From NCBI RefSeq assembly GCF_963675165.1, contig NC_087390.1, positions 5,031,301-5,095,300 on the forward strand: DNA of 64,000 bases. Direction: 5' to 3'. The DNA is from Halichondria panicea (lineage: Eukaryota; Porifera; Demospongiae; Suberitida; Halichondriidae). The translations under genes and the position numbers were made by a program. Each line of letters opens with the position of its first letter. The stretch's first letter is position 1. The notes below the pieces were generated by a model that was not told where the DNA came from, made no database searches, and saw only the letters and a program-made list of their open reading frames with translations. This document shows, piece after piece, positions 1 through 64,000 of the stretch.

Positions 1-172
1 ATTATATTTGTTACATGTCCGCAATTATAGTTTGACTTGTACATGTATAGTACAATTATACATTGTACAAAATCTAATGCCACAAGTTACAGCTAGTGTA
101 CGGTATACACGTAGCCTCTTAGACCGAACCAGCTAACACATCCATCCCCTCCCTCTCCTTCTCCCCCTACAG

Positions 173-1189
173 TTCATGGCTGAGCACAGCCAGGCCGATA
201 TTGAGCTGGTCCACAGTGCACTGAGACCACTGCTCATGATGCTGGGGGACTATCGTAACCTCAATCCCACCCTGCTCCTGAGACTCACTCACATGATCGA
301 ACTATTCCCCACATCGTTCAACGAGAAAATGTGCAACTCTCTAATGGTGAGAGGAATGGATTGTTGTGATTCTGTGTGCTATTGTTGTTTTTGGAGTTGC
401 CATATTTGTGTAATTAAGTGTTTTTAAGTAAGTTTGTGGTGGCCATAACTGGCAAAGTGCCATGGGCTAAGTATATACATGTACGTAGTCAGTAGTGCAT
501 AATTATACACAGTCATACTGTAAAAGGTTTAGGCAGCTAAGATCTCAACTGAAGTCATGTTTTTATCACTAAATCTTGTCCCAGTGGACACCTTTCACCC
601 CACCCATCCCACACACGCCCACACCTTCACCCCAAACCCCCACACGCATACCCCTCACAGGCCCACCTCCGCAGTTGGATGGAGGTGGTAAGCTCCACCT
701 CTCAGATCCCGGCTCGTAAGGGAGATGAGGTTCAGATCTGTCTCCACATCATGAACATGTTCCACCTCCTACCAGCCTCCACCTTCAGACTGTTTGAGCC
801 ACTCTTGATCCTGGCCCTCAAAGGAGAGAAGGCCCTCGGAATTGAGGTGTGTGTGTGTGTGTATGTGTGTACGTGCGTGCGTGCGTGCGTGCTTATTACA
901 TGTACATATAATAAAATTATGTCATTGAGGTTGTGTTTCAATGTATGGTAGGCCTTAATACAGTTACTGCATGTGTGGCAGCACAGTGTACATGTATCTA
1001 TGGTTTTGTATTACTGACTGGTACATGTGCATCCATGTGCACATGCTTGGTGATAGTTAGTGGCTAGAATAGCTACAAATGTATATAAATGTAAATTATA
1101 TCTATGTCTGTCAGTAACAAATAATATTGACAAGTGAGATGTACATCTCCGTACACACACACATACACACACACATACACACACACACA

Positions 1190-1228
<39 letters not shown>

Positions 1229-2074
1229 GGGCAGTCCGTTTCGGCAACCTGTGTTAAAGTTTGCTCTCAAGTTTCCTTCCAACACGGTCGATTTTTTTCT
1301 GTGTCGTCTTTTTGACTCCGCCCTATCTCGTCTCTTTCTTTATTTCGTCTGTCGCAAGGAGGGTGCTCCGCTGGTTGAGTCACTGGCCACCTCCCCTCAG
1401 AAGATCATCAGCACTACATTCACTTTAGCTGTGAGTCTAGAATTATAATTATGCAGTGTACACCTGCATGTCCACTTGTCACACAGCTATTATAGTTCCC
1501 ATTAGATCTTATCACAGCTAGTGTCTATTATAAACAGCTACCCATTTCCCCAGAAAACTGTCCCTAAGAGGAAAACTCACATGCATATATACACATGTAT
1601 GTGTATTCACTTTAGGCACTGTTTTTTTAGCTATGAAAGGTCACCCTTTTGAAGTGAGTTTGCAGAATGTAGTTTGTATAGATAGCTGGCATGTGTGTTG
1701 TACTAGTTGATATAGTGAGTTCCTGGAAGCACTGTGTCAACCATTCCTCTTTGTTTGTCTAGATACATGTACTAAACAAGGGCCCTTAACCATTAAAATG
1801 ATTATTCTCTTCCTACATTGTAGGTGTATGCAACCTGATCACTGCCGCCCACCCACCCCCTCACTACACACACACACACACACACACACGTGCACAGTCC
1901 CAGCTGCTAGGAGACGACTCTGCCGTGAAGAGGCGGGAACTACAGTTTCAGGGAGTGTCCCTTTGTCACATGCTAGTAGAGGGGAATGAGGAATGGATAA
2001 AGGACCAACCTCTAATGGTGGACTTCCTCAGGAAGATGTGGGTGGCTGAGGCCTACCACAGCAAACTGGCCACT
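173..2074 (+). CDS. TRRAP: TRRAP exons 1-4 of the window (HEAT solenoid)
   Basis: Exons 173-346, 661-846, 1227-1430 and 1898-2074, all phase 0. The first starts after CCCTACAG and reads FMAEHSQADIELVHSALRP, then LMMLGDYRNL, a well-conserved TRRAP segment. The third reads LGSPFRQPVLKFALKFP and the fourth SQLLGDDSAVKRRELQFQG. These are alpha-helical HEAT-type repeats with no catalytic role. Donor 846 is followed directly by a GT/GC-rich alternating tract. Acceptors 1226 and 1897 are preceded by (CA)n tracts. The introns 347-660, 847-1226 and 1431-1897 show nothing else. The exon-4 start is chosen at the CACAG just after the CA tract because it gives the family-like frame. An earlier TAG at 1821-1823 would open an unrelated frame. 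Confidence 0.9.
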
Positions 2075-5000
2075 GTGAGTTCATGTGTGGGTGTGGTATT
2101 CATAGCAACCCTTCAGGCAATTTGATACCACAATGTACGCCTGTCTCTGTGTCTCTGTTTCCTGGTACACTGTACACATGTGCAGTAGTCAGCAGGTGTT
2201 TGTTGCCTAATTTTGTGAATCTATAGTAGATTCTGAGCATTACTCTATTTAAGGTGGCTGTAAATGTGTAGTTCAACGAAATTGAGCTTTTGAAGAACAA
2301 TACTTCAATACAGCAACCCTTCAGGCAATTTAACCACAATGTACATGCACCTGTCACTGTGTCTCTGTTTCCTGGTACATGTACACTGTGTAGTACACAT
2401 GTGCAGAGTCAGCAGGTGTAAATGTGTAGTCAAGGATTAACTGTGTACAAGAGTTCCCTATACTGTCTATAAAAATTAAGAGTCCTAGATATACAGCTGC
2501 TGCATTTACATTATAGTTCAGAGCTAGAAAACACATCCCATATTTTGCTTTCTGGCTCCCACTCTGCCTTCTTTAATAACATTAAGGTCATTATTTTTGC
2601 TCTAAAGAACAATATTTATGTGTGCATGGCTACTCTTTAATACAGAAACTAATTGTAGATAATGAGTAGTTTAAGCTGCTATACAATGTACAAATAGTTC
2701 AGTACTAGCGTCTCCTCCTTTCTTGCTCTTCTTGCTGATCATCTGAGGCGGTTGAAAACAGAGCAGCAAGTCCCCCCAATACTGCAGCTCCAGCCACACC
2801 CCAAGCTAACACTTCTCCCGTACTCCAACCATCTTTACTTTTTGGCTCCAACTCCGGTTTCTTTTCCTTCTTTTTTCCTAGCAGCTTCTTTGCGAGCTTG
2901 TTAGAGAAATGCTGGCAGTTGTTCAGGCGATAGTGATAGTCACCAAATTCTTCGAGACATGCGAGCCCCGTGTCCATGATATTTTCAGCAGTGCAAGTGA
3001 CATAACCAAGACACTGAAAATCTTGTTTCAGTTCAGTTTGAATATCAGAGAGTGTTGTGATGGGAATAACAACTTCCCTGGGGGCAATTTTCAACCAAAC
3101 GCTAAACCCTCGACTGCTTCTGTACCGAGGTGACTGGCATTCAAAGAAAAGCGAATAGTGTTCATAAATATACGAAGTGAATTCGTAGACTTTCCATTTC
3201 TGAGTTGAGTCCATTGGTGGCATGTCGTGTTTGTTCCATTGGTTTTCAACGTTGTCATAGTACCTCTGAATAGATAGTCTAGTTCTCTTGAAACCAGTAG
3301 CTGTAGCTGGATCACTACAACTACAAGTATGACACGACTCTGTGGTCAGATAGCCTGAAGCTGTAGCCATTATATCGCCTACTGGAGTTTGCAGAATCTT
3401 TGCAACACATGAATGAAAGTGTTGAGCACTGTGGTTCCTTATGTGGGAAATGCTCATACATTTAAGTAGTAAAACAGACCACAGTGTGTACACAAAATCC
3501 ATATAAGGAACGGGTAACGCTCTACGCTTTTACTGGTGTGTTGCAAAGACTCTGCAAACTCCAGTACCTGGAATTGACTCCTTTGTTTTGAGTTTTGTAA
3601 ACCTATATGTAGTACTTATCAGATAGTGTTTAGACTGTAGGTGTGTAAACAAATTAAGGGGGTGTAATGTATACTGTATAGTATACCTCTGTGTAAACAA
3701 ATGGCATCACATGATCACAAGGTACTGTATACATGCTTGTTTGTCCATTCTGCATACACAAATGATTGATTCTTAGCAACCTGAATATTATAGCTTACAA
3801 TTTAATCTGAATATTATAGCTTACAATTTAATCAGCTATCAAAGTTACTTACAAACTATAGCCAACCAACTTCTTGCTGTGTCTTTAATGTACAGAATAG
3901 GTCAATGTCATATATACAGTTACGCAGAAACACAAGGAAAGGTATTTAGATAACTATGTGTAATAATTATAATTGATTTTTGAATGCACACATAATAATA
4001 ATAATCATTATTACTTTAGTCATCATCATACATGTAGTAATCGTCATCGTCATCATCGTGTGAATGATTATGGTAATGATCGCTCTTGTTGCTTCCTAGA
4101 GCCGTGACAACAGCAGCTAGCCCAGCTCCTATAGCTCCCAATACTCCAACTCCAACACCTACCATTGTCGCTATCTTTTCAGAATATGTCCACGGTTGTT
4201 CGACTCCGAGGACTTTGGCAAACTTGCTGCAGAAGTGTTGGCAATTGTTTGTGGCCTCATCGTAGTCTCCAAACTCAGCTAAGCACTGCAATCCTTTCTT
4301 TATAATCGCTCTGGCTGAAAAACTGATGACTCCTAGCTTAGATGTACCAGTCTTTTTCTGCCTGACAATTGTTTTTGGTGTTACTACGTACTTCTGTTCT
4401 CCAGTCACTATTAATTCGAATGTGAAACCATTATTGTTGTATGGCTTGTCTTCACACACAAAGAACAAGGAATAGTGTTCAAAAATTCCTGGTGGTGATA
4501 GCTTATATACTGTCCACTGCACTTTTTCACTCTTGCCTGGCAGAGTCAGCTTAGCCCATTCTGTTTGTACTTGTGTATAGTAGCTCCGTACAGCATCATC
4601 AGTTGGTTTGAATCTCCTAGCCTTTGTTGTTACTCCACTAGAACATGCAGCGCAAACCTCTACAGCAGCAGTTGCCATAGTGTAAACTGGTTAGCTTCTT
4701 AGAAAACTAGAACTCCTGGTACTACCTGATGCTCAGAGACACTATAGTAGAGATACCACTTTTCATTAGAGCTATGTCAACATTACATCATTAATTTTGT
4801 ATCCTCAGACTTCTGGGAATTGTGACTCATAAACTCATTATGCATGCTTGGGTTGCACTAGACTGGAAACCACTCCCTTGCTTCTGGGCTCTGGGGACTG
4901 GCAAGTTGCCGTGTTGAGAGTTGTCCTGTTGGAATGCAATTAGAACAAACCACAAAATGCGTAATGCGTGGGTGATATTAGTTCAGCCTCGATAACAGAC

Positions 5001-8000
5001 CGCCAGTAAATGTACTTATACTCGAGGCCGGTAATATTTTGTGCAGTAATAGTTAGCGTGTGGGCGGTGGCACATGAGTATTGTGACGTATACATTCTTG
5101 TGGCAGCGTGACATTCCTCACGCACTGGGACAACTCTCAACATGGCAGCTTGCCAGTCCCTTTCTCCCGAGAGAAGGGGAGTGGTTTCCAGTCTAGGGTT
5201 GCACTACATTGACCACATCATGCCTTGCAGCACTAGAGCCACTGAGAACTGGGCATTTTCCACACTAATAGTACTACTGGGCTGTAGTTGCATACTCCCT
5301 ATTCATACACTCCTGGTATATATAGGTGTACTTCCTAGAAAGAAAACAGCACTGAATAGGTAATCTATGAATACACTTATATAATTATTTCCCTTGTTTA
5401 GGCTGTTTATAGTCACTCTTACAAGTGTGAATTAGCTTATACCATATAGTATACCCTCGCGAAAATATCCCACAGCTTACTAGGGGACTGGGCGTATAGT
5501 CGCGAATGGCGAGTTTTCAATTGAATATAGGAAAACCCCGAAGGATGGACAAGTCATACTCTTAGAGAGCTATCAGGTACTTTGTTTCAGCAAACCAAGG
5601 CAAGGTAACCAGCACAATTGGGTGATGACTTTGTTCTAAGATTTGTGTTAGTTGTTCCTTTTCTCTGCATGTAGGGCGAATTGTTCCCTGCATATACATC
5701 TTCACACAGAGAACTTATACGTCTGATCATGATAGCAAGGAGTAGAGTCTTAACTTAACTAGCTACTACTTAAACTTGCTTTCTTCAGTAACATTAATTG
5801 TAAACATGTGGTATTTAGACTGCGCATGCTCAAACTCTTGATTCTGGGTGAGCATAATTATTATCGAGTCAAAGTACCCTTGTGCAAGCAAAAAGAGGGG
5901 ATGGGCGTTTATAGATGGGCTTATTTTGCGAGGGTACTGTATAATTATAGGAGTTGTTACCCTAGATTATTATAATGTGTATGTGCTAATGAGGTCAATA
6001 GCAGAGCACGTTCTATGCTCCTATATTCAAGGATGCACTTATAATTATGCAGTTACTTTCGAGCCCCACACAGTTACCGGATGCCTCTGTGACGAGGCAT
6101 GACTCGATAACTAAAGTGTTTGTGTGATGAACCCCGAAAGTTATGCAGTCAATTATGGCTTCAGTTAGCGCTCGCGGTAGGCACATCAAACGTGCGCAGG
6201 TTGAACAAACTTTAATGATCTTCCCAGATAACTTTTGGCCTTATATATATACTGTGACATTACACACTTTCTGAGAATATCTTGTCTCTTCTATAGTCAT
6301 GCATGAGAACAAAATAATGGCCTTTGTGTATAATCTGGTACATATACTATAGCTGCCACTATAAATGGCCTGTGTGGCCCTTTGTGTAATCTGGTACACT
6401 AGCTAGCTGTCACTACAATGTCATATTCCTAGCAACTTAATTATGTACATGTGTCTGTACATGTGTCTGTATAAAAATTCTATCAATAGAAATCTATTTT
6501 TATCCCTTTCATGTTTTTCATATCTAGAGCACTTTTTGCTTTATACACCCTTTGTATCGCATAGCGTGAAATTCGCTATTTGGTTCAAAACCCCTCAGAA
6601 GAAATTTTCGTGGGTTATAATATTCGATATTCGCAATTCAATGCCAGGAAACCACACCCACCAAGAGCTTTGCATGTGAAGTATCGGTGCGCGGGAGTTT
6701 ATCCCAGTTTTGATTTTCGCGTTAATTGCTCTGCCCTCGAAAAACACAAATTATACATCTCACGAAAAATTTCCCACTAAAGTGAAGCCCGGCCTGTAAT
6801 ATATTTGTTGCATTTTTACCATGATACCATACTCTGTGTCAGAGGCAGTCGGACATTACTTGAGAGTTCACTAATTATGACCTTTTAATTACATTCCGGA
6901 CCAACATGACTGAATCTAGCTATAGTATGGGTATTATGTGCTGATAGGGTTAGGTCCAGTAACCATCACAGACACCAACACAACTACATAGTTGTCAACA
7001 GATTCAGCGACAGAAACCGTGCAGATGATTTATAAGACTAGCAGAAGCACAGTAGATGCTACTGCTGAGTCAGCAAAATATAAAGCAATTTGGCCTGGAA
7101 TGTCATTAATAGTTAATTATACTGAACCCTCAAGTGATGTCTGACCTACCTCTTATTAAGCGCATGCGCACACTGTTCCTTTTGAGTATAGCAAAGTTCT
7201 TTAAATCGTGATCAGTTTGAATAAATTTCCTGGCAGTTGTAATCATTCCTCTGGAACAGGTATCACAAGGTTCAGCAGCATTTGCCATAGTGTAAACTAA
7301 CTAGCTTCCCAGAAAATTGTGGCTGTGCAAGTAAACGCCGTTTTGTAGTCACTTGCATGTGTATAGTCATGCTAGGTGGTTATTCAATCATAACAAAGGG
7401 CACTAGGAAAAATACCAGCTGTACATAAGTACATGTACCTACATGCAATCTGCAACAGTAGGACAGTATCAAGCTTAATTAAGTACTGGGAGGAGTATGA
7501 CATGCCTCCTGACTCACTGTAGTTTTATATTAGTTATAGATCTCTACGTAGGCATTCCATATCTCAACCTCCACCTGCCCACGCTCATTTTCACCCTTCT
7601 ACCCTCACGCGACTTTGCGATACAGGCTCTGCTTTTTCTTTATCTTATTGAACGATTGTGATAAAGAACAGAAAATGCAAATGCTCGGACAGGATGTGTG
7701 CATGCATATACTGCTATCTACATTTATTAATGTAAATCTATTTTTAGCACTTTCATGCATTCTGTAATAATATTTAAACATCCATATTACATGCACTTTA
7801 TACATGCAAGGCATCGGCACACTAGCTATAGCTGTTCCCTTTGTCTTCGGTATCAAAGTGAAACAACATTATACATGTGCACTGCACGTGAGTATATTGC
7901 AATAGTCAGAAATAATACAGTGATGCTGAGTTTCAAGTCTATACAGCATATAGTTTCAGTGCCTCCTTTTTTGCTTTCCTTGATGATCACCTGACGCGCT

Positions 8001-11000
8001 TGAGTACAGAGCCCATCCTAAAACGCCGGCTGCTACTAGTCCTAGTCCAACCTTTTCACCATCTGTCCATGGTTGCGAAATATGTAGCTCTCCAGCAAAC
8101 TTGCTGCAGAAGGATTGGCAGTTGTTTGTGATCTTGTGGTAGTTTCCAAACTTGGCTAAGCAATTCAATCCTTGATTCATGATCGCTTCGGCTGAATCCT
8201 GAATGACTCCTAGCTTGGTTGTACCACTGCCTTTCTGCCTGATGGTTGTTTTTGGAGTGACGTAGTTTCCAGATTGCCCTCCAACAACACATACTAGCTC
8301 GAATGTGAATCCAGGGCTTCCACGATATGCTGTGTCTTCACACAAAAAGAGCAAGGAAAAGTGTTTCCATAGTCCTGGTGATAGCTTGTATACTGTCCAC
8401 TTCACTTTTTCAGTAATGCCTGGCAGCTGCGGTTTGAGAGCCCATTCGGTGTCTACTTCTGAAAAATAGCTTTGTATGACAGCCTGATCAGTTAGTTGAA
8501 ACCCCCTAGCACTTGTGATTATCTCTCCACTGGAACTTGTACCACTTGTCATACTGTAATGTAAAGTAGATTCCTTGTTTAATTCTCTCCACTTGTGGTA
8601 AAAGTATGCCTCTTGACTTTCAAAAGCATGCAATGTTGTAATGCCTTGCAACCATGAATAACATTAATTTTAATTCCAATGATGTAATTGCCTGCAAACC
8701 ATGAATAACAATTCATTTAAATCCATGCAGTCTTCTTACCAGAAGAGTGATACTACTTAAATAACTAGAGCACTGAAGTGCTAACCCTCGGCTGTATAAT
8801 CTATAGAAACCAGAAGAGTGTTGTGACAATTGAAGTTGGCTCTCCCTCTATAGTAGGTAGTTCATCAGGAAGAGCCAGTGTTTCCAGGCACTACAATGAT
8901 AAAGAAGCAACAAACTACTTTTTAATAGAGACCGGTAAATGATCACTTCAGCTGCAAATATGTAGATCTATACCTCGAATAAAAGTCTGTAAGTTTAGCT
9001 TTTGCTTGCTTTTATATAACAACGAAGCTTTAACATCAAAATCTGCCACAATTAAAACTGTTGTTTGAAGGCTACCCATGCTTTAAACGCAGTGCTGTGG
9101 CATCCAGGTGAGTAGACTCAGATGTTACACAAACAAACAAACCAACGTACTATATATACCCGTGGCCGCCCACGCGTGCCTCGGGTAATAATCACCTACA
9201 TAGCTAACACCAGATTTATAGTTTGGAATTAAACATGGACATACACATACAGTATTCCCTATAGGAACTAGCTGTGTATATATACACTGTAAGAGTATGT
9301 GATGATAATGTGGAAGTGTATAAAAGGAAGTGAATAGTGAATAGAAGTATCATTAATAAAACCATGCAGTACCATGCATGCATGACATAATTATGTTTTC
9401 ACCATAATTATTTGCTCCCTCCCCATTAGGACAACATCAAGCTCAAGTACTGGGAGGAGTGCTCTATGCTAGTGACATGCCTCCTGACTCACTGCAAGCA
9501 TCACCATGACGACGTGACCACACTATTCCAACTGCTCCGTGTATTCACCACTCGTCATGTCAAATCGTTTCATTTCCTCACCTCTTATTTGGAGAACGAT
9601 GTGGCAAAGCTGTACCCCATTGCAGAGAAGAGAGTGGTCTTCTTCAAGTTTGTGGAACTGTTTACTGATACTGAGTTCCCACAAGAGCTCAAGGGAAAGG
9701 TTGGTACTAATACACGTAGTTATTGTAGAAGCTATACCTGTATTTTCAAGGTTACTGTATTGAATTTGGTTTGTTTCACTGTATATGCATGTATATAGAA
9801 GGGGTGGGTGAGTTTTTGGTAAGTGACAAACATGATACTGGGTTAGTATCTATAACTGTGTGCATTACATTCAGGTGTATGTACGTAATAAAGATTTTAT
9901 AAGTTCGTGTGCTACAGTTCATTGACATTGCCCAATGATCCATGATATAATTATTTCAATCCTTCCCCCCCCCCCCCCCACACACACACACTCACATGCA
10001 CAGATTCTTCAGTACATTCTGATCCCCATGTTCACGGCCACGTTTGAAGAGGGCAAAGGTGACGAGTTGCTGGGGGGAGCCCCTGATCCGGAGCATGATA
10101 ACGATGAGAATATTATCAGTGTGTTTATCAACAAAGTCATCAATCCAGACAAACCTTTTGGATCTTCAGTAAGTGTATATGTGATGTGTAGTTGGACGTA
10201 CAACTACACATTTGTGAGCCAAACTAGGCCTTTGTTTAAGACTAAACACGAGACATTCCTTATGTACAATCATGCATGTTTGAAAGCCGCTATAGTAGTG
10301 CGAAGTGAATCAATTTTTCTAGAATAATATATTTACTTATTAGCAGTAGCATAACTCTGCATTCTATGTAATAGATGTAATAGATACAGCGTGAGACCAA
10401 ATGTTGTATGCAATATACGGGCACAAACCCGAGGGCAAGCTGCCTGTATATTGTACAACACAAGGGTTCTCATTAGCACTATAAATGTGTTTTATAACAC
10501 GACAACCCTTACCAAAATGAATGATGCCTAAGAGGCTGTGTGACCGTGTAATAAGAATATTACGTGGAAGGGAGTGTATGCATGACTTTTATTACACGCT
10601 TGTTACCTGATAACGTGATATAAAGATGTTATAGCAAGCCATGCAAATTTAGGAGGTTGTCATTGTACCAATCATTCATTGCAGCAATTATTATAACAAT
10701 ATTGTGTACAGCACATGTGTATAGACATTGTCCAAAAAAACCATACTGCACCCTTTGTAACACCCTTTTATCGAAATACTTTCTCAACTGCATGTCCCAC
10801 TCCTTTCACAGCACCTACAAATGCACCTATCATCATCTGATGTGCTATCTGTGCAGGTTCTGCTATACGTACTGCATGTCTTCTCCCGTCTCCAGGGTCA
10901 TGCCTCTTCTTAGGGTGGCAAGCAACCTTCCTTTGTTTTGGACTAGCTTGTTGTTGGTCTCTATTAGCGGGCACCTTCTTCGGAATAACAGAATGGCAAG

Positions 11001-12504
11001 CAACTTTCCCAAATCCTCCACAAGCTTGTTGTAGGTTTTCATTAGCAGTAACAAGTTCAATGTCAGCCTTTGTCTGTGGGTGGATCTTGTCTAGTTGAAA
11101 CTCTGCTGTGATCTCCTCGATTCGTTTCAATAGAGGTGTCCTCATTTTCAACACCTCGCCCACTGTTCCGGTATCGAGAACAGCTGTAGCATACTCAAAG
11201 CAGCTGCTCATCTTTGCTTCGGTCATCTCTACGTAGCTCCTCTGCATTGCTAGCTCTTCTAGTTTCTGCTGGGTCAGCATATGTAATCTAGCTACTAATT
11301 CCGCTCTCCGTTTTTCCAGAAGTTGGTGTAGGTGGTCAATTTCGCTGTGTATGTCAGCTTCAACAGTGTCTCTCTGGTCATTCACTTCTTGCCTCCTAGT
11401 TTCGAAGATACTCAAAGCATTACTCACTTTGTATAGCTTTGTCTTGAGCTGTTTAACACTTCTAAATGTTTCCTTTTTGTGTTTTTGGTAGACCTCCCTA
11501 GCCAAGTTGTAATCATGATTTCTGTGCAAACGAATAGTACAATCGTTACAGATCAGTTCTGAGCAAGTCTCGCAGTAGATCCTTGCCTCCATGTCGGAAT
11601 GTTTCTCGCATTTCACCGATGGCTGTTTGGTTGGGGCAAGCTTTCCCACTGCATTGGCTTCAACTTTGTTTATGCCCACTATTTGGTGCCCATAATTCAT
11701 CTTCCATGCATTGTGAGCTTGTGTACAATCATCACAGATAAACATACCACACTGACGACAGTATTTGGTTGCATTTTTGTCTGTACAGTTTTCACATTTT
11801 GTGTTCTTGGCTTTCTGAAGTGATTCTTGTATTTCGAAGAGGTGCTCGATATGGAAGTCTGTTTGTAGTCCCACTACTCCATTGGCTGGTAGAGGTACGA
11901 GGTACCGACAGGTGGGGCAGGTAAGGGACTGTCCCTTGCTAGCTTGAACCACTAGTTTCTCGAGACAAGGTGATTTACAGAAGATGTGGAAACAGGGCAA
12001 TAGTTTCGGCTCCTTGAAGTTGTCGAGACAAATGGAGCATTCTAGTTTAGAGTCGATCTTCTTCAGAGCTTCTTCGGCAATTTTGGGTAGCTCAGCCATT
12101 GTGCTGTAGAACTGTAATATTGTGCAAATCAGTTATAAATTACTTAGCTAAAACATTAACTTAATACATGTAACTGGGTGGTCAATACTTGAATTATCTA
12201 TATACGTACCGTACCTGATTCTAAAAAGGGTTGCCTGGTGGGTCTTGTAGGCGATTGTTGGGTATAATAGTCACGTGAGTTGCTTGCATTTGTGTGGACT
12301 CTGTGGAACCACACATCACACCAACAAAAGGCAACAATGCCATATTTACTCTTGTACATGCAGGATTGCCAATTTCATTTCACATGAACTGTCAATGACA
12401 TAATCGTTTCCTAGCCTCGATTCCTATCGATAAAAAGGGTCTAGATCGAGGCTACTATTCTCCTACATGTACATGAATATAGCTGTTGTAGTCTCAGTTT
12501 CAAT

Positions 12505-12593
<89 letters not shown>

Positions 12594-15500
12594 ACTCTGT
12601 GTGTATCCTCCTCCTTCAACTCTCCTCCTTGCTAGTGGAGCACGCTGCCCCTCACATCCACGACTCTAACAACAAGAGACAGGGAGCCAAGCTTCGGAGA
12701 CTAATGACCTTTGCATGGCCGTGTCTACTACCTAAACAATGTGTAGACCCGGCCACCAAGTATCACGGTCATCTGCTGTTGGCTCATATCATTGCCAAGT
12801 TTGCTATCCACAAGAGAATTGTGCTGCAAGTATTTCACAGGTTGGGCAGGTGTTTTGTACCTCACATTTCCCTTTACGTCAAAGGGCACATAGATTTACT
12901 TATTTTGCGTAATATTTTAATTGTTGTAACCATAGGACTCTGGTGTTTGCTTGCACTTTGCAAGGTGGTACCAGGGGGCTTCATAAGCCTTTGGTGGTAT
13001 ACTACATTGCTTAACTTTCTGCAGTGTCTTAACCGTATCACTGTACAATATTGCACAGCTTGTGTACACTGCACACGTATACACGCACACAACTTCCCTC
13101 AGTTTACTAAAAGCTCATGCCCTGGAGGCACGGTCCATCGTACGACAGGCTCTGGACATCCTCACCCCCGTGGTACCCATAAGAATGGAGGACGCTAATG
13201 CGACGCTGGTGCATTGGACCAAGAAGATTATTGTAGAGGAGGGACACTCAGTGGCGCAGCTTATACACATGCTGTGAGTTGATTGGTTGGGTATTGTCAG
13301 CTGATTTCGTTTAACTTTGAGCTCCAATTTGAAGTTTTTGAATGACCAAAATTTGTGTCCGATTCAATTTCTCTGAAAGTTTACAGAATAGACCACATTT
13401 TGGCACTGTTTTGCCAACAACAAATTGTCCCTTTGATTTAAATATACACGTACCACCTGGAAGGGCTCATTGAGCTGTGACTGCTCGTATCTTTGCAACC
13501 CTCCCTTCCATATTGAATCACTAGCCCCACCTCTTTACCCCTCCCCCTTCCAGTCAGTTGCTGTGTCGTCACTACCGAGTCTACTACCCTGTACGTCAAC
13601 ACCTGGTGCAGCACATGGTCTCCTCCATCCAGCGCCTCGGGCTGACACCCAACGCCACCATCGAGCAGAGGAAGCTGGCCGTCGATCTGGCCGAGGTCAT
13701 CATCAAGTGGGAGTTCCAAAGGGTGGGTGTGGTTTGATGCACTCCCATTTAATTTGTCTGTATACTATTAATTTATGTACATGTACATGTAGCTTCAGTT
13801 CTGCGCACACATTTTTTACTTCTATACATGTATTAGGAGGTAGTGTTGAGTTACATTGTACACTTTCTGCGTGTCTGTAGTATTTATTTGACCAAAGACA
13901 ATCCTCCAGCATAAAACATTACAGTTGGCCTTTTCATTAATTTTGTAAACACATTGTAATTGTACGTTTCAGAATAAGCACAAGCACCTGTCCTAATGCT
14001 TGTGCTTATTTCTCTCGTGTTAGGTTCGTGAGTCTCAAGAAGCTGACCCTGAGCCAATGGACACTGATGGTGCCCCGCCTGCTGCCACACCCACTGCCAC
14101 ACCCACCACCTCTGGCCTGGGGCTCAAGAGGACGGCCAGTGATGGAACGGGGGATAGTAAGAAGGCACGGACTCAGACCACCGTGGCCGACCCTCAATGG
14201 AGTCTGGAGAAGCAACACGCCGATGCCATCATCAACTTTCTCATCAGGTATGGTACTGTTGCCCATAGTGCTAAATTTAAATGATTTTTGCTAGTGGATA
14301 CATATACGTGTAAATACATGCAATAATGCTTTGTGGAGAACCATTGTACTCTCTAAATTTATTGTTTTTTCTTGATGCATGGTGCTAGAGTTTGTACGTG
14401 TGCTCTTCTTTTTCTCACTACTAATAGTTGTTTTATTGCTCCTCTATAATATAGACTAGCGTGTCAGGTCAACGACAGTCAGAGTCTACCAGTGGGCGGA
14501 GTCACCACGCCCGGCGAGGCCCTCTCCAAGCGGTGTGTCACTCTCGTCAAGACCTCGCTCAAACCTGACATCTGGCCCAGTAAGTTAACTGGTCGTGTCG
14601 TAGTGTTGATACTTTTTTTAACCCGAGGCATGTGGACGGCCACAGTTGATAGTAGTCCGTTGGTTTTCCCGTCTGCCTGTGGTATTCTGAGTCTACTCAC
14701 CTCGATGCCACTGCGTTTACAGCATGGTTAGCCTTCACACAAACAGTTTATTAGTGACAAATTTTAAAGCTTTGTTGTCGAGCAGAAGCTACGTTGGCTG
14801 CAGGCTGCAGGGCTAGGGCTAGCTAGCTAGCTAGCTAGCTATACAAGGAGGCACCTACTTGCAGCTGATGTGATCCTTGTACCAGGAACAATATGGAAAA
14901 GGGTCACTAAAGTAGAAAGATAGAATTAGATGTTGGTTTGTGAGATTCTAGTGTACAGCAACTAAACCTCAGTTCTCAGCATGCCTTTTTAGTGTTAGTT
15001 GCTCCTGTAAGTGTTACTTGCTGCTCAGCTCATTAAATTACTACTGCATTTATTGTATAACACTCTTCTGGTTTCTAGATCTATATATACATTTTTTTTC
15101 TCCTGTCAGCAGCCGAGGGTTTAGCACTTCAGTGTTATAGTTTATAGGACTTTTGTGTGTTCCGTGTAACAATTGTGTCAGTGTCACTGTAATCTCCTTT
15201 CCTCACAGATATTGACATTAAGATCCCGTGGTTTGCCAAGCTCTTCGATGCTCTCACACAAACTGACCCCTCCACTGGCAACTCTGTAGCCAATTACGCC
15301 AACATCTGCACAGCACTCGACCTTCTAACCTTCCTCCTACAAGTACTGCCCCAGAACGTCATCCTGGCTGGCTTCAAGACTCTACATAAAGGACTCAATG
15401 TGTGCATGACGTGTGGTAACACTAAGGTGGTGCGATACGTCCACGCTCTACTGACCAGGCTGCTCGGAATGTTCCCACCGGAGCATGGTAAGTGTGCATG

Positions 15501-16655
15501 TTTTGAGAAAGGCAAACCGGGGCTGATTGTTTTGCTAGGCTAAGACTTTTCCAAACACAACAAGAAATATTCATACAGCTAGGTTCAGTTTTGTTATTCT
15601 CCTTCAGTCGTTTTGGGTAAATACCCTTCTAGGGAGTTTTAGCAATGACGCATAGAATATTATAATTATTATAATTATAATTATTATAATTATTATAATT
15701 CACAATTATGCTTTCCTCCCCTACACACACACACACATTGTATACAGCTTCCTCAGCAGTGGCCTCTAAATATGATGAGCTAGACATCCTGTACGCCTCT
15801 GTTGCCAAGGTGATATCGGATGGTCTATCATTGTCTGAGAAGGCGTCCACGCTCGGTCTGAGTCAGCTGCAATGTACTCTCATGGTGCTCAAGGCTCCCT
15901 GCAATAACGACCCGTGCTACATTGACAGGTGGGGCTGTAGTGTGGTGTATACTCTCTAACGGCTTACCCTTCTAACTGTTATGTAAAGGCCTAGTCCCAA
16001 ACAAACTGTTTCTCATGTTCTCAAACTAGCTATTGAACTCATTCAGCTAAATCCACAGCAATTTTTGTTTGTTTACAATCAGTACAAATTAACCCCTCAG
16101 CTTGTACTAACTGTTCCTCAAAAGTCCCAGCTAGTATAAAGAGGTTTAATTATACTGATCTTGTGTGTTTTATTAACTCAGGGAATAAGACATGCAGCAT
16201 TGACTTTGTTGATTGACACTTTGTACACAACCCATATACGTAGCCTCAGTGAATGCATGATTTCGTCGTTATTATTCAACTTTTACTTTCTGTCATAATC
16301 CTTCCTCCAGATTTCTGACGCTATTCCTGAAGGTGACCCAGCGTCTGCACAAGGAGCACATCACCCTCGTAACGCCCTCAGGGGACAGTCAGACCGTGTC
16401 TGAGCTACTCCAATGGTCTCTGGACATGATTAAGACTCGACTATCTGTGATGCCTCAGGACACACGCAAAGCTTTCTTGAATATTCTGACCAGTCTGATT
16501 GAGAAGAGTCCGGATCCTAAGCTTCTGAAAGTGGTCACTAAGATGGTGGAGGAGTGGGTTAAGGCTAAGGTGCGTATGTGTGTGGGGGTGGAGGAGTGGG
16601 TCAAGTGTGTGTGTGTGCGTGTGGGTTGGAGGAGTGGTTCAAGGCTAAGGTAGAC

Positions 16656-16709
<54 letters not shown>

Positions 16710-19700
16710 ACACACACACCCTCACGCCCACCCTCTACAGCACGAGCACCCGGGTCATTCATCCCCCTCCCTACGAGAGAAGTCCCTCCTCCTCACTCGG
16801 ATGATGGTCTTCTATGAAAAGAGGTTCCCAGACGATCAAGAACTACTCGCCCAGTTCCTAGAAATCATTCTATTTGTCTACAAGTGAGTAGTGAAACATA
16901 TGACTTCACGCAACTTAGTATTGTACTGTAAGTTCAGTTGGCTTCCAGAAACTCCCATTGCCCCTCTGTATACTAACATCACCACCCTTTCATTAACTTG
17001 ATTTGATTACTAAACAACAGACTACAAAGAATTGTGCAAACATTATTTTGAGTTAAACTGTAGGCGGAATCGATTCCTTAATCCTTTCTTGCCCCCTAGA
17101 AACGAGAGTGCCAGTTCCTCGGAGCTGCTGGCCAAGTTGGAGCCCGCCTTCCTCTGTGGCCTCCGCTGTCCGCAGGTGCCCATGAGGTCAAAGTTCCAGG
17201 AGGTGTACGAGGGAAGCGTATCACAGAGGGTGTTTGACAGGATGCTCTATGTACTCTGCTCTCAGAACTGGGAGCATTGTGGAAGCTACTTCTGGGTCAA
17301 GCATTGCATTGATGTAAGTATGTGTGCTCTAGTGTATATATATCATGGTGTTTCAAGAGTGTGTGTACCATTGAATATCGAATTAGTGGTGTTTAAAAAT
17401 ACACTAGTTACGGCTTTGTAAGAGTTGTATAGCTTAACTGTGTTTTTAAACAATTCCACAATTGTGTAGACTTTTCTATATAATATGCATGCACATGTAT
17501 GTATAGTTAAAATCAATAACTGTGTGAGCACACTATGGGATATGGATAGACAGAGCTACAGAAAGCACATTTTCGTTTAAGTTATGACCTCTCAAATCAG
17601 CTGTGTTCTTTTCCCCCCTCCAGCTGGTCCTGACGGCTGGGTCCCATGAGGACCTGATAAACCACTCCCCCTCATCCCCTCGGCTCCCTTGTATCTCCTC
17701 TATCAGTCACATCACGACCACTGTCACCACTGACGTCACTGAACCACCAGCTATCTCAACTCAACTACCTGAGGTGAGGGGTGTTTACATGTAATAAGTT
17801 TGATTTCAGCTCTCCTTTCATATTTGAGAATGTTACGATTTACAGTTTTAGGGATTGGCAAAAGTTTTGAAGTGAAGCCCAAGGCCGATTCTATGTCAGC
17901 CTAAATACGTGCATATCGTTCAAAACGACTAAAGTCTAGGTTTGACCTTCATAAAGTTGTCATAACTTTATCATACTTCACTGAAATTCTAAGTTCATAT
18001 ACCATTGGATTCCTTGTTAAAAAGCGCTTCTATCTATATGCTGTAGAGCTGGTAAGCTCCAACCCAGCTAAAAGTTATCATTTTCCATGTAGAAGTCCCA
18101 TTTTGTCCACCACATAAAGCATAACTGAAGCCATAAATATGCCTCGGTGCGCATGCGCCTGCGAGGTATACGGTAGTGGGTCTGTGTCTGTGTGTCAGCT
18201 GCTCAAGGATCAATGAAGTGCAAGTAAGAGTTTCTAGTCATGTTTTCTTGGCTTGCCATTTGTGGATTTACAAAATAAAGCTTCGTTCTCGAGTTATGCC
18301 TACTTGGAATGCCATTGCAGCCTTTTCAGAAGAGTCTGTAGCAAAACTTGTTCACCGAGTGTTGCTACTTTACTTAGTAGTTAGCTCTGCACTAGAACGC
18401 TAGCTATTGGTAGCTGCGAGAGTGAGAAGAGAGCTGCAAGGCTCTGCTGAATTGCAGCCATTAATTTTAGACTTGAAATTTTGGCATCAATCGGTTTTAA
18501 CAACAATCATGGTTGATCATTACCCACTATTTGAGTTTCCTTGTGATTGCTTTCATTCCTTCTGTATTGCACTGAACTAAAGGGCGACTTAGATTCGAAG
18601 CTAAGTACTATTTATGGAATGTAAACGTATTCACACCACTTCCTGTCGTACCTCCTCTGACATATCATGTGTGTCTTATGATTATTATGATCTTTTCCTA
18701 CTTAAAATGGCTACCTCTAGCTCTCAAAACAAAGCTGCTGCTATAGGCTATGAGTGTAGGTTTCTGGACCAAGTTCCTGAAGAGTACCTTTGCAGGCAGT
18801 GCAAACATGTAGCAAGGGAACCTATTATTGTTGATTGCTGCAATGAGACCATGTGTGAAGCTTGTGTTCAAGAAATGATGGAAGACAAGAAGCCATGTTC
18901 AAACTGTCAAAAAGTACCTGTCAAATATATCCCCAATAAGATCAAAAACAAGATTCTAGATCTAAATGTTCACTGTTTGAACTGTCAAAAAGTACCTGTC
19001 AAATTTATCCCCCAAAACAAGATTCGGAGTTGCAAATGGACAGGACAACTACAACAACTTGATGAACACTTAAGTGACTGTGAGTATGTCGACACAAAGT
19101 GCCAGCAGTGTAAAAAAAGCGTTCAAAAACGTAATATGATTACACACCTTGCCAACGAATGCCCTGAAAGAGAGTTAGTGACAGAAGTACATTTTGTAAA
19201 CTACCAGTTATACATTCTGAAGTGCCCCAATGGATGTGGGGTACATTTCGAGCGAGGTGATCTTGAAGACCACATAAATATGTGCAGCCTTCAAAAAGTC
19301 GAGTGCAAGTTCAATTTTGCTGGTTGTGAGGCTGAGTTCATACGAGGCCAGCAAAAAGATCACATGGAACAAAACACACAGAAACACCTTGCCTTAATAG
19401 CTACTACTCTGAGAATCAGCCAAGAACAGCAGCAAGCATTCGATCAGAAGCTTCAAGAACAGACACAAATGACAAACAAATTTAAAAAGCAACAGATAAC
19501 TAGTACCACCAGAAGCCTATGGTCCGTCTACATTCTCCTTATCTCTTTATCTGTTCTGATCATTACATGGGCAATATGCTATGAACAAGAAGAAAATAGT
19601 AATTGTGATAACATTTTTCAAACACTGAAAAAAGACACAGAAAAAAGCATTGAAGCAATGAAAAGCAAAACTGAGAAGGATATTAATGCACTGAAAATGG

Positions 19701-22700
19701 AAACTGACAAAAGGATGGAAGTAATGAAGATCAAAACTGAGAATGAAATGACCAAGAAAATCAATGCCATGCAAAGGGAACACGAGAAAAAAATTCATGC
19801 ACTGATTGATATTCAGAACAAGAAAATTAACGTTAAAAAACAGAAAACAAAACATGACAACGAGAGAGAAAAAACAGAGTTTGCGGATTGGTTTATGGAT
19901 TGGATTGTGTATTTGATTAAAATTAGGTCGCCTCCTAGTTACTTTTAATGCGTTACATATATATTATAATTATTATTATGTTATGCATTATGCATTGGTC
20001 AGGATTATTGCGCAAACAGATAGTTATTACTATGAACTTTGAACTCAATCATAGATTGTGATGTCATCAGATTCTAAATAGTGCCAGTTTTTGTAGTTAG
20101 CTAAGCAGAATCATAGAATTTAGCTAGACAAGAGACTACTGGTAGCCTACATCTATAAAGACAAGCTAGAAATATTTGCCTGGGCTGCTCCTACGCCACT
20201 GTTATGCATGTAGACAGTAATGCACTTGTACTGAAATGTTATAGTGTAGGAATGTTAATTATTCGTTTCCTGTTTAGCTGAGCCCCCTTTTGATGAGAGC
20301 CTCTTCTGTCTTAAAACTAGTGTTCAAGCCTTTTAGACCAACGCAATAGATGACATAAGCCACAGCTTCACAGAACTCAGTCATAGAGATGAAGTATTAC
20401 GGAACATATTCTTACTAATTTCCTGTGTAATTTACTAAGGTTTTACGTTCGTAGTACGATTAATTACCCAGTAATTTGAAGCGCATGCGCACTATCACTC
20501 CTGCAATAGGTACCAGGCCGTACTTTTATCGGCCTTGAATCGAGGCTAGGGCGAGTCCCATAGTTTCGAGTACTGTAGAGAAAAGCTCAGCGACCGGATA
20601 TCCGTCTGAGTGTCTGTCTGTCACTTGAAGCTTTTTAGCATGATGATCGCTCCATTTGCACGCTTTTTAGTGTGACGATCTGTTTATCTCGTAGTTTAGC
20701 GTGACGATCGCTGCAAGACATTAATTTTTATTTCTACTCGAACTCACGGGATGAAACTGATACAGCTTAACAACTAAGGCAGTGAGGCAATGGCGTTGAA
20801 CACACCATCTGCTGGCAAGACTAAGGGAAGTTTGACAACAAAAAGGAGCTAATGAGACAGAAGCTCGTCTGTCGTCAAAAGGTTCGAATTGAAGAGGAAA
20901 AGAGAATTGCAGTTAGAGAGATCTTTAGGAAACGAAGGAAACAGCACGTCGAAAAAGTAATTACTAATCATTACAACTTCTTTGTCTTCGCTAAGGCTAG
21001 GCTCGCCCTAGTTGGGCGGAGTCCAACCACGCTTTGCCAGTGGTTGGGTATCACGACAATATACGTTTTTGTTGCAACTGCAGAAAACTTGCAGCCCAAT
21101 CAGATTGCAGCGTTCAAGAAAGAAACCTTACAGCTCAATTAGTAGTTAGCTTTGCACTAGAACGCTAGCTATTGGTAGCTGCAAGAGTGAGAAGAGAGCT
21201 GCAAGGCTCGGCTAGGCTGATGCAGCCATTAATTTTAGACTTGGCATCGATCGTTTTTAACAACAATCATGGTCGATCATTACCCACTCTTTGAGTTTTG
21301 CATGCAAGCTAATGCAAAAATGTTCATCGTGTATATAGTAGCTTTATGTTATGTAGCTTTGGCATCTCCACCGAGGCATCAGCACCTGCGGTGTTTTCAT
21401 TGACCATATAACTTTCGGGGTCGAACTCAACGCAAATAGACTTTACGTTAAGCGTCTAAATGTTACGTTTTCAAATCAGTTTCAGAAACGGCTTGCTATT
21501 TGTGGCTTGCTATTTGTACACACATTTGCCTAAGATTTTAACATAAGCTGTTCAATGTGACCCCCACACATACACTGTACACAGGAGTTGCTGGTTATGG
21601 AGGGTAACGACTCCAGCGGGGGTGAAGACGGAAGAGGGGGTGCTCTGAAGAAACTGGCCTCCAAATTAAACTCGTTTCTCACTGACGCTCGTACAATCAA
21701 GACCGGGCAATACCTGATCTCATTGGCCCACCTCTGTCACCTGGACACGGAGTTAGCTCACCATGTTTGGATCGACCTCTTCCCTCGGGTGTGGACAGCA
21801 CTCTCTGATGCACAGAGAGAGGTCGGTCAGAGATACAAATGTATTGTGCTTTTACTTGCAAGTGTTTTGTGCTACGTTTCATGTACATGTACTTCTTGTA
21901 TGCTGGCTGACCTTGTGCGTGTTGTATTGTTTATAGTAAATGTATTGCAAACAGTTTTCTTAGATGATTATACTCACAATGCATGTTATGTTGGTGGTTA
22001 ATTCTACCTTTTTTATGACTGTAAGACCTACGTACTGCCACCGTAATTGAAGCTCCATATTACAATCATCTTTATACGGTAATTATAGCTTATGGAAAGG
22101 TTCTGTTTTCATCCTATACCTCTCCCAATCTTAAACTCCTCCCATTATACAGGTAGTGTCCAGGGAGGTGAGTCCATTCATGTGCAGTGGCGCCCACCTG
22201 GTACAGATGGACTCTCACCCCAGTGCTGTCGGCAGCTTCCTGGAGGCCGTGGTCAAGTGCAAGCCACAACCACAGATCAGGTCGTGCATACTGAAGGTGA
22301 GTGTGTACCATATCACATATACAGTGCATGTACACATTGTATAGGCCAGTGTCAATACTGTGTGACTTCAGCTGTATGTGTATATGCATGTAAGTGTACG
22401 TTCGTATGCCGAGTCAAAGAGTTATAGTTGTTATAGTACTTAGGGGATGAAGGTTAAACCTAGGGCCCCTTTTAAGTTTTAACTTTCCTCGTCTGCAAGA
22501 ATTGCGCATGGGCAGCAAAATCACTTCTCTCGAAAAACGCTATTCCATTTGTTGTTTGAATGGATATTATAATTATAGTCTATTCCCTCCAACACACATA
22601 CACACAGTACCTTGGTAAAACACACAACTATTGGCATGGCTCCGCCCTGCTGCTAGAGGAAAGGGTGCTCTCTGAACAAGAGGTAGCGGGAAAGGTACGA

Positions 22701-24149
22701 CAGATCCCCTCCTATGATGGTAACTATGGAGACCAAATTCTGGACCCTCTACAACAGGTGAGAGATATTGAGATAATCACGAGATATATCAATAATGTGA
22801 ATATATCACTAGATCCCTCTCTGATACTCAGGCTAGCATATACACGTATCTCTCTTAGGTATCTAGATAAATCCTCTCAATCAAAAATGTGAGTCATTAC
22901 TCTGATTTTTACTAAGTACAATGTAGCTGACTATGATTATGTAGACTTGTGTTTGTGACGTGTTACCATTAAAACATTGCCCAACCCTCTCAGGAGTCTC
23001 TGGATTCTCTCTCGGAGCTCTACTCCTCCCTGTCGGAGGACGACATGTGGGCGGGACTATGGACTGAGCGTGCCCAGTTCCCAGACACGGCGCTGGCTAT
23101 TGTGTACGAGAGTCAGGGGCTCTTTGAGCAGGCGCAGGAGACTTACGAGCAGGTGAGTGAATAAGAGATACATGTACAATGTACATGTATGTGTACGTGC
23201 GTAATTGTTCTACGTAATATGATTATTAACTCCATGGTTGTGTATTAGAGCTCAGCCAATTTGGTACAATACCAGTATTGATTGCATTAGCTTACATTGC
23301 TAGATAATGCTACCACTTTGTTCCAGTCTAAATATATCCACAAGGATCAGTCTAAATATATCCACAAGGATCCGTAGAATACTATTCAGGTCTCAGTTCT
23401 GCTTGACACTATTATGCAATACCCCCACATTGCCCTACCCCTATATGACAGTGCCACGAATGTCGCCCGTAACTCTAAATTAGGCCTTCCATCTTCCCCC
23501 CTAAATTTCTGTTTTTGGTTTGTTTGTTGAAGTGAGCTTGCTTGCTTGCACGTATAGCGTTCTCTTACTGATCAAAGACATGTATGCACATAACTCCACC
23601 ACACCCCCTCTTACCCTACAGGTGATCAAGCAGGCGCGAGAGCTTCACAACTCCGCCCCTGCCCCGCCCAGTATCCTTCCAGAGTACAAGGTGTGGGAGG
23701 AGCATTGGTGTCGCTGCTCTAAAGAGCTCGGTCATTGGGAGACTCTTAACGACTTTGGGAAGTCTCAGAATGGAATTAACCCTTTCTTAGGTAAGGGAGG
23801 AATTGGAGTGCTGCACAGTATTATATAGCAGTAGTACATGTAGGTTTAGACTGTAGTCTGTGTGGCTCTTTCATGTTGTACAAAAGAACGGTTTGCCATC
23901 ACTGAACTGTCAGATGGAACTCTGATCGGAAATCTTAGTTCTAGGAGAGGTTCGCATTTGCCGAATACTTTTCAAAACCTGACCAATGTGCATATTGTAC
24001 TCCTGTATTGCCTAGCTGTTTCCTACGTAACTGTTAGTGATCAGTAGATTCATGTAGAGTAACATATATATTAAAACATAAGTGCATGTACAGCCCTAGT
24101 CTGTTACTCCTTGTTTGTGGCACATATGTGTACGTGTACGTGTATATCC

Positions 24150-24197
<48 letters not shown>

Positions 24198-27100
24198 CAC
24201 ACACACACACAGTCCTGGAGAATGCGTGGCGTGTGCAAGACTGGACAGCCATGAAGGAAGCCTCCACACAAGCAGAACCAATTTGCTCTGAGAACTACAG
24301 CGCTCGTCTTAATCTCCTCCGAGGCTTCCTAGCTCTATGCTATCCTGATGAGCAGAGATTAAGTGCCGTGGAGAAGTTAATTGAGGCAGCCAGTATTCAG
24401 GGCATCAAGCAATGGCGGAGGCTACCTAAGATTGTGTCTCACGCTCATGTCTCTCTGCTGCAGGTAGGGTGGGGGGGGGGAGGGTTGCATGTGATGTGAT
24501 GTGGAGTGAGTATAAGATGTAATAATTATAATGGGCTGGCAATTATACTTTATTGATGGAGGATGAGATTTATAGTGTTGTTGGGGGATTAGGCCACAAC
24601 AAGAGGTAGTTCTGTTTCTGGTCAGGTTGCTTCTCTGATTACGTGAGGCCAGGAGGGACAACAGCAACTGAGCCACAAATATTTGCAGTGTCATCACTTT
24701 TTTATTTTTCACAGTTTATCTTTAAAAACGGTTTACAACACAATAAAATAACATACAGGAAGAGGTATTTTAGGCTTTGGCAACCAGAACATTGAACTGA
24801 GAATTGTCTCTATACCAAACACCTATATACTGTCATTGCACTAGCTTGAGCCATTGTAAGTGCTCTGTATCAAAGCAAAAAAGCAAAATGAGACCACATA
24901 ATTATTGTGTTAGCATAATAACATCTTTCTTTGCAAAATACAAGATAATAATATTATACAAGATACAATCACTATAGCTTACTGAATACCTTAAGGTGAC
25001 ATATTTTCGCGTGTATTAATTTCTGCTATTTCTGCGAATGAGAGTAAAATCGCAAAAATTAGTACTCGCATATAATTGGCCGCCCTCTTGTTTAATGTAT
25101 CCAGATCGACATTTCGCAAAAAATTATACCGCAAAATATACAAAACTGTAAAAACGCAAACAAATCTACCTGTGAAAATATGTCACCTTAAGGTATTGAA
25201 GTGTTGTAGGTGCTGTACATGTAGTTATTGCAACACCCACTCAACCTAAAGTGAGTGGGTGTGGTTTGCGCATGCGCATTAGGTGTGTTGCTAAAAAAAC
25301 AGCCCAGTGAAATATTGAGCGGCGGATGGACCAGAAACAGAACTACCTCTTGTTGTGGCCTTAGTGTAGAGCCTACATGTACATTGTATATATAATTATT
25401 TGCCATGATTGTGTCATAATTATATTTATAGCAGTTGCGTGCATGGTTATGCATGTTACCGTGAAGCGGGAATTAATTTTCGCTTGTGCAAATTACTCGA
25501 ACGTCCTCAAAAGAACTGTGTGTGGTTGTAAAATTCGCATTTCAATGTTCAATGCACACTCACCAACAAACTTTTGATGTGCAATTAATTAAACGTATAA
25601 AATACCGGCTCGTAGGAATTTCTCCCAGTTTTAATTTTTGCGTTAACTGATGTCACTTGAATGTGTTGTCTGTGATTAACTGGTATGCATGCCCTGGTGA
25701 ACTTTTATCTGATCATCAATTCTGATATGCGCAGGCACTGTCAATAAAGAATTAATCAAAGGTATATTAACCGCTGAATATACGTAGGCCCATTGTAAGG
25801 AACTTTTGTTACAGATTCAATTTATAACGCAGATATGCATGGTGGTATATCGATTGTGAATTGTGCAAAAATTATCATCTGATAAATACATAGCTACGTA
25901 TACATGCAGTTCAAGGCTTGTTGTTTAAAATATCTGTAGTCTATTGTTTCCTTTATCGGCCACTACTAAAGAATCGTTGTGATCGACGGCCATTCCATAG
26001 ATAGATCTGAACTTTGTTTGATCGGAACCTTCTCCCCCGAAAGTTGTGATGTAGGCTCCCTGAGAGTTGAAGACGCTTACATAATGCGGACCGTTCTCAC
26101 TGACGTACACTGTGTCATTGCTGTCAATGGCAAGACTGTACGGACCGCTTAGCTTTTCACCGTTCGCTTTTTGTGCAAATGATCGTAGAAACTGGCCTTT
26201 TACTGTGAAGACTTTCACACATTTGTTGGTGTGGTCAGAAACATACAAGTTGTTGGCACTATCAAAGGCAATGCAATAAGGATATTGAAATTGTTCGCTT
26301 CCTTCTCCACAAGACCCAAATGATCGTACATGTTTGAATTCTGTGGAGAGCACTTGTATTCTGTGATTATAGCTGTCTGTGACATACAGGTAGTTGTCAT
26401 GGTGATTGAAACAGATGCCATATGGCCACTTGAACTGCAGACTACCGCTTCCTGAAGTACCGACTTTTGATACAAACACTCCTTGTGAATCGAATTTTTG
26501 TATGCGATGATTTCCATAATCTGCTACATAGACATTGTCGTCTTTGTCCACAGTCACACCATGTGCACCGCTAAGTTGTCCGTTTCCCGATCCTTTTGTA
26601 CCAAATGTTCGTACCTTTCACCTTTCGTAGTGAACACTGAGACACAACGTCCATCTTCCTCGATAACTACCATTTGACCTCATGTAAAAACAACAACTCA
26701 TGTAAAATTAGCAATCTTTAGTCGAACTTTATATGTAATTATGTGGTGCCTATATCGAATTTTGCAAAAAAATTGTGTGATAAAACTGACGTAGCTAAGA
26801 TCTGTTTGTAAGTGTAGTTGGTCACTTAGTTTGTTTCATAATGTGCATAAGAACAATAAGTATGTAGCTACGGAAGACAGTACAGTGTATAACAACCCAT
26901 TATTTAGTTTGTTTCTTGTTTAAAATGCACTCAATTGAGGTAAAATGAAATAACAGTAAGTACATGGCATTGTGCAATAATATAGATACATTACAGTCTT
27001 TAGCTCGTTTTAAGTATTTGTTTCCTTTATCGGCCACTATACTAAAGAATAGTTGTGATCAACTGCCATTCCATTCCATAGATAGATCTGAACTTTGCTT

Positions 27101-30100
27101 GATCGGAACCTTCTCCCCCGAAAGTTGTGATGTATGCTCCCTGAGAGTTGAAGACGTTTACATAATGCGGATCATTCTCACTGACGTACAGTGCATGTGT
27201 CACTGCTGTCAATGGCAAGACTGTACACTAATAGCTTTTTTCGCCGTTCGCTTTTTGTGTAAAAGATCGAAGGAACTGACCTTTCACTCTGAAAACTTTA
27301 ACGTAATTGTGTTTATTTAGGTCAGAAACATACAATTAAATTGTTAGCACTATCAAAGGCGTTGCATTGAGGATATTGAAACTGTTCTCCTAGAGATCCA
27401 ATTAATTAGTTTTGTTGCAAATTGTGCAAAAAAGGATATTCGAATAACACACCCACACACACATAATTAGTGATTAGTATATATACACACACACACACTT
27501 CACCCGTAATATTATTTATAGCTAATTAGTTTGAAAATATCTGTAATCTATTGTTTCCTTTATCGGCCACTACTAAAGAATCATTGAGATCGACGGCCAT
27601 TCCAAAGATGTTTTTGAACTTTGCTTGTTCCGAACCGTTTCCCCCGAATGTTGTGATGTAGGCTCCTTCGGACTTGAAAACACTTACATAATGGGGACCA
27701 TATAAATTCGGACCATTCTCACTGACGTACACTGTGTCATTGCTGTCAATGGCGATACCATACGGATGTTTTAGTTTATCACTGTGCGATTTTTGTGCAA
27801 AAGATCGGAGGAATTTACCTTCAGTCGTGAAAACTTTCACACAATTGTTGCTATGGTCAGAAACGTACAAGTTATTGGCACTATCAAAGGCAATGCAACG
27901 AGGATTTTTAAGCTGTTCGCTTTTTATTCCTTTCGACCCGATTGATCTTTTATGTTCGAGTTTTGTGGAGAGCACTTGTATTCTGTGGTTATTGCTATCA
28001 ACAACGTACAAATGATTGTCATGGTGATTGAAACAGATGTCGACTGGCCTACTGAACTGCAGGCTACCACTTCCTGAAGTACCAACTTTTGATATAAACA
28101 CTCCTTGTGAATCAAATTTTTGCACACGATTATTTCCACAATCTGCTACATAGATGTTGTCATCTGTATCCACAGTAACACCAAACGCATCGTGAAGTTG
28201 TCCATCTCCTGATCCTGCTGTACCAAATCCTTTTCCTTTTTCACCTTCTGTAGTCAATACAGAAACAGAATGCCCGTTACTCTCGATAACTACCATTCGT
28301 CCTCGGTTGTCAACAGTTGCTCCATTCGGATCGAATGAGCTGATTACTTTGCTTGGTCTGCCAAAGCTTTGTGGTGATAATGGTACGACTACTTGGAATG
28401 GACTCCCTTTTATAGGGTCCCCATTAGCAGTGACATGAAGCTCATGTATTCCTCGGTTCATTGGACGATAGCCAATGCTATGGCGGCCATTTTGTAAATT
28501 AGCTACACAGCTTTTTTGGCTTTTTCGGCTTTTTACGTGAACTAGATTTGCCTTGAGCTCTAAGCTGCCTTCGTAGCTTCTCTTCTTCTTTGTTTGTGCT
28601 TTAAAAACCACAGTACTTGTTTTTCCAATTGTTGCACCTTCTAAACCACCTTCAGATACCTGTATGTGGCTGTTTTCTGTACAGATTATATCCGTTTCGA
28701 TAATTTCGAACAGCTGTTGACAAGCTTGCACAACACTTTTCTTCTCATCTAGTTTTAGTTCAAAATTCCAAGCTATCTCGGGTTGAGAGGCGTCCTTTTC
28801 ATGCTCAACAATGGTGCGTTGGATATCACTGATAGTGATGTCTTTTGCTTGAACGACATCTTTCATATTCTTCATCTTCGTTTCTACAGCCTGTTCGCAG
28901 CTATAGAGATCTTTTTGAATAGTCTCGGCTTTTATTTTCTGTTCGTTGAGAGTTTGCATTGTTTCATGAGTCAGTTTCTTCAGCTCTCCTACCCGCTTAG
29001 CTTTGAGTTGGTCGAGTAGGCACTTGAGTTGCTCAATTTCTCCCTCTATATCTGCTTCCAGCATGGCACTTTGCTTAGTGATCTTCTCTTGCCTTCTCTC
29101 GATAGATTTCAATTTGGAATCAGCTTTTGAGGCACTCTCTTTGACTGGTTTCAATGCTTTGCTGATCTCAATCCTATTTTTAGAAAATACCTCTTGTATT
29201 GTGACACATACGTGATTTGAGTGATCAGCACAAGTACATTCATCGCATAATAGCTCGTTGCAAGTTTCACAGAATAGCTTGATTGCCTGTTTTGGGTGTG
29301 TGGAGCAATTGGAATTGATCAGATTCTCTTGTTCCTGTGATAGGCTGGTAATACTATGGGTCTTTAGTATTTTCACTTTGTTATGAATGGTCCTACACTC
29401 ATCGCAGATAAACCCCTTACAATCATTGCAGTAGGCTGTAGCAGCTGTTTCCTTCTCACAACTGACACACACTCTCTCAAGGGCACATTCAGTTTTTTCT
29501 AGTACCTCTTTAACGATTGTGTTCTCTGCCATTATAGAATTTGATTGAACTAACAGCTATAAGTGCTTGTGATCTATATATAAATGCTAAAGACTTACTT
29601 TCGATGTATTTATAGATATTATCCCATATGGGTATGTTTTGACATTTTACCCCATGTATAATTAGAGTAGATACAATGTACTCTTATCTACTATATCAAC
29701 ACCATGACAACCACAACACGCGCGCACACACACACACACACACACGCATGTACAGCTCTCCCAGCAGATCATGGAGCTTCAGGAGGCGACCACCATTCAC
29801 AGTGGCCTGCAGTCGGGTGGACTAACTAGACAATCATTTCAGACCGAGATTAAGACCATCTTTAAAACATGGAAGTAAGTACAAACGTATAGTTTATACT
29901 ATTTTCAAACTATACTTATTAATACAATGGCCATGACAATGTGTTTTGGTGTACGTGCCATGTGATTGCATTGATTGCCCATGCACTAGCTCCACCTGCT
30001 TTAGGCCCCAAAACATTTCTCTGTTGAGTATATGAGTAATTGTTTCCATAGAAACCGCTTGCCGAACTGCTCAGATGACTTAAGCCACTGGAGTGACATT

Positions 30101-33100
30101 TTCTCTTGGAGGCAACTACACTACAAACACCTAGTGAAGGCTTATGAGGGATCCACTCAGGTGAGCCGCTGGTTCATGCCGTGTGCAGCCTGCATGGCTA
30201 TATAAAATGTAATGTGCCCTATATACTTATATAATTCCTGAAATAATTATTCATTATAGATCTTTGTAGAGCAGTGTATCACTCAGTGTATAATAATGTT
30301 GCATGGACTTACTGCAAATTTTAGATCAATGACATACATGCCGTATACATATTTTATTTTGGTTGAGTCATTTAGAATATAATTTGCGTGTATCAAGTTC
30401 ACAAAATGCTATTCCCACGCATGCATGCACAGAGCAACCAGGCAATGTTGATAGTACACCACTCAGCCAGTGCCATCATCCAGTACGCGAGGATAGCCCG
30501 CAAGCACCAGCTGTTCCCCGTGTGTCTGGACTCCCTCAGCAAGATCCACAGCATCCCCAGTGTCCCCGTATTGGACTGCTTCCAGAAGATCAGACAGCAG
30601 GTAGACTGCATGCGGTGTGTGCTTAGCATTGGGGTTTATGACAGTAAACCTCCCGAACACGAGGGCGTAGCCCAAGGGAGAGGTGTGGTTTACTGTCATA
30701 AACTCCTAATACATATTTCCGATAAAGAATAAAGCTCTTAATAAAGCTCTTAATCAAAGCTACATCTTAAGCTATAGTGTTGATTTGACATACCCCCCAA
30801 CGTATATGGAGGGCCATTTGGGTCAAAAATAAGGGAATATAAACTCATGTCAACACACGGCTAAAAGACACGCTCAGGCAACGCGCTCAGGCAACACACG
30901 CTCAGAAGACGCGCTCAGGCAACACGCGCTCAAAAGACGCGCTCAGGCAACGTGCCCAGGAAACGCGCTCAGGCAACACACGCTCAGAAGACGCGCTCAA
31001 AAGACGTGCCCAGGCAACGCGCTCAGGCAACACACGCTCAAAATACACGCTCAGGCAACACGCTCTGGAAATACGCTCAGCCAGCACACGTTCAGGAGAC
31101 TCGCTCAGGCAACACAGATTCGGAGTACCTTGACCTTTGTACCGGTTATTTTTCACCTTTGTACTGTGTACTGTGTACTATATGGAGTAGAGAAAATCGT
31201 GTAAAAATCTCAAAGACACAAGAACTGAACACGTGCACACATTACATAACATAGAATGTTCTAGAACTATAGCTACACAAAACAATGAGGTAATCATTAG
31301 CAGATTTGACCATTGCACTTGAACATTTTACTCTAAATAAAGCCCTTGCACTTTAACCTTTTGCTCTAAATGAAGTGTGTTACTTGAGCGTGTGTTACTT
31401 GAGCATGTGTTCCCTGAGCGCGTTTTCTAACCGTGTATTGTCTGAGCGCGTTGCCTGAGCGCGTCTTCTGAGCGTGTGTTGCCTGAGTGCGTTTCCTGGG
31501 CACGTCTTTTGAGCACGTATTTTGAGCGCGTCTTCTGAGCGTGTGTTGCCTGAGCGCGTTGCCTGAGCACGTCTTCTGAGCGCGTTGCCTGAGCACGTCT
31601 TCTGAGCGCGTGTTACCTGAGCGCGTCTTCTGAGCGCGTCTTCTGAGCATGTGTTGCCTGAGCGCGTTGCCTGAGCGCGTCTTTTAGCCGTGTGTTGACA
31701 TGAGTTTATATTCCCTTATTTTTGACCCAAATGGCCCTCCATAAACGTATACATGCATACACCCAATCGTATATAGTTTCTGTTTCAGTCACACTATAAA
31801 CCCCCAGGCTATGACAAAGAGCTGTTTCTCCGTTATACATGATATACGTACTGTATTCATAGTGCATCCCCCTCTCCCCAGGTCAAGTGCTACCTCGGCA
31901 TGTCCTCTTTGATGGAGGACAGTGAGTTGGATGAAGCCATGGATGTCATAGAGTCCACCAACCTCAAGTACTTCACCAAGGAGATGATATCTGAGTTTAT
32001 GGCTCTCAAGGGAACGTTCCTCGCTCAGATTGGAAGGTGAGATAAAACTGTGCATGGTGTTTTTTGTTGTATTTAGCGGTACGTGCATTTGTGCTTCTTT
32101 AAATTGTTTCCTACTGCATGCATGTATTGAAGCATAGCTTGCTTCATTTCTGTGACGTTAGATCAAGACAGAGAATCTTTCTATACACCACATCATGTAC
32201 CCCCCTCCCCTGCAGAGCTGAGGAGGCCAACAAGTCGTTCAGTGCAGCTGTCCAGCTCCATGACAACCTGGTCAAGGCCTGGGCACTGTGGGGAGACTTC
32301 CTAGACATCCTCTTCGATCAAGACCACAATCTAACCCTCGGAGCTTCAGCCCTAACTTGTTTCCTCCATGCATGTCGTAATCAGTCGGAGGGGCGCTGTC
32401 GCAAGTACATTGCACGGATATTTTGGATATTGTCATTTGACGACGATAAAGGGACACTTGCGGAGATTGTTGATAAATATTACGGAGGGATTTCCCCGAT
32501 GCATTGGTTGCCATGGATACCACAGCTGTTGACGTGCCTGGTACGAAAGGAGGGCGGTCACATGTTGAATTTATTATGTTCTCTGGGGAAGGCCTACCCT
32601 CAGGCACTCTATTTCCCGATTAGGGCTCTCTACCTATCACTCAAGATGGAGCAGAGGGGAAAACGTAAGCTTGCAATTGACGTTAAAATTGGTGTGATGG
32701 TCTCATGTGCAATTGATTTTAGTGCTCAAAATTTATCGTTCCACCAATGTTTTGGCTGTGTATGAAAGCACTTGCCTATTTAAGAGGAAATGTGAAGAAT
32801 GATCAATGTTGTAACCCTGCCAATTTTGTCTTCCACTAGATAAAGCTGACCAGGCGTCCAAGGTTTCGACCCCTATGACCTCCTCTGAGTCCTCCCTCCT
32901 CCAAGGAGAGCCCATGGACACGGGCGAGAAGCCACCCGAGGTGATGATTATGATACATGATCAAAATGAGTACAATTATTGGCTAAAATTAATGTTATAG
33001 CAGCAAAGTCGTTGTTGTCAGTGTTTCCCCTACGTGTTAAAGAACTGAATAGAGCACCCTGGCGTGCTCTGCGCCCAGCCATACCCATGCCCCCCTGTTT

Positions 33101-35988
33101 GAACTTGACTCTGGGGGAAACACTGTGTTGTTGAGTGTTTAATTAGGTCTAAGCAATATTGATTATTGCTTAATTTTACTTCTCCTATATAGAATCAACA
33201 TTCTGTGCTGGTTGCTAAACTGGCTGGAACACCTACTTCTCAGCAAGGGCTCAAAGGTAACCAATCATGCACCCAATGCATTAGCTGTGTCCACAATATA
33301 CCACCCACGCACACACACACACACACACACACACAGACAGTCTCTCTGCCTCCGCCAACAGCACACAGTCCTCCTCCTCTAGCACTGGAGAGACGGCCCA
33401 GATCCGAGCCCCAGCGTCCCTATGGCGATGTAGTCGTATCATGTATCTACTCCGAGACCTCCACCCCACCCTCTTGTCAGCACTGGAGGGGATAGTGGAT
33501 CAGCTGGTCTGGTTCAGGGAGAACTGGTACGAAGAGTTGCTACGGCAACTGAATGAGGGACTTATCGTTTGTCAAGCTGCAGCATTTGAGAACAGGACTG
33601 ACGGTAATGAAGGTTTTGGTAAAGTTTATTATAGTGCTTTTGATATTGTAGAAAAATTAACCTAGTACGAATTTTTCATCATCAAATTTTTTACCCTCAC
33701 TAGCAGTATACGTTAGCTTATTAATTTTGTGAGTATTCTAACAGTTGCTGTAGCTTTCTTACTGACTATTAATTCGTATTGAACCATCCATGTCTTAAAA
33801 ATAATTAACCGTTCCCCTCCTCGATAGTTGTGAACGCCAAGATCTCCCCAGAGATGATACAGTTTGTGGCCAAGCTGGTCAACACATTCGGCATTGGACT
33901 GGAGCAGAGTGGTCTTGCAGGATCTAGTGCGGGTGGGGCCATATCTCACGAAGCGCTGGCCAAGAGGGCGCAGGCAGCTGCTCAGGACCCGGCATTTCAA
34001 CGACTCAAGGCCCAGTTCGCTAATGACTTTGATTTCAGGTGAGAGGAGTTTTAGTGCATGCATGCATGATGGGAGTGTAATGTGTGTTAAGAGTCAATGC
34101 AGATTAGGTGCAAACTCCTAATAATTAAGAAAAGTCCATTATTAAAACACAGGTATACATGGAAATATTTGTTTGTTATAAGTACTGAATGCTTGATTTG
34201 CTCTACTCTGGCACTCGATTGCTTCAAGGTTACAAAGGTTTAATAATAGTCATACAGTTCCCTCTGTGTTATATTACACGGTCGCGTAGCCTCGAAGCAT
34301 GATTTGGTATGGGGTCATCGTGATATAAAACACATAATTATAGCATGAGAATCCTCGTGTTTTATTGAAATATACAGTAAACTCGCCCCTGGGCTCGTGC
34401 CTGTATCATTCTATATCTATTACATACAATCATACTAATTTTCATATCCTCTCTGCAGTTCCCCCAACTCTCAGAAACTGCACATGCTGATAGCCAAACT
34501 GAAGAGGTGGATCAAAATACTGGAACTCAAGACCAAATCACTGCAAAAGTAAAGATAGCTTTGCATACGTGTATACCACCGAGAGCTGTAGTTCACTCTA
34601 AATAAGATCGGTATGACATAAAGTTAGAATTTTGACACAGAATTTGTGGTACAGTACTGCAACCTCAACTATTATATAATTTAATCCTTAAGATGTTTGT
34701 CTTTTTATAATGAGACTCATGTACATAACTATTTGGCTCGTTCCCTTAGATCGTTTCTTCTAGAAGACAGGTGTCGATTCCTAAGCAACTTCTCCCTAGC
34801 AACGGCCGATGTGGAGATACCGGGTGAATACCTCTTCCCTAAGGTAGGCATTCTGTACAGGAGTTTATCTCAGTTTTGTTGTTAGAAAATACAGTCTTTC
34901 TGCTGCCTGTTTTTGCAGCAAATATACACAAGGCTATAGACTTGCATACAATTCTATCCTGGGTATATACATACCATCTCTCAACCTCAATCTCATAATA
35001 ACATGAAACGCAATGGGTCTTAAAAAACAATTTTATTCAGATCCATTTTTCTCCTCGTATAGCCCATGCCATACTTCGTGCGGATTGCTCGCTTCATGCC
35101 ACGAGTGGAGATTGTTCAGAGACACAACTCTACAGTGAGGAGGCTCTACATCCAGGGACACAATGGAAAGGTGTGCAGTTAAACAGTGAGAGATACGTGC
35201 ACTTCTCGATTGGTCAATCTGTAGACAGAGCTCTACGTGTAGGTCTCCCTCCAGGTTAACGGGCCCACACTTGAAAGTCTACATAGCTTGTGTTTGGACC
35301 TGTTTAGCAGCTAGGTCACCCTCGACGCCCAAGGGGACTGGGTTTTTCTGTAAAGTTCTACAAACCTAGTTTTTATGCACAATACTCACTCGTACACTGT
35401 TACAGTAACTTCACAGTATTATAATACAGTGTGTACGATATACCACAGGAGAATGTATACTTGACCCTCGTTCCTCTCCCCCCACAGATCTACCCGTACC
35501 TAGTCCTCAACGACCCCCAGGGTAGCAGGTGTCGCTCAGAGGAGAGGATCCTGCAGCTGCTCAGTATGGTCAACCTCTTCCTAGAAAAGGACAAGGTATC
35601 GTAAAGCCATTGTGCATTTGTCTCCAATACGTTATTGTGGGCGGCTGTGTGAAATTATGGTTTGGATAAATTTAATTGTGCCATCCATACATGTAACATA
35701 TTTGCTATACAACCATTACATGTTGATGATCGAATGTTTTAATTTCTATTTAAATTGCTACAATCAATTATTTCACAACTTCACAACCATGTGTAGATAG
35801 CGACATACAGTTATGTATCAAGTTTGCTCTCTCTTGCTCTACTCATTTACTCAATATTGCTGTCCCACTTTAGGAGACGTGTCGTCGTAACCTTGTGTTC
35901 ACAATACCCCGAGTGGTGGCAGTGTCCCCTCAGATGAGGCTAATCGAGGACAACAAGTCAAGCATATCACTGGCCGATATCTTCAAAC

Positions 35989-36076
<88 letters not shown>

Positions 36077-38626
36077 AGTTACATGTGTGGTAATATTGGG
36101 GCTAGTTGCACCATTTCCAAACGTAATTATCATAGTTGATCTATTTTTCAATTCCATTTCATGGATGTGGCGAAGCTTTCATACAGCTAATAATTTAGTA
36201 AATCACTTCATATGGGGTCGATTGTCTATTCAACTGTTGAATTCCCTCCTCAGTACTGCTCCGCCCACAATCTGGACTGGGACTGTGCCATGGTCAAGTA
36301 TTACGAGGCTCTTAGCCACGCCCAGAGCCTCAACGAACCTTTAACCCCTCAGCTACTCTATAAAATATTCAACCAGATCCAAGCAACCCTCATACCACCA
36401 ACAATACTGCGGGAATGGGCAGAGCAAACCTACCTCACCACAACCGACTACTGGACCTTCAGGAAACAGGTGAGACAAGCGCATTACGTATCTATCTATT
36501 AAGAAGCTACCCCTAGTTTGCGTTAATTTGTATTGTACAGGATTATGTTGCAAGTAATGAACGCATGATCTAATCATCACTCAGTGACGTCATTGTTATT
36601 GCATCCACTGATAACGAGCCAGTGCATATAGTGTCAGTCCCTATAGTGAGTATTGGTCGACAGCACACCATAATTATTTATGAATGGAGCTATACATGTA
36701 GGTGCATTATATACAAGTTTCTCTAGTCTGTACTTATTTTGTGCACTGTACACAAAAGTCATAATTATATGTTTCCTGTTATTTAATTATGCATAAACTT
36801 TCAATGTACATCACTTAGTTGCGTCTTAATTGATGTGATGGAAGTGTGTGATGAGAAATTTGATGTGTATGGCATGGAGCTGGTACATACTAGCATGTCA
36901 TGTGACAGCCCCACCCACTCAGGTGACCAATCAACTATCATTGTGTGGTCTGGTTGAGTTTGTGTTCCACTTGTCTCGAGTGGACCCGGACATACTCCAC
37001 ATCACCTCCAACACTGGACAACTCACTCAGTCCTTCTTCACCTTTCAAATCAACCAAAAAGGTGTGTTGATCTTTACCAAAATGGATATTTGTGCATGTA
37101 CGTATTGGGGTATATTAAAATGCCCCCCTCTCCCTATTGCTTTCTAGTAAAGTATAATGTACGGTCCATGACTTTTTTTTTGTAATCATTATAAGGTTTG
37201 GAGCAATTGTACGTACATATGTGTTGTGCAGCCAAGCGTGTATATACCATGCCCTATTGTTATGCCTCTGTGTGCTCATGTGCAAGTGAAGTATACCGTC
37301 TTGCATCTACAAAAATAATTATTATGGAAATGATTTACATAAATAAAATTTTGGAACGACAAAAGAATTATTGACAGCGGTTGGTTCTTCGTTTGGATAT
37401 TGAAAGCAAAAACACGACATTATCTATCCACAATCGATAGAATAATACTTTGACAGGTCTTGAGCCAATTAAGGTTCTAATATTTTGTTCTTTTTGTTAG
37501 CTCCACCTTAACAATCTACAATGTACCTACATGTAGATGCACAGTACCTATCTATACTCACACCATACTTAAGTCACACATGTACCCACACCACCCCCCT
37601 ACAGGTTGTCTCGACGCCCATCGTCCCGTTCCGTTCCGTCTTACCCCCGGACTGCAGACCCTGATCACTAAACTGGGGCTGACTGGTCCCCTCCAGATGT
37701 CAATGTTGTCCGCCGCCAGGTGCCTAGTCCAACCCAGCGTCAGTCTGGAGAGCATTCTGAGAGCTGTGCTCAGGGACGAGTTCATCTCATGGAGGAAAGT
37801 ACGTATAATTATGTCTCATTTATGTACACTTACTTATTCTAGCGTGTATTATAAATGTATCTCTGTCGTAGTAAACGTAGCCTATGTACCAACCACGGTC
37901 ATCATAGCGTTAATATGATTGACTGATTGTATGATTGTGTATTTATAGTCACACTTATTACTTGCGAGGATTGCTAGGTACTAATTATATCTCCTCCACC
38001 CATACTTACGATGTTAATGTGTTGAGCGGTCTCATAAAGGGTTCAGCATGCATACAATCATAAACGCATAGAGCCTCACTAACACTCAACTTGCCCCCCC
38101 CCACACACACCACCCCTCAGAGAGAACAGGAGAGCCGGAGCAGTGCCCCAGTGAGCAGTGCTGAGATCGAAGACAGTGATGTTGTCAAACTGGTTATGAA
38201 CGGTGTCACTGCCATTATGACAAGGCTACACAGTAAGTGGCTGGAACTTAAGTACATTATCACTTCAGGCTACCCTCCACCATGGCCAGCTGCTTACATT
38301 ACATTACAATGCTACCATACGGAGCTATTGAGAGCTGTAAACATCTCTAGTGAAGAGTATGCCCACACACTTTACTAGATGCCCACAGGCATTCCATTGT
38401 ACAATAATCAATAATGTAAACATGATGTCACACACCCATTATAATTGTTCAATACCTTCTACATGCAGATGTCACACACCCACACATTTACTCCCTCTCT
38501 TATTGTGTCCCTCTAGATGTGGCTGAGCTGGAGGGTGGGGAGTCCAAGGTGACCACACTCATCGGGGCAGCTGCTAGCATAGACAATGTCTGCAGAATGG
38601 ATCCCTCTTGGAACCCATGGATCTAG
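173..38626 (+). CDS. TRRAP: TRRAP/Tra1 ortholog, 3' two-thirds (42 exons, 5' end off-window)
   Basis: Scaffold pseudokinase of SAGA and NuA4/TIP60 histone acetyltransferase complexes; nuclear; it binds activators and recruits acetyltransferase modules (family knowledge). I joined 42 exons by GT-AG signals and frame. Their summed length is 7,380 nt, exactly divisible by three, giving 2,459 residues and one stop (TAG 38624-38626). Order seen: HEAT/TPR solenoid (exons 1-19), FAT (from about exon 20), PI3K-like domain (exons 34-41), FATC (exons 41-42, ending MDPSWNPWI). Recognisable family stretches include LMTFAWPCLLPK, NLKYFTKEM, GIVDQLVWFRENWYEE, RVVAVSPQMRLIEDN and DYWTFRKQ. The kinase-like region lacks the DRHxxN and DFG motifs of active PIKKs, as in known TRRAPs. 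Animal TRRAP is near 3,850 residues, so about a third is missing on the left. Exons are listed in the block entries below. Confidence 0.96.
847..889. repeat. GT/GC alternating purine-pyrimidine tract at a donor
   Basis: A (GT)n run passing into (GCGT)n begins exactly at the donor GT after TRRAP exon 2. Such tracts can bind splicing factors or form Z-DNA (general knowledge). Confidence 0.85.
1152..1226. repeat. (CA)n microsatellite ending in a TRRAP acceptor
   Basis: About 75 bp of CA with a few TA interruptions. The last CACAG is the 3' splice site of the exon at 1227. Confidence 0.92.
1864..1889. repeat. (CA)n microsatellite just upstream of a TRRAP acceptor
   Basis: A CA run that ends 8 bp before the acceptor of the exon at 1898. 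Confidence 0.85.
2705..3370 (-). CDS. LRAT/PLAAT-like papain-fold protein, copy A, intron-nested
   Basis: Single-exon gene of 221 aa, antisense inside the TRRAP intron 2075-9429. A core His sits in YEHYSLFFEC, and a downstream Cys in NNCQHFSNKLAKKLLG resembles the NCEHF box of LRAT/PLAAT (H-rev107) enzymes, which use Cys-His chemistry for lipid acyl transfer or phospholipase action (family knowledge). A Lys-rich stretch follows, then a hydrophobic C-terminal helix (LAWGVAGAAVLGGLAALF) and a charged tail ending QERRRR. This is the membrane-anchor layout of PLAATs. I chose the ATG at 3370 because the paralogues at 4678 and 8552 start equivalently (MATA..., MTSG...). The frame stays open to an upstream Met at 3502. 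Function is inferred from two motifs and topology, so another NlpC/P60-superfamily activity is possible. Confidence 0.72.
   Translation of the reverse strand: MATASGYLTTESCHTCSCSDPATATGFKRTRLSIQRYYDNVENQWNKHDMPPMDSTQKWKVYEFTSYIYEHYSLFFECQSPRYRSSRGFSVWLKIAPREVVIPITTLSDIQTELKQDFQCLGYVTCTAENIMDTGLACLEEFGDYHYRLNNCQHFSNKLAKKLLGKKKEKKPELEPKSKDGWSTGEVLAWGVAGAAVLGGLAALFSTASDDQQEEQERRRR
3380..3566. repeat. 29-bp inverted repeat around the 5' end of LRAT-like copy A
   Basis: Arms 3380-3408 and 3538-3566 (GTGTTGCAAAGA-type ends) are reverse complements with one mismatch, separated by about 130 bp. They bracket the region just upstream of the chosen start at 3370. It may be a small mobile element or an RNA hairpin in the leader. 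Confidence 0.75.
4016..4678 (-). CDS. LRAT/PLAAT-like papain-fold protein, copy B, intron-nested
   Basis: Single-exon gene of 220 aa starting MATAAVEVCAACSSGV. Same layout as its neighbours: N-terminal RRFKPTDDAVRSYY helix, WTVYKLSPPGIFEHYSLFF with the candidate catalytic His, FGDYDEATNNCQHFCSKFAK with the candidate Cys, then a Gly/Ala/Val-rich membrane-type helix (VGVGVGVLGAIGAGLAAVV). The C-terminus is odd: a His/Asp-rich tail (HYHNHSHDDDDDDYYMYDDD) that could chelate metal or be merely low-complexity. Copies A and C end in basic tails instead. Overall identity to copy C is higher than to copy A by eye. Confidence 0.72.
   Translation of the reverse strand: MATAAVEVCAACSSGVTTKARRFKPTDDAVRSYYTQVQTEWAKLTLPGKSEKVQWTVYKLSPPGIFEHYSLFFVCEDKPYNNNGFTFELIVTGEQKYVVTPKTIVRQKKTGTSKLGVISFSARAIIKKGLQCLAEFGDYDEATNNCQHFCSKFAKVLGVEQPWTYSEKIATMVGVGVGVLGAIGAGLAAVVTALGSNKSDHYHNHSHDDDDDDYYMYDDD
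4852..5208. mobile_element. Foldback/MITE-like element with about 77-bp inverted arms
   Basis: Left arm 4854-4930 (GGTTGCACTAGACTGGAAAC...) and right arm 5127-5206 are imperfect reverse complements. The core is about 195 bp and has no coding potential. It lies between LRAT-like copies B and C. Confidence 0.75.
5449..5941. mobile_element. Candidate short-TIR element
   Basis: TACCCTCGC-A-AAAATA at the left (5451-5466) recurs inverted at the right (TTATTTTGCGAGGGTA, 5921-5936). The intervening 490 bp has no gene. Similar CGCGAAAAT-type ends recur at 6.6, 25.0, 45.1 and 48.5 kb, suggesting a dispersed family. Confidence 0.5.
5942..7200. other. Intronic stretch without a recognised gene
   Basis: AT-rich sequence inside the large TRRAP intron. 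Only dispersed-repeat fragments are visible, notably 6540-6790, which resembles 25450-25650 (both end CCCAGTTTT(G/A)ATTTT(C/T)GCGTTAA). Confidence 0.5.
7201..7288 (-). pseudogene. 5' fragment of a fourth LRAT/PLAAT-like gene
   Basis: Reverse-strand reading from ATG 7288 gives MANAAEPCDTCSRGMITTAR then KFIQTDHDL. This matches the first 30 residues of copy B (MATAAVEVCAACSSGV..., RRFKPTDD) and then stops matching. The 5' leader is also conserved (TAGTTTACACTATGGCAA in both). No downstream LRAT core is present before copy C, so this is a truncated duplicate. Confidence 0.75.
7956..8552 (-). CDS. LRAT/PLAAT-like papain-fold protein, copy C, intron-nested
   Basis: Single-exon gene of 198 aa from ATG 8552 (MTSGTSSSGEIITSARGF). 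The frame is open to an upstream Met at 8651, but the downstream start matches the paralogues. Motifs in order: FQLTDQAVIQSYFSEVDTEW, KWTVYKLSPGLWKHFSLLFL (candidate His), KTTIRQKGSGTTKLGVI, FGNYHKITNNCQSFCSKFA (candidate Cys; NCQSF where A and B have NCQHF), and a C-terminal hydrophobic helix (VGLGLVAAGVLGWALY). The change of the second box His to Ser may matter if that His is functional. Confidence 0.7.
   Translation of the reverse strand: MTSGTSSSGEIITSARGFQLTDQAVIQSYFSEVDTEWALKPQLPGITEKVKWTVYKLSPGLWKHFSLLFLCEDTAYRGSPGFTFELVCVVGGQSGNYVTPKTTIRQKGSGTTKLGVIQDSAEAIMNQGLNCLAKFGNYHKITNNCQSFCSKFAGELHISQPWTDGEKVGLGLVAAGVLGWALYSSASGDHQGKQKRRH
8755..9429. other. Intronic stretch with one dispersed repeat
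   Basis: About 8785-8830 carries GTGCTAACCCTCGGCTG followed by AAACCAGAAGAGTG. The same two blocks occur inverted at about 15060-15145. No gene is seen between copy C and the next TRRAP exon. Confidence 0.5.
9430..10168 (+). CDS. TRRAP: TRRAP exons 5-6 of the window
   Basis: Exons 9430-9699 and 10004-10168, phase 0. The first reads DNIKLKYWEECSMLVTCL through LFQLLRVFTTRHVKS to FPQELKGK. The second reads ILQYILIPMFTATFEEGKG, then DELLGGAPDPEHDNDENII and VFINKVINPDKP. Both align without gaps to the middle HEAT region of animal TRRAP. Upstream lies the 7.4 kb intron that hosts the LRAT-like genes. Acceptor 10003 follows a C-run plus (CA)n. Intron 9700-10003 is short and otherwise empty. Confidence 0.93.
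10169..10767. other. Intronic stretch with a dispersed repeat copy
   Basis: About 10490-10620 (ATAACACGACAACCCTTACC... to TTATTACACGC) resembles 48850-48930 directly and 34277-34345 inverted. The sequence 10400-10450 is a small imperfect palindrome. No gene was recognised. Confidence 0.45.
10768..12099 (-). CDS. TRIM-like RING/B-box/coiled-coil protein, intron-nested
   Basis: Single-exon gene of 443 aa, antisense in a TRRAP intron. A RING finger begins at C21 (CSICLDNFKEPKLLPCFHIF then CPTCRYLVP), so ubiquitin E3 ligase activity is likely. B-box 1-like CENCTDKNATKYCRQC and B-box 2 CEKHSDMEARIYCETC then CNDCTIRLHRNHDY follow. A coiled coil covers about residues 205-320 (QLKTKLYKVSNALSIF, RRAELVARLHMLTQQKLEEL). 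There is no filamin, NHL or SPRY domain. Instead the C-terminus is basic, with a repeated KVACH motif, and ends in a Gly/Ala hydrophobic patch (MMIGAFVGAVKGVGHAV). Many animal TRIMs act in innate immunity or protein turnover (family knowledge). The specific target is unknown. The start ATG 12099 is the first Met of the frame. Confidence 0.88.
   Translation of the reverse strand: MAELPKIAEEALKKIDSKLECSICLDNFKEPKLLPCFHIFCKSPCLEKLVVQASKGQSLTCPTCRYLVPLPANGVVGLQTDFHIEHLFEIQESLQKAKNTKCENCTDKNATKYCRQCGMFICDDCTQAHNAWKMNYGHQIVGINKVEANAVGKLAPTKQPSVKCEKHSDMEARIYCETCSELICNDCTIRLHRNHDYNLAREVYQKHKKETFRSVKQLKTKLYKVSNALSIFETRRQEVNDQRDTVEADIHSEIDHLHQLLEKRRAELVARLHMLTQQKLEELAMQRSYVEMTEAKMSSCFEYATAVLDTGTVGEVLKMRTPLLKRIEEITAEFQLDKIHPQTKADIELVTANENLQQACGGFGKVACHSVIPKKVPANRDQQQASPKQRKVACHPKKRHDPGDGRRHAVRIAEPAQIAHQMMIGAFVGAVKGVGHAVEKVFR
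12411..12453. repeat. Short palindromic AGCCTCGAT/ATCGAGGCT element
   Basis: TAGCCTCGAT at the left and ATCGAGGCTA at the right, with 23 bp between. Related hairpins occur near 20.54, 41.87, 55.39-55.44 and 63.87 kb. Confidence 0.6.
12505..12592. repeat. (CA)n microsatellite ending in a TRRAP acceptor
   Basis: About 88 bp of nearly uninterrupted CA. Its terminal CACAG is the acceptor for the exon at 12593, so the usual pyrimidine tract is replaced by the repeat. Confidence 0.95.
12593..17773 (+). CDS. TRRAP: TRRAP exons 7-17 of the window
   Basis: Exons 12593-12840, 13103-13273, 13554-13722, 14024-14247, 14455-14579, 15209-15487, 15748-15928, 16311-16569, 16741-16883, 17100-17313 and 17624-17773. 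Phases are mutually consistent. Landmarks: KLRRLMTFAWPCLLPKQC, YHGHLLLAHIIAKFAIHK, RKLAVDLAEVIIKWEF, NFLIRLACQVND, TCGNTKVVRYVHALL, SPDPKLLKVVTKMVEEWV, ELLAKLEPAFLCGLRCPQ and YVLCSQNWEHCGSYFWVK. Exon 10 (14024-14247) encodes the poorly conserved linker, rich in P, T and A with a KR/KK nuclear-signal-like patch. Exon 17 is a Ser/Thr/Pro-rich linker. (CA)n precedes exon 7 directly and lies upstream of exons 13 and 15. Introns of 300 bp or more here (14580-15208, 15929-16310, 17314-17623) show no further gene. Confidence 0.95.
16659..16719. repeat. (CA)n microsatellite near a TRRAP acceptor
   Basis: A CA run with one TA interruption, about 20 bp before the acceptor of the exon at 16741. A GT-rich stretch follows the preceding donor at 16570. 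Confidence 0.9.
18369..18530 (+). repeat. Left member of a direct repeat flanking the TRAF-like gene
   Basis: TAGTAGTTAGCTCTGCACTA through TTACCCACTATTTGAGTTT is almost the same as 21139-21293. The 2.6 kb between them contains the intact TRAF-like gene. Inverted partial copies occur at 51650-51725 and 60050-60140. Confidence 0.85.
18707..19948 (+). CDS. Membrane-anchored TRAF-like RING/zinc-finger protein, intron-nested
   Basis: Single-exon gene of 413 aa from ATG 18707 (MATSSSQNKAAAIGYECRFL). An upstream in-frame Met at 18614 is possible. A divergent RING-type finger (YLCRQCKHVAREPIIVDCC, CEACVQEMM, CSNC) is followed by TRAF-type zinc fingers (CKWTGQLQQLDEHLSDC, CPNGCGVHFERGDLEDH, CKFNFAGCEAEFIRGQQKDH). 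No MATH/TRAF-C domain follows. Instead there is a transmembrane-type helix (SVYILLISLSVLIITWAI), then a long Lys/Glu-rich coiled coil. A short internal duplication repeats NCQKVPVK-(Y/F)-IP around the end of the first finger. TRAFs couple receptors to NF-kB/JNK signalling (family knowledge). A membrane-tethered version without MATH would need another way to bind receptors. Confidence 0.85.
   Translation: MATSSSQNKAAAIGYECRFLDQVPEEYLCRQCKHVAREPIIVDCCNETMCEACVQEMMEDKKPCSNCQKVPVKYIPNKIKNKILDLNVHCLNCQKVPVKFIPQNKIRSCKWTGQLQQLDEHLSDCEYVDTKCQQCKKSVQKRNMITHLANECPERELVTEVHFVNYQLYILKCPNGCGVHFERGDLEDHINMCSLQKVECKFNFAGCEAEFIRGQQKDHMEQNTQKHLALIATTLRISQEQQQAFDQKLQEQTQMTNKFKKQQITSTTRSLWSVYILLISLSVLIITWAICYEQEENSNCDNIFQTLKKDTEKSIEAMKSKTEKDINALKMETDKRMEVMKIKTENEMTKKINAMQREHEKKIHALIDIQNKKINVKKQKTKHDNEREKTEFADWFMDWIVYLIKIRSPPSYF
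19949..21138. other. Intronic stretch after the TRAF-like gene
   Basis: A 96-codon frame at 20852-21142 is Arg/Lys-rich (MRQKLVCRQKVRIEEEKRIA) but matches no family I recognise and overlaps repeat sequence. The region around 20510-20560 carries the TACCAGGCC...GGCTAGGG hairpin-type repeat. Treat it as non-coding unless transcripts say otherwise. Confidence 0.4.
21139..21293 (+). repeat. Right member of the direct repeat flanking the TRAF-like gene
   Basis: This copy matches 18369-18530 with small indels (for example a GCTAGGCTGAT difference). Both lie in the same orientation inside one TRRAP intron. Confidence 0.85.
21585..24463 (+). CDS. TRRAP: TRRAP exons 18-23 of the window (end of HEAT, start of FAT)
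   Basis: Exons 21585-21821, 22153-22296, 22608-22757, 22994-23152, 23622-23790 and 24213-24463. The frame is continuous. Landmarks: HHVWIDLFPRVWTALSDAQ, SPFMCSGAHLVQMDS, YLGKTHNYWHGSALLLEE, SLSEDDMWAGLWTERAQ, LFEQAQETYEQ, PEYKVWEEHWCRCSKELG and WRRLPKIVSHAHVSLLQ. From about exon 20 the sequence is FAT domain, a TPR-like solenoid that cradles the kinase lobe in PIKKs (family knowledge). Exon 23 is preceded by a (CA)n tract whose last CAG is the acceptor. The 470 bp intron 23153-23621 carries a 26-bp tandem duplication near 23325-23370 and nothing else visible. Confidence 0.95.
24152..24212. repeat. (CA)n microsatellite ending in a TRRAP acceptor
   Basis: A CA run broken by AAAA, ending in the CACAG acceptor of the exon at 24213. 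Confidence 0.92.
24592..25360. mobile_element. TIR element (about 770 bp) with 32-bp inverted ends
   Basis: 24592-24623 (GGCCACAACAAGAGGTAGTT...) and 25329-25360 are perfect reverse complements by eye. The interior has no transposase, so it is non-autonomous. A second TIR element (24985-25197) is nested inside it. Confidence 0.82.
24985..25197. mobile_element. Nested MITE with palindromic CCTTAAGG ends
   Basis: AATACCTTAAGGTGACATAT at the left is repeated inverted at the right (25174-25197). The interior is AT-rich with CGCAAAA motifs. A related right end (ATGTCACCTTAAGGTA) occurs at about 48514-48528. Confidence 0.82.
25925..26690 (-). pseudogene. NHL-repeat pseudogene, 3' part of a TRIM-NHL gene
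   Basis: Reverse-strand reading gives NHL repeats (VTVDKDDNVYVADYGNHRIQ, LYVTDSYNHRIQVL, NLYVSDHTNKCVKVF, DTVYVSENGPHYVSVF, GMAVDHNDSLVVADKGNNRL). The upstream part (GQMVVIEEDGRCVSVFTTKG) is in another frame, so there is one frameshift near 26612. B-boxes, coiled coil and filamin domain are absent. It closely resembles the C-terminus of the intact gene at 27526-29532 and is a truncated tandem copy. Expression as a stand-alone 210-aa NHL protein cannot be excluded. Confidence 0.82.
27015..27395 (-). pseudogene. Second, heavily damaged NHL fragment
   Basis: The plus-strand text follows that of 25940-26290 (TTTCCTTTATCGGCCACTA..., CCTTCTCCCCCGAAAGTTG) with many small insertions and deletions, so no long reverse frame survives. 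This is the middle copy of three NHL blocks in tandem. Confidence 0.8.
27526..29532 (-). CDS. TRIM-NHL-type protein without RING, intron-nested
   Basis: Single-exon gene of 668 aa. B-box 1-like CVSCEKETAATAYCNDC then CDECRTIHN (residues 22-50), B-box 2 CSTHPKQAIKLFCETC then CDECTCADHSNH (about 75-110), coiled coil (about 115-280), filamin/ABP280-type Ig domain (about 285-385, SIGYRPMNRGIHELHVTA, GSPFQVVVP), then NHL repeats to the end (GVTVDTDDNIYVADCGNNRV, AIAFDSANNLYVSD-type, MAVDLNDSLVVADKGNNRLQ). Related animal proteins (TRIM2/3/71) bind RNA or cargo through NHL and ubiquitinate through RING (family knowledge). With no RING here, ligase activity is unlikely unless it pairs with a RING partner. 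Two broken C-terminal copies lie just downstream of it. Confidence 0.9.
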   Translation of the reverse strand: MAENTIVKEVLEKTECALERVCVSCEKETAATAYCNDCKGFICDECRTIHNKVKILKTHSITSLSQEQENLINSNCSTHPKQAIKLFCETCNELLCDECTCADHSNHVCVTIQEVFSKNRIEISKALKPVKESASKADSKLKSIERRQEKITKQSAMLEADIEGEIEQLKCLLDQLKAKRVGELKKLTHETMQTLNEQKIKAETIQKDLYSCEQAVETKMKNMKDVVQAKDITISDIQRTIVEHEKDASQPEIAWNFELKLDEKKSVVQACQQLFEIIETDIICTENSHIQVSEGGLEGATIGKTSTVVFKAQTKKKRSYEGSLELKANLVHVKSRKSQKSCVANLQNGRHSIGYRPMNRGIHELHVTANGDPIKGSPFQVVVPLSPQSFGRPSKVISSFDPNGATVDNRGRMVVIESNGHSVSVLTTEGEKGKGFGTAGSGDGQLHDAFGVTVDTDDNIYVADCGNNRVQKFDSQGVFISKVGTSGSGSLQFSRPVDICFNHHDNHLYVVDSNNHRIQVLSTKLEHKRSIGSKGIKSEQLKNPRCIAFDSANNLYVSDHSNNCVKVFTTEGKFLRSFAQKSHSDKLKHPYGIAIDSNDTVYVSENGPNLYGPHYVSVFKSEGAYITTFGGNGSEQAKFKNIFGMAVDLNDSLVVADKGNNRLQIFSN
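29756..30600 (+). CDS. TRRAP: TRRAP exons 24-26 of the window (FAT domain)
   Basis: Exons 29756-29874, 30052-30160 and 30433-30600. Residues read LSQQIMELQEATTIHSGLQ, KTIFKTWKNRLPNCSDD, LSHWSDIFSWRQLHYKHLV, then HHSASAIIQYARIARKH and SIPSVPVLDCFQKIRQQ. All are diagnostic TRRAP FAT stretches. The block lies between two large repeat- or gene-bearing introns. Exon 24 follows a mixed (CG)(CA) tract. Intron 30161-30432 is empty by eye. Confidence 0.95.
30800..31748. mobile_element. Foldback element with minisatellite inverted arms
   Basis: The outer ends ACGTNTATGGAGGGCC are inverted (30801- and -31747), followed by matching inverted unique blocks (TTTGGGTCAAAAATAAGGGA, TAAACTCATGTCAACACACGG). 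Inside are long arms made of short direct repeats: ACGCGCTCAGGCAAC/ACGCGCTCAGAAG at 30867-31110, and the reverse complement at 31376-31686. A non-repetitive core of about 265 bp sits between. This is the classic plan of foldback transposons. Frames across the arms read as RSGNTRSEDV-type repeats, but they are artefacts of the minisatellite. Confidence 0.85.
31882..38626 (+). CDS. TRRAP: TRRAP exons 27-42 of the window (FAT, pseudokinase, FATC, stop)
   Basis: Exons 31882-32036, 32216-32664, 32840-32940, 33193-33256, 33337-33603, 33828-34038, 34459-34548, 34750-34843, 35063-35170, 35488-35595, 35874-35990, 36254-36469, 36923-37061, 37605-37798, 38121-38232 and 38517-38626. Exons 27-33 finish FAT (SFDDDKGTLAEIVDKYYGG, LARRAQ-like block, LKRWIKILELKTK). 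Exons 34-41 are PI3K-like (CRFLSNFSLATADVEIPGE, RFMPRVEIVQRHNS, RRLYIQGHNGKIYPYLVL). Where active PIKKs carry the catalytic and metal-binding loops, exon 39 reads HLSRVDPDILHITSNTGQL and SFFTFQINQ, with no catalytic Asp or DFG. Exons 41-42 form FATC. Introns 34039-34458, 36470-36922, 37062-37604 and 37799-38120 hold no gene that I can see. Confidence 0.96.
33019..33125. mobile_element. Miniature hAT-type element
   Basis: Ends CAGTGTTTCCCC and GGGGGAAACACTG are inverted; CAGTG-type ends are typical of hAT transposons (family knowledge). Flanks GTTGTTGT and TGTTGTTG could be a shifted 8-bp target duplication. Length is 107 bp, non-coding, in a TRRAP intron. Confidence 0.72.
33308..33336. repeat. 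(CA)n microsatellite ending in a TRRAP acceptor
   Basis: A short CA run whose final ACACAG is the acceptor of the exon at 33337. Confidence 0.88.
35991..36072. repeat. (GT)n microsatellite starting at a TRRAP donor
   Basis: About 80 bp of pure GT that begins exactly at the donor after the exon 35874-35990. Confidence 0.95.
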
Positions 38627-39429
38627 TCAACACTATAGCTAGTACTGATATCACTACTTCTGTTCTATAGGGTTAATTGATTATAATTATGTTGTACACA
38701 TACAGTTTTGGCATTTACTTATACCACTAGAGAACAATTCATTGCCTCTGTTTAATTATGTAATTTTTCTTCACGTTTGAAACGGTTACCGGTCATGTAC
38801 AATGATGTCAACATAATTAATTGTGAAAAACAAACAGCTATATATATAAATTATGAATCATGTGATCAGTCAAGTAAGTCACTATCTGCATGTGTTTAAG
38901 CGAAGCATTTTATCACTGGAACCTGTATAATTATTACGAGTTTGATTATAATGCAAGAAGAAAATCCATTCACTTATGGTATAATTATAGCATCAAAATT
39001 TTTATAATTATTATACCGTATAGCGCAAAATCTTATTCGTGGAATGGGATCTAAAAGCATTTCGATCGTTGCATAATAATTATGTTCGTGGAGACTGTTG
39101 CATGCAGTCATACTTATTGGAAGCCACGCCTTTAATTTTTACACATCTCACATTCATTATCAGGTAACTGAACAATTTTTCAGGGACTTCATTTTCGTGT
39201 AGAATTGCTAACCCCACAAAACAGTGAAATTTAAGCTTGTTGAAAATTTCGCGCTACGATATATAGCAAACAGCTAGTGCTAAAAACAATGTCTCACCTT
39301 GCTCAGTGTGTTCAGGGGCCTCGATCCCTCTTATGACTAGTGGTGAAGGACGGTCGAGAAAAGTCTTCTGCAGCTATAACATAGGGGAAATACAATTATT
39401 TTTGTACATCGATCATATAATTATTTTTT
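38627..39429. other. TRRAP 3' flank, the block that was duplicated twice
   Basis: The 3' UTR and flank are shared with 46810-47280 (for example CAGTTTTGGCATTTACTTATACC; ACAAACAGC; CACTGGAACCTG) and, further along, with 56975-57060. About 39000-39270 is a repeat insertion with CGCAAAATCTT and AATTTCGCGC ends. No gene was recognised apart from the minus-strand mini-exon trace at 39295-39378. Confidence 0.65.
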
Positions 39430-39735
39430 AGCTGGAAAAGCTCGTCTAGAACTCCAAGATACAACATTTCGGATTATATCAAACCAACTGCAGGCTACAC
39501 CAGATCCTCAGACTATCATAGACTAAGCCACATGCAAGTACTCACGTCCAGACATTTCTACTACAATCGTCTCCCAAGATTATGGAATAACCTGCCACCA
39601 CTAGACATTAACCTCACGAGCAGCTCTATCAAAGCAAAATTGAAGAATCTCCTCTGGCAACACTTCCTTAGCAATTTTGATTCTGACGCTCCCTGCACCT
39701 TCCACTTCAAGTGCCCATGCAACAAATGTTGTTAG
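39430..39735 (+). mobile_element. Non-LTR retrotransposon, C-terminal fragment of the ORF2 reverse transcriptase
   Basis: The frame reads SSRTPRYNISDYIKPTAGYT, then SRHFYYNRLPRLWNNLPPLD, SSSIKAKLKNLL and ends NKCC. The R(L)WN-LP core with a following helix KxKLKxLLW is the typical tail of jockey/CR1-type elements. Everything upstream (endonuclease, RT core) is absent, as expected for 5' truncation. Confidence 0.75.
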
Positions 39736-40983
39736 TTATATAATTGGTAACCTGTCTCTACAGGCTTGCCATCAGCATTATAGTAGGTCAGTGCTATATT
39801 TATTCAGAACTTATTTTGTCTTTAATGCTGTAAAATCATGTTGAATTTGAATAATGATTATAACTAGTGTTCAAGCTGGCGCTGTGCTAATGCCTCTCGC
39901 CATGATTTGCTTTCGCTCAAAAGTATAGAAGAGAAAGTATAGAAGAGGAAAAAGTGTATAAAATAATCTGTCTAAAACTGACTTGCAATTGTATAATTAT
40001 GGTATCATTTTTGTGTTTTGTGGCTGCTTATACCAGGACCTCAAGGATCTAGGAAGCAACAAAGAAGAAGATTTTGTTTTCAATTAATTATAAGCGGAAG
40101 TGCATAATTATTTCATAAAGTTAGCTTATCTATATAAAGTCACTGAGAAGAAAAGACTTATTACATGCATCTATTGTTGTATTATGTGGCTTTAATACCA
40201 GGACCTCAAGAAAGAAGAAAATTGGATCTGTAGTTCATGCAGTGTATAATTATAATATTTAAGAAGAAAAGACTTGTGTACATACATATTGTTATCTATA
40301 GTAGTGTTTTGTGGCTTACCAGGCCCTCAAGAAAAATATGATTCTGCCAGGAGGATCTGGATCTGGGGAATGAGCGCGCATGCGCATTACATCCATAGGA
40401 ATAATTAAAGGGTGTGTCCAAAGAGATCAATTTCACAAATGGCTACTGCTAGCTAGCTGTTTTAACAGGTATTTTCTGAGTCTTGTAGCTAACAAAAAGC
40501 TAGCGCTTTAGTGCAAGGCTAACTCATATGTTGAATAGAAAGTTTGTGCGGACAGATGATGCTATGAAAGATTCTGAAGAGACTGCAACAGCCTTCAATG
40601 TGAGTCAAACTAGCCATAACTCGAGAAAGAAGCTTTAGTTTGCTAATCCACGAATCAAAATCCAAGAGAACGTGGCTAGAAGCCTATAGAAGCTGTTAGT
40701 TTTCGTTGCATTGCAACCGTTGAGCAGTTACAGCTGGAACAGACACACAGACACACAGACACACACACACACACACACAGTTAGCCTCGATTCCAAGCCG
40801 CTGAGAAAGACGACGGCCTGGTATACACTGTTTACGCATGCGCCAGAATTACCCAGAATATCGGTAATCGTAAATTGCAGTATATTTATCAGTATTCTTA
40901 TTCCGCATTAGTTTGTAAAACATTGATATCCGTTTCATTTATAATGATGTCATTGAAAAAAGAAATCTAGTCCAAGTTGTGTA
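39736..40983. other. Repeat-rich intergenic stretch
   Basis: Three imperfect tandem blocks contain GTGGCTT(A)...ACCAGG(A)CCTCAAG (about 40019-40050, 40186-40212, 40310-40332), each followed by AAGAAGAAAA. A short (ACACAG)/(CA)n run covers 40741-40780. No gene was found. Confidence 0.55.
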
Positions 40984-41340
40984 ATGGCTGCTACCTTCTC
41001 TTCTGCTCTCGCGTACGCGTTATCCTGTGTTGGAAAACCAGGTCTAGTCTTGAAAGACAAGCAGCTGGAGGCGTTAAAGTGTCTGTACGCTGGTGTTTAT
41101 GTGGGTACCGTACCGACCGGCTATGGCAAGTCCCAGAGCAAGTCCATCTGCTTTCCAGACGCTCCCTTTCTTGATTGATGTGAAGCTTGACAGGACCAGT
41201 GCACCTCTCTCTGAAAGAAGTGTTGTGATTGTGATTTCTCCTCTTGTTTCTCTGAGTGAAGCCATCTTCAAAGTGTTGGTGTGTCTGTTCGACGTTCAGT
41301 GCCATTCTCTCTGGAAGGAAGTATTGTTGTGACATTTGCC
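40984..41340 (+). pseudogene. RecQ-like DNA helicase fragment, broken
   Basis: The first frame gives MAATFSSALAYAL, LKDKQLEALKCLYAG and TVPTGYGKS, a Walker A-like motif I. A frameshift follows, and another frame continues LPFLIDVKLDRTSAPLSERS then VVIVISPLVSL, which is motif Ia of RecQ-family helicases. Motifs II-VI are missing. This is an N-terminal remnant, possibly carried by a mobile element, with no surviving enzyme. Confidence 0.75.
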
Positions 41341-41949
41341 GAAAATTGGTCACAGAGTAAGTACGTGGTATCTGATCCGAGAACTGTGTGGCCTGAATGT
41401 GTTTACAATCCGAGGGACTTGTGTGTATCCGATCCGAGGGACTTGTTGCTTGAGTGTGTATCCGGACTTGTTGCTTGAGTGTGTATTAATGGATAGTGCT
41501 TTCAATGGTAAATCTATTGTGTAAATCAATAAGTAGTCCTCACATTATGTTACGTCACAGCCACTGTACTTATCGACATTTATTTTTTACCCACAGGTAT
41601 GTTTAACTAATTTCTTATGAGATTAACTTGTCACCTGAGTGTGTATCCGATCCGAGCCTCAAGTTAATGAATAAATCTACAGAGCTGATGTTTTACTTAG
41701 CTGTCTCTGTCTACAGTATATACAGAGAGGTAGCCTCTCCTTTTTCTTTTTTCTGTTCTTTATCACAATAAGATAAAATACTGTTTTAACGTTCAATGAG
41801 ATAAAATACGGTAAATAATAAATTAATTGTCCACCCACGCGCCAACAGTAAATACCAGGCCTGGAGTCGAGGCTAACACACAGTCAGCTTTACCGTATCC
41901 CTCGTGCGGCTACGCCTCGAGGCATAATTATGACTGTATACCTTTAACA

Positions 41950-41992
41950 ATAATTGCAGATGTTTTCTAGTTGTACATCTGCTGCAGTTAGT
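41950..41992 (-). pseudogene. Possible trace of a Death-domain last exon
   Basis: The reverse strand reads CTGCAG, GATGTACAACTAG, then ATCTGCAATTATTGTTAAAG. This mirrors the end of the gene-1 last exon (48975-49036) with small gaps. It directly abuts the inverted-repeat element at 41982. The match is short, so it may be coincidence or a shared repeat. Confidence 0.4.
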
Positions 41993-42605
41993 CTCGAATA
42001 CCCGCCTCAACCTAAAAGCTTGAGTCTGGTCAAACTCACATTGAGGTTTGGTTCAAGTGTGTCCAGGAATTTCTTGGACATTTAATTGACCACAAGTGGG
42101 TGTGGAACATGAATAAAATTATAGTCTACATGAATATCATTATAGCTAACCGCCACCCAGCATGGATTGTTACTAGTAGAAGAATTAGCCCCTGACAGAA
42201 GGCGACGTAGATGGATAGAGTTGTAAGGATGTGATATACTAGAACTCTCCAGACTAGCAACAGTACCTTTGGAACACCTTGTCGAAATTAACAGCCTAAA
42301 TGCTCATTTATGTGAATGTGACCGTCGACCATGGCTTCATGGCCCTCTAGCTCTGTGCAATGATGGCTTCAAGCTCAGTGTTTTTCTTGTAGGCTTTCAA
42401 CTCCTAGCCTTAATTGATACACTGTCTGATATATAGCCCTCTGTGTACGTGTATGTTCTGTCCCTAACATGCGGTGGCTTTATCACTATGCTTGTGGGCG
42501 TGTAGCCCACTTGACTTTGCTGACTGTGCAGAACAAAGTTCATATGTGAGTTTGACCAGACTCAAGCTTTTAGGTTGAGGCGGGTATTCGAGACTATGCT
42601 GCAGT
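41982..42605. mobile_element. Inverted-repeat element, about 620 bp
   Basis: Arms 41982-42040 and 42544-42605 (CTGCAG..TAGTCTCGAATACCCGCC..., through TTGAGTCTGGTCAAACTCAC) are near-perfect reverse complements. No transposase lies inside. A second inverted-repeat element begins within a few bases of its right end. Confidence 0.83.
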
Positions 42606-42610
42606 ACCAA

Positions 42611-43246
42611 GGCCCTATGGCGCGCCGTGTGTTTCAATAACAATGTCTGCATATACATAGGCGTGTCCTGGTGTGAATATACCGACATAGCATGCACGTG
42701 CAATGATCGCCTTATGCAGTGATCATGTCTGCACATGCAACCATTAATCTCTGCGTGTGCAGTGATCATCCTTCAACGGAGATAAGCTTCCTTCTTGACT
42801 ATAAGAGTTCCAGACGAAGTCTTAGAGCTAACAGCTTAAATCACATGCCCTCTGTCATTGTGAAATCTTTGAAAGAAACCTTTGACAAGGAGACATGATC
42901 ACTGCATGTGCACAGACTAATGGTTGCATGTGCAGACATGATCACTGCATGTACAGACATGATCACTGCACACGCAGAGACTAATGGTTGCATGTGCAGA
43001 CATGATCACTGCATGTGCAGAGATTAATGGTTGCATGTGCAGACATGATCACTGCATGTGCACAGACTAATGGTTGCATGTGCAGACATGATCACTGCAC
43101 ACGCAGAGATTAATGGTTGCATGTGCAGACATGATCACTGCATAAGGCGATCATTGCACGTGCATGCTATGTCGGTATATTCACACCAGGGCACGCCTAT
43201 GTACATGCAGACATTGTTATTGAAACACACGGCGCGCCATAAGGCC
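42611..43246. mobile_element. Inverted-repeat element with about 160-bp arms and a tandem core
   Basis: Left arm 42611-42769 (GGCCCTATGGCGCGCCGTGTG...) returns inverted at 43086-43246. Open frames in both arms read the same HDHCIRRSLHVHAMSVYS peptide, simply because the arms are copies. The right side is padded by a minisatellite (42887-43145). Confidence 0.85.
42887..43145 (+). repeat. Minisatellite built on GGTTGCATGTGCAGACATGA
   Basis: Units of about 41-62 bp containing ACTAATGGTTGCATGTGCAG and ACATGATCACTGCA recur four to five times with variable spacing. Confidence 0.85.
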
Positions 43247-43249
43247 CCT

Positions 43250-46200
43250 CCAAGTGGACATTTAGTTTCAGCTCCTTTCCAATGCGTTAGAGTGAGGATA
43301 TAGGAATTATTACGTCACTCTCACCACAAATAAGATGAAAGAATTTTAAGAATGCAAGAATTTTAAAACTACATATGCACAAAGAGACATCAAAGCTTAC
43401 ATCAAAGGACACAGATTTTTAGCCTACTTGACTGATAAGGCCGTTACCTAGACTACAGTTTGTTTGTCAGGGAGGAGCTCACATACAACTTCATCTAATT
43501 CATCATAACGATTCGTTACCGTTGTTGTAATTTCTACAACAGATTGCCAAGGAAAGAGATAGACTAGTAGGTCTAATTAATACTCACTTCTGTCCATTTA
43601 TCAGCTGCTGCTAGATGTCTCTGCAATTTTTCTCTCACTGTCTCTAGGAGTCTAGCTCTATAGGCTACAAGGTGTGCTTATATGTGGTCATGTATAAATA
43701 ATTATGTTGACGGAGTTATTTCGTATTGCAGATCTGGTTGACTCTGACGCAGGTTGTTGACTTCTTCTACAATGTTATAAGTGAGTGTTCAGCTGGTTTT
43801 TAAAATGTTGGTCCATATGCTGCTTATGTATAGGAATACACATGTAAAAAGGAGGATATGCACCTCTAAAACGGCTACTAAATAGGTGAGTACGAGGTAT
43901 ATAAAATGCATGTAAATATATACCTATGACATTATCTACAGTTGTCTGTGTCATCATTACTTTACGAGCTCGAGATTCAGGTTCTATCATTGATTCACTT
44001 ACTCGAACTCGTTTATGTATGCACACACAGATGTACCTGTGTCTATGTCATCATTACTGTACTGATTGAGCTCGAGAGATTGAGGTTCCTTGTCACACTA
44101 CTTGAGAATGTGAGCCAATTTAACTCACTTTAAACTCGTGTACTGGTGCACACATACAGATGTACATATAATATAAATTGGAATGCTCATGCCATCAATG
44201 ATTTCAACCCATCATGACTAGAAGGTGTTTTACAATAATAATTATTGTCGTTTACATTGGTTGGTCTAATTACAGCATCGTGGACACACCTATACTTTAG
44301 AATTTGGCAGGTAAGCAATCATTCATAATAATTATAAAAACTTTGTTTGTGTTTTACTTTAGTTAATTTACTGGCTGTGGACATGGCTGGTCTGTGGACA
44401 GTACGAACAGTTGAACAACACATTATATTGGTAAGAAAAATTTTCTTTGCAACGATATTCACATGTCTTCTTTATACACACAGTGACAGAGGACATGGCT
44501 GGTAGTACAAACAGTCGAGCAAACGGTAAGAAACATTATTTTCTTTGCAACCATTATTCACATGTATTCTTTATACACACAGTGACACACTCGAGCAGCA
44601 CAAGCACTAGAAGAAACATTCCTATTAGTGTTGTAAACTGTCGAACTGTCTGGCTGTTTGTTTCTTAAAAATTGTTAACACTTTGTTGAATTATTAATGC
44701 CAAACTCAGCTTTAACTGTATAAAAGCAAACCGCGGAACTAACTGAGAACATAGGGCTGCTTACAGGCCGTGCTTAGACTGCTTACAGCCCGTTCCACGG
44801 CTGATTACATGACAGACTGCTAAGCAGTATCTAACCAAACAGTTGAATACACCACGTGGTTTCATACCTGTAACGGCCCCGTAACAGGCATGAAACGGCC
44901 CGTGGATTATTGGCTGCATGTGTACATAAGAATCTAGTCTCTAGACATCTGCATCAGAGGAGCCTCAGGAGGAATGCCAGGGTCAAAAGGTCACTGATTA
45001 AAACACCTTCTTTGTAACCTCCAATTAATGAAGAGTAGCCCATTGGGCAGACGAAAAAGAATGAGTATATACGGGTAATTTTCGTGGGGGTAAAATATTT
45101 GTTATTTTCGTGGGCAGGCTGACCTCCACGAAATTTTAACGTAGGCGTGGCTTATCGGAACGTAGGAATGCCGTGCAGCCACGAGACTAAACGAAATTTT
45201 TACTCACGAAAACCACCTTTTCTCGAGTTGAACAAATTTTTTACCCCACGAAACTTACCCGCTATACGGGTATTATCAACTTATACTCTTTGTCGTCTGC
45301 TGGGCTAGTAGTAGTAGTAGTACACAATTCATAGCTGCGTGTTCCCTCGTGTATATCCGAGACCACTGAAATGTCTTAGTATCGTTACAGCCCCAGCCGG
45401 GAAAAATGAATTAGAATAATTATGAGCATGGCCGCCTCCATATATATAGTTGGGGATGGGGGATGGGCGCGGCACGCCTATCTACACTTTGGAGTGGTAT
45501 ATTTTTAAAACCCCCAAATTGTGCTCGATCCAAGCTGGTGTTTATGGGCTACAGTTAGTCGTCTATAGTGTCAAGTGCAATCTCTAGTACACAGGTGGAT
45601 GTACGGTTTGATTTTTGGCCTCTGTATTTTACTGCTGCATCTTATTGTAGAACTATTCATCATCAAAAAATGTTATGGGTCAAAAAAGTAAAGCCGGCTG
45701 CCTTGGTAGCATAAGCACGCCTTTTTATAAGCGCCAATTAAAGTAACCGTTGGCGCTTTTCAGCGTTTTAGGTCCTAAAAATTGCGTCAAGTCTGAGCTT
45801 ATAATTATGGTGGCACTGTATCAACTATGGTATATAGATGGACATCAGTTTGTAGCATTTGCAGAGGGAAACAAAAATCTGATGTTTTCGTTGCATCACT
45901 GATTCAGTTGACGTGTGCACTTCTAGCATGTACATAGATGTATACCAAGTTTAATTATACACTGCAGTCCAACCTTGAAGGAAACCTAATCAACCTTGAA
46001 CGTTGAATATACCAGACTACCCTCCTAACTACTGTCCATAGCAGCAAGGAAATGTTCGAGGCGCTTAAGTATCTCATGAACTGAATTGTAATTGAATTTC
46101 CTTGTTCGTGATTAGTCTGTATATATAGGTCTACCTTTATAATTATATAGCTAACTCTAATATTAGGTGTGTACTATATTTATTTGTAGAACTACCAGTA

Positions 46201-46570
46201 CTCAAAAGTTTGTATGCCCACTGCAGTGCTTTTTTTACATGTTGGTAAAGGGTCTCATGCATCTAGCCCATTCGCCTCCCACCCGCCTTTGTATTATTCT
46301 TTGTATTATTGATACAGACAGTATACCCAGGGCTTTATAGAGGGGGGACGCTCGTCCCCTGGCTACAATTTTGCCCCCCTGGCCATAACACACAGTGTTA
46401 CGGCCTGTGACACACCAACCAAAACAACGCTTAATTATTCAATCTTGAGTTCTTTACGAAGCTCTGCTATTCTACTACTCTTTCTGTTCATACGTTCACA
46501 ATTTATTCTTCTAAGTCACTATCTGTAAGTACAGAGGGAGCGACTTTCATTAACTAATATAAGTGAGAAA
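43250..46570. other. Intergenic stretch with local duplications, no recognised gene
   Basis: Two small tandem duplications are visible. In the first, 43940-44035 repeats in 44036-44165 (GTCATCATTACT..GAGCTCGAGA..). In the second, 44440-44486 repeats in 44540-44587 (TTCTTTGCAAC..TTATACACACAGTGACA). A MITE lies at 45064-45276. Short frames here have no family signature. Confidence 0.55.
45064..45276. mobile_element. MITE with GTGGGGTAAA-type inverted ends
   Basis: The left end TATACGGGTAATTTTCGTGG is inverted at the right as CGGGTAAGTTTCGTGGGG (plus-strand CCCCACGAAACTTACCCG). The interior repeats the CACGAAA motif on both strands. Confidence 0.75.
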
Positions 46571-46691
46571 GGCTTGTGTTGCTCAGGCTATGGCTTTTAT
46601 CTAGTACCATTCAGCCTAGGCAACTGCATTTTTATTACATTCCCCAATGCTATTATAACAATAACCCTGACACTGACACCACAGTTCCTCG

Positions 46692-46809
46692 AGATGTGGC
46701 TGAGCTGGAGGGTGCATGGGGAGTCCAAGGTGACCACACTCATCGGGGCAGCTGCTATAGCATAGACAATGTATGCAAAATGGACCCCTCTTGGAACCCA
46801 TGGATCTAG
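46692..46809 (+). pseudogene. Second copy of the TRRAP last exon (damaged)
   Basis: From GATGTGGCTGAGCTGGAGGG to the stop it copies 38517-38626. A 4-nt insertion (CATG) and a later 2-nt insertion scramble the middle, but the ending KMDPSWNPWI and the TAG are kept. The duplicated sequence continues about 500 bp downstream. No other TRRAP exon accompanies it, so it cannot encode a protein by itself. Confidence 0.92.
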
Positions 46810-48978
46810 TCACTGGAACACTATAGATAGTACTGATTTGAACAATAATTATCTCTACTTCTGTTCTCTAGGGTTTATTGAATGTACACAATACAGTTTT
46901 GGCATTTACTTATACCATAAGAATTTCTAGATCTAGTTATGTAATGAATTTTTCTCCACGTTTTGAACAGTTACATAGTTACTCTGGTGCATGTCAACAT
47001 AATTTGTTGGATATATAGAAAAAACAAACAGCATGTATAATTACTAACGTATCACTCAGTCCAGTTCACTAGCTGTGTTTATTAAACAAGGCTTTTTCTC
47101 ACTGGAACCTGCAGGATAAATTATATATTTGATGAGTGTACATCATTTTGGCATAATTATGTATCAAGCAGCTTAGTGCAAAAACGTCTCAAATACCTTG
47201 CTCAATGCATGTGAGTTCAGGGGCCTCTCTCTTTTCACCAGTGATGAGGGGTGGCCGGGACAAGTCCTCTGCATGGGGAATGTATAATGATAGGCCAAGA
47301 AAGTGTAAGTTTGACTTTCTCATGCATGATAATTTATCGATGAGGTCATCATTACTGTTTAGCTGGTATATATTTTAAGGGTATATATAATGCTCGTGGT
47401 TTTCACTGATTATAAGCATGCATGTATACCGCAAACATTAATTTCGAACATCTACTCATCTTCCCACACGCTGTAACTTGTTAGTACACACAATAATAAT
47501 AATAGATATTTCTGTATACGCATGCATTCTTTAGGATGCACTTTATACATCTAGCTACTAGCTAATTGTGTATAATTTTTATTACCATATGCTGTTATGC
47601 TGAATTGTTATAAAAAAACCAGTCGCATGCATGCATGCTATTCCGCAAAATGTTATATATTAATCATGCATGCATGGGAGTGCAAAATGTTACATTAGTA
47701 TACATCAACAGCTGCATGCCTGTTCAGACATCAATGTCATGCACGTGTGCTAATGATTTGTACCAAGAGTAGATAAGAGTATCTACTCTTGTTTGTACCC
47801 AGACAATCCATAAAACATAATAGTTTTTACGGTAATGAACTTTTTTAGGGGGCCAGGAAGGCTACATAGAAATGAACCGGGGGGCTGGGGGGCTAATGAG
47901 CTAATCTACTTTGCCTGGCATTATACCTGGAAATTCATCTGACTGGTGAAAAATTTTTAATTTTGTTATAATTATTTGCTGGTCTAAATTTGTGAATGGG
48001 CTAGCTATAACAAGGCAATATGACATTGCCTTGCATTTGGAAAGTATAATGTGACTTCCTTGATTATAATAATACAGTAGAGTATACCCAGATAGAGATG
48101 TCTGCAATTTCACTGTTTAGCTCATTTTACTCATATTGAATTCAGAATCTGCTTAAGTTGTGAAATTAATGTTATATTAATAGCGTTTAATTACTCGCCC
48201 AGTGAGCAGTTTCCAATTACCGTATAGTGTGTATAAAATTATTTCGAGCGTATAATGTTTGCAGTTTTCGCTGATCAAGCATGCATGTACCGCGAACATT
48301 TATACTCTCGGATTTAATATTATATCGCAGAAAGAAAGGTTGCTATTCTGTGGAAAATTGTCCGCGAAAAATTAAATCCGTGCGTCTAACAGTCATTTCG
48401 CAAAAGTTTATACCCTCGAAATAATTATACTCGCTATACCTGCGAGTACAAATTGTTTGTGATTTTACTCTCATTCGCAGAAATAGGAGAAATTGATACT
48501 CGCGAAAATATATATGTCACCTTAAGGTAGGTCTACACTCTCGTTAACTAACCCGGTCACCCTTGGGACAGACACAGTGCAGTTTGTTCGGAATAGCGAT
48601 CGAGGTGGTTGCATTTCAGAAAATATAGCTGCGGCTAAAAAGCGACCTACCTCAAATCTAATTGTGCGGTTCTGTCTCAAGGTGACCGTACTTCAGAGAG
48701 TCGGATTAGAACAGTATGGGTAATACATTATTGTTGCCTCGAGGCAAGTGACGGCTCCAGGGGCTCGATCAGATTGTTCAATTACCAAGCAGAAAGTCAC
48801 TGATGCAAGATATGTTTTGTTCGATACTCTCGATTCTGATGCTATTATCATTTTATATCATGACAACCCCTTACCAAACCATGCCTCGAGGCTACGCAAC
48901 CGTGTAGTAAAACACGGAAGGGACTGCATGTATGACTTTTATAATATTACCTTGAAAATTTTAATAATTATATATAGG
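46810..48978. other. Duplicated TRRAP flank, then repeats
   Basis: 46810-47280 is the copied TRRAP 3' flank. 47195-47275 holds the minus-strand mini-exon trace also seen at 39295-39378 and 56982-57047. About 47760-47800 is a palindrome (GTACCAAGAGTAGATA... inverted). 48225-48528 carries CGCGAAAA repeats ending in ATGTCACCTTAAGG. No further gene. Confidence 0.55.
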
Positions 48979-51900
48979 CTAACCTTGAACAATATTACAG
49001 ATGCTTTCTGCTAGTTGTACATCTTTCTTCTGCAGACACATACCAACGAGGACCGAGTAAGTAGCTTTGAAGCCGTTTGCTTGCTTCCATAAGCTCAGGA
49101 CTTGCTGAGCTTTCATCTCTGGATCAAGAAGATGGTCTGATTTGATATTGACAATTTGTGGCTGGTTTAGTCCCAGAACAATTGCGTATTTCTGCCAGTT
49201 TGGAACTAAAGGAGCAATTTTTGTGAAATGCTCAGTAGAGCAAGGTTGATGGAGGAGGTCTTTATTGATACCAATGTGATTCACTAGCTCGTCAAGGGTC
49301 GTAGTTGGTTGAGATGCATTAGCAGGGTGAAGAGGACCTACATGGATGTGCACGTGTGTGTAAGAAGTTAAATTAATGTGAAGCAACAATACCGCTAGTT
49401 CTTAGAACTAGTGGTATTGTTACTTCACATAATTATAAACTACATGTACATGTACTAGCCTCGTTCTCAGGCCGAGTTGTCTCTAAAATAACGCTTAGGT
49501 ATTGATTGTATCTGGGCGTGGTTATAGGAACCAAAAAATTTTCAGAACGGAGTGATTTGCATAAACAACGCATTTATAGTTATACCTGTCGACAAGGGCC
49601 GGCAGTGTTGGTCCTACCTATTAGCTTGTAGTCCATCACAAGGGGCACCAATTGGTCAAAGAGACTTAATTGCTATACCATGTTGAAAACCAGACAAAGA
49701 CGTTTCTTCCTTCTGACAAGAGCTGGGCCTGTTCTGCAATGAGAGTGAGGCATTCTTGCTTCAGCAAGACGTTAATCTGAACAACTTAAACTTGCCATAG
49801 CTAGCTAGCTAGATAATCTATAGCTACATTTTAGTACTGCAGAGCATACACGGAGCTAAATTACGGTATTAACGTTATACGGGGAAAAATGACAGGAAAC
49901 CGAAATGTGAAGAATCTCTGCTTTCGTTTCCGGTTCCTAACCACGCCAGATACAATCAATACCAGGCCATGTATTATTCACTTCGTTCTATTAAAAAAAA
50001 AATCAGCCTGGGAACGAAGCTATGTATTTTTTACTAAAAAAAATTGGCCTAGGAATGAGGCTATATATAGTACAATCATGCATGACTGTACCTTAAAGCT
50101 TGCTGTATGCAGAACATAGTATTACGTATAATTATGACATAATCATAATCACCTGAGGTGGAGTGTGCCATGCTTTGAGACTGCAGGGCATACAGCTGGT
50201 CATTGTAAGCATAAGACCCTGGGGAAAACACCAGTCAAGCAATTGTTAACTGTTTTACAGAGAGATTCGTACCTTGTAACGATGGAGAAGTGGTAGCTAG
50301 CCATGGATGCTGGTTCCCAGATTGCTGACCTGGAATTGCTAGCGCACCCATTGGGTTGAGCACTTGAGGAGGGGCCACTGACAGTGAACCTACACACATT
50401 TTAACTGTTTATTAGTTCATCAACACAAATAGATACCTTCATTTGGATCTACTGGGTCCAACATAATCCTTATTTGGTCATCTGGATCTTTAGTTCCTTT
50501 TAAGGTTATCAGGTGTAAGCGTCTTGGTACCTTGCAGTGCCAGCTACTCTCAGAAAGTGTTGCTACTAGCTTAGTGGATGGAACGGTTCTCCCCGGCTTG
50601 AATGAATCAACTATACTCTTTGATATCTAGATACAACACATGCAAACTTAATTAACACAATTTTGTAAGATTTTAGAAACATGCCTTTGGGGCAACAAGT
50701 GGTAGAAGACTCCATTCATTGATATCGACACCACTGGATAATGGAATATCTAATGAAATAGTCGAGTTGTCAAACTCTACTTGAAATTTTAATTTCTCTT
50801 CCGCTCCCAACTTTTCAAAGTACTTCCGTGTTTCCTTTAAAAATAATTAGACACTGCAGTCAATTATGGAAGCTCAAAGTCGTAATTTATAGGCACACAA
50901 AACACCGTAGAATACGTCACTCACAGCTATATGTATCTCATCATTAATATTGATTGCGAAATGAATCTCCACGGTCCGAGGGTCGGCTTTTAGGTAGTAT
51001 AGACTGGCGACATACAGTACATCAACATCACCCTCCGCAGCTATTGCATATGAACTGAAATGATTCACACTCAAACAACCGTACGAGCTGTGCTCAGTGA
51101 ATGAGCCACGCCCTTCAAGCTGCTTGAATGTGTAGGGCAGATTCTCCTGGGAGCAATGTGCTCTCACAAATGAGAGCTTGGTGGAGCTGGTCATCTTGGC
51201 ACAGTGCTGTATCTCGACTGTCAGCTGCTGTTGGAATTGACACAAGGGAAGAGGAAGTATCCAGAAAACACCGCTGACTAGTCGGTGATTGTCAGGAAAC
51301 TGGTACTGTCCAGCTAAACTGGCCTTGATGTCTAGTCGACACCGATCAACACCAGCTGGCAGGGAGCCCCGGGGTATAGTGAGCTTAAACCCATAGCCAA
51401 CCCAGTGGAAGGTTTGGGGTGAGTTGGTAACGATCACACAAGTGCTGGCCACCACATCAACACCAGGGAGGTCTGAGTGGAGGGAACAGTATAGAATGAA
51501 AGCACCGTGGGCGTTGACGCCTCGGTGAATGTGTCAAAGCTCTATGACATAAAGCTACTAACTATTGCTAATAACACACAATCGATCATTATTATTGTTA
51601 AAAAGAAGCAAAAGAACAAAGTCTAAAATTTATAGCTGCTGGATCAGTACAGTAAAGCCTTGCAGCTCTTTTCTTTGGAGATACCAATAGCTAGCGTTCT
51701 AGTCCATAGCTAACGAGTGCTGCAAGCTGTGCTGTGCTAATGCCTATAAGGTCTGAGGAATTGATCCCTCCAAAACGTTGTAATGCATCATTAGTACTTA
51801 GTATGCAATATGCAACTAGGTCAACTGTGATGCACTGGGGTATGGTCAACAAATGTGGGAGTGGCCAAGATTTTACGGCACATTAGTACCGTCTATGGTG

Positions 51901-54814
51901 TGCAATACGTAACTTAGATCTACTGTGATGCACTATCACGTAATAGGGTGTGTTTCATTAGCAATGGCAGATTCGATGTTAAACGAAGAAAATATCCTGG
52001 ATTTGTGTAGCTACGTTCACAACGGTCTCGAAATAAGATCACCTAGCTGTTTACCACAAAAGACGATCGTTATCAATAATCAAAATAGATCGCAATAGTG
52101 ACAGAAGACTGTATTAGTACATGTAGCTGTTGTGAAACAGATAAACACATTATTTTGTGGCTGTCTCTCATGCTCTTTATGTGACCTTTGCTCGTGTGAA
52201 ATTTGTCATTGCAGATGTAACTAACTAACTGAGCGGTAGAATGGGCCTAGCGAACAGAATATACAATGCACACAGTAACCACCATTTTTAGCTTCTGAGT
52301 AGCATAGCCAGGAAAACTGCTTCAGACAGAATCGAGTGCTAAAACGACCTCTTCTTACTGTACTCTTTCCAGCAATTTATTTGAGTAATAAAATTATATT
52401 CATGGCTATCGTGGGCGTGCACGTCCTGTATAGTTAATTCCTGGACTTCTGCACGAGTATAGTTAACATAGGAACTTGACCAGACGATCTTTTCTAAAGC
52501 GTGGCAGACGCGAGACTAGGGTTTCTGGGCAACCAGGAAACAATGGTAGCTACGCCCCTGCATGTAATGGGGACAACAACATTGCTTACCAAAACGGTGT
52601 ATGGATTCCTGCGGCTGACTCAAGATTTCAATTGGTAGATGAGGGAGTGATTTGAGGTCTTGATAACCTATCAGTGAGTAATCACGCACATGTCAGGCTA
52701 TATCACATGTTATTGTCCACCTATACATATGTATGGGCACTCACCTGGTTCAACCTCAACCTCCTGATTCTTTGCTCGGAGGTTGCTTCTTAGTTTCTCA
52801 TTTTCTGTATGGTCACAGCTAAATACCTAACTGATTATACAATCGATTTTTGTACCTTTTTCTAGCTGGTGAATCTTGTCAGCTTGCTTGTCATACTCAT
52901 CTGTTAACTGATCCAGCTCCTCCTCCAGACGCTCATAGTCTAGTAGCTGTCGCTTCACTTCAGATCTCAATTCAGTCACAGAATTTTCTTCACCTAACAA
53001 AATAATGTGTGTAATTATGTTCACAGCTATTTTAAAGGAAATGCACCTAATTTATTTAGTTGGTGAATCTTGTCAGCTTGATTTCCACACCTCTCAGTCA
53101 ACTGATCCAATTCACCCTCCAAATTTTGGACAAGGAAATGAAGACTCACGTTCTTCAGGATCAGATGCATACTATCTGCATGTATATGGTCACAGGTGCA
53201 TGCATAACCTAACTGACGATAGATTATACATACCATTTTCTTTCAGGAAAATCTGGTTGCCGTAATTATCGGTCAACTGACAAACCTCCATAGTCATATT
53301 CTTCAGTTCAGTTTTAAGAGTATCATACTCTAGTAGCAGATGCTTCAATTCATCTCTCAATTTTGTGAGAATACTTTTCCAGCCTAATGTGAAATAATAA
53401 TTATGATACACTTACTAAAAGCATGGCTGCATGTGTTTTCTCGTACCTTGTTCCTTGTTTCCAGGACTTAACTGAACCTCTGAGTCCTCTATCTCTGGCA
53501 GTGACCCAGTCACACATTTGGCTATCTGCTCAGTGAGATGACCCAGGTCCATCTTCCTCAGGACAGTAAACAGGCTTTCCCAGGTAGGGGGGTAAGTTGG
53601 TCGTATACTTCTCTCCCAAGCACTGAAGATCTGCTCAATGTAATCTCTAGCAGAGAGTGTGAGAGCTTTTTTTCTATCTTTCACTGAAAGCTGTACCCGA
53701 GAGGTGGTGTAGAATCGATACAAATCCTTAGAGAGAGCATCCATGAGATTGATTCCATACTTGTGCAGTTGGTTCAGCTTGGGTATGCTGAAGTGTACAT
53801 CACTGTCAACCAAAGGTGCTGCATAAAACATAATAATCATTATAATTATGCCTTGAGTAGCTGCATGCATATACCTCTTAAAAAGGCCCTGAATACTTTT
53901 TTATTTGAATTTCCTCCTTTGTCTTTTCCTCCAATAATCATCAACTCCCCAGTTGGCACAGCAACAGCAGATGATTCTGTCAAGGATAGAGGCAGGTCAG
54001 CAGCATGCTCCCAGGACTGGGTGTTGGGGGAGAACGCATGAATGGTTGTTGTGGGGGCATAAAAAACACCTCCTCCAATAGACAAGAGATGATCACCAAA
54101 GAAGGCAGCAGCTGTAAGCATATTTGGAGCATCAGGTAACGTCTCCCATGGAAACTTAACTGCACCAGATATAAGCGATTGTAGAGATGCAAGGAATACA
54201 ATTCCAAAACACGTGATCAGGTACCACTGGTCACCATGAAGAGCAGACTTCATGTTAGACCCTGCACTTGGTAGGGAGGGAGCAGTCGTCCACTGGCCAT
54301 CTTTAAACACTTCCACAGAGGAGAGGAATCCTGAGGTATTCTTACCTCCAGCCACAACTAGTGCAGACCCACTACTGACAGCAGATGGTGAACTTCGGCT
54401 CTCATTCATAGGAGGCAGTGTTTCAACAAACTGTCCATCCCTCATCGTGAAGACTTTGTTTGTTTCCTCTCTCGTAAAATACTCTTCCCCACCCACCAGT
54501 AACAGTTCAGAGTCATGGACGACAAGGGTAGAGCGATAGGTGGGTGTGTCTGTCATTGTCCATGTGGTGTCAACTCCAAGTTTTAATGAGCACAGTTTGG
54601 CAACAGTCGGTCCTCCTCCAACGTAGAGTGTTCCATTCAGGTACACGGATTCAGAAGAGGCATCACTCATTTCCACTGGTAGAAAAGGCAATTCATCCCA
54701 CTCCAGAGTTGTAGAGGGATGAAGGATATCAAGAGTCTGCATGAGAGGAGCATTTAACATTCCCAACTGATAGAGCTACATGTAGATAATATATGAGGTT
54801 ACCTGTTCAGCCAT
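48979..54814 (-). CDS. Kelch - coiled-coil - ZU5 - UPA-like - Death protein, gene 1 (14 exons)
   Basis: Exons, 5' to 3': 54803-54814, 53875-54766, 53447-53818, 53234-53383, 53047-53175, 52856-52993, 52745-52804, 52590-52667, 50925-51520, 50685-50834, 50437-50626, 50273-50389, 50153-50218 and 48979-49337. The sum is 3,309 nt, about 1,102 aa. Domains: Kelch propeller (about 1-300; LYVGGGPTVAKL, LLLVGGEEY, ALVVAGGKN, LMIIGGKD), Death-fold-like segment with PPTWESLFTVLRKMDLGHL (about 302-425), heptad-rich coiled coil (426-584), ZU5 (611-809; FHWVGYGFKLTIPRGSLPAG), UPA-like strands, a Pro/Gln-rich linker, and a C-terminal Death domain (PNWQKYAIVLGL). ZU5-UPA-Death occurs in UNC5, PIDD and ankyrins (apoptosis and immune scaffolds). 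The Kelch front end suggests sensing or cargo binding. Odd points: a 36-nt first intron, a GC-AG intron after exon 10, and cassette exons. Confidence 0.88.
49375..49431. repeat. Near-perfect 57-bp palindrome in the last intron of gene 1
   Basis: ATGTGAAGCAACAATACC.. is mirrored by ..GGTATTGTTACTTCACAT with almost no loop, around GTTCTTAGAAC. It lies about 40 bp 5' of the Death exon in transcript sense. Confidence 0.8.
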
Positions 54815-55044
54815 TGAACTAGAAACTGTCTATAGAGGTAGATCTAATTAGGCTTACATGCCCCACCCACAAAATTTTGCTAGATCTACATCTGACATAA
54901 TATGATCAGATCTAGATCTAGCAAAATAAAAATAAAATTTCTTATATTATAAGAGGCTAGACCTAAGTTGTTCAGAAACCTCATTTGATCTATAAAACTT
55001 CTTAAATGTAGATACTGTATTTATACTGTAAAAAATGAATTTAT
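51083..55044. repeat. Segmental duplication, copy 1
   Basis: This block matches 59504 to the window end at 64000 at near identity over exons and introns. The offset is about 8,420 bp on the left, rising to about 8,950 bp past an insertion in copy 2. The left limit lies inside the ZU5 exon (TACGAGCTGT). The right limit is not reached. Confidence 0.92.
51650..51725 (-). repeat. Dispersed repeat, inverted copy of the 18.4/21.1 kb unit
   Basis: Reading the minus strand gives AGCACTCGTTAGCTATGGAC and AGAACGCTAGCTATTGGTAT, then AGAGCTGCAAGGCT. This matches the core of 18369-18430. It lies in intron 8 of gene 1; gene 2 has the same at 60050-60140. Confidence 0.75.
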
Positions 55045-55823
55045 ACTGTAAAAAATGATGTGTGGTTTTCATGCAAGTGCGTAACTATTGTGGCAACTAG
55101 AACTACCAGGAAAAACGCACATTTGCCACAATAAAACCACACATTATTTTACAGTGTAGCATCTATTCAGTCAGTGCACACCGTTACTTACACTTTTTAA
55201 AGCCTAACACTAGACCCCGGCCCATGCAGGCAGGTAAAACCTTATATATATATCTATTTTATAATTGTAACTACTCATGCACTGAACTCTAACATTTGAC
55301 TTCATAAACACATGCAAGTGAAGACACCCCATATAGAGCATCACATGAGCAGTAATTAAGTCTCATAGCTAACATGTTAATGATTAGCCTCCTTCACCGG
55401 CCACTTCCCTAAGTGAAGTGCGGCCTGGGATCGAGGCTAGTTAATGATCAGCAATATCCTCCCATTTCCTCAAGGAAAAAAGGGGGGTTTGGTAAATTAC
55501 GGAGTCACTCCCTCACTGTGCCAACTCACTGCATGTTAGAGCAGCTCTTTAGAGTATGCATGCCAATATGACTGCTTAATGACTGCTTGCATTGGCAGCA
55601 GGCCACGTAATCTCTGCTTGGCCGCTTGGCCATACCACATGCATGCATTATGTACACGTACCTATAATTATATACCCTAGGGGAGTGAATGTTTTAAGCT
55701 CCCAAGTGCAGGGCAGCTATATACGCAACACTCCCCAATCATATCATGAAATGAAATAGTAACGAGAAATTATGCATAACACAAAGAGAAATGATACAAA
55801 CAAATAATGTGTTTGTGGGATAA
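54815..55823. other. 5' flank of gene 1, upstream regulatory region and repeats
   Basis: 54815-55044 is shared with the 5' flank of gene 2, so it probably includes the promoter, though no clear TATA box can be placed. 55045-55155 is a MITE. 55390-55445 is an AGCCTC...GAGGCT hairpin. The remainder shows no gene. Confidence 0.5.
55045..55155. mobile_element. 111-bp MITE with ACTGTAAAA-type ends
   Basis: ACTGTAAAAAATGATGTGTG at the left returns inverted (ACCACACATTATTTTACAGT) at the right. It sits just upstream of the gene-1 5' flank. Confidence 0.75.
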
Positions 55824-55829
55824 TTAAAC

Positions 55830-56571
55830 CACATTGAATTTAGGAAAGGGATAAATTGCTGCTTGCTGCTTATAGCGAACGTGTTTGATTTCTACCGCCC
55901 TGCCTGTTGGATTGTGGAATCGTTGAGACCTATACAGCTGCTGCGGTTGATGCTGGCGCCAATTCGAAAACTGTCTGGAGAATGTTTTTGGGTCAAGGCC
56001 AACCAGTTCTATATGGCCTGACAAAGGTGTGACACAAGTTTTAGTCTTATCAATGGCGCATCATTCTCAAAAATGAATAGAGTAATACGAGTCAGGTATT
56101 TGATTGGCGAGACAAATAACCTAGCATGGCTGCTACAGGGCAAACAGTGCTAATAATAAGTGCGGCCGAGGGATGTAATGGCCAGCGCCGAATTGGTCCA
56201 CTTTACTTTTTGAATACTGTGACAAGCGATAGTTGAGGGTTTACATCTGAGTCTGTAGTGACGTCGTTGATCGAGTTGAAGATTGGCTTGATTGTCTAGT
56301 GCCCCAGCTAGTGATGCGGTAAGCTCTCCTGATCTTGGCAAAGATATAGGGGATTTTTGGAAACTAAGTACGATCTGATAGTCGTCCAGTGCACTGAAAG
56401 TGAGAGATGTGTGATAAAGTGAGTTCTAGAGTTGGTGATCTCCAATCCAAGGTTTGGATCAATTAAGAGTTCCAGGATTGCTTGTGTGGGCAGTTTGCTA
56501 TGTTGCCTGTATATACGTAGAACGAAATATGGGATATAGCAGTCAATGCAAGAAATGGCATCTGCAGCCAC
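55830..56571 (-). pseudogene. DIRS-type retrotransposon remnant (RNase H end plus tyrosine recombinase)
   Basis: The reverse strand begins MAADAIS and ILELLIDPNLG, the RNase H-to-recombinase junction of DIRS elements. It then shows SDVNPQLSLVTVFKK, CPVAAMLGYLSRQSN, FENDAPLIRLKLVSH, ELVGLDPKTFS and, in another frame, SFRIGAS and GLNDSTIQQAGR. These are the conserved blocks of the DIRS tyrosine recombinase, including the RIGA Arg. At least three frame changes and several stops break it, so it is dead. Gag and the RT core are absent. Confidence 0.85.
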
Positions 56572-56605
56572 ATTTAGCCAGGTATGTGACTCTATTTAAA
56601 CCATT

Positions 56606-56691
56606 AAGGTGACCACACTCATCGGGGCAGCTGCTAGCATAGACAATGTCTGAAGAATGGACCCTCTTGGAACCCATGGATCTAGTCACTG
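56606..56691 (+). pseudogene. Third copy of the TRRAP last exon (truncated, with stop)
   Basis: It starts inside the exon at AAGGTGACCACACTCATCGG and runs through the stop. The Cys codon became TGA and one base is lost in the GATCCC stretch. It shares the CTGG insertion just after the stop codon with the 46.7 kb copy but not with the functional exon. Copies two and three are therefore closer to each other. Confidence 0.9.
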
Positions 56692-56891
56692 GAACACTAT
56701 ATAGCTATAGAATCACCACTTCTGCATGTTTTATATACCCTGATTTTATGTTGTATATATAATTCCAACTCATATATACTGAGCAATCAAATAATTCTAG
56801 AGTGTCACTATAATATCTGTCTTTCTCTCTTTTCTTAGAAAGTTACCATCAACAGACCAGCTGGACAGTGTACGTAGTCCATTCTCCTCCC

Positions 56892-57047
56892 TCACTGCTC
56901 TTCTGACCGAGGTTTCTTGGGGGGAACTGCATGGAGACACTCACCAGTAAAATAGACCAACACAACAACTGACTGTCTCACCTTGCTCAGTGGGTTCAGT
57001 GGCCTCTCTCTTCGTACCTGTGAAGGGGCGTAGTCGGGACGAGTTCT
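56892..57047 (-). other. Trace of a two-exon C-terminus of an unknown minus-strand gene
   Basis: Exons 56982-57047 and 56892-56926 splice by GT-AG into NSSRLRPFTGTKREATEPTEQ followed by VPPKKPRSEEQ and a stop. The first exon is also present at 47199-47272 (open) and 39295-39378 (with a stop). It is probably the tail of a gene convergent with TRRAP that was copied along with the TRRAP end. The rest of that gene is not visible. The KKPR patch resembles a nuclear signal. Confidence 0.4.
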
Positions 57048-57060
57048 CTGCATTGGGAAC

Positions 57061-58283
57061 ATAATTATGTCTTTGAGACTGGAGCTAGGCATAATTATAG
57101 CTGTTGCCCAGTAAGTGGGCATCAAAGCAATCTAGTGCTGCTCTGTATATATGCATGTTGCACCACTACCATAGCAACCATATATGATACAGTCAAGGGC
57201 ATAATTATATGAAGAGAAGAGGGCATGCAACTACTATCTATATCAGAAAACAAATGGGCGGGGTCTTATATCTAAAAATAGTATTGCCATGCACCGTTTA
57301 TACGGAAACTTATATAGCGGGAAATTTTCCGGCGCTGGTGCAAATTTTGCCCCTCGAAAATTGTGCGCTATATATGCATGGTATTCAGTCGCACACTGTT
57401 CATGCAGCTGCATGCATGCTTGTTCTAATTTTTCCGGACATTTTGCATGCTCTATAAAGATTATACCCAGCCTTATTTTTTGCTGTCTGATAAATTAGTA
57501 ATAGTTATAATATGGGCACGAGGGATTGTACGGTGACGTATATATTGCGCTGAAGCACGAGGACGCCATTCCCGAGGGCTGAGGCAAATACACTATATGC
57601 ATGCACGTGTTATAACTAGTTTTATATCCCTAGCAACAAAATACACCACAGCTTCTACAAAAATGACTGAAAGAGACTATAGTCCCAGCATAATACAGGC
57701 CAAGTTATCGTACGCAGCTACTTGCATCTAGACACCAGTAGCTGACCATTCAAGATTGCCGTCATTGGCACGACAAATTGTTTGACTCACAAGACGTTGG
57801 GCTCATCGATGCTAGACAAGAGTAAGAGTAAAGCAGTTCCACCCCCTGAACGCTGCAAAACACTCTCTCTTCTCAATTCTGCTGCAAAACAGCCCAACCC
57901 AAAAGGCAAAGCTGCAGAGCAGCCCCACCTCAAACTCTGCTGCAAAACAGCCACTTTCCAACTCCGACGATGCCAACTTGACTGTGTCCTAGTATAGGAC
58001 TATGTTCAAGTAGACAGTAAAGAACTGGAAAAACTTGTGACACTGTAAGCCTCTAGCTGCTATGCGGCATTTACTTTTTCGTAAAAATGCCATGTATGTT
58101 GTTCCCTCAAATTATAAGGCTTTGTGGTCAGTGCAGAATATGAAATACAGTGCGACTCAGTGCATTATGCATGCACATAGCAACAGCATAGCAACGGAAT
58201 ATAAGAACATATATACGGTACTCTTATATCTACTCTTGGGTGCATAAATAACTAATGGAATTAAGGAATACATGCATGCACCA
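57061..58283. other. Intergenic stretch between the duplicated units
   Basis: 57280-57480 holds a CGGGAAATTTTCCGGCGC-type dispersed repeat. 57830-57990 has an irregular Ala/Lys/Gln-rich coding-like stretch with repeats of TCTGCTGCAAAACAGCC that shifts frame and matches no family I know. No intact gene. Confidence 0.45.
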
Positions 58284-61200
58284 TTATTCACCTTTGTATT
58301 TCTCCTCAATTTGATCTGCCAGATTGATTTGTTTGACAGTGTCACTTCTGAGGCCATTGCAAATGTCATTCCATGTACGAGAAGGTGAGTACTGCAACCA
58401 GTGGGTCAACATTTCACGTAAGCGATCTTGGTCGTTGCTTTCATTAGATTTGATGGCTTTGAGCATACCAACTTGAATTCCCAAAGAAAGCCCCAAATTA
58501 AACCAATTAGTAACGACTTCCATCAAGTTTGAAAACACTTCTTGCAAGTCTCTTGTGCATAATTGATTTTCACATTCCTCGTGTACAACATTGCCTACGT
58601 GTGCATATAGGGTGAGCATTATTTGAACTGAGTGGATAGTCATATGCATACAGTGTACACGTAACTGTATCTTTCGTTTTAGTTCGGCCTTCAAATAAAT
58701 TATAAGAGAGGCAGATCAGTATATGATCTCAATTAAGGGTAGGTATAACATAGGCAGATCAGTATTAGAGCAATTATATCATTACTAAATATGTGTTTTA
58801 TATACTTTGTGATGGTACAAGTGCTTGATCGGCTGGGAGAGAGTTTGCTGTCAGACGAATGCAAAGTGAAAGGAAAAACAGTTTTAGATAAAGTACATAC
58901 CACCAATTCTTTCCGCTGGGGGGTCTACTTCCACCAACAGCTTGTTCTTGGGTTCCCTGGCTCCTATCAGATTTAAAACATAGCGAAAATATTGCACTTC
59001 TTCTTCAGGGCGCAGCACTCTGGCTTTCAGTTGGAGAGACGGAAAAGCACTTGTACCAGGGTTAAACGAGTCCACATCCCCTCTAGTAACCTGTATCATT
59101 ACATCATTACAGCATGACAAACTGAAACTAGGCACTATATACTCACAACAGGTGTTACTAGTGGGTAAATCCTCCATCCATCTTTCTCAATACCCTCAAG
59201 CATGGGAATGTCGAGAGATATTGGTTCACTTGGAACTTCAAACTCTATTGCGAGATGGGACCCTTTCTCTGCTCCGTTTCTTTCATAAAATTGTTCCACA
59301 GCCTGCACAATTAAATATGAAATATAACCTTACGACATTTGAACATTACCGAAAGGTGAGCTTCATCATTCCAAGACAATACTACGTCAATCTTTGTGGT
59401 ATGCTTAATGTGTGGATAGTAGTAGAGGCTGGCAGTGTAGTGTTTGTCCACATCTTCTCCTGTCACAGCCAGTCCACTAAACTGGGTCAGCTTCAGTAAT
59501 CCATACGAGCTGTACGCAGTGAATGAGCCACGCCCTTCAAGCTGCTTGAAGGTGTAGAGCAGACTCTCCTGGGAGCAATGTGCTCTCACAAATGAGAGCT
59601 TAGTGGAGCTGGTCATCTTGGCACAGTGCTGTATCTCGACTGTCAGCTGCTGTTGGAATCGACACAAGGGAAGAGGAAGTATCCAGAAAACACTGCTGAC
59701 CAACTGGTGATTGTCAGGAAACTGATACTGTCCAGCTAAACTGGCCTTGATGTCTAGTCGACACCGATCAACACCAGCTGGCAGGGAGCCCCGGGGTATA
59801 GTGAGCTTAAACCCATAGCCAACCCAGTGGAAGGTTTGGGGTGAGTTGGTAACGATCACACACGTGCTGGCCACCACTTCAACACCAGGGAGGTCTGAGT
59901 GGAGGGAACAGTATAGAATGAAAGCACCGTGGGCGTTGACGCCTCGGTGAATGTGTCAAAGCTCTATAACATAAAGCTACTAGCTATTGCTAATAACACA
60001 CAATCGATCATGATTATTGCTAAAAAGGAACAAAATACTAAAATTTTACAGCTGCTGGATCAGTGCAGTAGAGCCTTGCAGCTCTTTTCTTTGAAGCTAC
60101 CAATAGCTAGCGTTCTAGTCCATAGCTAACGAGTGCTGCAAGCTGCGCTGTGCTAATGCCTAAGGTCTGAGGAATTGAGTATCAGGGTTTCATCTAGTGG
60201 GAGGGGGGCAGGGGTGAACCTTCCCTCTAAAACGTTGTAATCGCATCATTAGTACTTGGTATGCAATAATTATGTAATGTAACTAGATCAACTGTGATGC
60301 ACTGGGGTATGGTCAACAAATGTAGGAGGGGCCAATATTTTGCGGCACATTAGTACCGTCTATATGGTGTGCAATACGTAACTTAGATCTACTGTGAGGT
60401 GTGTAATTAACAACTGTGGGAGTGGCCAAATATTTTGCGGCATGCTTACGCGGCCCAAACCTTAAATACCATTGTGCCCATCATGTTTTAACTTACAAGC
60501 AGCCACAACGCAAAGCTTCAGAACATGCATGGGTTGCGCAGTGCACATATATACACAGCCTTTGGACAGATCCTGAACAACCTTAGCCGCCCCTTTGTAT
60601 TTACCAGCCATGTTTCGTTAACATTGTTCAAAAAGCCTCAAGTATTTTCTCTGCAATGGCTTGTCCAGTGGTGTATCACATCGACAAACACGTCACAAAT
60701 CAACAAAGCATAGCACAAGAGGTGTTGTTTCTTGTTTGAGTAATCAGCTGCTTCATCAGCACAAACAAAGAATGTTGCATCTTTGATCTCACTGAAAATT
60801 TGCTCCCGTATCCACTCTCCAGCACGAGATGAGCGTTCGTTCTGAATTTGTGGCAATTGTACCGTGCATTTTGGAAGGCTGTCTGGAAGTGTTGTTCCAA
60901 GATGATATTTTTTATTTTAAGAAAATGTCCTGGATTTGTGTAGTTATGTTCACGATGGCCTCAAAGTGAGATCACTTAGCTGTTTGCCACAAAAGACGAT
61001 CGTTATCAATAAGGATCGCTTTTTTTTAGCAATAGTGACAGAAGACTGTATTAGTACATGTACGTAGCTGTTGTGAAACAGATAAAACACATTTTGTGGC
61101 TGTCTCTCATGCTCTTTATGTGACCTTTGCTCGTGTGAAATTTGTCATTGTAGATGTAACTATAACTAACTGAGTGGTAGAATGGGCCTAGCAAACAGAA

Positions 61201-63748
61201 TACAATGCACACAGTAACCACCATTTCTAGCTTCTGAGTGCATAGCCAGGAAAACTGCTTCAGACAGAGTTGAGTGCTAAAACGACCTCTTCTTACTGTA
61301 CTCTTTCCTATTTGAGTCACAAAATTATATTCATGGCTATCGTGAGCGTGCACGTCCTGTGCGGTTAATCCTAGACTTCTGCATGAGTTTTTAACATAGG
61401 AACTTGACCAGACGATCTTTTCTAAAGCGCGGCGGACCCGAGACTAGGGTTTCTGGGCAACCAGGAAACAATGGTAGCTACGCCCCTGCATGTAATGGGG
61501 ACAACAACATTGCTCACCAAAACGGTGTATGGATTCCTGCGGTTGACTCAAGATTTCAATTGGTAGATGAGGGGGTGATTTGAGGTCTTTATAACCTATC
61601 AGTGAGTAATCACGCACATGTCAGGCTACATCACATGTTATTGTCCACATTCACCCTATACATATGTATGGGCACTCACCTGGTTCAACCTCAACCTCCT
61701 GATTCTTTGCTCGGAGATTGTTTCTTAGTTTCTCATTTTCTGTGTGGTCACAGCTGAATAACCTAACTGATTATACACAATTAATAATTATGTCACCTAT
61801 TTTTAGCTGGTAAATCTTGTCAGCTTGCTTGTCATACTTATCTGTTAACTGACCCAGCTCCTCCTCCAGACGCTCATAGTCTAGTAGCCGTCGCTTCACT
61901 TCAGATCTCAATTCAGTCACAGAATTTTCTTCACCTAACAAATAATCTGTGTAATTATGTTCACAGCTGTTTTAAAGGAAATGCACCTAATTTATTTAGT
62001 TGGTGAATCTTGTCAGCTTGATTTCCACACCTCTCAGTCAACTGATCCAATTCACCCTCCAAATTTTGGACAAGGAAATGAAGACTCACGTTCTTCAGGA
62101 TCAGATGCATACTGTCTGCATGTATATGGTCACAGGTGCATGCATAACCTAACTGACGATAGATTATACATACCATTTTCTTTCGGGAAAATCTGGTTGT
62201 CGTAATTATCGGTCAACTGACAAACCTTCATAGTCATATTCTTCAGTTCAGTTTTAAGAGTATCATACTCTAGTAGCAGATGCTTCAATTCATCTCTCAA
62301 TTGTGTGAGAGTACTTTTCCAGCCTAATGTGAAATGATACACACTTATGATACACTTACTAAAAAGCATAGCTGCATGTGCTTTCTCGTACCTTGTTCCT
62401 TGTTTCCAGGACTTAACTGAACCTCTGAGTTCTCTATCTCTGGCAGTGACCCAGTCACACATTTGGCTATCTGCTCCGTGAGATGACCCAGGTCCATCTT
62501 CCTCAGGACAGTAAACAGGCCTTCCCAGGTAGGGGGGTAAGTTGGTTGTGTACTTCTCTCCCAAGCACTGAAGATCTGCTCAATGTAATCTCTAGCAGAG
62601 TGTGTGGGAGCTTTTTTTCTATCTTTCACTGAAAGCTGTACCCGAGAGGTGATGTAGAATCGACACAAATCCTTAGAGAGAGCGTCCATGAGATTGATTC
62701 CATACTTGTGCAGTTGGTTCAGCTTGGGTATGCTGAAGTGTACGTCACTATCAACCAAAGGTGCTGCATAAAACATCATTATAATTATGCCTAAGTAGCT
62801 GCATGCATACACACCTTTTAAAAAGGCCCTGAATACTTTTTTATTTGAATTTCCTATTTTGTCTTTTCCTCCAATAATCATCAACTCCCCAGTTGGCACA
62901 GCAACAGCAGATGATTCTGTCAATGATAGAGGCAGGTCAGCAGCATGCTCCCAGGACAGGGTGTTGGGGGAGAACGCATGAATGGTTGTTGTGGGGGCAT
63001 AAAAAACACCTCCTCCAATAGACAAGAGACGATCACCAAAGAAGGCAGCAGCTGTAAGCATATTTGGAGCATCAGGTAACGTCTCCCAAGGAAACTTAAC
63101 TGCACCGGATATAAGCGATTGTAGAGATGCAAGGAATACAATTCCAAAACACGTGATCAGGTACCACTGGTCACCATGAAGAGCAGACTTCATGTTAGAC
63201 CCTGCACTTGGTAGGGAGGGAGCAGTCGTCCACTGGCCATCTTTAAACACTTCCACAGAGGAGAGGAATTCTGATGTATTCTTCCCTCCAGCCACAACTA
63301 GTGCAGACCCGCTACTGACAGCAGATGGTGAACTTCGGCTCTCATTCATAGGAGGCAGTATTTCAACAAACTGTCCATCCCTCATCGTGAAGACTTTGTT
63401 TGTTTCCTCTCCCGTAAAATACTCTCTCCCACCCACCAGTAGCAGTTCAGAGTCATGGACGACGAGGGTATAGCGATAGGTGGGTGTGTCTGTCATTGTC
63501 CATGAACTGTCAACTCCAAGTTTTAATGAGCACAGTTTGGCAACAGTCGGTCCTCCTCCAACGTAGAGTGTTCCTTTCAGGTACACGGATTCAGAAGAGG
63601 CATCACTCATTTCCACTGGTAGAAAAGGCAATTCATCCCACTCCAGAGTTGTAGAGGGATGAAGGATATCAAGAGTCTGCATGAGAGGAATATTTAACAT
63701 TCCCAACTGATACATGTAGATAATATATGAGGTTACCTGTTCAGCCAT
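58284..63748 (-). CDS. Kelch - coiled-coil - ZU5 - UPA-like - Death protein, gene 2 (12 exons)
   Basis: Exons: 63737-63748, 62815-63706, 62392-62763, 62174-62323, 61987-62115, 61797-61934, 61680-61739, 61518-61595, 59350-59942, 59147-59302, 58901-59090 and 58284-58594. The sum is 3,081 nt, about 1,026 aa. Kelch, Death-like, coiled-coil and N-terminal ZU5 parts are nearly identical to gene 1. From about position 59500 leftwards the ZU5 end, UPA-like part and Death domain (NWFNLGLSLGIQVGMLKAIK, SPSRTWNDICNGL) are strongly divergent, and gene 1's two Pro/Gln-rich linker exons are missing. The first intron would be only 30 nt. Here it can be read through in frame (VTSYIIYMYQ), unlike in gene 1. 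The donor of the 58901 exon has two possible sites 3 nt apart. Likely role: intracellular signalling adaptor. The ligand is unknown. Confidence 0.87.
60630..60910 (-). pseudogene. hAT-family (DUF4371-like) transposase remnant
   Basis: The reverse strand reads EQHFQTAFQNARYNCHKF and, after a frame change, GEWIREQIFSEIKDATFFV and ADEAADYSNKKQ. That is the catalytic-core signature (xxADE-DxSNKEQ) of ZMYM/DUF4371-type hAT transposases. Another frame change follows before IHHWTSHC. It exists only in copy 2 of the segmental duplication. Confidence 0.8.
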
Positions 63749-63847
63749 TGAACTAGAAACTGTCTAGAGGTAGATCTAATTAGGCTTACATGCCCCACCC
63801 ACAAAATTTTGCTAGATCTAGATCTGATCATAATTATAAGAGGCTAG

Positions 63848-63918
63848 ATCTGATCATATAAGAGGCTATCCTTGATCCCAGGCCGCTAGGCCTTGTGAAG
63901 GAGGCTAATAAGAGGCTA
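63848..63918. repeat. Hairpin-type insertion specific to the gene-2 5' flank
   Basis: AGGCTATCCTTGATCCCAGG and CCTTGTGAAGGAGGCTA are added relative to 54945-54965. The flanking ATAAGAGGCTA is repeated on both sides. It belongs to the AGCCTC/GAGGCT hairpin family seen elsewhere in the window. Confidence 0.65.
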
Positions 63919-64000
63919 GACCTAAGTTGTTCAGAAACCTCATTAGATCCATCTATAAAACTTCTTAAATGTAGATACTGTATTTATACTGTAAAAAATG

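Follow-up and report, generated by a model that had tools for sequence, protein, structure and literature searches.

The window, a stretch of 64,000 nucleotides of the Halichondria panicea genome (NC_087390.1, positions 5,031,301 to 5,095,300), carries a gene whose joined-frame reconstruction gives a single open frame across 14 exons of the minus strand, from 54814 to 48979 (Table 1). An earlier sequence-only reading had proposed fourteen exons in one frame, which we confirmed. The simplest joined frame probably has two wrong boundaries, those at the starts of exons 2 and 9. With these starts placed at 54736 and 51472, which the sequence makes more likely, the joined protein has 1076 aa. The proposed exon 2 acceptor is of the type TGCAG|ACTCTTGA, which a pattern search also found at L010-L013, L021, and L024 and did not match in the remaining 9 of the 16 loci carrying a related Kelch exon (Kelch loci, see below). 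The proposed exon 9 acceptor, CTCAG|ACCTCC, has counterparts in all 16: 14 were found via the pattern, and those of L019 and L021, with one base altered relative to it, were read in the sequence by eye. The exon 1 pattern (ATG and GT donor) was matched in no locus other than copy B, the second family member in the window. Two introns are long, intron 8 at 1117 bp and intron 13 at 815 bp; the others measure 47-90 bp. Intron 10 alone departs from GT-AG splice sites, being GC-AG, and its donor in the paralog L011 is GT.

Table 1. Features of the Kelch-ZU5-Death gene (copy A) and of its neighbour in the window.
Feature	Position in window	Strand	Basis or distribution
Exon 1, start codon, MAEQ	54803..54814	-	ATG and GT donor same in copy B
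Exon 2, Kelch propeller, aa 5-291	53875..54736	-	Pfam Kelch_1, E 3.3e-14; acceptor common to six other Kelch loci
Exon 3, helical Death-like segment (weak)	53447..53818	-	Present in 16/16 Kelch loci
Exons 4-7, coiled coil	53383-53234, 53175-53047, 52993-52856, 52804-52745	-	Heptad contrast
Exon 8, short linker exon preceding ZU5	52590..52667	-	Detected in 4/16 Kelch loci
Exon 9, ZU5 domain and first UPA-like strands	50925..51472	-	ZU5 profile matches
His690, equivalent of CARD8 H252	51204..51206	-	Present in 36/36 members
His706, candidate catalytic His (CARD8 H270, NLRP1 H1186)	51156..51158	-	Family conservation
Predicted self-cleavage site Phe739|Ser740	51054..51059	-	Aligns with CARD8 F296|S297, NLRP1 F1212|S1213
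Exons 10-11, UPA-like region	50834-50685, 50626-50437	-	Each in 15/16 Kelch loci
Exons 12-13, linker	50389-50273, 50218-50153	-	Joined frame; L011 has both too
Exon 14, Death domain and stop	48979..49337	-	Pfam Death above cut-off
Copy B, second family member, Kelch to ZU5	59344..63676	-	Similarity to copy A

The domain order put forward in the sequence-only reading held for the Kelch domain, for the Death domain, which exceeds its Pfam cut-off, and for ZU5 at the level of the family; the Death-like exon 3 and the UPA region came out weak. The Death domain scores about 30.2-30.6 bits (cut-off 22.6) and its closest PDB match is CRADD/RAIDD (5e-4). The ZU5 of the window copy is itself below the Pfam cut-off of 21 bits (15.7 in the protein, 19.4 for the exon alone), and the assignment comes from Pfam and PDB profile matches across the family. 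Both paralogs scanned are above the cut-off (21.7 and 23.5 bits), 35 of the 36 family members match ZU5 with E no higher than 1, the lowest being 2.6e-6, and a broad 12-row ZU5 profile retrieves from the PDB the ZU5 of ZO-1 (1.6e-9) and ankyrin-3 (4.2e-6). Searched against the same database, the 36-member family profile found ZO-1 only (E 0.64), and the ZU5-UPA of copy A gave no match with phmmer. UPA had no Pfam match among the families listed, in the window gene or in the paralogs, and a UPA-like region is weakly indicated by position and alignment register. A Death fold is suggested for exon 3: two of three paralog pieces have sub-cut-off Death matches (16.9 and 12.9 of 22.6 bits), the third has none, and exon 3 of the window copy has no Pfam Death match. 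AlphaFold models, based on an alignment of just copies A and B, were too poor to be of use, with six helices at low confidence for exon 3 (pLDDT 49) and a pLDDT of 33 for exon 9. The heptad contrast of the coiled coil, a simple home-made score, was equalled by 1 of 500 shuffles. Among the Pfam families listed (25 of 29), the window gene showed no NACHT, LRR, Ig, TSP, or ankyrin repeats, nor the BTB domain that precedes Kelch as the hallmark of KLHL adaptors; TRADD-N was likewise absent among the Pfam families listed.

The gene belongs to a multicopy family. The genome has 64 ZU5 matches, 12 of them with internal stops (some maybe read-through into introns). Loci L009-L046 represent 37 of these matches, L031 being the same place as L022, and the family alignment has 36 rows, L031 and L044 (internal stop) being omitted. 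With 131 of 405 Kelch candidates and 150 of 334 Death candidates scored, we found at least 16 close Kelch copies on two contigs, each with a ZU5 exon 1.1-5.2 kb downstream. Within the stretches read, a C-terminal Death exon is clear in 6 of these 16 loci, weak in 2, and absent in 8, and exon-6-like sequence was detected in 6. The paralog L011, about 0.96 Mb away, has 10 exons in one frame, is 78% identical to the window gene, and has the order Kelch, Death-like, coiled coil, ZU5, UPA-like, Death. Judging by the order of open frames only, some ZU5-UPA-Death relatives seem to have other N-termini, either a kinase with a coil or ankyrin repeats, the latter in L048 and L050, the sole relatives with an Ank match. 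Separately, a cathepsin-like exon had silicatein alpha as its best match (E 1.5e-10), followed by a cathepsin L (1.9e-9), a result in keeping with a demosponge though no proof of one.

Residues aligned with the self-cleavage site of CARD8 are strongly conserved in this family. The cut-site Phe is present in 36 of 36 members, followed by Ser in 35 and by Cys in one, and the equivalent of His706 (alignment column H106) is found in 14 of the 16 Kelch-linked members and in 6 of the 20 others; L021 and L022 have Cys at this position. Equivalents of CARD8 H252, H270, and F296|S297 occur all together in 14 of the 16 Kelch-linked copies; the available portion of PMC3210808 describes each as important for CARD8 autoproteolysis. 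The residue before the Phe varies (H, Q, K) among these 14 copies, and the same portion reports that CARD8 S295Q had no effect on cutting. We also considered 12 further ZU5 stretches, of which L061, L062, and L064 are without a usable frame under the filter applied, and L058, L059, and L066 were read but omitted from the profile. Six further sponge ZU5 sequences have HFC (three), SFS (one), HCC (one), or HCG (one) at the place of the motif. We therefore no longer consider F|S to be specific to the Kelch-ZU5 family, and the motif alone is weak evidence, since similar ones occur in other sponge ZU5 genes. Taken with its histidines, the window gene carries the residues of self-cutting in human inflammasome proteins and may encode a cell-death sensor that cleaves itself and whose detector is unusual.

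The register behind this comparison comes from a profile built on 14 ZU5 sequences of the sponge, which scored CARD8 at 7.1 bits, higher than all 2000 shuffles (shuffles unreported by HMMER being counted as lower). In this alignment, F139-S140 falls on CARD8 F296-S297, and column H106 coincides with H270. With the same profile, 63 of 2000 shuffles scored as high as NLRP1. For the UPA half of a family-only profile, between 62 and 176 of 2000 shuffles were as high for NLRP1, CARD8, and UNC5B. Comparisons by hhalign were not significant with NLRP1 and CARD8 (probability about 1%, E 0.039-0.073) or with UNC5B; the non-significant alignments yield the same F-S register on NLRP1 as on CARD8. Plain MAFFT also matched F-S in NLRP1 and in CARD8 with the motif of the family; it misplaced the H-C and the His region, and was therefore not relied on.

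The predicted cut also marks a point of difference between the two copies in the window. Copy B is 95% identical to copy A in the Kelch and 80% in exon 9, and its Death exon gives a weak match (E 0.008). In a sliding-window comparison, the UPA half of copy B switches class just ahead of the predicted cut, which indicates that copy B is chimeric relative to copy A. Copies of the family may recombine near the predicted self-cleavage point.

Gene structure, family, and residues are read from the sequence itself, and the interpretation we favor, at about even chances, is that of a single cytosolic protein with Kelch, Death-like, coil, ZU5, UPA-like, and Death parts, acting as a self-cleaving sensor in the manner of PIDD, NLRP1, and CARD8. 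The ZU5-UPA module would fold and cut itself between Phe739 and Ser740. The part with Kelch, coil, and ZU5 would remain non-covalently bound to the C-terminal UPA-Death and restrain it. Once the Kelch-bearing part is bound, modified, or degraded, UPA-Death would be freed and would then assemble with a partner Death domain, presumably in death or immune signalling. The sequence-only reading had suggested a cytosolic sensor or adaptor released by Kelch binding. The first half of this proposal fits, because ZU5-UPA-Death relatives seem to carry other N-terminal domains; the second is questioned, as the F|S motif implies that release may need covalent cutting and not un-docking alone. The family, the motif, and the putative recombination of copies near it go beyond that reading.

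The same single protein might instead keep its ZU5-UPA uncut, docked on Death as in UNC5 and opening upon Kelch binding, the mechanism of the sequence-only reading, which we regard as possible but rather unlikely. UNC5B does fit a broad ZU5 profile, over its N-terminal ZU5 part (16.8 bits, a score reached by 0 of 2000 shuffles), and F-S may be structural, since two of the 16 Kelch-linked members and 14 of the 20 others lack H106 yet retain F and S (one C). However, in all 36 members the invariant Phe is followed by S or C, both possible nucleophiles, and UNC5b is given Leu-677 where CARD8 has Phe-296 in the available portion of PMC3210808. The UNC5B equivalent of the cut site, Leu-Gly, is probably at the Leu of DQLGTY, matched by motif rather than numbering. 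An ankyrin-type scaffold or cytoskeletal adaptor without a role in cell death, where Kelch stands in for the ankyrin repeats and a partner protein is bound by ZU5-UPA, seems improbable. The ZU5 profile has ankyrins among its strongest PDB matches, and in L048 and L050 the same module is preceded by ankyrin repeats, but the Death domain is closest to CRADD, and tandem expansion with a chimeric copy would suit recognition proteins better than a cytoskeleton.

We give very little credence to the view that two adjoining genes, one with Kelch and coil and one with ZU5-UPA-Death, have been mistaken for one, even with the long intron 8 of the window gene in its favor. The coiled-coil side lies only 62 bp from the ZU5 side in L011 and 75 bp in L012, the frame and splice sites are preserved across this junction in L011, and the order is the same in 16 of 16 loci. 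As dN/dS relative to L011 is also below 1 in every segment (0.19-0.58), this alternative is hard to keep and was rejected. Hence, the exons from Kelch to Death very probably form one gene, as the earlier reading had it. That the window copy is decaying while its family expands, and makes no working protein, is scarcely credible: the internal stops in 12 of 64 genomic matches and the GC-AG of intron 10 stand against 14 of 14 open exons and an overall dN/dS relative to L011 of 0.39 over 948 codons.

If we return to the self-cleaving sensor, a broader and more tentative proposal is that of a modular sponge repertoire, in which a self-cleaving ZU5-UPA-Death unit is joined to varied N-termini and effector halves are exchanged just before the cut site. 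Exchange at such a point would allow detection and output to be shuffled independently. If true, the principle of NLRP1, CARD8, and PIDD, with a Kelch detector, would be present in sponges.

Within the open-access literature searched, we found no combination of Kelch, ZU5, and Death. PMC11585957, PMC10045309, and PMC8390371 were discarded as precedents: their available portions are those of MACC1 papers in which Kelch is an author's name, and the "sponge" of the first two is miRNA sponging. The available portion of PMC7250440 describes a nematode ZU5-and-Death protein, the Kelch protein being a separate one. The fusions of TRADD-N or NACHT with ZU5 or FIIND in marine invertebrates resemble our family in joining a death-fold or NACHT to ZU5 and in being expanded and shuffled; they differ in that the window gene has neither TRADD-N nor NACHT among the Pfam families listed, and "kelch" is absent from the main text of the two papers on them (PMC8195603, PMC12909245).

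The ZU5, UPA-like, and Death parts of the window gene have counterparts in ankyrins, and some of its sponge relatives have ankyrin repeats upstream, whereas the gene itself has one ZU5, and the Pfam families listed for it include no ankyrin repeats. The UNC5 netrin receptors have the same order of ZU5, UPA (UPA-like in the window gene), and Death; they are membrane receptors with an ectodomain, and probably have Leu-Gly where the window gene has Phe-Ser. To our knowledge, ZU5-UPA self-cleavage as a trigger is known from few proteins, namely PIDD, NLRP1, and CARD8. NLRP1 and CARD8, whose FIIND is a ZU5-UPA followed by a C-terminal CARD, resemble the window gene in the order of ZU5, UPA-like region, and death fold, and, at the sequence level, in the two His and the Phe|Ser on which self-cleavage depends. 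They have a NACHT-LRR or a disordered N-terminus in place of Kelch and coil, and a CARD in place of Death; the profile beats shuffles for CARD8 only, and in the window gene, known from its sequence, cutting is a prediction. PIDD1 shares an N-terminal repeat domain, ZU5 with UPA (UPA-like in the window gene), the HF|S motif, and a C-terminal Death domain, and differs in having LRR and two ZU5 (as given in the available portion of PMC9573974) instead of Kelch, coil, and one ZU5. CRADD, the closest match of our Death domain, is the partner of PIDD according to the available portion of PMC8385073. The same residues in a multicopy sponge family whose detector is unrelated would point to an old, portable device. 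Such a family would also offer natural variants in number, some having the catalytic His and others lacking it, on the requirements of ZU5 self-cutting. The Kelch-ZU5-Death gene is real, and relative to these systems it presents a known ZU5-UPA-Death principle in which the variation is the Kelch detector.

In our analysis, the 14 exons of the Kelch-containing gene that we call copy A joined into a single frame, as the sequence-only reading had proposed. Comparison with paralogs shifted the starts of exons 2 and 9 to 54736 and 51472, respectively, which results in a protein of 1076 aa. Its introns are short, apart from introns 8 and 13, which are long relative to those of the paralog L011 (62 and 99 bp). 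Intron 13 contains a 35-nt inverted repeat (arms 86% complementary, 1 nt apart), perhaps a small mobile element.

Features of the window and the basis of their assignment
Feature	Positions	Strand	Basis
Three related tandem frames, NCQ.F motif, LRAT-like	2705-8663		By eye; no Pfam match at 1e-4 in the one frame scanned
RING/B-box gene	10768-12132		Pfam
RING- and TRAF-zinc-finger-like frame	18605-19948		By eye
B-box-like frames with NHL repeats	25925-29556		NHL by Pfam in 25925-26617 only
Copy A	48979-54814	-	
Intron 13 of copy A	49338-50152		
Inverted repeat in intron 13	49368-49438		
Intron 8 of copy A	51473-52589		
Copy B (second family member)	59344-63676	-	

Could this be two adjacent genes? 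The paralog L011, located ~0.96 Mb from copy A, encodes the full domain order again in one frame of 10 exons, with 743 of the 948 aligned residues identical; its first exon was not found. The coiled coil occupies one exon in L011 vs four in copy A. Since the intron between exons 8 and 9 is only 62 bp long in L011, and 75 bp in another member, L012, there is no space there for one gene to end and another to begin. Between copy A and L011, the overall dN/dS is 0.39, and individual segments range from 0.19 to 0.58; all parts therefore look like coding sequence under selection. The dS values vary strongly between adjacent segments, from 0.15 to 0.75, which suggests gene conversion among copies of the family.

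Kelch (3.3e-14) and Death (30.2 bits for a cut-off of 22.6) are clear with Pfam in copy A, the ZU5 match is weak (15.7 bits, below the 21-bit cut-off), and the UPA-like region was not recognized by Pfam among the matches listed. There is no more than a hint that exon 3 is Death-like. The heptad contrast of the coiled coil was equalled by 1 in 500 shuffles. Across the family, 35 of the 36 aligned ZU5 exons have a ZU5 match with an E value of 1 or lower, the strongest at 2.6e-6. A profile of 12 sponge ZU5 sequences matched ZO-1 (1.6e-9), ankyrin-3 (4.2e-6), and UNC5B (0.033) in the PDB, and NLRP1 and CARD8 were absent from its 9 matches.

The ZU5 exon of copy A has 64 matches in the 131-Mb genome. 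Among the 131 scored of 405 Kelch candidates, at least 16 are 68% identical or more to the Kelch exon, and the next-best reach at most 37%. Each of the 16 is followed, 1.1-5.2 kb downstream and in the same orientation, by a ZU5 exon; 15 of these loci lie on contig C14 and one on C17. Exon 3 is present in every one of these loci, exons 10 and 11 in 15 each (the exception is L022), the coiled-coil exon 6 in six, and exon 8 in four. A Death exon follows clearly in six (L009, L011, L014, L020, L021, L024) and weakly in two (L010, L012). It was not found within the stretches read in the other eight. For one of these, L017, a Death exon with 79% identity lies ~2.3 kb beyond the stretch, in the same orientation, and may belong to the gene.

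At least 115 further Kelch exons, 32-37% identical to the query, were found on C1, C6, C12, and C28, mostly on the first two (on C1 at 11.0 and 15.48-17.85 Mb). In one example, L054, the Kelch exon has a short segment ahead of it that is charged and coil-like, and a protein kinase exon stands apart, followed by coil-like sequence, as if the locus were a row of kinase-coil-Kelch genes. On C14, the L047 locus (599501-603500, minus strand) has an open frame with a 2A-like GDVEANPGP peptide, directly upstream of a separate frame that is Death-like by eye, with no Pfam Death match, itself upstream of the ZU5 member L026.

In the available text of PMC3210808, self-cleavage of CARD8 at SF|S requires Phe-296, Ser-297, His-252, and His-270, is lowered by loss of Glu-279, and is unaffected by S295Q; that of PMC8081665 gives His-1186 of NLRP1 as the equivalent of His-270. 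Counting exon 9 residues from its Asp, H90 (His690 of the copy A protein) and F139 (Phe739) are found in all 36 members, and S140 (Ser740) in 35, with one Cys instead; the residue preceding F139 is variable. H106 (His706) occurs in 14 of the 16 Kelch-linked members vs 6 of the 20 others. When 14 sponge ZU5 sequences were combined into a profile, CARD8 scored 7.1 bits against it, above all 2000 shuffles, in a register that aligns F139-S140 with F296-S297 and the column of H106 with H270. UNC5B scored 16.8 bits (0 of 2000 shuffles), aligned over the N-terminal part of ZU5 only, and the NLRP1 score was reached by 63 of 2000 shuffles. On NLRP1, hhalign paired H106 with H1186 and F139-S140 with F-S, but not significantly (probability 0.8%, E 0.073). 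By alignment, the cleavage residues are in place in exon 9, and we infer that the sponge ZU5 module may cut itself.

Two large blocks of copy B, reaching from Kelch into exon 9, are 94% identical to copy A at the DNA level. At residue ~120-135 of this exon, immediately before F139-S140, the identity of copy B to copy A drops from 0.93 to ~0.45, and that to another locus, L015, is up to 0.98. The sequences of exons 10-11 form three or more clearly distinct classes. Other N-terminal parts precede ZU5, UPA-like, and Death frames on one strand, in successions of open frames rather than spliced models: protein kinase and coil-like frames in L049 (C1:5169001-5177000), possibly a kinase-ZU5-Death gene, and ankyrin repeats in L048 and L050. 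The Death match of L048 is marginally below the cut-off (22.4 vs 22.6), and the ankyrin frames of L050 stop ~4 kb ahead of ZU5 and could belong to another gene. Because of the switch in copy B, the exon 10-11 classes, and the kinase and ankyrin frames upstream of ZU5, we tentatively consider, from a few loci and as a rather doubtful proposition, that this sponge might have a modular repertoire of self-cleaving death-signalling sensors, with varied N-terminal parts and exchanged effector halves.

The succession of sensor, ZU5, UPA, and death fold is a known plan, shared by PIDD, NLRP1, CARD8, UNC5, and ankyrins. A Kelch detector in this plan was not found in the literature searched, a partial corpus with few subscription journals and no supplements, and no paper therein combined kelch, ZU5, and Amphimedon. 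Nor is it described in the available parts of PMC8195603, PMC12909245, PMC9573974, PMC6208332, PMC8260672, PMC11585957, PMC8390371, PMC7250440, and PMC10045309. What the accessible text of four of these (PMC8195603, PMC12909245, PMC9573974, PMC8260672) does describe is ZU5 joined to NACHT in early animals, to TRADD-N, and to a kinase in amphioxus.
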